The notes beneath the pieces were generated by a model. The model did not search any database. It saw nothing but the letters and a program-made list of their open reading frames with translations, and was not told where the DNA came from. Below, piece by piece: positions 1-50,476 of a DNA stretch of 50,476 nucleotides. Origin of the DNA: a virus; the IMG/VR virus record IMGVR_UViG_3300009182_001870, positions 1 to 50,476 of that record; one strand, given 5' to 3'. Within the stretch, counting starts at the first letter, position 1. Each line of letters starts with the position of its first letter. The position numbers were made by a program, and so were the translations under genes.

Positions 1-1601
1 GCTAACATTTGTTCTTTGCTAGGACTCCAACCCTTACCTGTCTTGGCAAAATAGTTCATCATTGCCGGCAGGGTCTTTATTAAATGTGCTCGATAATCTT
101 CTGGATCATCCTGTTGACCTTCCGCCACACCTTTCTTTGCCTTGACAGGTTTTTGTAAACCCTGTTTGATCAGTTCCATTAAATTCATAGCATCTTTCTC
201 GCTTATAGTTCCTGGCAAACCTTGCATAAATGTTTGCAAGTCACCTGCTACCGCTGCGGCTCTCATTTTGGTTCCACTCATTCCACTAACATCGTCCGAA
301 TCTGGATCACGCTCGCCTGCTGATACCACTCTAAGCATGGCGTACTGATATTCTTTACCGTTGTAATCATTTAACAATTTTTCAAAATTTGCTACACGAT
401 CTGAACCAGCTACCATGATCAACTCTTGATACTTGCCATTCAAAACCTTAGCAGCTTCAATGGGAGTTCTAACAGTGGCATCACAGGCTACGAAATTAAC
501 ACCAGGAAACATCTTGCGCAAATATGCAATTTTTTGTTCAACTGACAGGGGATTTGACTTGTGATCTTGTGTTTTTGACACATAAATTGCATGATCTGCG
601 CCTTGTTGTTCTGCTATGTGCTTGACACTAGTGATCAACAATTCGTGCCCAATTGTAGGAGGTTGAAAACGTCCAAATGCAAATACAATTTTCTTGTTGC
701 CGTTTTCCATTAGGCTTCTAAATATGGATCTATTTTCCTTAAATGTCTGTTGTATCTTGGCCAATGCTGCTTCTTTACCAGCACCTTTGGCGGTTCCTAC
801 TTCGCCACTCTTAACAGATATCATACTGGCAAATACACCCTTCATACGTTCACCGCTGCGGGGATTACGAATGTTGCGCTTGCATTGTTGTAGTAAATCG
901 TCAAAGCCAGCAGTTAAATCATACTGAAATAATAATTTTTGAACGTCATTAAAGTTTTTACTTGACCACAGTACTTCTCTATTGGCCTGTTTGAATGTAC
1001 CTGGTTCATATGTTACCCTGCGCAGTTGTAATTCAACTCCACTTAGATTAAATTCGTATTCTTGATCTTGCGACAAAGGCTCTTTAATTTTAATACCCAA
1101 CTTTTGAAACAATATGGCAGGGTCTGTTTCAATAGTGGCAATCTTGGTCAGTCCTAAAATCAATCCCTGTTCTTCAGCAGGCATATCTAAAAAACTTTGT
1201 TTGAAACTTGCTTCTGCTGCATCTAATGCGACAATGTTATCAACCTGTGCGCTATACCCTAATGCATCATCGTGATAACGAACGCTGACCAATTCACCTG
1301 CATTGTATGTTCTTTTACCTGCGTGTTTGGCACTGCTAAAAGGTACAATAACAGTTTCAGGCATCTTAGTAAAAAATGCCTGAAGTTCTTTTTTGATGGT
1401 CGCTTTGTCTTTGTCGCTTTGAATATGAACAACTAGGTCAATGTCACCAAAATCTTGTTTGTTAGGATTGCTATTATAACTTCCACTTGGAGTCATACTA
1501 ACAAAGCCTGGAAACTTTGATAGTAGGTGTTGATACGATGCCAAGAATTGTTTAAAGTCTTGACGACTTTTTACTCTATCTGCTCCTGCTACGCCGCTCA
1601 T
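1..1601 (-). CDS. Nucleotidyltransferase fused to cytidylyltransferase-like domain (partial, runs off left edge)
   Basis: I translated this by hand because the gene has no stop inside the window. The start ATG (1601-1599) overlaps the TAA of the next gene upstream as TAATG. Residues about 40-58 carry a polymerase-beta-fold motif: G-S followed by GDIDLVV, with Asp53 and Asp55 as likely metal ligands and a third acid in QVDNIV near 121. From about residue 304 a second Rossmann-like domain starts. Its FGRFQPPTIGHELL (GxFxPxxxGH) and later MSGTKMR (ISGTxxR-like) motifs are those of NMN adenylyl-/phosphopantetheine/cytidylyltransferases. At least 533 residues lie in the window. So the protein joins two unrelated nucleotidyl-transfer folds. 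The substrate is unknown; RNA or a nucleotide-sugar are both possible. Fold assignment is confident, role is not. Confidence 0.85.
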   Translation of the reverse strand, partial: MSGVAGADRVKSRQDFKQFLASYQHLLSKFPGFVSMTPSGSYNSNPNKQDFGDIDLVVHIQSDKDKATIKKELQAFFTKMPETVIVPFSSAKHAGKRTYNAGELVSVRYHDDALGYSAQVDNIVALDAAEASFKQSFLDMPAEEQGLILGLTKIATIETDPAILFQKLGIKIKEPLSQDQEYEFNLSGVELQLRRVTYEPGTFKQANREVLWSSKNFNDVQKLLFQYDLTAGFDDLLQQCKRNIRNPRSGERMKGVFASMISVKSGEVGTAKGAGKEAALAKIQQTFKENRSIFRSLMENGNKKIVFAFGRFQPPTIGHELLITSVKHIAEQQGADHAIYVSKTQDHKSNPLSVEQKIAYLRKMFPGVNFVACDATVRTPIEAAKVLNGKYQELIMVAGSDRVANFEKLLNDYNGKEYQYAMLRVVSAGERDPDSDDVSGMSGTKMRAAAVAGDLQTFMQGLPGTISEKDAMNLMELIKQGLQKPVKAKKGVAEGQQDDPEDYRAHLIKTLPAMMNYFAKTGKGWSPSKEQML

Positions 1602-2575
1602 TATTGTCTCACCTTTAATGCTGAATTGTCTGGGAGGAACTTGCCCGTTAGTCCCAATGCATCTTTACGTTTGCGCCATTCATCTTGCATATCGTCTGGA
1701 ATGTCTGCGCGAGTGCTGTCTAGGATTTTGAAGTAAATGTTTAACAATGTGCTGTATTCTTCAGGCTTCATTTTGGCTTTAAATAGATTATGTAGTTTGT
1801 AATAATCTTCTGCATCTGCTTGGGTAATCTTAAATCCTAGTCGCTGACCTAATACCGCTAATGCACTGTCTGGATCGTGTGCAATGATTTCGCCAGTGGA
1901 TTTATCCTTGACTCCATTAACGTGATTAAAAGATAGTCCTGCTACTTGAAATGCAGCCAACATTAATTGTGTTCTATGTAGGCCCTTGATATTTGATTCT
2001 TTTGGATATGCTGCGGAATGATAACTAAACTTTAACCAATCTAAATTACCAATCATCCAATCAATTTGTACGCCACTTCCGACGTGTTGTCCCTTGGCAT
2101 CAATTTGTGGAAACAGTCCAAAGATGTTGCCATCAGTAACTTTCTTTTCATCACAATATAAACTAGGTGCGTGACTGTTGATATGCAATGTTAACAATTT
2201 TAAGAACGCTTTCATACGACTTTGTTCTGGTGTGCTGCTACGGGCACGTTTTTGTAATGCTTCTGCTTCTGCTGCAACACCTGCTGGATCGATTCCCCAG
2301 GCTGCAATACTCGCATCACTCATTTCTTTGTCTAGTAACTCACTAGCACTAACACCTAAGTCAATGTCTCCGCTAACATCTTTCTTACCTACTGACCCTA
2401 GTGGAATAAAATGTTGGCTGTTAAATATGCCAGCCTTCTTTGGAAATATATGTTTTAATTCTGTAAAGTATGCAGCCAGCGTGGGCTCAATATCTTCACG
2501 TTTGATACTAGTAGTCTTACCTGCAAATACATTTCCGCCTTCCGTGAGGTAACTTAATAGTTCTGTTATTCTCAT
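1601..2575 (-). CDS. Polymerase-beta-fold nucleotidyltransferase, possible capsid-targeted protein
   Basis: 324 residues. The signature LGS (59-61) followed by GDIDLGV gives Asp70 and Asp72, and QIDWM supplies a third acid at Asp172, so the catalytic triad of the polymerase-beta nucleotidyltransferase fold looks intact. It sits directly upstream of a second, larger protein with the same fold and is coupled to it by TAATG, so the two are probably paralogues or a functional pair. The N-terminus MRITELLSYLTE/GG looks like a short amphipathic leader ending L-T-E, the cleavage pattern of T4 prohead protease gp21 on capsid-targeting peptides; that is inference. Substrate unknown. Confidence 0.8.
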   Translation of the reverse strand: MRITELLSYLTEGGNVFAGKTTSIKREDIEPTLAAYFTELKHIFPKKAGIFNSQHFIPLGSVGKKDVSGDIDLGVSASELLDKEMSDASIAAWGIDPAGVAAEAEALQKRARSSTPEQSRMKAFLKLLTLHINSHAPSLYCDEKKVTDGNIFGLFPQIDAKGQHVGSGVQIDWMIGNLDWLKFSYHSAAYPKESNIKGLHRTQLMLAAFQVAGLSFNHVNGVKDKSTGEIIAHDPDSALAVLGQRLGFKITQADAEDYYKLHNLFKAKMKPEEYSTLLNIYFKILDSTRADIPDDMQDEWRKRKDALGLTGKFLPDNSALKVRQ

Positions 2576-2576
2576 T

Positions 2577-2954
2577 TTATGCCCCTATCTTATAATGTTT
2601 GCCACTGGTGATATCTTCTCGATAGTGGTCGTATAATCGTTCACACATTTCTTTCATTAGTTCTTTGTCAAAGTTATTTTCAAAATGTCCAGGTAATTTT
2701 TTTTGATGATAAAATTCTTTGCAGCCTTTTTCAACCATTGGCATAAATTCTTTGGTCATTTCTTCTTTGTCCAAAGTTTTATTTTTATGTGATTTATGAA
2801 TCTTTGTTGCAATTGGGTGGAAGAAATCCTTATGCAATTTATCGTGGTCAATAATAAACCAGAATAGGTCATTATTCATATTATTGTCGTCCTTGTTTTT
2901 TGCCATCGTTTTGTTGATGTCAACACCCTTGCCAAAGAATTCTCTTAAAAACAT
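2577..2954 (-). CDS. Hypothetical protein, 125 aa
   Basis: No family recognised. The protein is charged and rich in Lys, His, Asp and Met; the centre and C-terminus look helical, with several HD/HK pairs (IIDHDKLHKD, IHKSHKNK) that could bind metal but match no motif I know. It begins MFLREFFGKG, a short amphipathic start. A good Shine-Dalgarno (AAGGAAC) lies 6 nt before the ATG. It is followed one base later by the nucleotidyltransferase pair and is probably co-transcribed with them. Confidence 0.75.
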   Translation of the reverse strand: MFLREFFGKGVDINKTMAKNKDDNNMNNDLFWFIIDHDKLHKDFFHPIATKIHKSHKNKTLDKEEMTKEFMPMVEKGCKEFYHQKKLPGHFENNFDKELMKEMCERLYDHYREDITSGKHYKIGA

Positions 2955-2987
2955 ACTGGTTCCTTATTTCAATCGCAACTATATATT

Positions 2988-3006
2988 ACGATAGATATCC
3001 TATCGT
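2988..3006. repeat. Small hairpin between genes
   Basis: ACGATAG and CTATCGT form a perfect 7-bp stem around a 5-nt loop. It lies in the 82-bp gap between the 133-residue protein and the 125-residue protein. There is no U-run after it, so it is not a convincing terminator. It directly follows an AATAAATA octamer on the minus strand. Confidence 0.5.
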
Positions 3007-3007
3007 G

Positions 3008-3015
3008 TATTTATT
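3008..3015 (-). promoter_or_regulatory. Weak T4-type late promoter candidate
   Basis: On the minus strand this reads AATAAATA followed by C, one mismatch from the T4 late consensus TATAAATA. It is 53 nt before the ATG at 2954, further than the other candidates in this window (about 21-23 nt), and the region is AT-rich, so confidence is low. Confidence 0.3.
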
Positions 3016-3036
3016 CAACTTTAACCAAATAGTTAA

Positions 3037-3438
3037 TTAGTGATTATATAGAACGGATTGAACTGTACCGGCGTCTAATTCAACGCGGCTTCTAACCCAG
3101 ACAAAGTTGCCGTAGAAATTAAAAACGCTTACTGTAGAGGTATTTTGCTCCATTGCTTGGTAACTAGTCATACTAAAACTAGTGCCATCAACTGGGAACC
3201 AATCAGTATCTTGTGGAGCTGTGGCAAGAGTAGCTTGCATAGTGACCGTGCCAACAAATGTGTTATTGCAAGTATATTGTACGGTGTGTAAACCTACACT
3301 GGAACCATAGTATCCATCACCTTTTTCTTTTTGGCTAATGAATACTAGGGTATTTGTACCACTATTGGGGTATACAACAGCTACGCTACTGGTACTGTTA
3401 TATATGGGAAATTCTAAGCCGATACTGAGTGCTGACAT
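3037..3438 (-). CDS. Hypothetical, likely beta-rich virion protein, 133 aa
   Basis: The sequence is rich in Thr, Ser, Val and aromatic residues, with alternating hydrophobics and almost no helix-forming stretches, as in small phage tail or baseplate beta-proteins; no family recognised. I place the start at ATG 3438 (MSALSIGLEF), not at the TTG 21 nt upstream, because AGGAAC lies 6 nt before this ATG. A T4-type late octamer CATAAATA sits 22 nt upstream (3461-3468), so it is probably a late structural gene. The start overlaps the end of the upstream gene by 25 nt. Confidence 0.7.
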   Translation of the reverse strand: MSALSIGLEFPIYNSTSSVAVVYPNSGTNTLVFISQKEKGDGYYGSSVGLHTVQYTCNNTFVGTVTMQATLATAPQDTDWFPVDGTSFSMTSYQAMEQNTSTVSVFNFYGNFVWVRSRVELDAGTVQSVLYNH

Positions 3439-4130
3439 ACTTGTTCCTGATCTAGACAAGTATTTATGCTAGAACGCAGGATAAATTCCTCAACCTTGTG
3501 TACGTTATGACCCATGAATAATCCAATCATAGCCAGTGTGGACGAATCTTCCACTAGGATATATGGATTTTGCTGCCATCCCTGTATAAACCAATTAACC
3601 GTTGATCTAGGAATCTTAATTTTGTCACCGTAATTATGACTCCAAGATTCAAATTGAACTTTGGTATTTGCATTACATTCTGATTTAAAGTAGACCTTAT
3701 ATCGATATTTCTGATGCGGTAAAGTATTTCGAATAACTTTTTTTGCACCGTTGTTAGTGATATAATCAAACTCCAAGTCACTTGCTGGTTCATATACTTC
3801 AGCTATATAAGGTGTCAGTTCTTTTATGATAGAATTGTAAAGTTCTTTATCTTTACAATATATACTAAAAATACTTTGCTCTGCTCTGATTTGTATTTCT
3901 TTGTCCAAGAATGGAATCAAGGACCTTGTGAATTTTAACAGGCGTGGTTTATCAACTTGTCTACGCTTGGCAGGCCACCCTACAATACCGTTACTTTTAT
4001 TGTGACAGAAGTTTAAAGTTTCCGCAACACTGGTCCGTTTGATTCTCCACGATCCTTCAACGTTGCACCTAATTTTATAAGGCCACTTGCCGTAAAACAA
4101 TTTAGATGTTGCTTGCTTGTTGTATGTCAT
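3414..4130 (-). CDS. Hypothetical protein, 238 aa, downstream of clpA
   Basis: No family recognised. The N-terminal half is basic (many Lys/Arg around residues 1-70), with [13 protein letters not shown] near the start; the last third has a motif-like YILVEDSSTLAMIGLFMG. The start ATG at 4130 lies within the last codons of clpA (29-bp overlap), with AAAGG 8 nt before it, so it appears translationally coupled to clpA. That could make it a partner or adaptor of the Clp machinery, but nothing in the sequence proves it. Confidence 0.75.
   Translation of the reverse strand: MTYNKQATSKLFYGKWPYKIRCNVEGSWRIKRTSVAETLNFCHNKSNGIVGWPAKRRQVDKPRLLKFTRSLIPFLDKEIQIRAEQSIFSIYCKDKELYNSIIKELTPYIAEVYEPASDLEFDYITNNGAKKVIRNTLPHQKYRYKVYFKSECNANTKVQFESWSHNYGDKIKIPRSTVNWFIQGWQQNPYILVEDSSTLAMIGLFMGHNVHKVEEFILRSSINTCLDQEQVCQHSVSA
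3461..3468 (-). promoter_or_regulatory. T4-type late promoter
   Basis: The minus strand reads CATAAATA followed by C, 22 nt before the Shine-Dalgarno-supported ATG at 3438. Seven of eight positions match T4 late TATAAATA, and the distance agrees with the octamers at 12697 and 19125. Confidence 0.55.
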
Positions 4131-6372
4131 TTTTAACCTTTACTACTGGCAGGGGATCAATAAAGTTCAACTTTAATTTGTTATCATCAAGTGTAATTTC
4201 AACTACCCCGCCATTAGTTAACTTACCAAATAAAATCTCTTTGCTTAATGGTTTCTTAATCATGTCATCAATAGTACGTTGTAATGGACGTGCGCCCATT
4301 TTACTATCAAAGCCTTTATTAACTAGGTACTCTAATGCATCGTTAGTAGGTTTAACGTGAATGTTTTTATCCTTAACTAGTGCATTGAGTTCACCGATAA
4401 ACTTCTTAACAATAAGAATCATTGTGGTCTTGTCTAATTTGCCAAAGCGGATAACACCATCTAACCGATTGCGAAACTCTGGAGCAAAGAACTTGCTAAC
4501 AGCATCTTTGGGATCACTGTCACGTTCCAAACTACCAAAACCCACTGCATTTTTTTCAGCATCAGCTGCACCCAAATTACTTGTCATAATGATAATAGCA
4601 TTGCGACCATCTGCTTTCTTACCATTACTACCAGTTATAAATCCATTATCCATCAATTGCAACATAACAGTTAGCACATCTGGGTGAGCCTTTTCAACTT
4701 CGTCTAACAATAGAACACAGTTAGGATTCTCTTGCAAACTTGTAATCAGTTGTCCAGCATTGTCGTCAAAGCCAACATATCCTGGGGGAGCACCGATAAA
4801 CTTGGCCACACTATGTTTCTCTTGGAACTCGCTCATATCAAAGCGAACAAGTTTTGTTCCCATATTAGATGCAAGTTGTTTAGCCGCTTCTGTTTTACCA
4901 ACACCCGTGGGGCCAACAAATAGAAAACTACCAACTGGTTTGTTTAAAGATTTTAATCCAGACTGTGCAATAAACACCTTGTCCAACAAACTTTCAATAG
5001 CAGTTTCTTGGCCATATACTTTGGCCTTCATATTCTTTTCTAGGTTAGCTAAATTAGTATTGTCTTTATTGCTTAATTGTTCCAATGGAATGTTAGCAAT
5101 CTTACTGATCTCAAACAAGATTTCAGCATGGTCAACTGTTCCACCTTCTTCGTCACGTACTTTAAAACGAGCACAGGCGCAGTCAATCAAATCAATTGCC
5201 TTGTCAGGTAACTTCTTATCAGTCATATATTTGACACTGTACTTAACTGAGTCAATGATTGCTTGATTAGTAATCTTAACACCGTGATGTTTTTCGTAAT
5301 ACTTTTTAAGACCTTTCATAATCTTAACAGCAGTTGCTTCATTGGGCTCGTCAATAGTGACACGTTGGAAACGGCGCATCAATGCACGATCTTTTTCAAA
5401 GTGTTTACGATATTCTTCCCACGTTGTACTGGCAATAACTTTGATCTTGCCGCGGCCCAATGTTGATTTAAGCATATTAGCCATATCATTGCTGCCGCCG
5501 CCACTAGTACCAGCACCATTCATCATATGTGCTTCGTCAATAAACAGAATACAGTTGCCTTTCTTTTCAAGGCCACCAATAACTGCTTTCAATCGTTCTT
5601 CAAAATCACCACGATATTTACTGCCTGCCAACAATGCACTGATATCCAAACTATAAACAGTATGTTCTTGGATAAATTTAGGTACAGTATTTTCTACAAT
5701 TTTGCGAGCAAGGCCTTCTGCAATAGCAGTCTTACCAACACCTGGATCACCAATCAAAATTGCATTAGCTTTTGTACGGCGAGCCAATACCAATTCAATT
5801 TCTTCAATCTCTTTATCTCGACCAATAACTGGGTCAATTTTTTTACTCTTAGCTTTGGCAGTTAAATCAGTACAGAATTGAGTAATCATTCGAGCAATTT
5901 GGGGATTAACATTCTTTTCTTCTTCAACAACTTCTTCACGTGCCGATTCTTTGTTTAAGAATGTAATAAACTTATCTTTATCAATGTTGGCTTTGTTAAT
6001 AAAGAAGTTTGCGTGACTTTTCTTTTCACTAAACATACTGATAAAACAATCAACAGGTTCAATAATCTGACGTCCGCTGAATAGTACTTGGGTAAACGCA
6101 CGATTCAACATACGATCCAGTATATCAGTTTTCTTAGGTTTTTCTACGTCAGGATTTACAATGTCACCTAATTCGTTTTCAATATATAATTCAACGTCTT
6201 GCTTTAGCTGAGTAATATCGGCACCAAAAGAAGTTAATATAGCTGTGAATGATTCATTGTTCAGCATACTATACAAAAAATGCTCCAGTGTAATGTACTC
6301 GTGGTTATTAACACCAGCTACATTAATTGCATTTTCAAAGATTTGTTCCAGATCTTTATTTGGTTCCAACAT
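4102..6372 (-). CDS. clpA: ClpA-type AAA+ unfoldase
   Basis: 756 residues, the length of E. coli ClpA. ClpA unfolds proteins and feeds them into the ClpP chamber. Two AAA+ modules are intact: Walker A at 208-215 (GDPGVGKT) with DE at 279-280, and Walker A at 487-494 (GPTGVGKT) with DE at 557-558. The N-terminal 1-150 resembles the Clp N-domain ([11 protein letters not shown]). The ClpP-docking loop, IGL/F in ClpA, is represented by VGF at 610-612, followed by [11 protein letters not shown], so docking to a ClpP is plausible; the phage itself encodes a ClpP at 37098-37721. There is no ClpB-type middle coiled coil. It overlaps the deformylase stop as TAATG. Confidence 0.97.
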
Positions 6373-6872
6373 TATTTAAATTTCCTATTTTTAAGTTTCT
6401 TAACTGCCATAGCCCATTTTAAGGGGCTAATCCTATCTTTAAACACAATGCCTTCTAAATGATCCAATTCGTGAAGAAAGCATTTACAATTATATCCGTC
6501 AAATTCTGATTCTTGCCATTCACCTTTACTATTTTGCCACCGAGCCTTAATTGCTGTGGGACGTTTAATATTAACATAGATACCGGGAAAACTCAAACAT
6601 CCTTCTTCCAAATCTTCGATAGTATCAGTTGTTGCTACTACGATTGGATTGAAAAATGCCTGTGCCAATTCAGGAGTTGCCTTGTGTCCCATAACAAAGA
6701 CACGCAAAGGCAGTCCAACTTGTGTTGCTGCAAGTCCAATCCCATCATTAGCCAACATAGTTTCTATGAGCTCCTGTTCTAATTTAACTGGATCTAAGAC
6801 ACAATTCTCAAAATCAAATTCTTCAGTTTTTTCTCGAAGCATATTATCAGGAAATTTTACAATGTTTAACAT
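6372..6872 (-). CDS. def: Peptide deformylase
   Basis: 166 residues, the usual length. It removes the formyl group from N-terminal Met of nascent proteins. All three family motifs are present: GIGLAATQVG (44-53), EGCLSFPG with the metal ligand Cys92, and HELDH with His134, Glu135 and His138. The residue before HELDH is Leu instead of the common Gln. Phage deformylases are known in marine myoviruses, but this one sits between dnaJ and clpA, suggesting a protein-maturation operon. No clear Shine-Dalgarno precedes the ATG. Confidence 0.97.
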   Translation of the reverse strand: MLNIVKFPDNMLREKTEEFDFENCVLDPVKLEQELIETMLANDGIGLAATQVGLPLRVFVMGHKATPELAQAFFNPIVVATTDTIEDLEEGCLSFPGIYVNIKRPTAIKARWQNSKGEWQESEFDGYNCKCFLHELDHLEGIVFKDRISPLKWAMAVKKLKNRKFK

Positions 6873-6880
6873 AGTTTTAT

Positions 6881-7714
6881 TTAAATGGTTAGTTGTTTCA
6901 ACAGTTCTTTTTGCGTATCTGTAAAGTTGGTTGGTATAGTGATATTAATGCTTAATAGCATACGACCTTTAAATCTATTATCATTTACTTTGGGCATTCC
7001 ATAACCAGCAGCCGCAAGTATTTGTCCGTGCTGTGTACCTGGCGGAATTTTGATATCTAATAGTGCACCGTTTATGGCGGATATTTGAACAGTCTTGCCT
7101 AGTATTGCATCAATACAATTAACGTCTATTGTGCGAACTAAGTCATCGCCTTGTCTACCAAAGGTGTGATGTTGTTGTACTTGTACAGTTAGATGTATAT
7201 CACCTCTAGGAGCATTGGGCACACTATCATCGCCCATACCTGCCAGTCGCAATGTCATCCCGTCACTAATGCCCGCAGGAATTTTAATTTCTAAAACTTG
7301 ATCTCGGCCAGTTGGTAGTTGAAGATTGGCAATCATATCCTTACCGTTAAATGCTTCTTCCAAAGTAATAACAGTTTGGATATTCAATATTCTATTTCTG
7401 GCCTGTTGCTGTGGCCTCTGCCCAAACATATTTCCAAAAGGATGCCCGCCACCGCCAAACATTTGTCCAAAGATATCTTCAAAGCCTGGGGGCATTCCGC
7501 CACCAAACCCGCCATTGAATTGTGGTTGAGGATTATCGTATTGTGCCCGCTTGTCCGGATCACTTAATGTGCGATATGCTTCCTCCACTTCTTGAAACTT
7601 TTTGGTATCCCCGCCTTTATCCGGATGATGCTGGCTAGCCAACTTACGATATGCACGTTTGATATCGTCTGGACTTGAATTTTTATTGACGCCTAAGGTA
7701 TTGTAATGATCCAT
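6881..7714 (-). CDS. dnaJ: DnaJ/CbpA-type Hsp40 co-chaperone
   Basis: 277 residues. The J-domain (1-70) has HPD at 30-32, needed to stimulate DnaK ATPase. A Gly/Phe/Pro-rich linker follows (about 68-105), then two C-terminal substrate-binding beta-domains and a C-terminal tail. The CxxCxGxG zinc modules of true DnaJ are absent, so it is a type II Hsp40 like CbpA. It would act with host DnaK. It heads the operon dnaJ-def-clpA, directly behind a consensus sigma70 promoter; no Shine-Dalgarno is visible and the predicted 5' leader is only about 15-20 nt. Confidence 0.97.
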   Translation of the reverse strand: MDHYNTLGVNKNSSPDDIKRAYRKLASQHHPDKGGDTKKFQEVEEAYRTLSDPDKRAQYDNPQPQFNGGFGGGMPPGFEDIFGQMFGGGGHPFGNMFGQRPQQQARNRILNIQTVITLEEAFNGKDMIANLQLPTGRDQVLEIKIPAGISDGMTLRLAGMGDDSVPNAPRGDIHLTVQVQQHHTFGRQGDDLVRTIDVNCIDAILGKTVQISAINGALLDIKIPPGTQHGQILAAAGYGMPKVNDNRFKGRMLLSINITIPTNFTDTQKELLKQLTI

Positions 7715-7721
7715 AATAGAA

Positions 7722-7752
7722 AAAAGGTATAGTAAATTATACTATACCTTTT
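7722..7752. repeat. 13-bp palindrome over the dnaJ promoter
   Basis: AAAAGGTATAGTA (7722-7734) and its perfect complement TACTATACCTTTT (7740-7752) flank a 5-nt loop. On the minus strand it ends in a U-run, so read-through RNA from the lysis operon would form a terminator-like hairpin. It also embraces the -10 box of the dnaJ promoter, so it could equally be an operator. RNA started at that promoter would lack the 5' arm. Confidence 0.8.
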
Positions 7753-7764
7753 AACAGTAGTCAA
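7736..7764 (-). promoter_or_regulatory. Consensus sigma70 promoter of dnaJ-def-clpA
   Basis: The minus strand has TTGACT (7764-7759), 17 bp, then TATAAT (7741-7736). The predicted start is about 15-20 nt before the dnaJ ATG. This is a host-polymerase, hence probably early, promoter. Confidence 0.8.
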
Positions 7765-7770
7765 GTAAAA

Positions 7771-7977
7771 TTATTTCTTAACTGGAACTACATCGGAGCC
7801 TTCTAACTTTTTATGAACTTTGATTGTTTTGCAATCTTGTGCTGGTTTGCCAGTTTTTTTGTCCATCACAGGCTTGCCTGCTTTGTCCATTTTATCGTGG
7901 CATACTTGTTTTGTTTCTGCTTCAGCAAATGCGGTAGTTGCCAATGTAAATGCTAATAATGCTAATATTTTTTTCAT
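7771..7977 (-). CDS. Small secreted periplasmic protein, 68 aa
   Basis: A classic Sec signal peptide: MKK, a hydrophobic core, then TAFA/EAE as a signal peptidase I site after about residue 18. The mature part is about 50 residues, lysine-rich, with two cysteines (VCHDK and DCKT) that could form a disulfide and a partly repeated DKAGKPVMDKKTGKP. The start is two bases after the stop of the 47-residue gene, with GGAG just before, so the two are coupled. It closes the lysis operon; a role in lysis or envelope defence is inference. Confidence 0.8.
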   Translation of the reverse strand: MKKILALLAFTLATTAFAEAETKQVCHDKMDKAGKPVMDKKTGKPAQDCKTIKVHKKLEGSDVVPVKK

Positions 7978-7978
7978 G

Positions 7979-8122
7979 TTATCTCCAAAAGAATAGTAAT
8001 GTTTTTAATTTGTCAATATACTTTTGCAAGTATTTTTCTTGAAAAGTTTTTGCATAAATTGGCTGTGGAAAATTCCATCCAATAAATGCGCCAACCATAA
8101 TCCAAAATAGTGTTTCTAACAT
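7979..8122 (-). CDS. 47-aa single-span membrane protein
   Basis: Found by reading the gap. It starts MLETLFWIMVGAFIGW, a hydrophobic segment, and continues with an amphipathic Lys/Gln/Tyr-rich tail. AAGGAAC lies just before the ATG and the TAA is separated by one base from the next ATG, so it is well embedded between the holin and the secreted peptide. It could be a small holin-accessory or antiholin, but nothing confirms that. Confidence 0.7.
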   Translation of the reverse strand: MLETLFWIMVGAFIGWNFPQPIYAKTFQEKYLQKYIDKLKTLLFFWR

Positions 8123-8131
8123 AAGTGTTCC

Positions 8132-8767
8132 TTATAATACTGGATCTATTTGTGGAGCAGGAGCAGGTTTGCCCCCAAATCCTGTTACGACTGCTGGGGT
8201 TGTTGACGCCGCTGCAATTGGGGTCGTTCCCCAACTTGGTGCTGGTGCAACTGCTGCTCCGGTCGCTGGTGAACCAAAACCACCGGAGTTGCCGAAGCCT
8301 CCTGCTGACGGAGTGCCAAATGCTGAAGTCCCGCCCCCAAATCCTGTTGTTGGTACCGTTGAGTTGCCATTGCCAAATCCTCCTGTACTCATGGTGTTAC
8401 CGCCTAATGGCATACCACCGCTGCCAAAACCGCCACTCATAGCCCCGCTAGGTTGTGTAACAGTTTGAGTAGTCGCTGTTGGGTTAGCAGCAGTGCCTGC
8501 TAATTTTTCTTGTGTACGACCAAATGCACTGATACCTAATACTGCACCCATTGCAATGTGGAATAATCCAGCACCTTGAAGTGTTAACGGATTCCATTGT
8601 GTGATGGGCATATGCATTGTGGCCTGTAGCAGGCTCCATAAGACTGGAAATACTGCCATGTCTAATAGACAAATTAGCATATACATCCACCCCATCATTG
8701 GACGCCATAGGTTTTGCATCCAATTAGGATCTTTTTTACTTTGTTCTTGTTCTTGTTCGTCTGCCAT
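8132..8767 (-). CDS. Holin, three-transmembrane type, with long Gly/Pro-rich tail
   Basis: 211 residues. The first 105 match the 3TM holin family of phages and gene-transfer agents: an N-terminal charged patch, membrane segments around 20-45, a WNPLTLQGAGLFHIAMGAVLGISAFGRTQEK region with a hydrophobic span. It would make the inner-membrane lesion that lets the endolysin out. Unusually, residues about 108-211 are a low-complexity Gly/Phe/Ser/Thr/Pro tail with repeated GGFG units, not needed for a holin. It follows endolysin and the DUF4337-like gene. Shine-Dalgarno AGGAG is clear. Confidence 0.8.
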   Translation of the reverse strand: MADEQEQEQSKKDPNWMQNLWRPMMGWMYMLICLLDMAVFPVLWSLLQATMHMPITQWNPLTLQGAGLFHIAMGAVLGISAFGRTQEKLAGTAANPTATTQTVTQPSGAMSGGFGSGGMPLGGNTMSTGGFGNGNSTVPTTGFGGGTSAFGTPSAGGFGNSGGFGSPATGAAVAPAPSWGTTPIAAASTTPAVVTGFGGKPAPAPQIDPVL

Positions 8768-8780
8768 TTGTTGCTCCTAA

Positions 8781-9365
8781 TTAAAACCAAAGAAATAAAC
8801 CGTTTAGGCTCAATACTAGGCCTAATCCTGCTACTACAAAACTACCCCAAAACAGCGGCATACTAACGGCAAGAATACTTGCGGATAGCAATACAATTGC
8901 CAACTGGTATGCTGTGCTGGCATATCCAATCCAAGGGCTGCGTGTTTTAGCATCTTCACGTTCTGCTTCTAATGTTTTTGCTTTGATTAATAAATCTTTC
9001 TTACCTTCTTTAGGTTCATTCTCATATTTGTCAATCTTAGCAGCCATTTCCGCAGCGCGGGCTTTGTCGCCATTGCGTTGTGCGTCATACAAGTTTTGTT
9101 CTGCTAGACTTTGTTTAATGCTTTTTGCTTGGTAGAAACTATAAGTGTCGTTGGCCTTAATAGTGTTATTAAGAACGGTGCTACCCAACTTGCCACCATA
9201 CCAAGAATTAATTGCTAGACATAGTGCAAAGATATTAATAACCATACCCGCTTTGTCTTTGATCTTTGCTTCACGTTCGCTACGGCTACCTGCTGGTGGC
9301 TTTGGTGCGTCTGGGTCTTTTGGAGTTTTAGTGACCAACCCCAATACTGAATCTAATAATGCCAT
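8781..9365 (-). CDS. DUF4337-like membrane protein
   Basis: 194 residues. One membrane segment near 40-55 is followed by NNTIKANDTYSFYQAKSIKQ, a pattern I associate with DUF4337 membrane proteins, then a charged helical/coiled region (about 85-135) and two C-terminal membrane spans ending LFLWF. The function of the family is not known. Its position between endolysin and holin makes a part in lysis timing or membrane scaffolding plausible. AGGAG precedes the ATG. Confidence 0.75.
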   Translation of the reverse strand: MALLDSVLGLVTKTPKDPDAPKPPAGSRSEREAKIKDKAGMVINIFALCLAINSWYGGKLGSTVLNNTIKANDTYSFYQAKSIKQSLAEQNLYDAQRNGDKARAAEMAAKIDKYENEPKEGKKDLLIKAKTLEAEREDAKTRSPWIGYASTAYQLAIVLLSASILAVSMPLFWGSFVVAGLGLVLSLNGLFLWF

Positions 9366-9368
9366 TTG

Positions 9369-9983
9369 TTATGCTCCTAAAATGTATAATGCGTGTTGAT
9401 AGTGTTTGATACGATCATCTAAACCAAGAGTACCACCGTTAATACGTTTGGTCATTGTTAAAATATCGCCCGAGTCTGCGTATTGATTTAAATTGTTTGC
9501 TTCCCAGAACCAGCAAGCACTTTGTACACATCCTTCAAATGTTTTCAAATACTCACTGGCATCATCAATACTAATTTGTATGCTATCAGCAAACGCTTGA
9601 TAGTTACTGCGTCCAGTTAATTGTATCAATCCACGACCACAGAATTTCCAGCCGTCGCCGCTTTCTTCTGGACCGTTACCCATACGCCCGCCGTATGCTC
9701 GATTGGCGATTGCTTCTTGATTGTGTGCATATTGTGCAGCATTTCCTGCATTAAAATATCTTGGCCAAACTTTGCAGAGACTTTCTGCTTTATAATTTAA
9801 GTTTTCTTTGATTGCTGTGAAACTGCCACTTTCGTGGGCACATTGAGCAAGAAATGCTGCAATACGTTGTGGTGTGTTAATTTCATAGTCTGGCAATGCT
9901 TGACTTAATGCATCAAACCAGTGATCCAGATAAGGATTTCCTGGTATAAGTTTTGATAGTTGTTCTTTTGTTAGTGTTGTCAT
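9369..9983 (-). CDS. Endolysin, GH19 chitinase-like muramidase
   Basis: 204 residues. The GH19 hallmarks are present: AQCAHESGSF with the catalytic Glu near residue 51, then CGRGLIQLTGRSNY and a later NGG near the C-terminus (RINGGTLGLDDR). GH19 domains in phages cut peptidoglycan glycan strands. There is no signal peptide, so release needs the holin encoded just downstream. Overlaps or abuts its neighbours, in the middle of the lysis operon. Confidence 0.92.
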   Translation of the reverse strand: MTTLTKEQLSKLIPGNPYLDHWFDALSQALPDYEINTPQRIAAFLAQCAHESGSFTAIKENLNYKAESLCKVWPRYFNAGNAAQYAHNQEAIANRAYGGRMGNGPEESGDGWKFCGRGLIQLTGRSNYQAFADSIQISIDDASEYLKTFEGCVQSACWFWEANNLNQYADSGDILTMTKRINGGTLGLDDRIKHYQHALYILGA

Positions 9984-9989
9984 AGTGTG

Positions 9990-10250
9990 TTATCCTGCTA
10001 AACTTGCTAAATTGATTAAACCATTTATAGCAGTATTTAACATTTCTAGGCGAGATAAATCGTTCATACTTTGGTTAATTCTTGCTTGGATAGCAAGATC
10101 TGCTATTGCTTGTTGATACTCATCTTTGCTAAGTTGTCCCTGCTTAAACATTTCTGTATATTGTTGGGCATTACTTGCTGCTTCTCGTATGGCAGGATCT
10201 GGACTTGCATATGCTTGTCCTAATAATTGTTGATTATGTTCTACAGTCAT
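9990..10250 (-). CDS. Hypothetical 86-aa protein of the lysis operon
   Basis: Gln/Ala-rich and predicted helical, with a hydrophobic C-terminus (LNTAINGLINLASLAG). No signal peptide and no known family. It overlaps the upstream lipoprotein gene by ATGA and sits seven bases ahead of the endolysin, so it is co-translated with the lysis genes. Confidence 0.7.
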   Translation of the reverse strand: MTVEHNQQLLGQAYASPDPAIREAASNAQQYTEMFKQGQLSKDEYQQAIADLAIQARINQSMNDLSRLEMLNTAINGLINLASLAG

Positions 10251-10648
10251 CTTGGTCTACTCCCTATAACTTTTTGCATTTTATCAGCACTAGATTCAAC
10301 AGCAGTGAATTTAATTTTACAAAATCCCGGACTTACTCGGGCTTTGCTATATTGATCAGCCAGGCCTTGCGCTAATGTATGTAAATCTTTGCTTGCACTT
10401 ATGACATCGTCATTTCGTGGAACGTGTTCGCTGTATAAAACAAATAACTGTGTATCATTTGCCAATTTAACAGCATTTAGTTTACTTTGATCGGCATCGT
10501 CGCACTGTGCTTTGAATAATTGGGCTTCGGCCCTAACATCTGTGATTAATTTGTATTCATTAGGATCATAGTGCGTCATTAGGTACGCATCTAATACAGT
10601 ACATCCTGATAATAATGTTGCTACTATAATTGCTAAAAACTTATTCAT
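10247..10648 (-). CDS. Lipoprotein, 133 aa
   Basis: A lipoprotein signal peptide ends in the lipobox LLSGC (Cys16). The rest is mostly helical and charged, with two further cysteines (QCDDA, GFCKI). It lies between the o-spanin-like lipoprotein and the endolysin operon genes. It might be a second outer-membrane lysis factor, or block superinfection; the sequence does not decide. Confidence 0.75.
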   Translation of the reverse strand: MNKFLAIIVATLLSGCTVLDAYLMTHYDPNEYKLITDVRAEAQLFKAQCDDADQSKLNAVKLANDTQLFVLYSEHVPRNDDVISASKDLHTLAQGLADQYSKARVSPGFCKIKFTAVESSADKMQKVIGSRPR

Positions 10649-10923
10649 TTGCTAACTTTATCAAAAATAGGTTTTTGTGTTTTATACCACTCAATCCAAT
10701 TATCAACTTTGATCTTACATTCGTAATATGATCCATAATTACTTGATACAACTGACATAACATCAGTAAGTTTATCAGTAGCAGGATCTACTAATGCTAG
10801 ATCTGGACACGCTTCCAACAATTCTTGTGGCACTTCTGGAAATTTAGCCATTATTGGTACTGCATCATCCTTGCACCCTGCAAGAATAAACAACGGAAAC
10901 AATAATATGATTAACTTTTTCAT
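10645..10923 (-). CDS. o-spanin-like lipoprotein (Rz1 analogue)
   Basis: 92 residues with lipobox LAGC (Cys16). The mature part opens with a Pro-rich stretch (FPEVPQELLEACPDL) and ends in a helix with Cys and aromatic residues, NYGSYYECKIKVDNWIEWY, as in the outer-membrane spanin partner of many large myoviruses. It overlaps the i-spanin-like gene by ATGA, the usual gene order. Together they would fuse inner and outer membranes in the last step of lysis. Confidence 0.75.
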   Translation of the reverse strand: MKKLIILLFPLFILAGCKDDAVPIMAKFPEVPQELLEACPDLALVDPATDKLTDVMSVVSSNYGSYYECKIKVDNWIEWYKTQKPIFDKVSK

Positions 10924-11405
10924 TTATCGCCTTCTAGAGTTAATGGATTTTTTGCAGCCTTATTAAGTATTTTAGGCACAACTGGATCTAACTTGCATTC
11001 ACTGTCAATTAGTTTTTCAACTTCTTTGATTTCCTGCTGTATAACAACTTGAGTATCGTGGATGATTTTCTTTTGTTTTACAATTTTAGTCTTTATTACT
11101 ACATTGGCTTCTTTTGATTGTGCTTCTGCTGCTACAACTTTTGCCTCGGCCTGTTTAACTTTTTCTTGCCATTTTATTTCAGTAGTATATCCACCATAAC
11201 AGAACAATCCTGCAGATATCAAAACTACGCCACCAACTTCTGATAGTAAAGGATACTGTCCTAAAAATGGAATATATTTAAATGGGAAACTTCTAAAGAA
11301 TTTACTGCCGATATAACTGATTAGTCCGACATATATAAATGCGTAATAAATTTGAAGTAAAATACTATCCGGTATCAATCCAATCACCCAATATATTTGA
11401 TCCAT
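10920..11405 (-). CDS. i-spanin-like membrane protein with coiled coil
   Basis: I use ATG 11405 (MDQIYWVIG) because AGGTGG sits just before it and it follows the upstream stop immediately; an ATG 39 nt upstream has no such site. 161 residues: two hydrophobic segments (about 5-30 and 55-80), then a long Lys/Glu/Ala/Gln coiled coil (about 83-135) ending in a short Cys-containing tail. Unlike lambda Rz, it appears to have more than one membrane segment. Pairing with the lipoprotein encoded next supports an inner-membrane spanin. Confidence 0.7.
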   Translation of the reverse strand: MDQIYWVIGLIPDSILLQIYYAFIYVGLISYIGSKFFRSFPFKYIPFLGQYPLLSEVGGVVLISAGLFCYGGYTTEIKWQEKVKQAEAKVVAAEAQSKEANVVIKTKIVKQKKIIHDTQVVIQQEIKEVEKLIDSECKLDPVVPKILNKAAKNPLTLEGDK

Positions 11406-11406
11406 A

Positions 11407-12165
11407 TTACCACCTATCTTTTTGGATAACAACTGCTCGATCACCGTTTCTAATTAGAAACTTATCGCCAATCTTATTAATATCGTAATTTCCTAAATAC
11501 TTGTGCAAAAACATTGTTTGACTTTGACTGCTTTCGTCTAAACTTAGCGCACCTGGTAGTGTTTGTTTTACATCTTCGTAATCACCTATGCCAACAAACT
11601 TTGTTACAATGTCACCGCTATATGTTTTGCTGAATGTAAGTGTGTTGTCTGATTCTAAGGCAATGTCTACACTGCCTTGATCAAAGAATTCTTGTACATC
11701 AGTTGTTTTGATTTCTAGAATTTTGTTATCGTATTCTTCTGGAGTCATTGGAATATGTTCCAAAACAGATTTATCATCAAACTCGACACTATTGGGAGAT
11801 TTTTGATATCTAAAACGCCAATCGTAATTGTCAGTTAACTGTCCAATGCCGTCTAGTAAATGTCTAAGGTTACGTGGAAGGTTTTTATTTCTTTCTAATT
11901 CAACAAACACTTGATATTGACCATCGTGTTCTTCGCCGGTACTCATATCAGCATCTAATACATATGTGTAACCTTTTTCAATAAACTCTACCAAGTCCAT
12001 TGCTGGGTATTTTTCTTTGACACGAAAACCTAGTACAACAACATCACCGTCGTTGCCCATTTTACTCTTATACTGGTCTACAGTAAAAAGATCACTTACA
12101 AATTCTTTTAGATCACCGCTATGTAATCCTTCAGATAGATTACGCTTCTGGTATTGTTGTGTCAT
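11407..12165 (-). CDS. Hypothetical virion-type protein, 252 aa
   Basis: No family recognised. Start taken at ATG 12165 (MTQQYQKRN), with AGGAC 7 nt upstream, instead of a non-ATG start 42 nt earlier. The N-terminus MTQQYQKRNLSE/GL ends in L-S-E at residue 12, again like a prohead-protease site. The remaining sequence is acidic with mixed alpha/beta content and contains no cysteine-rich or catalytic pattern. It is the second gene of a late operon that continues into the lysis genes, so a structural role is likely. Confidence 0.7.
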   Translation of the reverse strand: MTQQYQKRNLSEGLHSGDLKEFVSDLFTVDQYKSKMGNDGDVVVLGFRVKEKYPAMDLVEFIEKGYTYVLDADMSTGEEHDGQYQVFVELERNKNLPRNLRHLLDGIGQLTDNYDWRFRYQKSPNSVEFDDKSVLEHIPMTPEEYDNKILEIKTTDVQEFFDQGSVDIALESDNTLTFSKTYSGDIVTKFVGIGDYEDVKQTLPGALSLDESSQSQTMFLHKYLGNYDINKIGDKFLIRNGDRAVVIQKDRW

Positions 12166-12676
12166 CTGTTTGTCCTGGTTCTTCTTGTGCAACTTCGCCT
12201 GTTTCACTAGTGCCGTCTTGTTTATACTTCATCAACTCGGCCATTTGATTATGTGTTTGATTTTCTTTGCCAACGTAAATGTCTTGCATTAATTTCTTTG
12301 GCATAGTAATATCCACTACCCAAACAGGGTGTGCATCAATCTTGCCCTTTTTAGTACCAGGACGAAAATCTCCAGGAGTTTTAATCTTGCGTGGTACCAT
12401 AATGTGTTCACGCTTGTAAACTACTTGGCATCCATAATCGTATAGACGTTTAGCGCCTTCTGGGTCTGGCATATCTTCACGGTCCCACATAAAACTACAT
12501 TTAACGCTGTAACGGCCTACATCGGGGCCAACACATAGTTCGCCATCTTCCCAGTTTTTAAAAACATAGATATCTAGTTCGTCAATAACTCTTTCAAAAT
12601 CTTTAATGATTTTAAAAGCATCGTTATTTTCGCTTAGACTTTGTATGTTTTTAATAGTATCTACAATATCGTGCAT
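12140..12676 (-). CDS. Hypothetical late protein, 178 aa
   Basis: First gene after a perfect T4 late octamer. The protein is acidic in its C-terminal 40 residues (EVAQEEPGQTDDTT) and has a central region with PDVGRYSVKCSFMWDREDMPDPEG and KTPGDFRPGTKKGK. I recognise no domain. Probably a virion or assembly protein because of the promoter; its last 26 nt overlap the start of the next gene. Confidence 0.75.
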   Translation of the reverse strand: MHDIVDTIKNIQSLSENNDAFKIIKDFERVIDELDIYVFKNWEDGELCVGPDVGRYSVKCSFMWDREDMPDPEGAKRLYDYGCQVVYKREHIMVPRKIKTPGDFRPGTKKGKIDAHPVWVVDITMPKKLMQDIYVGKENQTHNQMAELMKYKQDGTSETGEVAQEEPGQTDDTTIPEA

Positions 12677-12696
12677 AGTGGTTCTCTTTATTCAAT

Positions 12697-12704
12697 TATT
12701 TATA
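12697..12704 (-). promoter_or_regulatory. T4 late promoter, perfect octamer
   Basis: Minus strand TATAAATA, identical to the T4 late -10 consensus, 20 nt before the ATG at 12676. It lies in the 145-bp divergent gap opposite phoH. It would drive the operon that runs through the spanins, endolysin and holin to 7771. Confidence 0.75.
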
Positions 12705-12821
12705 TAGATTAAGATTTAAAATTGATCAAACTGTTGACAGCGTTTTGACCCCTTTTGGGCTGGTTTTTGAATAGGAGTGTAAATATCTATGCAGGTCGAT
12801 CTTCAATAATGGAGGCATAAT

Positions 12822-13586
12822 TTGTCCAGAGCAAACAAAAGACGAAGCGAAAAAGATCAGGTACATCGAGATCCGCGATTGTTACCTGACGCAAATACTA
12901 ACTTGATTCAGATCAAACCGTATTTGAAAAGAAATAAGCAGGTATCTATAGTTCCGCGCAATCTAGCGCAGGAACAATACTTAGAACTGCTAAAAAATCC
13001 CAAGAAATTCATTGTATTTGCCATCGGGCCAGCAGGCACGGGTAAAACAATGTTGGGTGTACAGATGGCTATTAAACTATACAAAGAGGGGGTGATTAAT
13101 AAAATTATCATTACAAGGCCAGCTGTAAGTGTTGATGAGGATCACGGGTTCTTACCAGGGACGCTAAATGAAAAAATGGCACCGTGGACTAGGCCTATTA
13201 TGGATGTGTTTGAGGAATACTACCATCCAAAAGAAATTGCAGAAATGCTAGATGACGGTGTGATTGAAATTAGTCCACTTGCATATATGCGTGGACGCAC
13301 TTTTAAAAATGCATTTGTCGTTGCAGATGAAATGCAGAATGCTACACCCAGTCAGATGAAAATGTTACTTACCCGTTTAGGCGATGGAAGCCGTATGGTA
13401 GTAACTGGAGACTTAAACCAAGCTGATCGTCCTAGAGAGAATGGACTGCTAGAATTTTGTAATTTATACGGCCAAGGAGGTGATTATCGTATGATTGCTA
13501 TGGCACAGTTTGGAACGGAACACGTTGAACGTCATCCAGTTGTCAGAGAAATATTAAAAATCTATGAGGAAGATACAGACGAATAA
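12822..13586 (+). CDS. phoH: PhoH-like ATPase
   Basis: 254 residues on the plus strand. Walker A is GPAGTGKT (69-76); Walker B-like AFVVADEMQNA and TGDLNQADRP follow, typical of PhoH, a P-loop NTPase common in marine and T4-like phages with an unsettled role in RNA metabolism or phosphate stress. The start is TTG, chosen because GGAGG lies 8 nt before it and no better ATG exists in frame. It is one of only two plus-strand genes and ends in a strong terminator. The N-terminal 40 residues are very basic. Confidence 0.95.
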   Translation: MSRANKRRSEKDQVHRDPRLLPDANTNLIQIKPYLKRNKQVSIVPRNLAQEQYLELLKNPKKFIVFAIGPAGTGKTMLGVQMAIKLYKEGVINKIIITRPAVSVDEDHGFLPGTLNEKMAPWTRPIMDVFEEYYHPKEIAEMLDDGVIEISPLAYMRGRTFKNAFVVADEMQNATPSQMKMLLTRLGDGSRMVVTGDLNQADRPRENGLLEFCNLYGQGGDYRMIAMAQFGTEHVERHPVVREILKIYEEDTDE

Positions 13587-13613
13587 TATACCAACCTAAT
13601 TTTTTACAATAGG

Positions 13614-13660
13614 AAACCGCGTAGTAAACGACCTGCATCGACTACGCGGTTTTGTTTTAT
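13614..13660 (+). terminator. Terminator after phoH
   Basis: AAACCGCGTAGT (13614-13625) pairs perfectly with ACTACGCGGTTT (13641-13652), a 12-bp GC-rich stem with a 15-nt loop, followed by TGTTTTATT. It separates convergent phoH and the clamp-loader gene and may work in both directions, though the U-run is better for the plus strand. Confidence 0.9.
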
Positions 13661-14580
13661 TGTAAACGAGCCAATTTTACCATAACTGCTGCAAGATTGA
13701 TTTCACTATCAGCACAAATAGTATGATCAACCAAGCCCTGCTTGATAATCAATACAGCACTGTCTTTCTGTTCTTCAGTGGTACCAAAGTATTCTAAATG
13801 GTCATACATCCAACGATAGATGTCTTCCATTTCTTCTGGCCTTGCAGATGCGCATACCAATTTACGTGCCTGTGCAATTTGGCCCTTCTTAAACAAATCT
13901 ACCATTTCTAATTTATAGTCAGCCGTTGAATCAGACTCTTCGGGAATAGTCAACTTTCCACCCACGCTATTCATTTGCACATTGTTGATACACTTGCGCA
14001 AATCAGGGTAAGTGGCATTCACATATGTGTCTAATGTATCGAGATCGAAGTCAATGTTTTCATCGACCAAAATAGTTGCTACCCTTGTTGTAAATTCCGT
14101 CAAATCGGTACGCTCAATATGGAAACCTTGGCAACGACTATGCAATGCTGGAATAATACGATTCTTGTAATTACAAGTTAGGATAAATCTCACACTATTG
14201 GAATATTCTTCCATAAGATTACGCAATGCTGGTTGTACTGATTGGGCATTCAAAAAGTCGGCTTCGTCAATAAGAACAATCTTAAATTCACCAAAGGGCA
14301 TTGTTTGACAAAATCCAATTAGTTTGTCAACCCATTCAATTTTACGACCTTCCTTACTACCATTAGCGTACAGTACATCGCTATCTTCGACACCCAGTTT
14401 ATTGATAAGGATTTTAGCAAGGGTAGTTTTGCCAACTCCGGCAGTACCGCTAAACAATAAATGCGGAATCATTCCATCGGCAATCCAAGATTCAATTTGC
14501 TTCTTTTGATTGCTATCTTTAAAAACGTATCCGTCGAAAGTATCAGGACGGTATTTTTCTACCCAAAGTTCTTTTGCCAT
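13657..14580 (-). CDS. 44: Sliding-clamp loader ATPase subunit (T4 gp44-like)
   Basis: 307 residues. It loads the sliding clamp on primer ends. Walker A GTAGVGKT (45-52), Walker B LIDEAD, sensor 1 LTCNYKNR and the SRC motif (SRCQGF) mark an RFC-small/gp44-type AAA+ subunit. The first residues ELWVEKYRPDTFDGYV are the typical clamp-loader opening. No obvious gp62-like small subunit follows; the next gene upstream is only 70 residues. It ends an early operon that begins at 16140. Confidence 0.95.
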   Translation of the reverse strand: MAKELWVEKYRPDTFDGYVFKDSNQKKQIESWIADGMIPHLLFSGTAGVGKTTLAKILINKLGVEDSDVLYANGSKEGRKIEWVDKLIGFCQTMPFGEFKIVLIDEADFLNAQSVQPALRNLMEEYSNSVRFILTCNYKNRIIPALHSRCQGFHIERTDLTEFTTRVATILVDENIDFDLDTLDTYVNATYPDLRKCINNVQMNSVGGKLTIPEESDSTADYKLEMVDLFKKGQIAQARKLVCASARPEEMEDIYRWMYDHLEYFGTTEEQKDSAVLIIKQGLVDHTICADSEINLAAVMVKLARLQ

Positions 14581-14581
14581 T

Positions 14582-14794
14582 TTAAATTACCTTTCCTAAT
14601 ACTTTATAAATTAATTGATCCACTAGATCATCATAGTCTTGTCCATTACGTCGACGCAGCCAAATTGCCTCGACTATTTCTTTAGCATCACCCTCATACT
14701 CTACAGGCAATCCGCCTCGATGCTCTAATTCTTCAATTAGATCAGCAGTATCAAAATCTGCTAGATCTACTTCAACTTCTGTAGTAACATACAT
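14582..14794 (-). CDS. Hypothetical acidic 70-aa protein
   Basis: Acidic N-terminus (VEVDLADFDTADLIEELEHRGG), then a basic helix LRRRNGQDYDDLVDQLIYKV. No family assigned. It sits where T4 keeps clamp-loader subunit 62 but is far too short, so I do not call it that. It touches both neighbours (1-base overlap upstream). Confidence 0.7.
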   Translation of the reverse strand: MYVTTEVEVDLADFDTADLIEELEHRGGLPVEYEGDAKEIVEAIWLRRRNGQDYDDLVDQLIYKVLGKVI

Positions 14795-14985
14795 TATACA
14801 AAATCCTTATACATTAGTTTGGCGCCTTCTTCACCTAATTCATTTAGTAATATTTCGTGAGTGCGTTGCATCATAGCACAGGCCATCATTAGCAAATCTT
14901 GTCTGTCATCACACATTAAAATTTGCTGCTCTACTGGTGCCATCAGTTCTGACATTCGCTTTTTAGTTGCTTCTTTATCAATCAT
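14794..14985 (-). CDS. Hypothetical helical 63-aa protein
   Basis: Met-rich and predicted helical (MSELMAPVEQQILM, LLMMACAMMQRTHEILLNEL). No family recognised. The ATG overlaps the stop of the small membrane gene upstream (ATGA), and its own stop shares a base with the next start. Confidence 0.7.
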   Translation of the reverse strand: MIDKEATKKRMSELMAPVEQQILMCDDRQDLLMMACAMMQRTHEILLNELGEEGAKLMYKDFV

Positions 14986-15158
14986 ACCATTTCCTCAACA
15001 ATTCCTAATACTTCTGCCATTATAAAACAAATACCTGCCATTAGCAAGTTTCCTGTAATCAAACAACCACCTGCTACAATACGTACAGCACTCTTTACAA
15101 GGCTAACATAAAAATGACCCTTGCTTGTATCTTTAGGTTGTATTTCAAAATTATCCAC
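14982..15158 (-). CDS. 58-aa membrane protein, GTG start
   Basis: Found by reading the 165-bp gap. GTG at 15158 is preceded by GGAG 8 nt upstream and overlaps the stop of the previous gene. A soluble head (VDNFEIQPKDTSKGHFYVSL) is followed by a hydrophobic half (AVRIVAGGCLITGNLLMAG...), so one or two membrane passes. Function unknown. Confidence 0.7.
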   Translation of the reverse strand: MDNFEIQPKDTSKGHFYVSLVKSAVRIVAGGCLITGNLLMAGICFIMAEVLGIVEEMV

Positions 15159-15444
15159 GTAGGCTCTCCATTGTAATAATTTTTGCTAGACTGTGGCCAA
15201 GATCCTCATCGTGACTGACAATGTGCAGTTGATTTTGACTTCGATCCTTCTGACGATCATATGTACGAGTTTCGACAATAGTTCCACCGTTGGCACGATA
15301 GATACTTAGGCGAAGTGGTTCCGAACTTAGACTATCGCTATCTGATGCTATGGCAAGTCCTCTAGGATTTTTGCGATTTGAAGCCATAGATTCTATGTCA
15401 TTGCTATTAAGCCAATTTTGAAGTCGTCTTTTCAACCAGTTCAT
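15151..15444 (-). CDS. Hypothetical 97-aa protein
   Basis: Basic N-terminus (NWLKRRLQNWLNS) followed by Ser-rich sequence and a likely small beta-domain (LRLSIYRANGGTIVETRTYD) ending in a helix. No family recognised. It overlaps the cytidylyltransferase gene by ATGA, inside the early operon 16140 to 13657. Confidence 0.7.
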   Translation of the reverse strand: MNWLKRRLQNWLNSNDIESMASNRKNPRGLAIASDSDSLSSEPLRLSIYRANGGTIVETRTYDRQKDRSQNQLHIVSHDEDLGHSLAKIITMESLRG

Positions 15445-15905
15445 TTCTTTTTTCCTTCTGCTTCTGCTACACGTTTGCGTAGGCTGCTACTACTAAAGGA
15501 ATGATCTCGCCCGTTATAAACAATTTCAATCCCACGCTTGAGACAAATTTCACGTCCTGTAAACTCTTTGTCTTTATACTCTACACCTAATATTCTAACG
15601 TCAACAGGCAAAATAAGCAAGAGATCTTCTAGATCTTTTTCTGTCTGATAGACTACTACTTCGTCCACATTACGATTTGTGCTGACCTGTATTTGTCGTT
15701 CTACAATACTTTGAATTGGCGGATTTTTACTATCAGGACGATCGATGGTTGGATCTGTTTGTAATGCTGCAATTAAATAATCGCAATGGTTCTTTGCTTC
15801 GGCCAACATAGCCACGTGCCCTGCGTGGAATAAGTCAAATGAGCTAAACACTACACCAACTTTCAATCCATCTTGTTTTAGTTGTTTTATTTTATTGAAT
15901 ATCAT
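15441..15905 (-). CDS. Glycerol-3-phosphate/sugar cytidylyltransferase-like enzyme (copy A)
   Basis: 154 residues. The cytidylyltransferase signature is intact: VGVVFSSFDLFHAGHVAML (HxGH) and a C-terminal SSSSLRKR resembling RTxGISTT. Such enzymes make CDP-glycerol, CDP-ethanolamine or ADP-/CDP-sugars. A paralogue at 35662-36150 shares FDL(F/L)HAGHV, DPTIDRP and REIC/KQWC regions, so the phage carries two. This copy lies in an operon with the clamp loader, the other in a sugar-nucleotide cluster. Substrate not deducible. Confidence 0.88.
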   Translation of the reverse strand: MIFNKIKQLKQDGLKVGVVFSSFDLFHAGHVAMLAEAKNHCDYLIAALQTDPTIDRPDSKNPPIQSIVERQIQVSTNRNVDEVVVYQTEKDLEDLLLILPVDVRILGVEYKDKEFTGREICLKRGIEIVYNGRDHSFSSSSLRKRVAEAEGKKK

Positions 15906-16140
15906 TTTTGAGTATTTTAATTATTTTTCTCTGCTCTTGTTCTTTGAGCCATTCCAATTCAGTCGTGCCAAATTCTGGACAACGACGAATAGCGTCATCT
16001 AGTATTTCTTTTATTTGATATAGGTCTTGTTTAGTGCACCAGCCGTTGAATCCGTCAGTATATGGGCTACTGACAGAATATACTGCTGCATTTATTTGTT
16101 GGACGATGTTGGCAACATCTAATGATTTTTTAAATCCCAT
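15892..16140 (-). CDS. Hypothetical 82-aa protein, probably leaderless
   Basis: I take ATG 16140 (MGFKKSLDVA); a GTG 15 nt upstream lies inside the promoter -10 box. The protein is helical and has WCTKQDLYQIKEILDDAI in the middle. No family recognised. Its promoter puts the predicted RNA 5' end at the ATG itself, and there is no Shine-Dalgarno, so the mRNA is probably leaderless. First gene of the early operon leading to the clamp loader. Confidence 0.75.
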   Translation of the reverse strand: MGFKKSLDVANIVQQINAAVYSVSSPYTDGFNGWCTKQDLYQIKEILDDAIRRCPEFGTTELEWLKEQEQRKIIKILKNDIQ

Positions 16141-16145
16141 ACTAT

Positions 16146-16174
16146 AATATAGCACGGGATTTAAAATGTGTCAA
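16146..16174 (-). promoter_or_regulatory. Sigma70 promoter giving a leaderless transcript
   Basis: Minus strand TTGACA (16174-16169), 17 bp, TATATT (16151-16146). Only 5 nt separate the -10 box from the ATG at 16140, so transcription should start at or within a base or two of the start codon. Confidence 0.75.
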
Positions 16175-16177
16175 CAG

Positions 16178-16519
16178 TTATTTAGGAACGCCAGTAATTT
16201 CATTACCTGGTTTTTCATCCGATACCATCATAATAGCATCGTTGTCGGCCAATTGAATTTTTGTAATTGTGCCATCTTCGTTTTCATATTCGGCTGCACG
16301 ACTCCAACGACCGTGTTCTAATAGAATCCATTCTCCTACTTTGACTTCTGTTTGTTCTGGACCCACTGCCCAAACTCGACCCCACCGTGGTTTGATACCA
16401 TCAGCTTTGCCATTATCACTTTTTAAGATAATTCCGCCTTTGGTAATTTCTTCACCAAACTCCATATCGGAGAATAATACGCGATCGCGTAATGGTGTAA
16501 GTGTTCCTGTTACTTTCAT
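16178..16519 (-). CDS. GroES/gp31-type co-chaperonin
   Basis: 113 residues, close to T4 gp31 (111) and longer than GroES (97). Start LTPLRDRVLFSDMEF is the GroES opening, and the mobile loop is recognisable as EEITKGGIIL (GGI-hydrophobic-L anchor for GroEL). It would cap host GroEL to fold large phage proteins such as the capsid protein, as gp31 does. It lies at the end of a late-type operon beginning with the collar fibre, and its start overlaps the upstream gene. Confidence 0.9.
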   Translation of the reverse strand: MKVTGTLTPLRDRVLFSDMEFGEEITKGGIILKSDNGKADGIKPRWGRVWAVGPEQTEVKVGEWILLEHGRWSRAAEYENEDGTITKIQLADNDAIMMVSDEKPGNEITGVPK

Positions 16520-16776
16520 AGTTCGCCTTGTGCTTTCTTTTTATCAACTTGTGGTTTAATTCCCACAGGCCCGCTTGCTGGGACGGCACGTGCCTTTGTA
16601 TTTGCTTCGTGATAAGTTGCAGCCATATCTTCACGGCGTTCGATGATTTGTCCGTTTGGACCAAGTTTATCACCTCGAGCATTGAACCTAGCATTACCCA
16701 CAGCCTGCGTTGTTTCATTTTGACGCATCAACTTTTCCATGTCGATTTGCTTACCTCTCATTGACATATGAGCCAT
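16516..16776 (-). CDS. Hypothetical basic 86-aa protein
   Basis: Starts MAHMSMRGKQIDMEKLMRQNE; Met-, Gln- and Arg-rich N-terminus, then low-complexity Ala/Pro/Lys (ARAVPASGPVGIKPQVDKKK). Probably mostly disordered. AAGGAG precedes the ATG. It overlaps groES by ATGA, suggesting linked dose. No family recognised. Confidence 0.75.
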   Translation of the reverse strand: MAHMSMRGKQIDMEKLMRQNETTQAVGNARFNARGDKLGPNGQIIERREDMAATYHEANTKARAVPASGPVGIKPQVDKKKAQGEL

Positions 16777-16786
16777 ATCATTCTCC

Positions 16787-17302
16787 TTATTTTAAAAATT
16801 CTGTTATATCTAAGTCGTATCGAAGACTATCAATTTTATGTATACCAATTAAGTATAGCACATAACTGGCAACACTACTACCTCTTCCAACACCCCAAAG
16901 GATTTTGTTCTCCCTCATTGTGTCAACTAAGTATTTACAATAGTACAAAACCTCTAACATATTATGTTGAATAAACAATTCTAACTCTTGAGTTACCCTA
17001 GCAGTTTGCTCAGATGTAGTACATTTATCATACAGTTCGTTAATAAGATTGGGACAATATTGTTTGGGCATAAACCAACTAAGTTGATTCTCCTCATCAA
17101 ACATTTCAACACTGTCAAATTTGCCGTATTTGAGAATATCTAATTGTGGTATGCGATCGGCATTGATCAATCTAGCATTATTATACAATTCAACATTATT
17201 AACATATACGCCTTCGAGACTACTGATCTTACCTGTGTATAATGCTTCAAATGCTTCTTGTTCTGTTAATGTGATTTCACCGTATTCATTTTTTATCACT
17301 GC
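16787..17302 (-). CDS. Fragment of bacterial DNA polymerase III alpha (DnaE) palm region, non-catalytic
   Basis: The last 50 residues match DnaE just before its active site: WGVGRGSSVASYVLYLIGIHKIDSLRYDLDITEFL corresponds to GPGRGS(G/A)AGSLVAY...DPL...LLFERFL of DnaE (shown here in parts: WGVGRGSSVASYV, IDSLRYDLDITEFL). The protein stops where DnaE continues to the PDFDxDF catalytic aspartates, which are absent. The preceding part, with a helical ELFIQHNMLEVLYYCKYLVD, also fits DnaE. I take GTG 17302 (171 aa), as the ATG at 17341 lacks any Shine-Dalgarno and overlaps 56 nt. So this is a free-standing domain that cannot polymerise by itself. Confidence 0.7.
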   Translation of the reverse strand, partial: AVIKNEYGEITLTEQEAFEALYTGKISSLEGVYVNNVELYNNARLINADRIPQLDILKYGKFDSVEMFDEENQLSWFMPKQYCPNLINELYDKCTTSEQTARVTQELELFIQHNMLEVLYYCKYLVDTMRENKILWGVGRGSSVASYVLYLIGIHKIDSLRYDLDITEFLK

Positions 17303-17840
17303 GTCCGCCCTTAATAACTCGAGGTTCGAATTTAGGGCCATCGCTTAGGTCTAGATCATCCCAGGTCAAATCAATGCCTGTACCTGTATCTAAATTATCC
17401 ATATTCCACCAATTGTGATCGCCTGCTAAATCTAATCCAGTTTCTTCTGGATCTCGTATACAGTATTGTACGTGATCACCTATTGCACTGTCAATAGTAA
17501 TGAAACCAATTTCAAAATATTTGTGAGTAATAATTTGAAATTTTCTCATTAACACACTGCCTACAAAGTAGTCATATGGTTCTGTAGGAAATTGTACCAA
17601 GTTGGTATCAACATTTTGCAATGAGTCGGATAAAAAATGAGTTTGGTTTAATACAATACTGTTGTTCAGACAAGTATCAACAAACGTTCTCAATCTTCTA
17701 AATCCCAGTGCAAGTGTTGGCGGATCGGCAGGTTCAATTCCTATACTAATATTATAATGATTGGGAATTACAATGGTGTTGGTAATTAGTGTACATATAA
17801 AACTAGTGGGCCAAACATATGGTTCTAAATCAATCAACAT
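17286..17840 (-). CDS. Hypothetical 184-aa protein, tail-associated by context
   Basis: No family recognised. A beta-rich body contains PNHYNISIGIEPADPP and an acidic C-terminal region with several DLD/DDLDLSD blocks ending in a basic tail. The ATG overlaps the stop of the upstream 81-residue gene. Position between the collar fibre and the DnaE-like fragment, in a late-type operon, suggests a tail or baseplate role. Confidence 0.7.
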   Translation of the reverse strand: MLIDLEPYVWPTSFICTLITNTIVIPNHYNISIGIEPADPPTLALGFRRLRTFVDTCLNNSIVLNQTHFLSDSLQNVDTNLVQFPTEPYDYFVGSVLMRKFQIITHKYFEIGFITIDSAIGDHVQYCIRDPEETGLDLAGDHNWWNMDNLDTGTGIDLTWDDLDLSDGPKFEPRVIKGGRSDKK

Positions 17841-18075
17841 TAATTAAATCGTCCAATCCACTGTCTTGATTATTTTTGTTTAGTGCTTTTAAAGAAGCCA
17901 TTTGTCTTTGCTGTTGTTCAGTTTTGAATGCGTCTAAATTAAGAGCAATCTGTTGGGCAGCACTTCCTTGACCCAGACGCATTGCAATATAATATTTTTT
18001 TGTAAGTTCAAATATTTTATTCTCTAGGTCTTCAGTTTTTAATTTACTTAAATTTCCCAATAGAGGATTAAACAT
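17830..18075 (-). CDS. Hypothetical helical 81-aa protein
   Basis: Helical and Gln/Lys-rich, with KLKTEDLENKIFELTKKYYIAM and a Gln-rich QQQRQMASL, ending acidic. The ATG overlaps the stop of the collar-fibre gene. A similar small helical gene next to T4-like neck or baseplate genes is common, but I cannot name this one. Confidence 0.7.
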   Translation of the reverse strand: MFNPLLGNLSKLKTEDLENKIFELTKKYYIAMRLGQGSAAQQIALNLDAFKTEQQQRQMASLKALNKNNQDSGLDDLINVD

Positions 18076-19103
18076 TAGACAACTTTCATAATGTATGCAA
18101 GTGCGTAGAATGGTGGCAAGTTGGCATATGTAGTATCAGTACCAGCATTTGCTATACTAATATTAGTATTAGCAATACCAGTTTCAAACCCCCCGGGCCC
18201 AGTTGCTATGAACTGTACTGATCCACCATTTGCTGTTGGGTTAGTAGTAGCATTGCCAGCAGCATTTAGTGAGTGATTGTGTCCATTATCATTTACTCCG
18301 TGTGTATGAATTGGTAATGAACTAGCAGCACTACCGCCAGTACTTAACGGGGTAGACGTTACATTAGATGTTGGAACCCCATTGTAATCAGCATTGGCGC
18401 CAATAACAAACATATTTGTTAAATTTGGAGTACCATTAGTGCCATCGCATAATGCCCATCCATTTGGAATAGTTGCAATTGTGCCATACCACAAGGTAAT
18501 CATACCATATGGTAATGCAGTTTCGATTGCTGAAGCAACTTGTTTAGGGTTAACTGCTATATAGTCAGTTGGAAACAATGGGTTGGTAAAAAACCCCTCA
18601 TAAATTCCCTGTGTAATATTTTGGTCGGCATATACAACAGAATTGACTGCGTCAACTTGTACAACATTAAATGTTAAAGTAGATTGGGCGCCAGTTAATG
18701 TAAATGTGCCACCCACTTGAATATTTTGAACGTGCCCGTTAACTGTAAGTTTTTCACCAGTAGTATTAGCAATAACACTTGCAGTTAATACATTTGGAAA
18801 TACCGCAATTTTTCCAGACATTCCATCGGCACTGACCAATAGTGTATTGTCGCTACCGGTTGTAATAACAGCAGTTCCACCAATATTCAAAGATGTATTT
18901 GCAGTAATATAAGTACCAGTTACGTTTGGAGCGTTAACATCCAAAGTAACATCGGCTAAAGTTCCAATATAACTGTTCATTGCACCCAATGCAACTTGAA
19001 TGTTATTAAAATTATTTCTAAAACCCTGTGTGTTATTATCTACCCCAGGTACAGGGAAGTTTGGGTCTATGTTTGCAATAAAGGTGCTGGCTGTGCTTGA
19101 CAC
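18075..19103 (-). CDS. Tail fibre with phage tail-collar domain
   Basis: 342 residues. Residues 1-150 are Asn/Thr/Val-rich beta sequence. Around 200-245 the tail-collar domain is clear: PYGMITLWYGTIATIPNGW followed by ALCDGTNGTPNLTNMFVIG. The C-terminus is Gly/Asn/Ser-rich with HTHGVNDNGHNHS, a His-rich metal-binding pattern known from T4 long-tail-fibre tips and collar proteins, and ends YANLPPFYALAYIMKV, the usual collar-fibre ending. Likely a receptor-binding or short tail fibre. A late octamer lies 21 nt upstream. Confidence 0.88.
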   Translation of the reverse strand: MSSTASTFIANIDPNFPVPGVDNNTQGFRNNFNNIQVALGAMNSYIGTLADVTLDVNAPNVTGTYITANTSLNIGGTAVITTGSDNTLLVSADGMSGKIAVFPNVLTASVIANTTGEKLTVNGHVQNIQVGGTFTLTGAQSTLTFNVVQVDAVNSVVYADQNITQGIYEGFFTNPLFPTDYIAVNPKQVASAIETALPYGMITLWYGTIATIPNGWALCDGTNGTPNLTNMFVIGANADYNGVPTSNVTSTPLSTGGSAASSLPIHTHGVNDNGHNHSLNAAGNATTNPTANGGSVQFIATGPGGFETGIANTNISIANAGTDTTYANLPPFYALAYIMKVV

Positions 19104-19124
19104 TGATTAATCTCCAATTTGTAT

Positions 19125-19132
19125 TATTTATG
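19125..19132 (-). promoter_or_regulatory. T4-type late promoter
   Basis: Minus strand CATAAATA, 21 nt before the collar-fibre ATG at 19103, with GGAG in between. It overlaps the last codons of the collagen-like fibre gene. Confidence 0.6.
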
Positions 19133-21884
19133 GTTGTATATTTGAACCAATATTTTTCTTAATTTCGTCTACTTCAGCTTTTAATTCTTTAATAGATTCA
19201 ATCAATAGTCCTATCATATTACCGTAAGCAACAGTCAACGTTCCAGTTTCGTCATCAAGTTTAACAACAGCTTCTGGTAAAACTTTTTCTACATCCTGCG
19301 CAATTACACCAGTTTGTCTTATTCCACTGTCTATTCTGGTATAAGTTACTCCTCGTAGTTCACAAAGTTTAGACAATGCGTCTGTAATAACCTGAATATT
19401 ATCTTTTAATCTAGCATCAGAATACGCAGTGACATTACCAGAAGAAGTAATGTCCCCGCCGACGCTCAATCCAGCAGTATGTAATATATAGGTGGAGCCA
19501 TCATAGTACAAATATCTATCTTGAGCTGAATTAAGATAGATAACGCCCGTAGTTCCGCCACTGCGGTATGCGGTAATATCCCCTTGAACAGTTAAATTGC
19601 CATATAATGACATATTAGCACCGTCCGTAGAAGCAAATCCAGCAACACTACCGGCGGAATTATATAACACTTGTCCGTTTGTTCCACCAATTGGACCTGC
19701 ACCGCCGCCAGCGCCCTGAAAGCCTTGACGACCCTGAGCACCTTGACGACCTTGAGCACCTTGGACACCTTGAGCACCTGCCGTTCCTTGTACACCTTGT
19801 GAGCCTACGCCGTTAACTCCTTGAATGCCTTGGTATCCTTGAGCACCCTGTGTTCCTTGAACACCTTGAGAACCTGCCGTTCCTTGTAATCCCTGAGCAC
19901 CCACTGCTCCTTGATAGCCTTGAACACCAAGGGCGCCTTGATATCCTTGTGCTCCTTGAAGTCCCTGAGTACCAATTGCCCCTTGTATACCCTGTGTTCC
20001 TTGAACGCCTTGACTTCCTTGATATCCCTGACTTCCTTGATATCCTTGGTTTCCTTGGAAACCAACAGTTCCTTGACTACCAGTAAAACCTTGACTTCCT
20101 TGATATCCCTGACTTCCTTGATATCCTTGAGGTCCTTGGAATCCAATAGTTCCTTGACTACCAGTAAAACCTTGACTTCCTTGAGCACCCACCGTACCTT
20201 GGAATCCCTGTGCTCCTTGCACTCCCCTGGAACCCTGTGTCCCGTCTAACCCTTGATATCCCTGGGCACCTTGGGCACCTTGGAATCCTTGTGGTCCTTG
20301 AAACCCTTGAGCACCCTGACTTCCTTGATATCCAACTGATCCTTGAGCTCCCGTACTGCCCTGTTTTCCCTGTGCTCCTTGAGCACCTTGATAACCCTGA
20401 CTTCCTTGATAACCCTGACTTCCTTGATATCCTTGAGGTCCTTGGAAACCAGCAGGTCCTTGCGGACCATTTTGATAAGGTCCTAACGGTCCTTGAAACC
20501 CTTGGGCACCCTGTATGCCTTGGGCACCCTGTATGCCTTGGTCGCCCTGAATACCTTGACTTCCTTGGATTCCTTGACTTCCTTGAAAACCTGCGCCGCC
20601 TTGGATACCTTGTGGTCCCTGTGCACCACGGGTGCCTTGAACACCCTGTGTTCCTTGAAAGCCTTGAGAACCTTGTGTTCCTTGAATACCTTGTGCTCCT
20701 TGGAATCCCCTAGAACCTTGTGTTCCTTGAACGCCTTGACTTCCCTGTGCTCCTTGTAATCCCTGTGCACCTTGTGCTCCTTGAAATCCCTGTGCTCCTT
20801 GTAATCCCTGTGCACCTTGTGCTCCTTGAAATCCCTGTGCACCTTGAGCGCCTGTTGAACCCTGTGTTCCTTGAAATCCCTGTGATCCTTGACGGCCGGC
20901 AGGACCTTGAGGGCCGCTTTGATAAGGCCCCAAAGGTCCTTGAGCGCCACTAACACCTTGTGCGCCTCGAGATCCCTGAATGCCCTGACTTCCTTGTGCG
21001 CCTATTACGCCCTGAAGTCCCTGAGCACCAATTGCTCCTTGTATACCTTGTGCCCCTTGAACGCCTTGATATCCTTGATATCCCTGGGCTCCTTGTATAC
21101 CTTGGGCTCCTTGTGCTCCTTGAACACCGTCTGATCCTCGATATCCTTGAACACCTTGAATTCCTTGAACACCCTGCGCACCTTGAGAACCACGTGCACC
21201 AGGAGATCCGGTGATAGCAAATACCCATAACCCGCCAACATCTGGATACGGCCCTCCATTGCCACCTATAATAGAAACATCTAATATTAAAATATTTCCA
21301 CTAAAAGATGTGATTATACCTTCTAAATAATTTGTTGGTACTGTACTATAAAATGCTCTTACATATTGCCCTACTGTAAATGCAGTATTTGATGAACTTA
21401 GGTTAGTTACAAATGTTTTTTGACTTAGACTAATTAAATTTGGAGTATTTGATGTTAATCCTGCATAACCTAAACCAAGAGAACCTTGGGAACCTTGAAC
21501 TCCGTGATCTCCCTGAACGCCCTGATTTCCAATAGCGCCCTGACGACCTTGACTTCCCTGTGATCCTGCACCTCCTTGAATACCTTGACTTCCTTGTGCT
21601 CCTTGAACACCCTGATTTCCTTGTATACCTAGTGATCCTTGCGATCCTGGTGTTCCTTGAACGCCTTGATATCCCTGACTACCCTGGGTTCCCTGTACAC
21701 CTTGATATCCTTGTGATCCTTGACTTCCTTGTGGACCAACTTGTGTGTATCCTAAAATTAATTCTTGTGCTTGAGGCACTGTAATATAAAGATCGGTCCC
21801 TGAATCTTGTACAACAAAGTAAGTTGTGCCAGAATTAGCAAAGGTTAAATGCGGCAGGGATATAAGATTTGGGCGAGTGGTCAT
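19128..21884 (-). CDS. Collagen-like tail fibre with S74 self-cleaving chaperone
   Basis: 918 residues. A short N-terminal domain (1-55) is followed by Gly-X-Gln triplets such as GSQGYQGVQGTQ, interrupted by a globular insert near 144-225 and resuming to about 715. The third position is almost always Gln, with few Pro or Lys, so helix stability would rely on Gln/hydrophobic contacts instead of hydroxyproline. A beta-domain follows, then a C-terminal S74 intramolecular chaperone starting near residue 821 with SDARLKDNI (Ser/Lys dyad) and ending in a coiled coil. S74 domains trimerise the fibre and then cut themselves off. Confidence 0.92.
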   Translation of the reverse strand: MTTRPNLISLPHLTFANSGTTYFVVQDSGTDLYITVPQAQELILGYTQVGPQGSQGSQGYQGVQGTQGSQGYQGVQGTPGSQGSLGIQGNQGVQGAQGSQGIQGGAGSQGSQGRQGAIGNQGVQGDHGVQGSQGSLGLGYAGLTSNTPNLISLSQKTFVTNLSSSNTAFTVGQYVRAFYSTVPTNYLEGIITSFSGNILILDVSIIGGNGGPYPDVGGLWVFAITGSPGARGSQGAQGVQGIQGVQGYRGSDGVQGAQGAQGIQGAQGYQGYQGVQGAQGIQGAIGAQGLQGVIGAQGSQGIQGSRGAQGVSGAQGPLGPYQSGPQGPAGRQGSQGFQGTQGSTGAQGAQGFQGAQGAQGLQGAQGFQGAQGAQGLQGAQGSQGVQGTQGSRGFQGAQGIQGTQGSQGFQGTQGVQGTRGAQGPQGIQGGAGFQGSQGIQGSQGIQGDQGIQGAQGIQGAQGFQGPLGPYQNGPQGPAGFQGPQGYQGSQGYQGSQGYQGAQGAQGKQGSTGAQGSVGYQGSQGAQGFQGPQGFQGAQGAQGYQGLDGTQGSRGVQGAQGFQGTVGAQGSQGFTGSQGTIGFQGPQGYQGSQGYQGSQGFTGSQGTVGFQGNQGYQGSQGYQGSQGVQGTQGIQGAIGTQGLQGAQGYQGALGVQGYQGAVGAQGLQGTAGSQGVQGTQGAQGYQGIQGVNGVGSQGVQGTAGAQGVQGAQGRQGAQGRQGFQGAGGGAGPIGGTNGQVLYNSAGSVAGFASTDGANMSLYGNLTVQGDITAYRSGGTTGVIYLNSAQDRYLYYDGSTYILHTAGLSVGGDITSSGNVTAYSDARLKDNIQVITDALSKLCELRGVTYTRIDSGIRQTGVIAQDVEKVLPEAVVKLDDETGTLTVAYGNMIGLLIESIKELKAEVDEIKKNIGSNIQP
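19690..21560 (-). repeat. Collagen-type 9-bp tandem repeats
   Basis: The DNA encoding the Gly-X-Gln stretches consists of degenerate 9-bp units, (GGNNNNCAA) on the minus strand, interrupted only by the globular-insert region (about 21200-21450). This low-complexity DNA makes long spurious open frames in the other frames and is a likely place for length variation by slippage. Confidence 0.85.
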
Positions 21885-21915
21885 AAATTGGGTAACCTAA
21901 TTAATTTTGATATTG

Positions 21916-21923
21916 TATTTATT
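21916..21923 (-). promoter_or_regulatory. Probable T4-type late promoter of the collagen-like fibre
   Basis: Minus strand AATAAATA followed by C, 31 nt before the ATG at 21884, in the 56-bp gap between two fibre genes. One mismatch to TATAAATA. Confidence 0.45.
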
Positions 21924-21940
21924 AAATTTTAAAAACTAGG

Positions 21941-24900
21941 TTAAATTGTTTTCCTTGGAAATATTAAGGATACTGGTTCTATAGTTTTGGTAGCTAATGT
22001 ACTTTCTATCGTAATACGATCTATATAAAACTCAAAATGGTTAAAATCAAAAGTTTTAAGTTTATTAACAATCCTAAAACCTTTTCCAGGCAATGCATAA
22101 CATAGTACCACAATATTTAACCATCCTAAGCCAAGGGCAGTTGCAGTTTTTACAAACAGTGGTGCAACTTCGGGGTTTACAGTAGCAACTGATTCCAAAT
22201 TTTTCCTCATATTTTGAATACTACTAGGATATAATGATGGCTTAGGGGCGCTGGGGAACCACGGGCCAATATTGGCACCACCGCCGCCATCTGGAAAGGT
22301 AACCGTAACACCACTATTAGTTGACGTGGTAGCAACCAATGGCAGTGGTTTTATTTCAGAACTAATATTATCTAATGAATCCACTATTTCAACATATACT
22401 AAATCATAAATTGGGTTTCCTGCATTGTCTAAGGTAGTAAGTGATTTAATATTTCCATAGTTAAATGATCTATTATAAAAATTACGTTCTAATGCAGGTG
22501 CATAACTTGCAGCACTTATAAATTTTTGTATGCCATATTCTAAATACATTTTAAGATCTTTCTGCACCCCAAAATTGGGGTCATTAGCTCGATACAATAA
22601 CTTGGGTGGAAACATATCGGTATTTGTAATAAAATTATTGTATTCGTTTCGTTTTTCAATACTTAGTAATGGTTTTACATATATGTTTGTATAGGGCGTA
22701 GCTGCGTCTATTACGGTTAGTTTGAATGTGCGCAGATTTAATTCAAAAGGAAAATTAATAGTATCAGGTTTAACTGAATTGAACCCGTATGGTGCTGGAC
22801 TAGCAATAATAGTAGCAGTATATACTCCGCTGGAAATAGGAGTACCAATTATATTTCCATCAGGGTATAGGGTTAATCCGTCGGGTAATTTACCAGAATC
22901 AATCCCATATTGTAATGGATATATATTTGAAGTTTGTGTACTTTCTACTTTTAATGTACTGGGCGTTCCATTTATAATTGTTCCCAAATCTTCGGGTGTG
23001 ATCCAATTTATTTTATCAAAATCTTTATGTACTATTGTCAATGTAAATGTATTTTTGGCAATAGTGCTTACCCCAGTGCGTGAATTTTTTTTGGTTGCAA
23101 TTATACTTACGGGATAAGTTACCAAATAATCAGTTTGTGTGGAAACATATCCATACAAAAAACCTGTACTGGAATCTAAATTCAACCCAGATGGTAGGAC
23201 AGTATTTGTACCAGTAGTATAAGTTATAGGACCAAGTATTGGGTATGGATCATATGCAGTTACTGGAATATATTGATTTTCTCGATCGCTAAAAACGCCT
23301 AAAAACGATGGATTTGCAAATATAGGAGTAATAATTTGATTTAAATTGCTATATACATTCTGCACTTGCATAATAAATGTTTGAGTACTGGAATAATTGT
23401 TGTTACTAGCTGTTACTGAAAATGTATATCTATCAAGTGTACCTGGGTTAGTGTCAGTTGACAAATATCCAGATAAAACGCCATTTGATGATATAGTTAA
23501 TCCTCTAGGTAACGTATTATAATTAGATGATAATTTATAAGTAATTGGATAATTTGTAGGGGCAATTGTAGGTGGGGTAGCAATTAATGGAATATTAACA
23601 TATTCTTGATCAATAAAAATATTATTGTCAACTGTTCTTAATTCAAATGGATTAGTCCCATATGACCAAATTGGGGCACTTACAGCATTAACATCAATAA
23701 TAAACGTACTATCTATTATTGTTTGTAAAATAGATGCTCTAACTACAAATTTATGTCTTTCTAAATTAATTACTGGTGTTGGCGTTCCAGAAATATATCC
23801 ATTTGATTGAAATGTAAGACCTGGCGGCAATGTACCTGCTAATAATTTATATGTGGCATTGATGTCCGAGGCCTCCACTATAGTACTGGTGAATACCCCA
23901 CTAGTTGCGGTAGTTAAGAGACCCGGATTTGTAAACCATTGAAATTTGTTGGTATGTGCAGATGCGTAAATTGATAGGGTATAATTGTTGTATACTGTAA
24001 AATGATTGGGGGAATTACTGTCTGTAATTGCAATAGTAAACTGATATAAACCTGCCCTAGTTGGAATACCACTTATAACATTTGAATTTAATGTAATTCC
24101 TGGGGGTAACGATCCTTTGATTACTGCTGTACTGTATGGGGCCAACCCTCCAGATGCAGATAAGGTTATTGGCGGATATGATGTATTAACTACTCCCTTT
24201 GTTAATTCTCCTGAGCTTGGTAATGCAACAATTACAGGAACTGCAACATTTAAAAATACTGTAGAGCTGTTTGAATGTCCGGAAACATTTGATACATAAT
24301 ATTTAAAACTATCAAAACCTTGATATTGAGGATCTGGCACATAAGATATGTTTGTACCAAAAATATTTACTGTACCGTGTGACGGGGAGACACTGATACC
24401 AATGTTTGTATAAATTCCATCTACAATTAAATTAATTGGAGTATTGAAGGAATTAAATGCAACAGTTTGACTTGAAATGGATGTAGTTGGAATTCCAGGA
24501 AGCACTGTTATTAATATTGTGCTAATATTTGAAGTTCCATAAGAATTAGATGCAGTAAATTGTAGATAGTCTGCCCCGTAATAACTATACCGCGGTGTAT
24601 ATACTAATTCTTGGCCTAAAATTGTAGCAATGCCGTAGTTGGGCGCAGACACAATATTAAACGATGTTGGATTATTGATAGATCTTAATTGTATAATATT
24701 GTTACTTGAATTTGATAATACCGTTACTTCTGAAGTTAATGTAACTGGGACTTCTGGTGTAGGGGATACTACACGTATTAATATGTTACTAAAAGATGAA
24801 TTTCCTGCTGGACTAACTGCCGAATAAGTAAAATTATCAAAACCTGAAAAATTTAAGTCTGGAGTATAGTAAAGATGTTTGCCTAATGAAACTGATATTG

Positions 24901-26182
24901 TACCGTTTGAAGGATTGGTTGTAGAAATAGATGTATATACACCAGTAATATTAGTAGTGATTAAATTATTAGTAGAGTTAATTAATACAGTTTGGTCTAC
25001 GGGATAAGATATTGGTGGGGTTAAACTATCTAGTAAACTTGTACCAATGGGAGGACCTAACCCGGTGACGGCGTCCCAACCTGCTGTACCAGCATATCCA
25101 CTAGTAATTTGATCGTTGTTTGTTCCTACAGTAATATCAAAGAACGATCCAGTACTAGCATAGAATATCGCATTATATTCAGCACTGGATCGCTGTATTC
25201 CTGTTAATTTTTGCATACGGGCAAGTATACCTGCAACTGTGGGGCTTGCTAAACTAGTCCCCCCGTATCCTGTCACACTGCCATTAAAATACAAAGAATA
25301 TGCATTCATTGGTGCAGAAATATCTGGCACACCACGCATTGATAAAACGGTTGGATTGCCAGTTACGCCGTTAATAATAGGTGTATAATATAATCCAGCT
25401 TGCCAACTAGGTCGTGAAAATAATGCACTAACACCACCACCACCGCCCCAGCCGTTACCAAAACTGGGATCTCTATTATCATCTGTTTCATTTGCTCGAG
25501 TATTATCTGGATTCAAATATAAATGTGTGCCGCCAATGGATATTGCGTTAGGGCTTGAAGCTGGATACATCGTCTCTAATGTTGGATATCCATCAAGTGT
25601 TGATCCCCAATCGCCAGAAGCTACACATACTGCAATTTTATTTTCAGCCGCCGTGGCAAGTGTAGATTCTAAAAACGTAGCATCAGTTGTACACCAGCTA
25701 ATAGTAAGTATGTGATTTCCGTCGCTGATTGCACGGGCAACTACATTTCGCCACCCAATGTAGCTATTCTGTCCTATATAAATTGTAATATCAGCAGCTG
25801 GCACCATGGTAGCCACGCAAAAGATATCTACGGTATTTTCTCCGCTGTAATTTATATTACTATAAAAATTTCCACTACTGCCATCTACTAACACCTGTTT
25901 AATGGTTGGAGCAACAACTGTTGAATTAATAAGTCCAGCAGTTCGTAAATCTGCAAATGATTTATTAAGATCACTTTGTAGGAAGCCGCCCCCTAAGCTA
26001 ATAATGGCAACTTTGATTCCTGCACCATCACTTGCAGGTATCCCATAGGCAGTAGCAATCTGTGGCGGGGTCACTGTTCCTGCAGATGGTATTGCTGTGG
26101 GCATCAATCCCGTTGCATTATCTACTAGGTCTATTTTTTTTAATGAAGACGGTACGGCCTTAGTTGTTTCTGAATTAGACAT
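21941..26182 (-). CDS. Giant tail protein: sedolisin (S53) protease plus Ig-like repeats
   Basis: 1413 residues. Residues about 35-375 form a sedolisin-family serine-carboxyl peptidase with the full set of residues: Glu115 and Asp119 in SGENTVDIF, oxyanion Asp191 in SGDWGS, and the nucleophile Ser310 in GGTSLASP. The usual large propeptide is missing. Then come Ig/cadherin-like repeats (about 385-640) and He_PIG-type repeats with the tell-tale GTLPPGL...SNGYISGTP pattern (about 650-1150). The C-terminal 250 residues are unassigned, with LYRANDPNFGVQKDL. It is probably a tail fibre or baseplate protein that digests host surface protein. Confidence 0.85.
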   Translation of the reverse strand: MSNSETTKAVPSSLKKIDLVDNATGLMPTAIPSAGTVTPPQIATAYGIPASDGAGIKVAIISLGGGFLQSDLNKSFADLRTAGLINSTVVAPTIKQVLVDGSSGNFYSNINYSGENTVDIFCVATMVPAADITIYIGQNSYIGWRNVVARAISDGNHILTISWCTTDATFLESTLATAAENKIAVCVASGDWGSTLDGYPTLETMYPASSPNAISIGGTHLYLNPDNTRANETDDNRDPSFGNGWGGGGGVSALFSRPSWQAGLYYTPIINGVTGNPTVLSMRGVPDISAPMNAYSLYFNGSVTGYGGTSLASPTVAGILARMQKLTGIQRSSAEYNAIFYASTGSFFDITVGTNNDQITSGYAGTAGWDAVTGLGPPIGTSLLDSLTPPISYPVDQTVLINSTNNLITTNITGVYTSISTTNPSNGTISVSLGKHLYYTPDLNFSGFDNFTYSAVSPAGNSSFSNILIRVVSPTPEVPVTLTSEVTVLSNSSNNIIQLRSINNPTSFNIVSAPNYGIATILGQELVYTPRYSYYGADYLQFTASNSYGTSNISTILITVLPGIPTTSISSQTVAFNSFNTPINLIVDGIYTNIGISVSPSHGTVNIFGTNISYVPDPQYQGFDSFKYYVSNVSGHSNSSTVFLNVAVPVIVALPSSGELTKGVVNTSYPPITLSASGGLAPYSTAVIKGSLPPGITLNSNVISGIPTRAGLYQFTIAITDSNSPNHFTVYNNYTLSIYASAHTNKFQWFTNPGLLTTATSGVFTSTIVEASDINATYKLLAGTLPPGLTFQSNGYISGTPTPVINLERHKFVVRASILQTIIDSTFIIDVNAVSAPIWSYGTNPFELRTVDNNIFIDQEYVNIPLIATPPTIAPTNYPITYKLSSNYNTLPRGLTISSNGVLSGYLSTDTNPGTLDRYTFSVTASNNNYSSTQTFIMQVQNVYSNLNQIITPIFANPSFLGVFSDRENQYIPVTAYDPYPILGPITYTTGTNTVLPSGLNLDSSTGFLYGYVSTQTDYLVTYPVSIIATKKNSRTGVSTIAKNTFTLTIVHKDFDKINWITPEDLGTIINGTPSTLKVESTQTSNIYPLQYGIDSGKLPDGLTLYPDGNIIGTPISSGVYTATIIASPAPYGFNSVKPDTINFPFELNLRTFKLTVIDAATPYTNIYVKPLLSIEKRNEYNNFITNTDMFPPKLLYRANDPNFGVQKDLKMYLEYGIQKFISAASYAPALERNFYNRSFNYGNIKSLTTLDNAGNPIYDLVYVEIVDSLDNISSEIKPLPLVATTSTNSGVTVTFPDGGGGANIGPWFPSAPKPSLYPSSIQNMRKNLESVATVNPEVAPLFVKTATALGLGWLNIVVLCYALPGKGFRIVNKLKTFDFNHFEFYIDRITIESTLATKTIEPVSLIFPRKTI

Positions 26183-26237
26183 TTTTCAAATGGTGTTCCA
26201 TAGGTATAGATGTATTTACCTAAAGAACTTACTGAAT

Positions 26238-26462
26238 TTAATGTAGAGTTTTGTTTTCTAATTCATGTATATTATCTATGCCAAATATACTTAAAATCAT
26301 TAATACTTCTTCTGGGGGGTCTTCCATCAAATGTTCGGGAATCATAAAACTTTTTAATTCCCCATCTGGTCCCAATACAAATCCAAAATCATCAGGACCG
26401 TAATCATTTTCCTCATCGTATTCTTCAATTGTTACGACGGCTTCGACATTGTTGTTGGACAT
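26238..26462 (-). CDS. Hypothetical acidic 74-aa protein
   Basis: Strongly acidic (EEYDEENDYGPDDFGFVLGPDGE, in two overlapping parts) with a hydrophobic C-terminal half. Shine-Dalgarno GGAGG is strong, 5 nt before the ATG. No family recognised. Lies between the protease fibre and the dismutase. Confidence 0.75.
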   Translation of the reverse strand: MSNNNVEAVVTIEEYDEENDYGPDDFGFVLGPDGELKSFMIPEHLMEDPPEEVLMILSIFGIDNIHELENKTLH

Positions 26463-26494
26463 ACATCCTCCATTTATGATGTTAATTTGTATCT

Positions 26495-27046
26495 TTAAAC
26501 GCTTTCCATTTTTACGTTTATTCTATCCCAATCCATAATTTTCCAAATATTTTCCAAATATTTTTCCTTGTGGCTTTGATAATCTAGTGCCCAGGCGTGT
26601 TCCCACCAATCTACTAATATCAGTATATCATTTTTGATTTCGTGATTAACAATAGTTTTGATTTTGCCATCTGTACTCAAATAAACCCATCCGCTGCCCT
26701 GTATTTTCATTGCAACATCTTTAAAATCATCTTTGAATTTATCCCAACTTTTGAAATTTTTATCGATAAATTCTAAAATTGTACCTGTAGGTTTGTTATT
26801 TCCTTTAGGAGGTCTTAATTGTGGAAAATATATGCTGTGTAAAAAGGCACCTGCTTCGTTAAAATCTGCATCACCTTCGCCCGCATTAAATCTGTCTACA
26901 TATCCTTTGTATAATTGACCAAAATGATATTCAATAGTTTGTTTACTTTGACTGCGACCTAAACCGCCTTTGGGATATGGCAACGACACTTGTACCAATT
27001 TCTTTTTTGGAGTCGACTCGTTTAATAATTTGATAAAATTGTACAT
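26495..27046 (-). CDS. sod: Iron/manganese superoxide dismutase with capsid-targeting-like leader
   Basis: 183 residues. All four metal ligands of the Fe/Mn family are present: His41 (TIEYHFG), His70 (FLHSIYF), Asp146 and His150 (DWWEHAW). Tyr49, equivalent to Tyr34, is kept, but the gateway HH pair is Leu-Tyr. Four before His70 is Gly66, as in Mn-type enzymes, while the outer-sphere Gln is replaced by His135, as in some archaeal Fe enzymes; metal choice is open. The first 18 residues, MYNFIKLLNE/STPKKKLV, are extra and end L-N-E, resembling a T4 capsid-targeting peptide. No Shine-Dalgarno is visible. Confidence 0.92.
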   Translation of the reverse strand: MYNFIKLLNESTPKKKLVQVSLPYPKGGLGRSQSKQTIEYHFGQLYKGYVDRFNAGEGDADFNEAGAFLHSIYFPQLRPPKGNNKPTGTILEFIDKNFKSWDKFKDDFKDVAMKIQGSGWVYLSTDGKIKTIVNHEIKNDILILVDWWEHAWALDYQSHKEKYLENIWKIMDWDRINVKMESV

Positions 27047-27053
27047 ATAAATA
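27046..27053 (+). promoter_or_regulatory. Plus-strand T4 late octamer
   Basis: Exact TATAAATA on the plus strand, 172 nt before the ATG of the membrane-anchored basic protein. The distance is much longer than for the other late octamers, so it may be chance, or it may give a long structured leader. Confidence 0.35.
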
Positions 27054-27225
27054 TTAGTGTCAAGTGGTTAACAGGGCATCCAAGGACCCCTAATTGCGAA
27101 CTTTCCCTGTCTTTGCGCAATACAGCCAATGTGGTTTAAAGGTAAATTGGCACTTGACTTCAGTTTTTGCATATAGATATTTATCGGTAGTTAAATATAT
27201 GTACATTTTAAAAGGAATCCATATC
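27054..27225 (+). other. 172-bp non-coding divergent region with inverted repeats
   Basis: No gene found. GTCAAGTG (27059-27066) is repeated inverted as CACTTGAC (27151-27158). Each copy reads CACTTGAC outward, so a TTGAC -35-like box points toward each divergent gene. A second pair, ACAGGG and CCCTGT, and an ATTGCG/CGCAAT stem suggest the RNA could fold. A plausible divergent control region for the dismutase and the basic membrane protein. Confidence 0.5.
27154..27181 (+). promoter_or_regulatory. Possible sigma70 promoter of the basic membrane protein
   Basis: TTGACT, 16 bp, then GATATT, about 45 nt before the ATG at 27226, which has AAAAGG upstream. The -10 matches only four of six positions. 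Confidence 0.4.
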
Positions 27226-27606
27226 ATGGAATTTATTGTTGGTCTTATTTTTATCGCGCTTGTAAGTTGGTATTTGGTATCTCGTAAGAAGACAGTTGTT
27301 GAACAAACACCTGCACCTTACAAAGTTCCTGAGCCTGCTCCAGTAGTTGTTGAAACACCTGAACCTGTAGTAGAAGCAACTCCAGTTGTTGAAATTGCAC
27401 CAGTTGTTGAAGCAACTCCTGATCCAGTTGTTGAAGTGGCACCTGCCAAAAAACCACGTAAACCACGTGCCCCTAAAGCAGAACCTGTTGCTAAACCAGT
27501 TAAGGCTGCTAAAGTTGTTAAGGCTTCGGCTGCTAAATCTACTAAAGTACCTGCGGCAACTAAAGCAACACCTGCTGCTAAAAAGCCACGTGCTAAAAAA
27601 TCTTAA
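27226..27606 (+). CDS. Membrane-anchored protein with histone-H1-like basic tail
   Basis: 126 residues from ATG 27226 (AAAAGG about 10 nt before); longer open frames upstream have no ribosome site. Residues 1-21 are one membrane span (MEFIVGLIFIALVSWYLVS). Residues 26-78 are acidic and Pro/Val/Glu-rich with repeats of VVEATP. Residues 79-126 are Lys/Ala/Pro-rich (AKKPRKPRAPKAEP, PAAKKPRAKKS), like histone H1 tails. This acid spacer plus basic tail could tether nucleic acid to the membrane. TonB-like Pro-rich spacers are an alternative parallel. One of only two plus-strand genes, ended by a strong terminator. Confidence 0.85.
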   Translation: MEFIVGLIFIALVSWYLVSRKKTVVEQTPAPYKVPEPAPVVVETPEPVVEATPVVEIAPVVEATPDPVVEVAPAKKPRKPRAPKAEPVAKPVKAAKVVKASAAKSTKVPAATKATPAAKKPRAKKS

Positions 27607-27620
27607 TTGATTACGCTCAA

Positions 27621-27652
27621 AACAAAGCCCCAGTTAATGGGGCTTTGTTTTG
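27621..27652. terminator. Bidirectional terminator
   Basis: AACAAAGCCCC (27621-27631) and GGGGCTTTGTT (27639-27649) form an 11-bp stem with a 7-nt loop, followed by TTTGATT on the plus strand and TTTTGAG on the minus strand. It separates convergent genes. Confidence 0.9.
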
Positions 27653-27653
27653 A

Positions 27654-28925
27654 TTAAATTTTTAACGATCCTGGAAATCTTTCTCCATCATCTTTAATTG
27701 CTACTAACCAAGCACTAGTTACACAGCTTTTCATATTCTCCATCCATTCGTTGGGAAAATAAGTTTCTCTTCGATATTCTTGGAATCTAATTGTGGTATT
27801 GTCAATAAAATTAGCCATATATGCATCTGTATAATATAAGAAGCAATTTTCATTCCAATAGCTAACGTGCGTGGGATCTTGGAATGCTCCACGACCATCT
27901 GTACTAGGTACTTCAATGAATGCCCACCCGCCGTGTGCCAATACACGATGTATTTCACTCATAATTTTAGTTTTGTCGTACAAATGTTCAATAATGTGAC
28001 TAGCGTTCAGTACTCCAACTGAATTGTCAGGTAACGGAATCCCGTCATTCAAGTCTGCTTTCATATCCGCAGTATCTCGTAAATCAATAGAGAAATATTC
28101 AGGATATGGATTTAACCCTCCTCCAATATCTACTTTCATTAGGCCCTTTAGATCTGCATCACGCTCGGCCAATTTGCGAGCGTATTGATTAAACAGTTCT
28201 TTGGTTCTAACTTGGATTTCTGCGTTACGTTCTGTCATAGATGTATTAACACCTGTAACTCGATAAATGTACAATACCTTGGGAATATGGACAGTTTTAG
28301 TTATTAAGTATGTCCTAATACATAAGTCGTGATCTTCACAGACAAATGCGTTTTCATCATATCCGCCAGCTTCAAAATAGGCAGTTGTTCTCCAAGATCT
28401 AACGTGATCGGGGGCAAACCAAATATAACAAAAACTTTGACTTGTTGGTTTAAAACTATTCATAGAATATAATTCACGATCTCTAAAATTATATTTGGTG
28501 TAAGTCCATCCATTTTCTTTAATATATGGTATAAAATCTTTATTCATGTCTAGCGTGGCATTGTCACTATAGACGAACCCAACTTCATCATCTTGGTACG
28601 CTATGTTTAATTCTGCCAAACAATCAGGTGTTAACATATCGTCGTGATCAACTTCAACTAAAACATCGCCAGTGGCCTCCAAACAAGCCATTTTTTTAGC
28701 CATACCAATATTTTTAATTGGAATTCTAGTATCAACTACCTTAACTTTATTATTGCTGCGTATTGTTTCTGGAATATGTGCAGGGAGACATTTGTTATTA
28801 GTTAAAATAATCCATTCCCAGTTATTGTAAGTTTGTGCTAGTAGAGAATCATACAGTTCTATTAAAAACGGAATGTTTTCAGGACTATGCTCGCCTGTGA
28901 TAATGCTATATTTTAATTGTTTCAT
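27654..28925 (-). CDS. Fusion of GT2 glycosyltransferase and SAM methyltransferase
   Basis: 423 residues from ATG 28925 (a TTG 9 nt upstream would overlap the previous gene). Residues 1-230 are a GT-A fold glycosyltransferase: YSIITGEHS opening, acceptor-metal motif VEVDHDDML, later AGGYDE and CEDHDLCIR. Residues about 260-400 are a class I methyltransferase with VDIGGGLNPYPEYFSIDL and NASHIIEHL, then VLAHGGWAFIEVP. It would transfer a sugar and methylate a product. It follows a larger fusion of the same two kinds of domains. Confidence 0.9.
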   Translation of the reverse strand: MKQLKYSIITGEHSPENIPFLIELYDSLLAQTYNNWEWIILTNNKCLPAHIPETIRSNNKVKVVDTRIPIKNIGMAKKMACLEATGDVLVEVDHDDMLTPDCLAELNIAYQDDEVGFVYSDNATLDMNKDFIPYIKENGWTYTKYNFRDRELYSMNSFKPTSQSFCYIWFAPDHVRSWRTTAYFEAGGYDENAFVCEDHDLCIRTYLITKTVHIPKVLYIYRVTGVNTSMTERNAEIQVRTKELFNQYARKLAERDADLKGLMKVDIGGGLNPYPEYFSIDLRDTADMKADLNDGIPLPDNSVGVLNASHIIEHLYDKTKIMSEIHRVLAHGGWAFIEVPSTDGRGAFQDPTHVSYWNENCFLYYTDAYMANFIDNTTIRFQEYRRETYFPNEWMENMKSCVTSAWLVAIKDDGERFPGSLKI

Positions 28926-28926
28926 T

Positions 28927-31900
28927 TTAATCAAAGAAGAATAAGTGAGTTAGACGACCAGTGTCGTTGTTTTGTCCAAAGTAAGTTCCTGCTGAATGAA
29001 TGTTTTGTGCATCCATTATAACAAGTCTATTATACAGGTTTCCTGCGTCCGCCACAACTTCAAATTTTGTAGCATCTAAAAATCCCCCACTAAATGCATC
29101 ATTGATATTTGGATCATTCATATGTGCGGCTTGATTGATTTTTGAACGCATTAATCTTGTTCCGCTTTCAATAGGAGCATTAGGTGTCAAATAAATCATA
29201 GCAGCCCACTTTTGTAAATCGTGATGATAAACTTGTGGGTCATTTGCTGTGGTTATTTGAAAACAACCGTTAGGCATAGATTGATCAAATTTAACAATTT
29301 TTTGTCCTATAATATTTTCAAATGCTTCCACAATGCCTGGTGGATGGTAATGCTGCGTAGATCTCTTTCCCTTGTACCATTTAATATCTTCCTTAAATTC
29401 TACATTCAAAGCAAATTCTCTAATCTGATCTGGATTTGAATAAAAGTTGTCTACTACAAACAATTTTTTATCTAATTGTGTATTAATCATAAATGGATTT
29501 AATTTTTGTGGTAAGTTTGATTTTGCAATATCATGGAGTGATTGCACATAATTTCCAGTGTCAACATAAGCGTTAGAATTAATCATTAGATGGTATGTAG
29601 GAAACGGATTCTTTCTATTTGGATCAACTAATCTAGTTGTAATTTCTAGCATCTTATCATATTGTTGTTGTTGATTATAAATCTCTGCCAACGCAACTAA
29701 ATGATCATTGCGCTCAGGCGCAAATTGTTCGCTTAATATTAAATTTTCAATAGCACTATCAATATCGCCAATAAACTTTTGATCAGAGCTTAAAAATATC
29801 AATGCCATATAGGCCATTTCGTGAATACCGTTAGCAGTTTTGGTATTACTAAAATCGTGAGTGGTGTTCAAATATTCAGTAAAATAATAGATACAACGTC
29901 TAGAAAATTCTATCTGTTGTGAACTACCTAGAGGAAACGATCCTTGACGAGCATCATGATAACTCTTGCCAATATACCAAAAGTGATACAAGTCAGTTAA
30001 TATAGAATTTTCCTTGATCATCTTTTCTTCAAGAATCAATGCATCGCTAATAAATTTAGTAGGGTTGCTCCAACTTTGTCCTTGTGGAAATCCAATTTGT
30101 CTAATTTTATTAGGTAAATCATATCTTTGAAAATTTTCGCCAATACCTTCAATAGGGCAATAGCTTGTTTCGTGACAGGGATCGTGGTTAAATCTCCAGG
30201 GCATATGTGCATTCCACATCCAAGCACGATAATAAATTGAGCTACCTGTAATAGCAGTAATATGGAAAGAATGGATTGACAAATCTTCAAATGGTGTCCA
30301 ATCCATGTCTTCGTCAACCTCTAATACTTCGTCACAGTCCATTTTTAAGATCCAATCACACCCATGATTGGTATTTTGTGTGTACTGCATCAAATGATCT
30401 CGGTTCCATCCAAATCCTTGCCAACCCTCTTCAACATTGTATAATATACCAGGAATATTTTTATCAGCAAAGAATTCTCGAACAATTTCGTCGGTACCGT
30501 CAGTTGAACCATTATTTTGTATTACATAATAGTCTATATATTTGTAGCAAGATTCGAGCATTCTTTTTATAACAGTTGCTTCGTTCCTAAACATTGTATT
30601 CATTACAATTTTAGGTTTTTTGCTCAATGTTTTTTTCTTAATAACTATTGCCAAATCATCAAATCGGCCTTTGAGGTGCCTATAATCTTCTACAACATAA
30701 TCGTAATTTTTAGGTATAGAGTTTATAATAAGTTGAAGATTTTCAGTACTTGTAATATCTTCAATAATTAAAACACCATTGTCAGTCAGCGTATCTAAAT
30801 ATAATTCAACACATTTTATTTGACTTTCCACTGTATGTGGCCCGTCATCAATAATAACATCAAATCCTTGGGGATATAAATCTTTAATTTGATTTTTTAC
30901 TTCTATGTGATATGCATCAGTGATAATATATCTAGTTTTGGTAAAATCTAAATTTTGTCTATTTTTAATAGATAATTTATTTTCTATATCAACTAAACAA
31001 AAATCAAAATTAGGTAGTAAATTACTCCATAAAACTGAAGATCCACCACCCCAAACGCCAATCTCCAGTAGCGTGCCTTTCTTATCTATATAATTGTTAA
31101 GATATTTCCCATATAGTTTATCATAAGAATGCCAGTCTGCTTTATCTGTGCCGTTTTCTAAATTATTTCCCCAACCATTAATTTGAAATTTATTAAGTAT
31201 TTCTACAATTTTATCTTCACAGTTAGTTTGTATTGTTTGATTATCTGTCATTTCTTGTTTTATATAAAATTCTTTTGGGTAATTAAAATTGTAATATTCT
31301 ACGCAATTAAAATTAAATTGTGAATGAGCGCGGGGATTACCAGTCCCTATCCATTTCTCACTTTGCCACCGTGCTAGACCGTTAGTGTTGTCGTATAAAA
31401 AGTTTGTATCTAATGTAGAAATATACTGGCTATTTGCCCACCAAAAATTGCCTGCGTAAAATAATCCAGGTATTACAATATCGTTGTGGTAAGACGTATC
31501 CAGCAATTCTACACTTGTACAATCGTATTCATTGAGATATTGTACACTATCTTTCCAGTTTACTATATTAAAATATTCTAAATATTTTCTCCAAGCAATA
31601 ACATTATCGTTAAAAGGAGAATTTATACCGTGTGTAACACCCTTGCTATGAAAAAACAAAATCTTATAATCACGATTTTCTTGGCTAAAATTCCACAAAG
31701 ATTCTAAGGTGTTGGCTTCCAACACATGATCTGAATTATATTTAATTCTCGATTTATTAAAAACTTTTGGTAATGGTAAATTGCCATTGATGCCTATGTG
31801 AATAAATTCACAAGCATCATACAATCCGTTGGCAACGAGAAGATTCATATGCTCTAAATACAGTTCCTCCCAATTTCCCAATTGGCCCAAATGATAAAAT

Positions 31901-31935
31901 ATTGCTATTTTAGGCAAATTAATTTTTATATTCAT
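28927..31935 (-). CDS. Multi-domain fusion: glycosyltransferase-like, methyltransferase, GT2, TPR-like and 2-oxoglutarate oxygenase-like
   Basis: 1002 residues. Residues 1-225 resemble a small glycosyltransferase-like domain (FFHSKGVTH, AGNFWWANSQYI). Residues 270-435 are a class I methyltransferase/cephalosporin-hydroxylase-like domain (LLEIGVWGGGSSVLW; VIIDDGPHTVESQ). Residues 440-620 are GT2 (VMNTMFRNEATVIKRML, metal motif Asp533-Cys-Asp535). Residues 700-800 look like helical repeats. Residues 820-1002 resemble an Fe(II)/2-oxoglutarate hydroxylase with His904-His-Asp906, distal His980 and an Arg near 993. It would glycosylate, methylate and hydroxylate one substrate. Substrate unknown; the collagen-like fibre is one candidate. 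Confidence 0.85.
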   Translation of the reverse strand: MNIKINLPKIAIFYHLGQLGNWEELYLEHMNLLVANGLYDACEFIHIGINGNLPLPKVFNKSRIKYNSDHVLEANTLESLWNFSQENRDYKILFFHSKGVTHGINSPFNDNVIAWRKYLEYFNIVNWKDSVQYLNEYDCTSVELLDTSYHNDIVIPGLFYAGNFWWANSQYISTLDTNFLYDNTNGLARWQSEKWIGTGNPRAHSQFNFNCVEYYNFNYPKEFYIKQEMTDNQTIQTNCEDKIVEILNKFQINGWGNNLENGTDKADWHSYDKLYGKYLNNYIDKKGTLLEIGVWGGGSSVLWSNLLPNFDFCLVDIENKLSIKNRQNLDFTKTRYIITDAYHIEVKNQIKDLYPQGFDVIIDDGPHTVESQIKCVELYLDTLTDNGVLIIEDITSTENLQLIINSIPKNYDYVVEDYRHLKGRFDDLAIVIKKKTLSKKPKIVMNTMFRNEATVIKRMLESCYKYIDYYVIQNNGSTDGTDEIVREFFADKNIPGILYNVEEGWQGFGWNRDHLMQYTQNTNHGCDWILKMDCDEVLEVDEDMDWTPFEDLSIHSFHITAITGSSIYYRAWMWNAHMPWRFNHDPCHETSYCPIEGIGENFQRYDLPNKIRQIGFPQGQSWSNPTKFISDALILEEKMIKENSILTDLYHFWYIGKSYHDARQGSFPLGSSQQIEFSRRCIYYFTEYLNTTHDFSNTKTANGIHEMAYMALIFLSSDQKFIGDIDSAIENLILSEQFAPERNDHLVALAEIYNQQQQYDKMLEITTRLVDPNRKNPFPTYHLMINSNAYVDTGNYVQSLHDIAKSNLPQKLNPFMINTQLDKKLFVVDNFYSNPDQIREFALNVEFKEDIKWYKGKRSTQHYHPPGIVEAFENIIGQKIVKFDQSMPNGCFQITTANDPQVYHHDLQKWAAMIYLTPNAPIESGTRLMRSKINQAAHMNDPNINDAFSGGFLDATKFEVVADAGNLYNRLVIMDAQNIHSAGTYFGQNNDTGRLTHLFFFD

Positions 31936-32540
31936 TGATTAATTTTTGGAAAAGAAACTCTAGTATCATTAACTAATTTGGTTAGCATTCTAGATGGGTG
32001 TAAATTTTCGTAGGCTTGATCTTTGATAAAAACAGAATTCCAATCAACCCAGCCTCCCTCGTTTACATTGGCATTATAGATATATGTTTCTAGCATTTTT
32101 ACAGGAATTTTATTATATCGTCCCCAAGTTTCTAAACCTTGGCCTGCATCAGGATTAAATCTCCAACAATCAACGGGCCAAGCATGGTATGGCCAAACTG
32201 ATGGTGCGCTGCAATACATTATACCTGTTGGTTTTAAAATACGTAAACATTCCATAAATGTTAACCAAAACATTGAAGAATGTTCAAAACACGACGATGT
32301 TATTAACACATCAAATGTGTTATCTGCAAAAGGATATACAAACGGATCTGACAATACAACATCCACGCCGTTGCCTGCTGCAAAATCCACCCCAACATAT
32401 TCAACAACATTTGGTGTAATATGATCTTTCAAAGAACCATTTACATTTTGTGATCCAATTTCAACTACTGAAATATTTCCTAAACGGGCGCAGTATGTAT
32501 CAAAAAAGAGTTTTGCTGCTTTGTATGCGGAATCGTGCAT
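31932..32540 (-). CDS. SAM-dependent methyltransferase
   Basis: 202 residues, class I fold: VVEIGSQNVNGSL as motif I, VGVDFAAG as motif II and VYPFADNTFDVLITSSCFEH as the Methyltransf_11-type post-motif region. The C-terminal part has WPYHAWPVDCWRFNPDAG, common in phage and LPS-cluster methyltransferases. It overlaps the large fusion by ATGA, so all three are probably translated together. AGGAAAG precedes the ATG. Confidence 0.9.
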   Translation of the reverse strand: MHDSAYKAAKLFFDTYCARLGNISVVEIGSQNVNGSLKDHITPNVVEYVGVDFAAGNGVDVVLSDPFVYPFADNTFDVLITSSCFEHSSMFWLTFMECLRILKPTGIMYCSAPSVWPYHAWPVDCWRFNPDAGQGLETWGRYNKIPVKMLETYIYNANVNEGGWVDWNSVFIKDQAYENLHPSRMLTKLVNDTRVSFPKINQ

Positions 32541-32585
32541 TCTGTTCTTTCCTAAATTTAAATATATTTTTATTAATATACTTGT

Positions 32586-33602
32586 TTATCTTTTTAACTG
32601 ATCGGCCAATGCAAAACTGGCAATGTTTTTTCCTTTAGATTCGCACATAATATCAAACTTATCATTAAATGATAAAGCCCAATCATTTACAGATTTATTC
32701 CAATAAAAATCACTGTGTGCCCTAAGTTTTTGTTTTTTGTAGCCTTGTGCAAGTAATGCAGAATGATCTGGCATTACAATAGTGTCATGACCCACGAGGT
32801 AATCTTCACGGCTAACAGAATAGTGCATAGTAGGCCGGATACCACGCCAAGACTGAATAACCCGATCGACACGAGCGTCCACGGGCGAAATGTAATCGCC
32901 TGTTTTGATCCAATTGTGATGCACATCCAAAACGATAGGCACCAAGTCACTAATAGAAAGACAATCATCTAATCCCCAAGCATTTTCTTCATTTTCAATT
33001 GTGATGCAATTTCTTGCTTCATTACTAAGTCGGTCATATGCGGCACGAATACCATCTGGACCCAACTTGCCAGAAATGTGTACATTAATTTTAAAATCTT
33101 GAAACGTTTTACCGTAGCCCATCCACCGTGCCATACTAGCGTGGTATTCAAATTCTTCTATTGAACGTTGTACAATACCCGGATTGACGCTTGCTAGAAC
33201 AACAAACTGGCCTGGATGCATACTAAGCCTGACATCATTGGCACGAGCAATATCACCCACTACTGCAAAGTTACGCTCGAGATAATCAATAACATCTGGA
33301 CGTAACCAAAAATAACTCCAATTAGCGTGGGTATAAGCAGGTAGAATATCACTGCTTATACGCACCATACGCAAATGTGGGTCTAATGTGGAAACTCGTT
33401 CAACCAACTTACGAACAGATTCAATGTTTTGGACCATAAGATCCCAGAGTTTTTGTTCAGCAACATCTTTAGTTTGTCTGTCAAGCCAGGTGATTGTAGT
33501 GCCGCCTGTAGTATATTGTTTGGCATCGTCGTTAGCACCAACACCGTCAACTTGATCTGGACGATCAATCCACTTACACGCAAAACCAATACGTTTAATC
33601 AT
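32586..33602 (-). CDS. uvsE: UV-damage endonuclease (UvdE/UvsE)
   Basis: 338 residues from ATG 33602, inside the stop of the upstream 56-residue gene; further upstream starts are not needed. The TIM-barrel motifs of UvdE are present: FACKWIDRP at the start, RISSDILP, SMHPGQFVVLASVN, TIENEENAWG, VLDVHHNW and MPDHSALL. It cuts 5' to UV photoproducts in an ATP-independent repair route. DNA repair in phages often uses DenV or photolyase instead, so this is an alternative solution. Confidence 0.95.
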   Translation of the reverse strand: MIKRIGFACKWIDRPDQVDGVGANDDAKQYTTGGTTITWLDRQTKDVAEQKLWDLMVQNIESVRKLVERVSTLDPHLRMVRISSDILPAYTHANWSYFWLRPDVIDYLERNFAVVGDIARANDVRLSMHPGQFVVLASVNPGIVQRSIEEFEYHASMARWMGYGKTFQDFKINVHISGKLGPDGIRAAYDRLSNEARNCITIENEENAWGLDDCLSISDLVPIVLDVHHNWIKTGDYISPVDARVDRVIQSWRGIRPTMHYSVSREDYLVGHDTIVMPDHSALLAQGYKKQKLRAHSDFYWNKSVNDWALSFNDKFDIMCESKGKNIASFALADQLKR

Positions 33603-33765
33603 TAATAACTTTCTGAATAGACCATGAACCGTCTTTGTTGTCAACCCATTCCAATGTATCGGCTTCTTTCCAACCAACTTGATCTAATAGTTCTTGAGGT
33701 AATGGCAGTACTAGATCACCGCTGCCATCATCTGCCTCTTCAACAGTTACCGTCCATTGGGTCAT
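33595..33765 (-). CDS. 56-aa AbrB/SpoVT-like protein
   Basis: Found in the gap. MTQWTVTVEEADDG then LVLPLPQELLDQVGWKEADTLEW is the swapped-hairpin AbrB pattern of antitoxin or regulator DNA-binding domains. Its stop overlaps the UvdE start by 8 nt, and its own start overlaps the next upstream gene by ATGA. Small phage proteins with this look are common; it may be a regulator. Confidence 0.75.
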   Translation of the reverse strand: MTQWTVTVEEADDGSGDLVLPLPQELLDQVGWKEADTLEWVDNKDGSWSIQKVIND

Positions 33766-33938
33766 TGTAGTCGAATGTCGTTAAGTTTTAAATTAATGAA
33801 AACAATGACTGCATCAAATGTAGCCCAAAAATAACTTCCATTAGTTAAGTTGTCAATACACGATAGAGACAACCAACCAATAATAAACCAAGTAATTGCA
33901 TCTTGATTTCGAACATACCAATTACGAAATTCGCTCAT
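33762..33938 (-). CDS. 58-aa membrane protein
   Basis: Found in the gap. MSEFRNWYVRNQDAITWFI opens a protein with two hydrophobic segments (AITWFIIGWLSLSC and FWATFDAVIVFINL). AAGGAG lies 5 nt before the ATG, and it is coupled to the AbrB-like gene. Probably a small inner-membrane protein; function unknown. Confidence 0.75.
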   Translation of the reverse strand: MSEFRNWYVRNQDAITWFIIGWLSLSCIDNLTNGSYFWATFDAVIVFINLKLNDIRLQ

Positions 33939-33954
33939 AATAACTCCTTGTAAA

Positions 33955-33974
33955 ACACTATTTTACACTATTTT
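33955..33974. repeat. 10-bp tandem repeat at a gene end
   Basis: ACACTATTTT occurs twice in a row, spanning the stop codon of the UDP-xylose synthase gene. Short and of uncertain meaning; it lies ahead of the 58-residue membrane protein. Confidence 0.6.
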
Positions 33975-34889
33975 ACGGAAATAGTCAATCGTATCAACTA
34001 GACCATTTGCCAATATCACTGATGGTTCCCAATTCAATATCATCTTAGCCTTGGTAATATCAGGTTTCCGTTGTTTTGGATCATCTTGTGGTAGTGGCAA
34101 GTAAATGATTTTACTGGCACTATTAGTCATCTCAATAACAGTTTCGGCCAGTTCTTTGATAGTAAATTCTCCAGGATTGCCAATATTAATTGGACCGTGT
34201 TCATTACTGGCCATAAGTGACATCATACCATCCAAATTATCTTCAAAATAACAAAAACTACGAGTTTGACCACCATCGCCGTAAATTGTGATATCTTCCC
34301 CGCGTAGGGCTTGAACGATAAAATTACTAACTACTCGTCCATCGCCTATGGCCATTCTTGGACCGTAGGTATTGAAGATACGCATAATCTTTACATCAAC
34401 ATTGTGTTTACGATGGTAATCCATAAACAGGGTTTCAGCAGCACGTTTGCCTTCATCGTAGCAACTACGAATGCCGATTGGATTTACATTGCCCCAATAT
34501 TCTTCTGGTTGCGGATGTACAGTAGGATCGCCGTAACATTCGCTGGTACTGGCCTGTAAAATCCTAGCACCAGTTCGTTTGGCCAGACCCAACATATTGA
34601 ACGCACCGATGACACTAGTCTTCATTGTCTGTATTGGATCGTGCTGATAATGTTGTGGACTTGCGGGACAGGCTAAATTGTAAATTTCATCTACTTCAAC
34701 ATATAGTGGGATACAAATATCTTGACGAATAATTTCAAAATTTTTGCAGTCAAGTAAATGTTCGATATTTTTTTTGCTGCCTGTAAAATAATTGTCCACA
34801 CAAAGAACGTGATGACCTTGTGCAACTAATCTATCACACAGGTGGCTACCAAGAAATCCAGCACCACCAGTTACTAGGATTTTTTTCAT
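33963..34889 (-). CDS. UDP-glucuronate decarboxylase (UDP-xylose synthase)
   Basis: 308 residues. NAD-binding [38 protein letters not shown], the catalytic STSECYGDP with YDEGKR (YxxxK), and [10 protein letters not shown] identify the UXS branch of extended short-chain dehydrogenases: UDP-glucuronate to UDP-xylose and CO2. With the reductase and cytidylyltransferase next to it and glycosyltransferases nearby, it supplies sugar nucleotides for a phage-directed glycan. Confidence 0.93.
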
Positions 34890-35665
34890 AGTTTGCTGAT
34901 TGCTTCTTTCAAAGCATCTGCAATTGGACGAATTGGAAACACCGCCTGTAATTTATCCGTTGATAAAATACAGTTACTTCGCGGAGCAACAACTGCATTA
35001 ACAAATTCATCTTCAGTGAAGAATTCTTTTTCAATGCCCATCATACTGACAATTTCTTGAGCATTACTAAATCCAGGATTACATACATTGTAAATTCCTG
35101 TAGGTATAGTTTGATCAACTGCCATCTTTACTGCAACGGCAGCAACATCCGGCATATAACTCAAACTGTTATCGTAACTGATCAATTTGTTGTACTTCTT
35201 CATTTTGGTCAAGAAGTTTTTAGGATGTTCGTAATCACCAAATGGCATACGAATACGCAACAAATAACTCTTGTGCATAAATGGCTCAAGCATTTTCTGA
35301 CCAAGTGATTTTGATCCGCTATAAAAACTTCCATTATCAAAATTGAAGTTAGGCTCGTCTAGTTCAGTAAAATGTTTATCATACCCTGTATAAACACACC
35401 CACTGCTGATATGCACAATAGGAATATTAGGATTTGCCAATTCAAGTTGTACTGGCCAAATCACATTGCCACTAATTGTGTCTTGTTTGTAAATTTCACA
35501 AGCATCAACATTAGGTGCGCCAGTATATCCAGCAGCATTGATAATGACAGTTGTATCTTCAGGAAGTGCGTCCGTGTGACTAATCCAATTATACGATCGT
35601 CGTTGATTGAAAAGTTCGTGGGAAATGTGATTGGCTACATAACCGTGTCCAATAAGAGTAATCAT
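34886..35665 (-). CDS. RmlD-like nucleotide-sugar reductase
   Basis: 259 residues. Short-chain fold: [11 protein letters not shown] nucleotide site, [19 protein letters not shown], and YSGSKSLGQ with the YxxxK pair. It resembles dTDP-4-dehydrorhamnose reductase and the related NRS/ER enzymes. Overlaps the UDP-xylose synthase by ATGA, so it may act on the same nucleotide-sugar pathway. The exact sugar cannot be read from the sequence. Confidence 0.85.
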
Positions 35666-36150
35666 TCTGGTGCCTTTATAAGTTCAGGTGAGTGTTGTGG
35701 TAAGTCGGCTTCTTTATTGCTGCCTATTTTTTTAGCATTTTCAAGTCTTGCTGTTCTTTCACGAAGTTCGCTAGAACCATAAATGTGATCGCGCTTGTGA
35801 TAATGTAATTCAATACCATTGTTCATACACCATTGCTTGCCGGTAAAGTCTCTATTCAAATATTCATCACTTAAAAAACGAATGTGAATAGTTTGTGTTT
35901 GCAATAGTTGTAGTAGATCAAATTCAGTTTCATAAACTAAAATTTCATCTACATACTTACAGGCTTGCAATTGTACATAACGTTCATATGAACTTTGTAC
36001 TGGTTTATTTTTAACACCAGGTCGATCAATAGTTGGATCAATTTGTAATGCAACTATCAAATAGTCACAAAGTTGTTTTTCCATTTTGAGCATAGTAACG
36101 TGCCCTGCGTGTAATAAATCAAAACTGCTACAGTTAAAACCAATTTTCAT
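35662..36150 (-). CDS. Sugar/glycerol-phosphate cytidylyltransferase-like enzyme (copy B)
   Basis: 162 residues. Same signatures as copy A: IGFNCSSFDLLHAGHVTML and a C-terminal SSELRERT. DPTIDRP is shared exactly with copy A. It adds a disordered C-terminal tail of about 30 residues. Here it is embedded in the sugar-nucleotide operon and overlaps the reductase gene by ATGA. AAGGAT precedes the ATG. Confidence 0.88.
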   Translation of the reverse strand: MKIGFNCSSFDLLHAGHVTMLKMEKQLCDYLIVALQIDPTIDRPGVKNKPVQSSYERYVQLQACKYVDEILVYETEFDLLQLLQTQTIHIRFLSDEYLNRDFTGKQWCMNNGIELHYHKRDHIYGSSELRERTARLENAKKIGSNKEADLPQHSPELIKAPE

Positions 36151-36293
36151 TTGTTATCCTTTTTATTTTCTTCTATTCCGTATTGGCGATACAACCAAGC
36201 AATAAAATTTTCAATGTCTAATTTTGGCCCCACTTCTGTACCATAAACTTTATATGCCAATGTTACTTTTTCTAACCATTCTTTATCTAACAT
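36147..36293 (-). CDS. Hypothetical 48-aa protein
   Basis: Found in the gap: LDKEWLEKVTLAYKVYGTEV opens a helical, Lys-rich protein. AGGA is about 9 nt before the ATG, and the stop overlaps the start of the next gene (ATGA). No family known; coupling makes it credible. Confidence 0.65.
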   Translation of the reverse strand: MLDKEWLEKVTLAYKVYGTEVGPKLDIENFIAWLYRQYGIEENKKDNK

Positions 36294-36296
36294 AGA

Positions 36297-36779
36297 TCAA
36301 TCCTGAAATTCATTGTCCTCGCGGTGTCCTTGACGACCGGCCATATTGCTATCAGTTTCACGAACTTCTACTTTACAGCACCAAACACGTTGGGCTTCTT
36401 CACTACCACAGTTGGGTAAAAAGATTGTGTTTACATATTCATACAAGAAGTCAGCAAGTCCTTCGCAGCCAGTCTTTTCAACTTCTGTAATTTTAGCAAG
36501 TTTCAAACGACCAAGTTCCAACAAGTGTTCACGCATTGGATCATCTTGTGCGACCAACAAAGTATGATCAAACCACTCTTCAAGATTTGCCTTAAGTGGT
36601 TTCAACCCGCCAAAGTCTGTACACCAGTTTCTAGCATCAAGTGTATCACACTCAAATTCAAAGTGGAAACTCATTGCGTAACCGTGAATTAGATTACAGT
36701 GACTTTGGGCACGCCATTGACGATATGCAACGGGGCCGATTTGCTTGTATGTTTTTGTACTGAAATATTTCTTTGCCAT
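36297..36779 (-). CDS. queD: QueD/6-pyruvoyl-tetrahydropterin synthase homologue
   Basis: 160 residues. It makes 6-carboxytetrahydropterin (step 2 to preQ0 and queuosine) from the FolE product. CNLIHGY (residues 28-34) replaces the CxxxHGH of the family: the second zinc His of the pair is Tyr34, so the metal site is altered or rescued by another residue such as His27 or His39. EWFDHTLL and VRETDSNMA carry the catalytic Asp/His and Glu. FolE is encoded at 46396-47115. A role in making 7-deazaguanine for DNA or tRNA is possible, but QueE and QueC are not in this window. Confidence 0.88.
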   Translation of the reverse strand: MAKKYFSTKTYKQIGPVAYRQWRAQSHCNLIHGYAMSFHFEFECDTLDARNWCTDFGGLKPLKANLEEWFDHTLLVAQDDPMREHLLELGRLKLAKITEVEKTGCEGLADFLYEYVNTIFLPNCGSEEAQRVWCCKVEVRETDSNMAGRQGHREDNEFQD

Positions 36780-36797
36780 TATGTTCTCCTATGTATA

Positions 36798-36806
36798 ATT
36801 ATAGCA
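36798..36806 (-). promoter_or_regulatory. Extended -10 promoter of queD
   Basis: Minus strand TGCTATAAT, an extended -10 element. The -35 region (TATACA, 17 bp upstream) is weak. AGGAG and the ATG follow within 20 nt. Confidence 0.6.
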
Positions 36807-36855
36807 TAGGCGGCAGAGTTTGTATACCGGGATGAACGCCGAAGGCCGGTTAACA

Positions 36856-37038
36856 CTATTTAAGTGTCTGTAATTCGTCTTTAACTTTTTTGAGTTCTAC
36901 GGAAATTTCTTCTATCATTGTTATTTCTATTCGATGACTGGAAATTACTTTTATCAGTGTATATATGAATAAAACCCAGCCTACAAATCCTCCCAGGAAT
37001 AGTAATGTTAGTATTAAATAATATTCCTGTATTGACAT
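36856..37038 (-). CDS. 60-aa membrane protein with RBS-occluding hairpin
   Basis: MSIQEYYLIL opens a protein with one membrane span (LLFLGGFVGWVLFIYTLIKV) and a charged, coiled-coil-like tail (EEISVELKKVKDELQTL). The AGGA ribosome site is partly in the 3' arm of a 10-bp hairpin, which should control translation. No family recognised. Confidence 0.75.
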   Translation of the reverse strand: MSIQEYYLILTLLFLGGFVGWVLFIYTLIKVISSHRIEITMIEEISVELKKVKDELQTLK

Positions 37039-37047
37039 AGTTATTTC

Positions 37048-37080
37048 CTAAAGTACATAATTATTTACTGTACTTTAGGA
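37048..37080 (-). promoter_or_regulatory. 10-bp hairpin masking a ribosome site, enclosing a late-type octamer
   Basis: CCTAAAGTAC (37048-37057) and GTACTTTAGG (37071-37080) pair perfectly around a 13-nt loop. On the minus-strand RNA the AGG of the Shine-Dalgarno is the end of the 3' arm. The loop holds AGTAAATA (37062-37069), a weak T4 late octamer 23 nt before the ATG. A transcript from there would lack the 5' arm and be translatable, as in T4 gene e and I-TevI. Confidence 0.65.
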
Positions 37081-37097
37081 TCAAGTTTAGTTATTGG

Positions 37098-37721
37098 TTA
37101 ACGGCTTTGAACAACCTTATCGGCCAACCCGTATGCAACTGCTTCTTCAGCACTCAAGAATGTATCAAACTTCATAGTAGAAAACATTTCTTCATAAGTT
37201 TTGCCAGCAGTATTGTGTTTGACATATAGTTCAGTTAAGCGTTTGTTAATACGTTGACTTTCTTCAAAACTACGTTTGGCATCTTCAAATTGCAGTTCTT
37301 GAACGTGTACACTGCCACTTGTACCACGTGTACCTGAACTAACACGATGTACCATTGTGCGTGATTCAGGCAATACAAATCGTTTACCGGCAGCACCTGC
37401 ATTGGCAAGGAACGAGCCCATACTAGCGGCCTGTCCCATAACATAAGTACATACATCCGGTTTAACAAATTGCATTACATCATAAACGCTAAGTCCAGCA
37501 GTAACTAATCCACCGGGGCTGTTAATGTACAAGTGAATGTCCTTTTCGCTGTCGGCACTTTCCAAATGTAGCAATTGTGCAACTACAATGTTAGCACTAT
37601 GATCATCAACTGGACCATTTAGGAAAACAATGCGCTCATTAAGCAAGCGACTAAAAATATCAAAAGCACGTTCGCCTTGACCGGTCTTCTCGACCACCAT
37701 TGGGATTAGGTTATTATACAT
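37098..37721 (-). CDS. clpP: ClpP protease
   Basis: 207 residues, the same length as E. coli ClpP. The Ser-His-Asp triad is complete: Ser100 (GQAASMGSF), His125 (MVHRVSSG, instead of the usual MIHQP) and Asp186 ([10 protein letters not shown]). The handle helix and YINSPGG are present. It should form a 14-mer chamber and pair with the phage ClpA or with host ClpA/ClpX. It lies 31 kb from clpA, in an early operon starting at 40414. Phage ClpP can also serve as prohead protease in lambdoid phages, but this is of housekeeping type. Confidence 0.95.
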
Positions 37722-37734
37722 TATTTTTCCTTTG

Positions 37735-37974
37735 TTAATCTGTTAGTTGATTTTTAAATACTTCAAGTTGATCGATAAGATTTTGACAGCCTGATTTGGT
37801 CATAGTAAGTGTACTATATCCCATTTTCAAAGTCATATGTGTACATTCAGCAGTCATACCAATACTGTAAATGGAATCTGGTGTATGCTCTTCTTTGGCA
37901 GGTTCAATATATGGCACTGGCGCCGGAAACTTAACCACGTTACTGTAGTCAGGCTTTTTAAACCAATCAAACAT
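37735..37974 (-). CDS. Hypothetical 79-aa protein
   Basis: Starts [20 protein letters not shown], with a Pro-rich N-terminus and a small alpha/beta C-terminal half ([20 protein letters not shown]). Sits directly before clpP, coupled upstream by TAATG. No family named. Confidence 0.7.
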
Positions 37975-38399
37975 TATTGATATTCCTTATCCATCTTAAT
38001 ATTAGACAACCCAGCAACTACTTGGAAATTATCCCAAGCAATCTTTGCGGCTGGATTATGTTCCAACTCACTGTCGGGCAAGCAGGTCTCCAACCAATAC
38101 TCACTTCGGCGTAACGGATGTGCTCCAAACTTGCGGGGCTGATGAAACTTGCCTTGTTCCCACAAGTCAATACTAACTTGTCGAAACTTTGCTTCATCTT
38201 CAGGATTGTAAAAATCGTAATCTCTCCATTCGGCCGCACTCATCCCACCTTGGCAATATCCCGCCCAGATCCCACTCCACTGTTCGTCATTGTTAGGATC
38301 AAAGTTTGTACGGGCAATAACAACCAATACATCTTGCATATCCACTCGACCTTCAACAATGTCACGGATACAACGGCTGTAACTAAGTCCAATTTTCAT
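37974..38399 (-). CDS. Hypothetical 141-aa protein
   Basis: IGLSYSRCIRDIVEGRVDM at the start and many Trp/Tyr (WSGIWAGYCQGGMSAAEWRDYD). No active-site pattern I know. It is coupled by ATGA to its upstream neighbour and shares one base with the next gene. Part of the early operon from 40414. Confidence 0.7.
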   Translation of the reverse strand: MKIGLSYSRCIRDIVEGRVDMQDVLVVIARTNFDPNNDEQWSGIWAGYCQGGMSAAEWRDYDFYNPEDEAKFRQVSIDLWEQGKFHQPRKFGAHPLRRSEYWLETCLPDSELEHNPAAKIAWDNFQVVAGLSNIKMDKEYQ

Positions 38400-38953
38400 T
38401 CTGCATCTTTCAATAAACGAGCCTTGACACCTTCTGGATCACGCTCAAATTCTACCAACATTTCGCGCAATGCGTTATTGATGTACTCGTTAAGAGTAAT
38501 ATTTTGGCGGTGTGCGTTCAATGCTGCCTCCAACAATAGATCATTAGGGAGATCCAAAGGCACACTAATACAAGTGTCATAGTCCTCACCTGCCATAATG
38601 GCTTGCGCCTTTTCAATAAAGTCTTCTACAACTTCCAAATCCACATAGTCAACATCGTCCCACGCTTGATTGGCTAGAACACTTTTATGTTCAGCTTCCT
38701 TACGATGCTTTTCACGCTTGGTTTCCGCAATCATACGATATGCACGATCATTGGTATAGTCGTGTACGCACACTTCATATACCTTTTGGGTCTTTGTGCT
38801 GAAAATAATATCAAAACTGTATCCACCTGCGCCGTGAACACCATTCCAACTGCTTAGAATATAAGCATTTGGGCCGTAGCAAGTCCAACCATAAACACTA
38901 CCTTCAGTGATTTTATAGTCTACCAATTCCATCCATTCTTTCATTGTGAGCAT
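38396..38953 (-). CDS. Protein with C-terminal HicB/Arc-like ribbon-helix-helix
   Basis: 185 residues. The N-terminal half (TEGSVYGWTCYGPNAY, FDIIFSTKTQKVYEVCVHDY) is beta-rich and unassigned. Residues about 130-170 resemble the HicB/ribbon-helix-helix fold: ISVPLDLPNDLLLEAALNAH followed by TLNEYINNALREML. So it may be a DNA-binding regulator or an antitoxin-like protein without a visible HicA partner. AAGGA precedes the ATG. Confidence 0.7.
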   Translation of the reverse strand: MLTMKEWMELVDYKITEGSVYGWTCYGPNAYILSSWNGVHGAGGYSFDIIFSTKTQKVYEVCVHDYTNDRAYRMIAETKREKHRKEAEHKSVLANQAWDDVDYVDLEVVEDFIEKAQAIMAGEDYDTCISVPLDLPNDLLLEAALNAHRQNITLNEYINNALREMLVEFERDPEGVKARLLKDAE

Positions 38954-38954
38954 T

Positions 38955-39206
38955 TTATTTTCCTTCAGGGTAAAAATGTTGTTTAATTAATTGTACAGCA
39001 GATTCCTTGGTGCAGTCAACCACACTCTTATCAAAAGTTGTAATTGAACAATGTTTACTGGATTGTTCAATTAGTTCAATGCACTGTTGAATAATGATGT
39101 CGCCAAATTTAATAATTGCTTCTTGATCATACTTGTCCATTTTGTCCCAACAGCCACTGGCCGTTAGGCCAGCACTGTATAGTTGACTATCGAACTTGTC
39201 GTTCAT
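38955..39206 (-). CDS. Hypothetical 83-aa protein
   Basis: Helical, with IIKFGDIIIQQCIELIEQSS and SAVQLIKQHF. No family recognised. It overlaps the 403-residue gene by ATGA. Confidence 0.7.
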   Translation of the reverse strand: MNDKFDSQLYSAGLTASGCWDKMDKYDQEAIIKFGDIIIQQCIELIEQSSKHCSITTFDKSVVDCTKESAVQLIKQHFYPEGK

Positions 39207-40414
39207 TTGTACACCTTCAACAGTACAATGTCTTCAGACATACGACCATTCATAACAGTTTCCATTGCTTTGATCTTACCAAACCAAGTGTCAACTCTGC
39301 GTTGAGTGTTCTGCTCTTTGAACTCTTTAATCTGTTCAGCAGGCTTACGCAAAGTCTTTTGCATACTCTTTTCGGTAAACTCTGTAATGGTAGTACCCTT
39401 AACACTCAATCCTGCGCTAGTTTTAGCAACATAAATGCCTAACTTACGAGTCTTAGTATTGAACACTACTGCACTTTGAGCACCAATCAAACCCACTACT
39501 GGGACGCTAACAATGCCCAACTTGTCGTCAACTGTTTTAAACTTGACCTTAGCAACCAACTTGTCTGCTGGCACAATCTTCTTAGCACGTGGCTTCTTCA
39601 TCACTTTGGCTTCTGCGGCAATCTGCTCGCAAGCCTGTGCAATGCTTTCGTAAAACTCAATCAATTTTTTAACGTTCTTACGACTGACGTGCTTGTAGCC
39701 TTCACGCAATTGATCGTCAGCATTGCCACTAGCCAGTTCCTGCAACTCCGACAAACCACGAGCAAAGAAACTCTTGATATAGCGAGCCTGTGCAGCCTTG
39801 GCACCCTTGCCACGCAAAAGGCTAACAATTTTGATATCTTTAGGATCAAATGCTTCGGGATCTGTAATCCAACTGTCAATTGCCGCATCAAGTTCGTCGC
39901 TCATAGTAACTGCTTGATCACGGATGCGGTCTTGGATAGTAACAGTTGGAACAACTGCCTTAACAGTTTTGTCCACTACCACTTCTTCAATATCGTATTT
40001 GCCTTGTTCTACAGCCTTTGCAATTTCACCTTTAAGCCAATCTGCAGAATCAGCATTGTTGTTCCAACCTTGCTTAACAGTGGGCATACCTTTGAGCAAA
40101 CAGGCAGCAATAGCACCCATTGTCAAATTACAACGCCAGTCTTTAGTTTTCTTAAATTCTTGGATTTGTTCGCGGCTGTAATCATTACGGCCCATCCAGT
40201 CAATGACCTTAGGTTTAAGGTCCTTTGCGGAACTTTCCAATCTGTAATACTTCATTGCTTCACGAAAGTGAGCAGCAAATTCAGTTGGGCTCATATCAAC
40301 AGCACCATCCCATTTGGGACTGTAATCACGTTTAGCATTTTCGCGAATGCTAACACTTGTAATCTTTTCTTTCTTTGCTTTGGGCTTAATCTTAATGCCT
40401 GCTACAACTGCCAT
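39203..40414 (-). CDS. Hypothetical basic 403-aa protein beside the putative origin
   Basis: First gene after a consensus early promoter, next to the DnaA-box region. Basic N-terminus (KIKPKAKKEKITSVSIREN), a helical middle, an RKNVKKLIEFYESIAQACEQIAAEAKVMKKPRAKK coiled region (in parts), and a beta-rich part about 290-350. No family recognised. Its high-quality promoter and AGGAG argue for strong early expression; a DNA-binding or replication role is guesswork from context. Confidence 0.75.
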   Translation of the reverse strand: MAVVAGIKIKPKAKKEKITSVSIRENAKRDYSPKWDGAVDMSPTEFAAHFREAMKYYRLESSAKDLKPKVIDWMGRNDYSREQIQEFKKTKDWRCNLTMGAIAACLLKGMPTVKQGWNNNADSADWLKGEIAKAVEQGKYDIEEVVVDKTVKAVVPTVTIQDRIRDQAVTMSDELDAAIDSWITDPEAFDPKDIKIVSLLRGKGAKAAQARYIKSFFARGLSELQELASGNADDQLREGYKHVSRKNVKKLIEFYESIAQACEQIAAEAKVMKKPRAKKIVPADKLVAKVKFKTVDDKLGIVSVPVVGLIGAQSAVVFNTKTRKLGIYVAKTSAGLSVKGTTITEFTEKSMQKTLRKPAEQIKEFKEQNTQRRVDTWFGKIKAMETVMNGRMSEDIVLLKVYK

Positions 40415-40443
40415 GGAAAACTCCTAATTTGTGCAATGTAGTT

Positions 40444-40472
40444 ATTATAATGTCTGACTAAAGGAAAGTCAA
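40444..40472 (-). promoter_or_regulatory. Consensus sigma70 early promoter
   Basis: Minus strand TTGACT (40472-40467), 17 bp, TATAAT (40449-40444), 30 nt before the ATG at 40414, with AGGAG between. No palindrome surrounds it. It should drive the operon that includes clpP. Confidence 0.85.
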
Positions 40473-40503
40473 GTGAAGTTTTGATATTTCTATCAAAAAT
40501 TGG

Positions 40504-40523
40504 TGTGGATAACCTGTGGATAA
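40504..40523. other. Two perfect DnaA boxes, candidate replication origin
   Basis: TGTGGATAA at 40504-40512 and again at 40515-40523, the exact complement of TTATCCACA, 11 bp apart, about one helical turn. They lie in a 207-bp gene-free stretch beside a 14-bp inverted repeat and an early promoter. Confidence 0.55.
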
Positions 40524-40538
40524 CTTCTAGCCCCTATA

Positions 40539-40602
40539 AGCCCCTACAGCAGATATTGTAGTTATGTGGTGCTTTAACTAAATTACGCCTGCTGTAGGGG
40601 CT
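40539..40602. repeat. 14-bp perfect inverted repeat in the gene-free gap
   Basis: AGCCCCTACAGCAG (40539-40552) and CTGCTGTAGGGGCT (40589-40602), 36 bp apart. A third partial copy AGCCCCTATA lies at 40529. The AT-rich spacer may act as loop or unwinding site. Confidence 0.85.
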
Positions 40603-40605
40603 ATA

Positions 40606-40623
40606 AATGCCCCGTAGGGCATT
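40606..40623 (-). terminator. Hairpin with UACG tetraloop at a gene end
   Basis: Minus RNA AAUGCCC-UACG-GGGCAUU, a stable tetraloop stem overlapping the stop of the 190-residue gene. There is no long U-run, so it may be a weak terminator or an mRNA 3'-end protector. Confidence 0.55.
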
Positions 40624-41194
40624 ATTCTTCGTCCCACTCCACTGCAATCCAGCCTAGTTTTTTCAAATCTTCCCGGATTTCGTCAGTAACAAAACCTTCG
40701 CCCACAAACTTGTTTACCAATTCTTGGTGGGCAAGTTGTTCAGGAGTAAATGCCGCCAGTTCTTCTGGAGTGAGGTTTTCACCTCGAATGCCGCTACAGT
40801 ACCAATTAATGTAGTCACCACATTCACGCATATCGGCAACAATACCGCCACTGCGACGCCAACTGCAACTCCAGCGTTGGTTCTTTAGAATTGGCATTGT
40901 ATCCAATTTGATAAACTGCATATTGCACATTGCCGCATATAAGTTTTGGGCATAAGATTCTGATTCTTTTGCCTTATCACAAATCCATTTGGTACTACGG
41001 AGATCATACTCCATATTATCTTTTTGCCATTTAGGATCTACAAGATTTTCTTCATCCTGTTCACGCCAAGTTTTATACATATTAACATAGTCGGGATTGG
41101 GTAATTTTCCTGCTTCCTCACAACGTTTTACATACCCCTCCATTTGAAAAGTATGACGCTCGGGACTGCTATTTATTTTGGAATCGGTACTCAC
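40622..41194 (-). CDS. Hypothetical 190-aa protein
   Basis: GTG start (GGTGG upstream), overlapping the 49-residue gene by 26 nt. The N-terminal region is charged; the middle is Trp/Cys-rich (QRWSCSWRRSGGIVADMRECGDYINWYC, in parts), with four cysteines. C-terminus acidic. No family recognised. Confidence 0.7.
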   Translation of the reverse strand: MSTDSKINSSPERHTFQMEGYVKRCEEAGKLPNPDYVNMYKTWREQDEENLVDPKWQKDNMEYDLRSTKWICDKAKESESYAQNLYAAMCNMQFIKLDTMPILKNQRWSCSWRRSGGIVADMRECGDYINWYCSGIRGENLTPEELAAFTPEQLAHQELVNKFVGEGFVTDEIREDLKKLGWIAVEWDEE

Positions 41195-41318
41195 GCTTTA
41201 ACCACCATTTGTATTTTTGAAAATATTCGATAGAGTCATAGGTTAACTTTTGCCCATAACTTTCTAACTCATCAATATGCTCATACCATTTAGACTGGCA
41301 CCAAGATCTAAAAGTCAT
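41169..41318 (-). CDS. Hypothetical 49-aa protein
   Basis: Found in the gap: MTFRSWCQSKWYEHIDELES then YFQKYKWWLKREYRFQNK, aromatic and basic. Its ATG overlaps the stop of the acidic 79-residue gene (ATGA) and it overlaps the next gene by 26 nt. Small, but coupled at both ends. Confidence 0.6.
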   Translation of the reverse strand: MTFRSWCQSKWYEHIDELESYGQKLTYDSIEYFQKYKWWLKREYRFQNK

Positions 41319-41554
41319 TGTAAATTTCTCGGTGTTTCAATATTGGAGAAAGATTTCATTATCTTTTGAGCAAGTTCTGGATCTTCTTCAATCAAATCAT
41401 CGATGTCAACTGATCGTGATTGATTTAAAATTTCGCCAGATGCGACCATACGAGTAATCTCTTCCATTAGTTCATCAAGTTCTTCCTGGGTGCCATCAAA
41501 ATCATCAAAGCAGCCGGGTGCAAATTCTAATTTAAGTTTCTTTTCTTCAGTCAT
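41315..41554 (-). CDS. Hypothetical acidic 79-aa protein
   Basis: Acidic (DDFDGTQEELDELMEEITRM; DIDDLIEEDPELAQKIM), helical. No family recognised. Lies in the operon behind the hairpin-flanked promoter at 42441. Confidence 0.7.
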   Translation of the reverse strand: MTEEKKLKLEFAPGCFDDFDGTQEELDELMEEITRMVASGEILNQSRSVDIDDLIEEDPELAQKIMKSFSNIETPRNLQ

Positions 41555-41567
41555 TTACTTCTTTCAA

Positions 41568-42413
41568 TTAAGTCCATAGTGCATCGCGCACTTTAATCAA
41601 ACGAATCATCATTTGCTCATCTTCTTTTTCGTAAGCCGCTTCAATCTTTCTTAGTTCCTTATGTGCCTGTGTTCCGGCCTTTTTAAGTGCAGGACTCTTA
41701 TCGCCACTAAAATTTAATTTGCCACCATTTGCCAAGCGGCTAAGCTCACAGTAGGCAGTCCAACCACTAGCATCGTATGGGTCTGGGCGATTGCGGTAAG
41801 TTTCAGTCCACCATACATATAGTTCTTTAAGTTCTTTGGCACGTAATGCTTGACCAGTTGGGCGTCCGTAGTTTTTGTCACCTTCTTCTACACCCATATC
41901 GTTGCCAAGTGTAAGTGTCATTGCCCAGTCAAGATGATCTAATCCTGCTTGTGGACAACGCCAAGTGCGCCAACGCCACCAACCCGTTGCCCAGAAGGGA
42001 GGGTTGTATTTGGCACGGTCTTCTTTGCTGCCCCAGGCAATATGACTCCACGCTGATTCTATTTCAATAAAATCAACCAACTCATTGAATAAGCAAGGCA
42101 AAAAGCGGTTCCCCACGTCTTGCCACTGGCCAGGTTTAATATCCCGGGGATGAGCGGTAAGACTATGAGTACGGCTAACCCAACGGTTGTTAATGTAATA
42201 TTTTGCATCGTAAATCTTTCTAACAGGCCACGTTACAAAGTCTTGCAAATGGCTAAGCCCTTCTTCGGCCAACCAGTAGCGGAAGTTATGTTTCATTTGG
42301 GCAGTGGTAGTCCACTCGTCCCACTGCTCGCTGGTACCCATACTGAGTTTTTTAGTGCCGCGTACCCAGTCTGCAAAGGGAGTACAACTCCAATAATTTG
42401 AATGATGTGCCAT
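41568..42413 (-). CDS. Hypothetical 281-aa tryptophan-rich protein
   Basis: Many Trp and aromatic residues (ATGWWRWRTWRCPQAG, YVWWTETYRNRPDPYD). The C-terminal third is a charged helix. No catalytic motif recognised, no membrane segments. First gene after the promoter at 42441-42469; Shine-Dalgarno is weak, and the predicted RNA leader is about 20 nt. Confidence 0.75.
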   Translation of the reverse strand: MAHHSNYWSCTPFADWVRGTKKLSMGTSEQWDEWTTTAQMKHNFRYWLAEEGLSHLQDFVTWPVRKIYDAKYYINNRWVSRTHSLTAHPRDIKPGQWQDVGNRFLPCLFNELVDFIEIESAWSHIAWGSKEDRAKYNPPFWATGWWRWRTWRCPQAGLDHLDWAMTLTLGNDMGVEEGDKNYGRPTGQALRAKELKELYVWWTETYRNRPDPYDASGWTAYCELSRLANGGKLNFSGDKSPALKKAGTQAHKELRKIEAAYEKEDEQMMIRLIKVRDALWT

Positions 42414-42421
42414 AATGTAAA

Positions 42422-42460
42422 AATCCTGTTTATGTATTTAATTGTACGCTAAACAGGATT
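42422..42460. repeat. 11-bp palindrome enclosing a promoter -10 box
   Basis: AATCCTGTTTA (42422-42432) and TAAACAGGATT (42450-42460), 17-nt loop. The loop contains the -10 TACAAT. Another TAAATAC, a weak late-type octamer (42435-42442), is also inside, 21 nt before the ATG at 42413. Confidence 0.85.
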
Positions 42461-42469
42461 GTGTGTCAA
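42441..42469 (-). promoter_or_regulatory. Sigma70 promoter within a palindrome
   Basis: Minus strand TTGACA (42469-42464), 17 bp, TACAAT (42446-42441). Transcripts from here start inside the loop and cannot form the hairpin, whereas read-through RNA from folE/mazG can. Confidence 0.8.
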
Positions 42470-42835
42470 TTACTTTTTAAGGAATTGCGATAGTTCAGGC
42501 GGTTGCCAACCAAGAGGTTTCAAAACCTTCCCATCTTCCCGTTTACGAACTTTGCCAGTTTCTTTATCAATCTTGTCAAAGTTAGTACGCATTACTTCTT
42601 TCCAAGCACCTTCAGCATCAAAGCCTGCACTATGTATTGCTCCAATAGTAACAACCAAAATGTCGATGAGTGCGTCTAATACTTCAATATCATCGTTGTC
42701 TGCCAATGCTTGCTTCAGTTCTTTATGTTCTTCTTCAATAAGAGCACAGTACATATCAAACTGCGATCCTGGAGGACCGTCTACTGTTTGGTCGCAAGCC
42801 CGCATAAACTTTTCTTGATCTCTAAACGGATTCAT
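42470..42835 (-). CDS. MazG-like nucleoside-triphosphate pyrophosphohydrolase
   Basis: 121 residues. All-alpha MazG/dCTPase pattern: ALIEEEHKEL (EExxE) at about 32-41, EVLDALIDILVV (ExxD), then NFDKIDKETGKV. It hydrolyses NTPs or dNTPs and is common in phages, where it may keep nucleotide pools or ppGpp low. Early operon with folE. Confidence 0.88.
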   Translation of the reverse strand: MNPFRDQEKFMRACDQTVDGPPGSQFDMYCALIEEEHKELKQALADNDDIEVLDALIDILVVTIGAIHSAGFDAEGAWKEVMRTNFDKIDKETGKVRKREDGKVLKPLGWQPPELSQFLKK

Positions 42836-42836
42836 A

Positions 42837-43022
42837 TTACTCTACTACCTTTAATTGTTTTTCGTTATAGATGTGCAATGCACCTGCAATTTCAGCAACA
42901 GTACATTCGACTACTACTCTGCGTTCGTTTGATAATGTATCAAACACTGATACAACAACACCTGGCCATTTGTATCCGCTAACTTTTTCTACCTTGTCGC
43001 CCACTTTTAATTGTGTTTCCAT
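42837..43022 (-). CDS. Small beta-barrel (SH3/KOW-like) protein, 61 aa
   Basis: KVGDKVEKVSGYKWPGVVVSVF and VVVECTVAEIAGALHIYNE fit a short SH3-like barrel; probably nucleic-acid or protein binding. Its stop is two bases before the mazG start codon. A second barrel-like protein lies next to it. Confidence 0.65.
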   Translation of the reverse strand: METQLKVGDKVEKVSGYKWPGVVVSVFDTLSNERRVVVECTVAEIAGALHIYNEKQLKVVE

Positions 43023-43024
43023 TT

Positions 43025-43255
43025 TTATCTTCCTGTTGTTGATCTACTAATTGTTGGTCCTGTGGTATTGAAATCAATACCGGCCATTTTTCCTTCGTAT
43101 AGTTTACCATTCCAAATCATATTCAATTTAACTGATTTGTTCAAGACAACTATTAAGTTTTTCTTTTCTTTGAATTCCAGCACTTCAGCCTCCACTGACT
43201 TACTGCTGTTATCCTGCTTGACTACACACTTGTCACCGTAACGAACAACTTCCAT
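43025..43255 (-). CDS. Small beta-rich 76-aa protein
   Basis: EVVRYGDKCVVKQ, VEAEVLEFKEKKNLIVVLN and KLNMIWNGKLYEGKMAG suggest a compact beta-barrel. Neighbour of a KOW-like protein with the same character. No family recognised. Confidence 0.65.
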   Translation of the reverse strand: MEVVRYGDKCVVKQDNSSKSVEAEVLEFKEKKNLIVVLNKSVKLNMIWNGKLYEGKMAGIDFNTTGPTISRSTTGR

Positions 43256-43264
43256 TTGACACCT

Positions 43265-44233
43265 TTATTTTAAAAAGACATTGTTAAATTGCTGCATAAC
43301 TATCTCGGGTTTGAATTGTTCTACCCGTTTAGTCCAATCCTCTGATTTAGCTAGTTCTTCAATACGAGTTAGTTTATTAAGTATTGTGTTTTCATTATAC
43401 AGTAGTCCTGAATTTTCTAAAACTTTTGTATGATGCAAATCATTTCCGCCTTCCCAAGACAACACAGGTTTATTAAGACTCAGTGCTTCAACAACAGAAA
43501 GACCAAAACTTTCGCCATCTATTCGAGCGTGTATCATTGCATCCCAAGTATCGATTACATTAGCTTTATCTTGTAAATCTTGAATCTCATTAAAGAATCT
43601 AACATTAGGATGGTCAATCCAAGGTTCAGTTCCAACAAATAAAAATACAAACTTATCAGTAGCATTTACTAGATCAGCAATGGCTTTTTTAACAAATGGT
43701 AAATCAAAAGTATTTTTTCCGCCATGCCTTCCAAAAATAAATTGGTCAGGTCTAATACCTAATTGTTCACGATAGTTGTCGTTTGGTTCTGGCAAGTCTA
43801 CAATATGCGGTACCCAAGGCAGTGATGCAACGCCTGACCGTTGTGTCATGGTTTTGGCCAACCATTCGGATACATACGCATATTTGTCTCCGTGCGGTTC
43901 GTAATTTTGAAATACAGAGTGTACTCCAGTTTTACAATTATTAGGCAAAAACTCAATGTTTCCACTTCTTAAAAAATAAGAAAAATCAACTGCTTCTTTT
44001 TCAATTATACGTTGCAAATCTTCAACACCCTGATGTCCAATAATTTGGAACTCTGATTCTAATCGCTCACGAACACCGAGATCAGTTCCTAAATATCCAT
44101 CAGGACGTTGTGTAGCATCATAACAAATAATACTTTCATTTCCTAATATTTCTTGATTATATCGAGCGTATGCAACAGTTGCTACTGTGGTGCCACGAGT
44201 ATCAAGTTGGTTGTTATGAAATAAAACTTTCAT
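43265..44233 (-). CDS. Glycosyltransferase, GT4/GT-B type
   Basis: 322 residues. N-terminal HNNQLDTRGTTVATVAYARYN is a donor-side Rossmann opening. The C-terminal half has FIFGRHGGKNTFDLPFV, FLFVGTEPW and the conserved MIHARIDGESFGLSVVEAL, with the ESFGLSVVEA pattern of GT4. It transfers a sugar from a nucleotide donor; acceptor unknown. It sits in the early operon with folE. Confidence 0.85.
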   Translation of the reverse strand: MKVLFHNNQLDTRGTTVATVAYARYNQEILGNESIICYDATQRPDGYLGTDLGVRERLESEFQIIGHQGVEDLQRIIEKEAVDFSYFLRSGNIEFLPNNCKTGVHSVFQNYEPHGDKYAYVSEWLAKTMTQRSGVASLPWVPHIVDLPEPNDNYREQLGIRPDQFIFGRHGGKNTFDLPFVKKAIADLVNATDKFVFLFVGTEPWIDHPNVRFFNEIQDLQDKANVIDTWDAMIHARIDGESFGLSVVEALSLNKPVLSWEGGNDLHHTKVLENSGLLYNENTILNKLTRIEELAKSEDWTKRVEQFKPEIVMQQFNNVFLK

Positions 44234-44526
44234 TTAACTTGTCCCCATTTTAGATAAAACTCACTTAACTTTTTCTTTTCTAATTCTGCTACAATAGCAT
44301 ACTGATAACCGTATGTCAAATGATCCACGTTCCTATGCCATTCGGGTTTATCAATAGCGTGTTGCATGACAAACTGACCCTGTTCACTCTTTTCCCATTT
44401 GTGCAAAGGTTCGGCAGCATACAGATCTGGATCTTCTACATCACTTAATCGAAAACGATGGACGACAACTTTATGAATTTCTTTCACATTATGGTTGTCA
44501 TCAACTGTATACCTTACTGATCCCAT
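44230..44526 (-). CDS. Hypothetical 98-aa protein
   Basis: Contains RYTVDDNHNVKEIHKVVVHRF and a C-terminal helix (YGYQYAIVAELEKKKLSEF). No family recognised; overlaps both neighbours (ATGA to the glycosyltransferase). Confidence 0.7.
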   Translation of the reverse strand: MGSVRYTVDDNHNVKEIHKVVVHRFRLSDVEDPDLYAAEPLHKWEKSEQGQFVMQHAIDKPEWHRNVDHLTYGYQYAIVAELEKKKLSEFYLKWGQVK

Positions 44527-44810
44527 GACAAATGAAACAATGTTATAAACTTTTCAGCATCTTTACTATGTTTAAAATCCCATATATCAAAACTCATTCG
44601 ATTAACATCAGGCCAACTCTTTAATTTTTCAGCAGCCCACTCAACTATGTCATTAAGTTTAGTAGTAGTCCAAGTGGTATCATCATCGGACTCTTCTACA
44701 AATTGTAAACGATAACCCGTGGCACGTTGGTGTAGTGTAGGTTTAATCACCGATTCCCTGTATGTCCAACTTCGAACTACTTTATCTAAATCGTCAAAGG
44801 CTGCAATCAA
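44514..44810 (-). CDS. Hypothetical 98-aa protein
   Basis: Starts IAAFDDLDKVVRSWTYRESV; Trp-rich and acidic C-terminal half (DIWDFKHSKDAEKFITLF). No family recognised. Coupled by ATGA upstream and a 13-nt overlap downstream. Confidence 0.65.
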   Translation of the reverse strand: MIAAFDDLDKVVRSWTYRESVIKPTLHQRATGYRLQFVEESDDDTTWTTTKLNDIVEWAAEKLKSWPDVNRMSFDIWDFKHSKDAEKFITLFHLSWDQ

Positions 44811-45259
44811 AGTTTCTTCTTCCGTGGATAATGTCTGCGCTTGGGTTTATCCATTACCAACGGAGTGTGTTCAGTACTTTGTTTTGATTTTTCAAGAGCG
44901 GCGTGAATGTCATCGTCACTAATTCCATCGTCTTCCGCATCTGTGTCAAGTACGGGATCGTCATCAAATACAAAACCCACAGTACTAGCAAATTTGATAG
45001 TGGACTCAATGCTGCCAATATTTCTCAAAGAGCCAACTGGACCAAGTTCATCTTGACTAATATTATGCCAAGTTCTAATTTCCAATAGAGGTTCGATATG
45101 CGAGGGAATTTCGATAACATAGTGATTGCCAACTGTATAACCAGCATCAGTTAAATCCACGACTTTGATTACGCGGCCTTTACTAGGTTTTAAATTGCTT
45201 CTATTGATACCGTATATCCAAACGTTATCGCCCACTTTGTAGGATTTTTTAACTGTCAT
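44807..45259 (-). CDS. Hypothetical 150-aa protein
   Basis: A KOW/SH3-like start (YKVGDNVWIYGINRSNLKPS) for about 65 residues, an acidic middle (DDDPVLDTDAEDDGISDDD), and a basic tail (KPKRRHYPRKKK). Possibly RNA binding. No family recognised. Confidence 0.7.
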   Translation of the reverse strand: MTVKKSYKVGDNVWIYGINRSNLKPSKGRVIKVVDLTDAGYTVGNHYVIEIPSHIEPLLEIRTWHNISQDELGPVGSLRNIGSIESTIKFASTVGFVFDDDPVLDTDAEDDGISDDDIHAALEKSKQSTEHTPLVMDKPKRRHYPRKKKL

Positions 45260-45262
45260 ATT

Positions 45263-45436
45263 TTAATCGGCCTCTGATACAGAGACCTTACCTTTGTTTT
45301 CAAGAAGGTCTTTGACAAATTTGATAGCTTTGCTATCTCGGTCATAGACATATTCTTGATCTTCGTCCTCGTCAGTTCGAAGAGTGACGATTACGCCATT
45401 CTTCACTTTACGAATCTCTATGCTTTCGAACAACAT
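45263..45436 (-). CDS. Small 57-aa protein
   Basis: Start at ATG 45436 (MLFESIEIRK), with AAAGGG about 8 nt upstream; a 20-residue N-terminal extension is unlikely since it overlaps the upstream gene. Acidic beta-rich (VIVTLRTDEDEDQEYVYDRD). Unknown. Confidence 0.65.
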   Translation of the reverse strand: MLFESIEIRKVKNGVIVTLRTDEDEDQEYVYDRDSKAIKFVKDLLENKGKVSVSEAD

Positions 45437-45452
45437 TATGTGTCCCTTTCGT

Positions 45453-46175
45453 TTATTTTGGAACTGATAAATTGTAGTTAAAGTGGAAAATACCAATGTG
45501 TGCTACTTCTCTGCTCAGCTCTTGATCGCACCAAATTTCATATCCTGCCTTTTGTGCCTGTTGGCAGAAGAATATGTCCTCACCAATTTCAAGATTAAGT
45601 GCTGGCACATATTCTTGTAGATAATGCGGTTGAGGAATCTTTTCGTAAACTTCACGTTTGCACATTACTAGTCCGTGGGGTAATACATCAATCAGTTCCA
45701 TTGCAGGACTGTTGTCAGTTGTTTGAAATTCTGTGAACTGACCACTTGATCCCATCATACCTGTAAAGTTAGGATTGGGGAAACGACGACGACGATAGTT
45801 AGCACCAACGATTGGCTTGTTACGAGCCAACAAACGCATAGGCGCATCAATGGGGAATTTCATATCACTGTCTACCCAGAAAATATGGTCAAAGTCACTC
45901 TTTAAAAAGATATCAACTAAGTTACGACGGGCAATGGTAATAACTGAGCCAATGTTAAATGCACAATTGATTTTAATACCATTAGCAACCATATTGGCTG
46001 CGGCCATTGCTAGATGTTGCGCAAATTCAGCATTGACCATTTCCATTGCTGGAACTGCAATCATAACACTTGGCGGTTTACCTCCTGGTTGTTTTGCAGT
46101 CATAGGCGTCAACGGTGAGGTGGTTTTTGGAACCATCGACGGCCGTTGGGGAATATTAAGTTTTGTTTTTTTCAT
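45453..46175 (-). CDS. Glycosyltransferase, GT2/GT-A type
   Basis: 240 residues. MIAVPAMEMVNAEFAQHLAM opening, ITIARRNLVDIFLKSDFDHIFWVDSDM with the DxD metal motif (VDSDM), and PIVGANYRRRRFPNPNF. C-terminal LEIGEDIFFCQQAQKAGYEIWCD is the GT2 EDxxF region. Third glycosyltransferase-bearing locus of the window, far from the others. Confidence 0.85.
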   Translation of the reverse strand: MKKTKLNIPQRPSMVPKTTSPLTPMTAKQPGGKPPSVMIAVPAMEMVNAEFAQHLAMAAANMVANGIKINCAFNIGSVITIARRNLVDIFLKSDFDHIFWVDSDMKFPIDAPMRLLARNKPIVGANYRRRRFPNPNFTGMMGSSGQFTEFQTTDNSPAMELIDVLPHGLVMCKREVYEKIPQPHYLQEYVPALNLEIGEDIFFCQQAQKAGYEIWCDQELSREVAHIGIFHFNYNLSVPK

Positions 46176-46185
46176 GTTTTACCTT

Positions 46186-46380
46186 TTAATTGTCCAAATC
46201 CATTGCAAGTGCTTCTTTAATCACTGCAAATAGTTCTTCCTCAGTACTGCAAAGGACTTTACAGTTCTTCCAATCATTTTCACTATCGCGGCCGCCGACT
46301 TCAATCATAAAGCCATTGTCGTAACGATTGACAGTAAATGATTCATTTACCTTAGTTAGTTTACCTAGTTGTTTTGCCAT
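46186..46380 (-). CDS. Hypothetical 64-aa protein
   Basis: KLTKVNESFTVNRYDNGFMIEVGG then NCKVLCSTEEELFAVIKEAL: beta-strand part and a helix. No family recognised. It lies between folE and a glycosyltransferase. Confidence 0.7.
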   Translation of the reverse strand: MAKQLGKLTKVNESFTVNRYDNGFMIEVGGRDSENDWKNCKVLCSTEEELFAVIKEALAMDLDN

Positions 46381-46395
46381 TTTAATTTCCTTGTG

Positions 46396-47115
46396 TTATC
46401 GTGGTGCAAACTCTTGTTGTAGTTTGATATTATCAAAAAACTCTTTTTTAGTGCCTTGGTCATTTTTAAATGCACCTTTGAGCACTGTTGTCTGTGTTAA
46501 ACTAGAATGTGCCATAATTCCTCTATTCTCACAGCAGCCATGAGTAGCCTGTATGTAGACTGCTACGTCTTCACTGTCAGTTGCTTGTGAGATTTCTTTA
46601 GCAATGTCATTACATAGTTCTTCTTGGAGGGTGCCTCTTCGGGCACACCATTGGGCGATTCTTGTGTATTTGGACAATCCAATGAGTTTCTGGGCGGCGA
46701 GTATTCCGATGTAGGCCACACCAGTAACAGGCTGATGATGGTGACTGCACATACTACGAAGCTCACTCCTAACCACCAACATACCTTCATAGCGATCTTC
46801 GCTGTCGTTAGGAAATGCTGTACAATCTGGTCCTGATTCATATCGTCCTGCCATTATTTCGTTATAGTACATTTTAGCAAGACGCTTCGCAGTACCACGC
46901 GAGTTAGGATCGTTTTCTCGATCAATTAACAATGTATCTAATACTTGTTCAAATGCTACTGTCGCTTCTTTGATCAGTTCATCTTTTTCAACATCGCTAA
47001 CATATTCACTAATGTTATCACCTGCCCAGAAACGTTTATTATCACGTTTCATTCTTTCTCGGATAACCTGGGCAAGAGGTCTTCCGTCTTCTTTTCTATA
47101 ATAGAGCTGGGTCAT
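46396..47115 (-). CDS. folE: GTP cyclohydrolase I
   Basis: 239 residues. It opens GTP to 7,8-dihydroneopterin triphosphate. Zinc ligands Cys123 and His126 (SMCSHHHQP) and Cys194 (HGCCENRG), plus GLSKYTRIAQW, are all there. The N-terminal 50 residues are longer than usual. It provides substrate for the phage QueD. It opens an early operon whose last gene is mazG. Confidence 0.95.
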   Translation of the reverse strand: MTQLYYRKEDGRPLAQVIRERMKRDNKRFWAGDNISEYVSDVEKDELIKEATVAFEQVLDTLLIDRENDPNSRGTAKRLAKMYYNEIMAGRYESGPDCTAFPNDSEDRYEGMLVVRSELRSMCSHHHQPVTGVAYIGILAAQKLIGLSKYTRIAQWCARRGTLQEELCNDIAKEISQATDSEDVAVYIQATHGCCENRGIMAHSSLTQTTVLKGAFKNDQGTKKEFFDNIKLQQEFAPR

Positions 47116-47133
47116 ATATTATTCCTATAGTTT

Positions 47134-47162
47134 ATAATATAGTATTATTTAGGTTTTGTCAA
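47134..47162 (-). promoter_or_regulatory. Sigma70 promoter of folE operon
   Basis: Minus strand TTGACA (47162-47157), 17 bp, TATTAT (47139-47134); AGGA follows before the ATG at 47115. Confidence 0.8.
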
Positions 47163-47166
47163 GCAA

Positions 47167-47403
47167 TTAAACATCATCTTTACTCAATCCCATAAACAGC
47201 AATTCACGTTCTGTAATATATGCAACTGGTTTTATCCAACCATGCCCAATGCATTCTTGTAATATATCTCGATAATTTTCTGGACATCGCTGACTTATTT
47301 CAAATCCTGCTCGGGGAGCAGTAATTAATCCGTCACTGATACGGAAATTCCTGTCACCTGGTTTAAGGCTTCGAATAGTGCTTCGTTTAGATATAAATGT
47401 CAT
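47167..47403 (-). CDS. Hypothetical 78-aa protein, leaderless
   Basis: Basic N-terminus (TFISKRSTIRSLKPGDRNFR) and a short body with ITERELLFMGL. No family recognised. Promoter geometry places the RNA start on the ATG, and there is no Shine-Dalgarno. Confidence 0.7.
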   Translation of the reverse strand: MTFISKRSTIRSLKPGDRNFRISDGLITAPRAGFEISQRCPENYRDILQECIGHGWIKPVAYITERELLFMGLSKDDV

Positions 47404-47424
47404 AACACTATTATAGCATAGTGT
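47403..47424. repeat. 8-bp palindrome over a -10 box and start codon
   Basis: AACACTAT (47403-47410) and ATAGTGTT (47417-47424), 6-nt loop, covering the extended -10 TGCTATAAT and reaching the ATG. A repressor site is an alternative to an RNA hairpin. Confidence 0.75.
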
Positions 47425-47438
47425 TATTTAAAGGTCAA
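47410..47438 (-). promoter_or_regulatory. Sigma70 promoter giving a leaderless transcript
   Basis: Minus strand TTGACC (47438-47433), 17 bp, TATAAT (47415-47410) with TGC before it. Six bases separate the -10 from the ATG at 47403. Confidence 0.8.
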
Positions 47439-48151
47439 TGACAGATCCAGTCGCGACTCTTGAAAGGCTTTCCCTCTATTGCTCGGGGAAGATAGCGTAT
47501 TACTTTTTTCTTTACTCTTTTTATAATTTCGTGATTGTGGTCGTGCCCAAATGCTTTCAAATACATTTTCCAACTGCCGCCATTTTTTCTGCATTTGCTC
47601 AAATCCAAATCTAAATGTTTGATCACAAGTCTTTGATCACTTTTATACTTTTCCAAAAGTTCGCAAGCAATGTTAAATCCATATGCATCAATCTCATCCG
47701 TACAACCTAAATAGGCTTGTTCTTCACGCAGTTTAGTAGATGCCGCTGTACTAGCATAATTGGGCAAAGATTTAAATCCACGACGACGATATTGTCTCAT
47801 ATGGATGATTTCGTGTAGTAGTGTGTCAGCAATGGTGCCACAAATACCTTTAAATCGTTTTTTGGTTATTTTGAAATCATCGTGAATGGGATGATAGACA
47901 AATGTTATTTCTATACATTTCTTATCTTCTTCATCGTAGTCGCTATAATATGCGCCGCCCACAAATGTGATATGAGATTTAATTTTCTCATCCCAACTTA
48001 TAGAAGTTTTAACGGGATATGTTCTTTTGAGATAGTTGGTAACTGTTTTGTGGAATTCGTAAGCCGAAATTGTCTTATCAGTAATGCGTGGTGCAAGACT
48101 GTATAGCCCTTCTATAATTTTAGCACGTTCTAGGTTACTCCAATCAAACAT
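47435..48151 (-). CDS. Zinc metalloprotease-like protein (HExxH)
   Basis: 238 residues. LLHEIIHMRQYR gives HExxH with His113, Glu114 and His117; a further Glu could be in EEQAYLGCTDEIDAYG downstream, a zincin-like ExxxxxxD. Resembles SprT-like or phage-encoded peptidases. The C-terminal half is basic (KRVKKKVIRYLPRA). Cleavage target unknown. AGGGGAG precedes the ATG. Confidence 0.8.
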   Translation of the reverse strand: MFDWSNLERAKIIEGLYSLAPRITDKTISAYEFHKTVTNYLKRTYPVKTSISWDEKIKSHITFVGGAYYSDYDEEDKKCIEITFVYHPIHDDFKITKKRFKGICGTIADTLLHEIIHMRQYRRRGFKSLPNYASTAASTKLREEQAYLGCTDEIDAYGFNIACELLEKYKSDQRLVIKHLDLDLSKCRKNGGSWKMYLKAFGHDHNHEIIKRVKKKVIRYLPRAIEGKPFKSRDWICH

Positions 48152-48171
48152 AGTCTCCCCTTTAACATTAG

Positions 48172-48179
48172 TATTTATT
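48172..48179 (-). promoter_or_regulatory. T4-type late octamer of the metalloprotease gene
   Basis: Minus strand AATAAATA, followed by C, 20 nt before the ATG at 48151, the same distance as the perfect octamer at 12697. Confidence 0.5.
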
Positions 48180-48209
48180 ATAATAAACTATAAATGATTG
48201 TGATGTCAA
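48180..48209 (-). promoter_or_regulatory. Sigma70 promoter of the metalloprotease gene
   Basis: Minus strand TTGACA (48209-48204), 18 bp, TATTAT (48185-48180), abutting the late-type octamer, so the gene may be served by both an early and a late promoter. Confidence 0.6.
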
Positions 48210-48218
48210 ATGGAGCGA

Positions 48219-48527
48219 CTAACTTTTCAATAGGAGTCTCTCAATTTCATCTGCTGCTTCTTCCAATAAATCAGCAATACGATCTGATTTTCCCTCTTCT
48301 ACGCTTTTTCTGCCAGGAATTTGTCTACGAATTTCTGCCCGTTTTCTCAAACGAAACACTAGACTTTGTTCACTTACGGGCAAATGACTTTCATCTTTAA
48401 CCATAAGTTCCTCAAAACGATCAAATTCTTCGTGAAGTTCGGGTGTCTTTATCTTTACTGGACCGCACACGTGAGCCCAGTCGCCAGTGCCATTATCACT
48501 GTATCCACATTTTTCACACTTAATCAT
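48219..48527 (-). CDS. Zinc-ribbon protein, 102 aa
   Basis: N-terminal IKCEKCGYSDNGTGDWAHVCG is a C-x2-C half of a zinc ribbon followed by His and Cys; the rest is helical and charged (FRLRKRAEIRRQIPG, IADLLEEAADEIERLL). Possibly nucleic-acid binding. Overlaps the next upstream gene by ATGA. Confidence 0.75.
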   Translation of the reverse strand: MIKCEKCGYSDNGTGDWAHVCGPVKIKTPELHEEFDRFEELMVKDESHLPVSEQSLVFRLRKRAEIRRQIPGRKSVEEGKSDRIADLLEEAADEIERLLLKS

Positions 48528-48718
48528 TTCGTTTTCTCATCATAACAGGCGAAACACACTGCATCATACTTTGGTCCCATACAGGGATAGATAGCACCAC
48601 GGCAATACTTACAAAGTATAAATGCTTGTGTAACTATATACCCTCGTGGTGGAGCATACAAGGGTTCAAATACTTGTTCACGCTCTGTATAGCCAATTAG
48701 TTCCGGTTCTTCACTCAT
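48524..48718 (-). CDS. Zinc-ribbon protein, 64 aa
   Basis: Start at ATG 48718 (MSEEPELIGY), with GGAG upstream. ILCKYCRGAIYPCMGPKY and VCFACYDEK give CxxC...CxxC, a small zinc ribbon. Two zinc-ribbon genes side by side. Confidence 0.7.
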   Translation of the reverse strand: MSEEPELIGYTEREQVFEPLYAPPRGYIVTQAFILCKYCRGAIYPCMGPKYDAVCFACYDEKTK

Positions 48719-49025
48719 CCCGTTTCTCCGCTTGTTGTTGCTCACACCAAGCAATCGTTCTGTCCAACATCTCTATTGTAATCTTGTCTGGATCAATTCC
48801 AAAATGTTGTTTAATCTTGGCCTCGTTGCGTTTAACTTCTTCAAATGCCAAATCACTTGTGCGGCATTCTTCAGTCCACAATGCCGCACAGCATTCACTA
48901 ATCAACAACTCGGCGAATATTTCTAGTCTAGATCGCTCTACTTTGCCGGTATCTTCATCCGTCAAGTCACCTAGTAAAATACTTACGCCTGCCTGTTCAG
49001 CAAGTTTTTTAATTCGTTCGTTCAT
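48711..49025 (-). CDS. Hypothetical 104-aa protein
   Basis: Helical and charged (NERIKKLAEQAGVSILL, EIFAELLISECCAALWTEEC) with a vicinal Cys pair, and a C-terminal coil (IAWCEQQQAEKRDE). No family recognised. Coupled to RNA ligase by ATGA. Confidence 0.7.
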   Translation of the reverse strand: MNERIKKLAEQAGVSILLGDLTDEDTGKVERSRLEIFAELLISECCAALWTEECRTSDLAFEEVKRNEAKIKQHFGIDPDKITIEMLDRTIAWCEQQQAEKRDE

Positions 49026-49933
49026 ACCATCTCCAAATAGTTACGCACCCAGGCTAGGCGTGCTTGTTCATCCATTGCAGTATATTCTACTATATTAGCA
49101 CGTATCGCGTCAACTAGTGGATAGTATTCTTCATCGAGGTTTTTCTTGATGTCGGCTTCCATATTCACTAACTTGTCAGTGCGAGGATTACGAGCAACCC
49201 ACTTGCTGGTCAAGTAGTATGGACTCTTGATCTTAAACGCTTGACCGTTCACAGTATAGGCCACAAATCCTTCGTGGCGAACCTTTTTAGACTCTGCTAC
49301 CAACTCACCCACAGTCATGTGATAAGATTCTACTGCATAACACTTTAACGTATCTTCAGCAAATATCCGCCACACCTCATCACAACCAAAGCCGTGAACT
49401 CGAGAGTTCCAGGCATTTTCACGCCAGCCTAAGAAATACATCCCAGTCTTTTCTACAATGATATGTGGGTCGCTTGGATGCACACATTCAAACATCAAAG
49501 TATGACCTCGAGCACCCAGCACTGCCATTTGCCAGTCAGCCCAGCAGGAGTGCTTCAGCATCATTTCTTTAGCATAGTCAACATAGTCGTTAGCAGTGGA
49601 ACCAGTGGTGCTCACTAGGATATCGTTGTTATGCCAAGTCATTGCCACCATAAATCCGTTGACCTTACGATAAGCAGTTACAGGAGTATCATCAGTCAAC
49701 ACAGGAGCATTGGCTTCTACGCGGAAATTATAGATCTTTGTAAATGGCCGTGATACTACATTGAAGTCAGCATCCACAATTGTGCCGCGACATTCTTCAA
49801 GAAAGTCATTCCACAAGTCATCGTAGAAGACTCGCTTGGAATACTTTAGCACATAGATACCATCGCCAGCAGGCTTCATACTGACCAACCGTGGGTTAGC
49901 CAATACAAACTCTTTCAATTCATCTTTGTTCAT
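49022..49933 (-). CDS. rnlA: T4 RNA-ligase-1-like RNA ligase
   Basis: 303 residues. The adenylated Lys is in KVNG (Lys90), motif III is FEC (Glu149), motif IV is EGFV (221) and motif V is FKIKSPYYL (Lys234, Lys236), the order of T4 Rnl1-family ligases. Such enzymes repair tRNA cut by host anticodon nucleases. No polynucleotide kinase gene is seen in the window. Shorter than T4 Rnl1 (374), so the C-terminal domain is reduced. Confidence 0.92.
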   Translation of the reverse strand: MNKDELKEFVLANPRLVSMKPAGDGIYVLKYSKRVFYDDLWNDFLEECRGTIVDADFNVVSRPFTKIYNFRVEANAPVLTDDTPVTAYRKVNGFMVAMTWHNNDILVSTTGSTANDYVDYAKEMMLKHSCWADWQMAVLGARGHTLMFECVHPSDPHIIVEKTGMYFLGWRENAWNSRVHGFGCDEVWRIFAEDTLKCYAVESYHMTVGELVAESKKVRHEGFVAYTVNGQAFKIKSPYYLTSKWVARNPRTDKLVNMEADIKKNLDEEYYPLVDAIRANIVEYTAMDEQARLAWVRNYLEMV

Positions 49934-49934
49934 T

Positions 49935-50222
49935 TTAAATCCTTACTGGCTTCACGCCATCAAAACCCCATTCACTGTCTGCGTCATCGTATGCGATATT
50001 GTAATCTGCATATCCTGGATGAGCACTGTCGTTTTTGTAATACTCGTGCTCATAGTTACCAGCACGATCCTTATCGTCTTTATTGTAACCGTAACTGTCG
50101 TAACCTTCAGGATCATACTGGACATATTCTTCAGATGGTTTGTCTGATCCTGAATATTTTGTCCACCATTCCTGATCATTCATGTACGCACGGTTTACGG
50201 TTGGGCTGTATTTTCCACGCAT
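49935..50222 (-). CDS. Hypothetical Tyr/Asp-rich 95-aa protein
   Basis: Low complexity: YDPEGYDSYGYNKDDKDRAG and YADYNIAYDDADSEWGFDG. Very acidic and aromatic, probably disordered. One base from the ligase start. Unknown. Confidence 0.7.
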   Translation of the reverse strand: MRGKYSPTVNRAYMNDQEWWTKYSGSDKPSEEYVQYDPEGYDSYGYNKDDKDRAGNYEHEYYKNDSAHPGYADYNIAYDDADSEWGFDGVKPVRI

Positions 50223-50223
50223 A

Positions 50224-50421
50224 TTATTCTCCTACAAATTCGCGAACCCACTCAAAACGAGTTTTGCTGGCCTTGACCCATTTAAATTGTTCACGACGAC
50301 GGTCGATCTTGTCAAAGTCAAAGCAGATAAAGATCCAGCCCTTGTCCTCGGAGAACATAACTGATTCTTGTACCTTGACAATTTGTACAATCTTATCTTT
50401 GAATTTTGCTACAATCATCAT
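50224..50421 (-). CDS. Hypothetical 65-aa protein
   Basis: Starts at the first of two ATGs (GGAG 6 nt before). Beta-rich with hydrophobic core (MIVAKFKDKIVQIVKVQESV, WIFICFDFD) and a basic helical end. First gene of an operon down to 48219. Confidence 0.7.
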   Translation of the reverse strand: MMIVAKFKDKIVQIVKVQESVMFSEDKGWIFICFDFDKIDRRREQFKWVKASKTRFEWVREFVGE

Positions 50422-50454
50422 ATACTACTCCAATTAGTTACTTGCTATGAGTGT

Positions 50455-50463
50455 ATTATAGCA
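50455..50463 (-). promoter_or_regulatory. Extended -10 promoter at right edge
   Basis: Minus strand TGCTATAAT; the -35 would lie outside the window. About 33 nt before the ATG at 50421. Confidence 0.6.
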
Positions 50464-50476
50464 GAGTTTTAATGGA

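Follow-up and report, generated by a model that had tools for sequence, protein, structure and literature searches.

A five-part phage protein with transferase, methyltransferase and oxygenase domains and its putative role in modifying collagen-like tail fibres

The fusion gene and its surroundings

The window, by which we mean the whole stretch of DNA analysed here, is itself a 50.5-kb virus record, and its gene content suggests a large aquatic T4-like phage. A 76.7-kb IMG/VR record shows 100% identity to the window across the 15 kb compared around the gene of interest, and the two may come from the same sample. The gene is intact, running on the minus strand from ATG to TAA, and encodes 1002 aa in which five parts can be told apart, here called NT, MT, GT2, TPR and OX. 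The features on which the analysis rests are as follows.

28927..31935, minus strand: coding sequence of the five-part fusion (NT-MT-GT2-TPR-OX), 1002 aa (ORF and domain scans)
31192..31935, minus strand: NT domain, residues 1-248, an unnamed GT-A-like transferase domain (55-member alignment, AF2, Foldseek)
30637..31161, minus strand: MT domain, residues 259-433, a SAM methyltransferase of the MycE/TylE sugar-O-methyltransferase type (Pfam Methyltransf_24; profile against PDB)
29854..30618, minus strand: GT2 domain, residues 440-694, with a DxD at D533-C-D535-E536 (Pfam Glycos_transf_2; alignment; PDB)
29515..29856, minus strand: TPR-type helical repeat, residues 694-807 (a 54-homologue profile matches consensus TPR proteins)
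28930..29481, minus strand: OX domain, residues 819-1002, DUF6445 Fe(II)/2OG oxygenase fold with H904, D906, H980 and R994 (Pfam, alignment, AF2, Foldseek)
31932..32540, minus strand: small SAM methyltransferase, the upstream gene, with a 4-nt overlap with the fusion (Pfam Methyltransf_11; junction)
27654..28925, minus strand: GT2-methyltransferase fusion (GT2-MT), 423 aa from its ATG, the next gene downstream (Pfam; neighbourhood scans)
33963..34889, minus strand: nucleotide-sugar dehydratase/epimerase, GDP_Man_Dehyd/Epimerase (Pfam)
34886..35665, minus strand: RmlD-type (dTDP-4-dehydrorhamnose reductase-like) reductase (Pfam RmlD_sub_bind, 1.2e-9)
35662..36150, minus strand: cytidylyltransferase-like protein (HldE/RfaE type), nucleotide-sugar activation (Pfam CTP_transf_like, phrog_7878)
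19128..21884, minus strand: collagen-like tail fibre, the proposed substrate, with 198 G-X-Y triplets and a fibre-chaperone-like C-terminus (translation; phrog tail fibre families; composition)

A preliminary description of this DNA had the fusion coupled to its neighbours, and the junctions bear this out: the small methyltransferase gene overlaps the 5′ end of the fusion through an ATGA, whilst a 1-nt gap separates the fusion stop from the GT2-MT start codon at 28925. It had also placed both GT2-MT and a further methyltransferase behind the fusion. The former does lie downstream, but the latter is upstream by the direction of transcription. Other genes are interspersed. A UvdE-type UV endonuclease homologue (32586-33677, minus strand; 3.8e-37) sits inside the sugar-gene cluster, and a homologue of iron/manganese superoxide dismutase (26495-27046, minus strand; Sod_Fe_C, 1e-22) is found between the modification genes and the fibre genes. 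A 1413-aa protein (21941-26182, minus strand) carries a subtilase (S8) domain and, behind it, numerous Ig-like repeats (He_PIG, Big_9). Sequence similarity further suggests QueD-like (36297-36779), FolE-like (46396-47115), ClpP (37098-37721), GroES (16178-16519), peptide deformylase (6372-6872) and DnaJ (6881-7714) homologues.

Domain composition of the fusion

All five parts previously proposed for the ORF are supported by domain scans, profiles, alignments and models. Methyltransf_24 (residues 290-394), Glycos_transf_2 (449-539) and DUF6445 (823-1001) score above the Pfam curated cut-offs. Profile searches of the PDB with NT and with OX returned chance matches only, and fold comparison was therefore used for these two, with AF2 models of the single domains rather than of the full chain.

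The C-terminal domain matches DUF6445 (PF20043) with 24.5 bits in the full protein and 33.1 bits in isolation, against a cut-off of 24. The HxD and distal His pointed out before are present as H904/D906 and H980, accompanied by R994, and H904xD906...H980...R994 is invariant in an alignment of 73 homologues. Modelling, the check that had been proposed for a jelly-roll in this part, gave a 2OG-oxygenase fold at pLDDT 94.3; amongst the Foldseek matches listed, the closest solved folds are PHD2/EGLN1, OGFOD1 and HygX (E 3e-5 to 5e-4, probability about 1.0). Neither the PDB profile search nor the 50 Foldseek matches listed included a lysyl hydroxylase. By its metal triad, arginine and modelled double-stranded beta-helix OX belongs to the Fe(II)/2OG oxygenase superfamily, and turnover is predicted. 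DUF6445 oxygenases are labelled "minor coat protein" (phrog_1644 / GenBank) in S-SSM7, S-WAM2 and other cyanophage records. We rejected this PHROG label for the C-terminal domain because it has the fold and active-site residues of a 2OG oxygenase, and the label on the cyanophage DUF6445 genes is likely a misannotation. A literature search covering few subscription journals returned no paper naming DUF6445.

For the central parts the assignments come from sequence profiles. A nine-sequence MT profile matched the PDB entries of MycE (3ssm, 7e-14) and TylE (8ia9, 1e-13), and D364 and other acidic residues, the SAM/metal motif, are invariant in the alignment; MT is thus of the MycE/TylE type by profile and is predicted to O-methylate a 6-deoxyhexose. 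The Glycos_transf_2 match scores 35.9 bits, D533/D535/E536 is invariant across 54 homologues, and the GT2 profile finds the flagellin glycosyltransferase GmaR in the PDB (E 6.7e-9).

The glycosyltransferase-like reading of the N-terminus is plausible, yet weaker. NT matches no Pfam family, and sequence searches detect no characterised relative. H15, E73, H96, G162, W165, W166 and E193 are conserved in a 55-member alignment, in which no DxD is conserved. NT is a genuine conserved domain and stands alone in the marine phage AG-345-E08 and in S-SRM01. Its model (pLDDT 90.5) gives weak, mixed GT-A/nucleotidyltransferase matches to PDB folds in Foldseek (TM about 0.3-0.45). Against viral models (BFVD) the matches are strong, comprising uncharacterised phage proteins, "glycosyltransferases" of Klosneuvirus and Harvfovirus, and a 638-aa viral entry, M1IF74 (TM 0.76). 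Judged by its length and accession, M1IF74 is presumably an A064R homologue. A064R of the chlorovirus PBCV-1 is a 638-aa protein with two rhamnosyltransferase domains, D1 and D2, and a 2-O-methyltransferase domain, D3; D2 is cation-independent and belongs to no known family (PMC9614988). From the model comparison we infer that NT may be of the A064R-D2 kind, which would fit the missing DxD and the observation that NT is often fused to a methyltransferase or encoded next to one. The related viral contigs gathered to tie NT to A064R-D2 held phage and other viral loci and no verified chlorovirus A064R.

It could be argued that some of these domains are catalytically dead scaffolds and that the fusion works chiefly as one glycosyltransferase, as NT has no DxD and no sequence-detectable characterised relative. 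We consider this very improbable, given the invariant metal- and 2OG-anchoring residues of OX, the DxD of GT2 and the SAM/metal motif of MT. Moreover, NT has an invariant set of its own, and glycosyltransferases that are cation-independent and do not depend on a DxD are known (A064R-D2, PMC9614988). The anatomy of the fusion is real and well supported; its chemistry is predicted.

Modularity of the layout

Over several hundred loci two pairs can be recognised, NT+MT and GT2-TPR+OX, with their members either fused or adjacent and in varied order. There are about 30 distinct GT-TPR-OX proteins, and other arrangements include GT-TPR with a separate OX gene, MT-NT-GT-TPR, NT-GT-TPR-OX and MT-GT-TPR-OX. 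The preliminary description knew of no phage protein of this layout, but the same five-part order is found on L107, L110, L120 and L121 as well as in the window, and on L113 and L119 too when the methyltransferase profile is relaxed. We therefore rejected the idea of a uniquely new architecture. In a tree of the GT2-TPR core, the window falls beside the GT-TPR-OX proteins of L189 and L183 (support 100), whilst the five-part lineage of L107 lies elsewhere; the methyltransferases occupying this slot in L107 and in the window share only 21% identity. The separate positions of these two lineages indicate that the layout arose at least twice, built, as judged from sequence, from the exchangeable pairs NT+MT and GT2-TPR+OX.

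Association with collagen-like genes

Tail fibres with collagen-like repeats are widespread among phages; the window encodes one on the same strand as the cassette, 5.8 kb away and not adjacent to it. The constant neighbour of the enzymes is GT2-MT, as the GT2-TPR+OX core, fused or as adjacent genes, is almost always found beside it. An independent scan for GT2-MT recovered 63 distinct phage loci, and the following counts use the 40 with at least 4 kb of upstream sequence. OX is present in 39/40, GT2-TPR in 34/40 and a second 2OG oxygenase in 20/40. A collagen-like ORF accompanies 27/40, two or three of these having few triplets or lying on the opposite strand; in the other 13/40 none is visible within the available sequence. 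On L025 the gene order is three collagen-like fibre genes, the second 2OG oxygenase, GT2-TPR-OX, GT2-MT and further genes that appear to be virion structural genes, all on the same strand, with ORFs that overlap or abut through the cassette.

Some of the neighbourhood signal could simply reflect co-location, since the host-recognition regions of T4-like phages gather fibre genes as well as glycosyltransferases. The enzymes might then act during infection on a glycan of the host surface (O-antigen or capsule), remodelling it to block superinfection, with the fibre genes as mere neighbours in a variable region. This is how glycosyltransferases encoded in hypervariable regions of T4-like phages of pelagic waters have been interpreted (PMC7029224), and the nucleotide-sugar genes beside the fusion would fit any glycan. 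We nevertheless regard such a role as unlikely. Loci with NT only and without OX provide a contrast, as collagen-like genes are found in 0/29 of these (Fisher 1e-9), and this absence near NT-only glycan clusters is left unexplained by remodelling of the host surface.

The same holds for bacteria. In the Thiothrix order, a collagen-like (GAT/GAQ) gene on the same strand immediately precedes the GT2-MT homologue in 8/9 loci (matches at E <= 1e-40 only), an arrangement that superinfection exclusion does not account for, and in two of these loci GT2-TPR is the next gene. Operons of this group (L272 5587-9747; L353, L355) combine collagen-like genes, GT2-MT and GT2-TPR, sometimes with DUF6445, and Thiothrix itself carries OX, GT2-MT and a collagen-like gene together. 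At E <= 1e-50, GT2-MT was found in 1/369 sampled gammaproteobacteria, this being the query genome itself, and only 1/67 of the other bacterial OX loci contain a collagen-like ORF. In Synechococcus phage DSL-LC02 (L014 3824-5977), a fusion of TPR, FkbM methyltransferase and radical SAM/SPASM directly precedes the DUF6445 gene, and a collagen-like gene is close by.

The second oxygenase is prolyl-4-hydroxylase-like (2OG-FeII_Oxy_3) and is encoded upstream of GT2-TPR-OX (L025 3207-3785 and relatives); the window has no such gene. Where it is present, the proline content of the collagen repeats is at least 15%, and where it is absent this content does not exceed 14% (15 vs 11 clusters, p 2e-5). 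The exception is L385, with repeats of about 60% Pro and no second oxygenase on its 4.3-kb contig. Only three phylogenetically independent pairs are fully supported, and these are concordant in most pairings but underpowered. A prolyl-hydroxylase-like neighbour that tracks the proline of the fibre is again left unexplained by a host glycan as the target. In the fibre of the window the Y position is mostly Gln and Pro is about 8%, whilst across the cassette-associated collagen repeats Lys makes up 0.2% of X+Y on average. With Lys nearly absent and Pro low in the window fibre, this is not a simple story of lysyl or prolyl hydroxylation.

Another virion protein might be the substrate instead, for example the 1413-aa S8-protease/Ig-repeat protein, whose gene is located on the stretch from the cassette to the fibre gene; phage S-SCSM2R, too, has an S8 family protein annotated close to an OX gene. 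We think this quite improbable, as among the genes surveyed the partner that recurs in both phages and bacteria is the collagen-like gene.

Proposed mechanism

What was computed here comprises the domain identities, the fold and active-site residues of the oxygenase, the conserved cassette and the association with collagen genes in phages and bacteria. On this basis we consider it probable that the fusion is a multifunctional virion-maturation enzyme that modifies the collagen-like tail fibre of the same phage, a substrate suggested by the gene neighbourhood. This neighbourhood goes beyond the five-part observation made before in that it names a substrate, one at which the glycoproteomics of phage fibres suggested in the preliminary description was also aimed.

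In the following scheme we infer which substrate is modified, in what order, with which sugars and at which hydroxylated atom. Before the fibre trimerises, TPR and GT2 would bind its extended Gly-X-Y chain and place a first sugar on it, the acceptor probably being Ser/Thr or a hydroxylated side chain. Hydroxylation, of either the fibre or this sugar, would fall to the DUF6445 oxygenase, in the manner of lysyl and prolyl hydroxylases acting on collagen. NT might extend the glycan with a sugar of the 6-deoxyhexose type, which the MycE/TylE-type MT domain would then O-methylate, and the GT2-MT fusion, together with the small methyltransferase encoded upstream, could continue the glycan. The dehydratase, the RmlD-like reductase and the cytidylyltransferase would supply the activated sugar. 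Modification of the fibre would probably serve its stability, the tuning of host-receptor binding or protection from proteases.

More broadly, we lean slightly towards the view that tailed phages and Thiothrix-group bacteria possess a modular collagen-modification pathway of their own, made up of GT2-TPR, the DUF6445 oxygenase, GT2-MT, an optional prolyl-hydroxylase-like oxygenase and exchangeable NT/MT parts, here gathered in one five-part protein. Such a pathway would hydroxylate, glycosylate and O-methylate collagen-like fibres, and would have originated independently of the collagen hydroxylase-glycosyltransferases of animals and giant viruses. If true, this would constitute a parallel in bacterial viruses to animal collagen maturation, give DUF6445 a biochemical setting and explain why oxygenases and sugar-modifying enzymes lie beside fibres in aquatic T4-like phages. 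The reading yields concrete predictions for mass spectrometry of virions, as well as candidate enzymes for recombinant collagen modification.

Comparison with known systems

As far as the accessible part of a review of prokaryotic collagens extends, bacterial collagen-like proteins of the BclA type are glycosylated and a bacterial prolyl 4-hydroxylase is known; that part describes no phage modifying enzymes and refers to viral collagen hydroxylation and glycosylation for giant viruses only (PMC8968730). The BclA glycan is rhamnose-based and O-methylated (PMC6222408). The genes considered here differ from the BclA system in being borne by phages and Thiothrix.

Single parts of the fusion have known counterparts. 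The MT domain resembles MycE and TylE, but would act on a protein-bound sugar within the fusion. The GT2 part resembles GmaR, from which the fusion differs by its proposed collagen-like substrate and by the TPR and oxygenase joined to it. PBCV-1 A064R is likewise a virus-encoded fusion of glycosyltransferases to a sugar O-methyltransferase, and fusions of NT with MT are recurrent in phages. A064R lacks an oxygenase and a TPR part, however, and the N-glycan that it builds is carried by a capsid protein (PMC9614988).

A parallel in overall design is provided by human LH3/PLOD3 and mimivirus L230, which likewise carry a glycosyltransferase and a C-terminal Fe(II)/2OG hydroxylase on one polypeptide; in LH3 an accessory domain lies between the two catalytic ends, and the substrate is collagen, where that of the fusion would be collagen-like (PMC6082870, PMC9614988). 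The components are nevertheless different. The oxygenase of the fusion is a DUF6445 domain without a PDB sequence match above chance and with a fold nearest to PHD2/OGFOD1, GT2-TPR takes the place of the LH3/L230 glycosyltransferase, and NT and a methyltransferase are added. Nor is the collagen lysine substrate matched, the phage fibres being almost without Lys. By analogy, the fusion may work like LH3 and L230 without being a member of their group, having been put together from different protein families.
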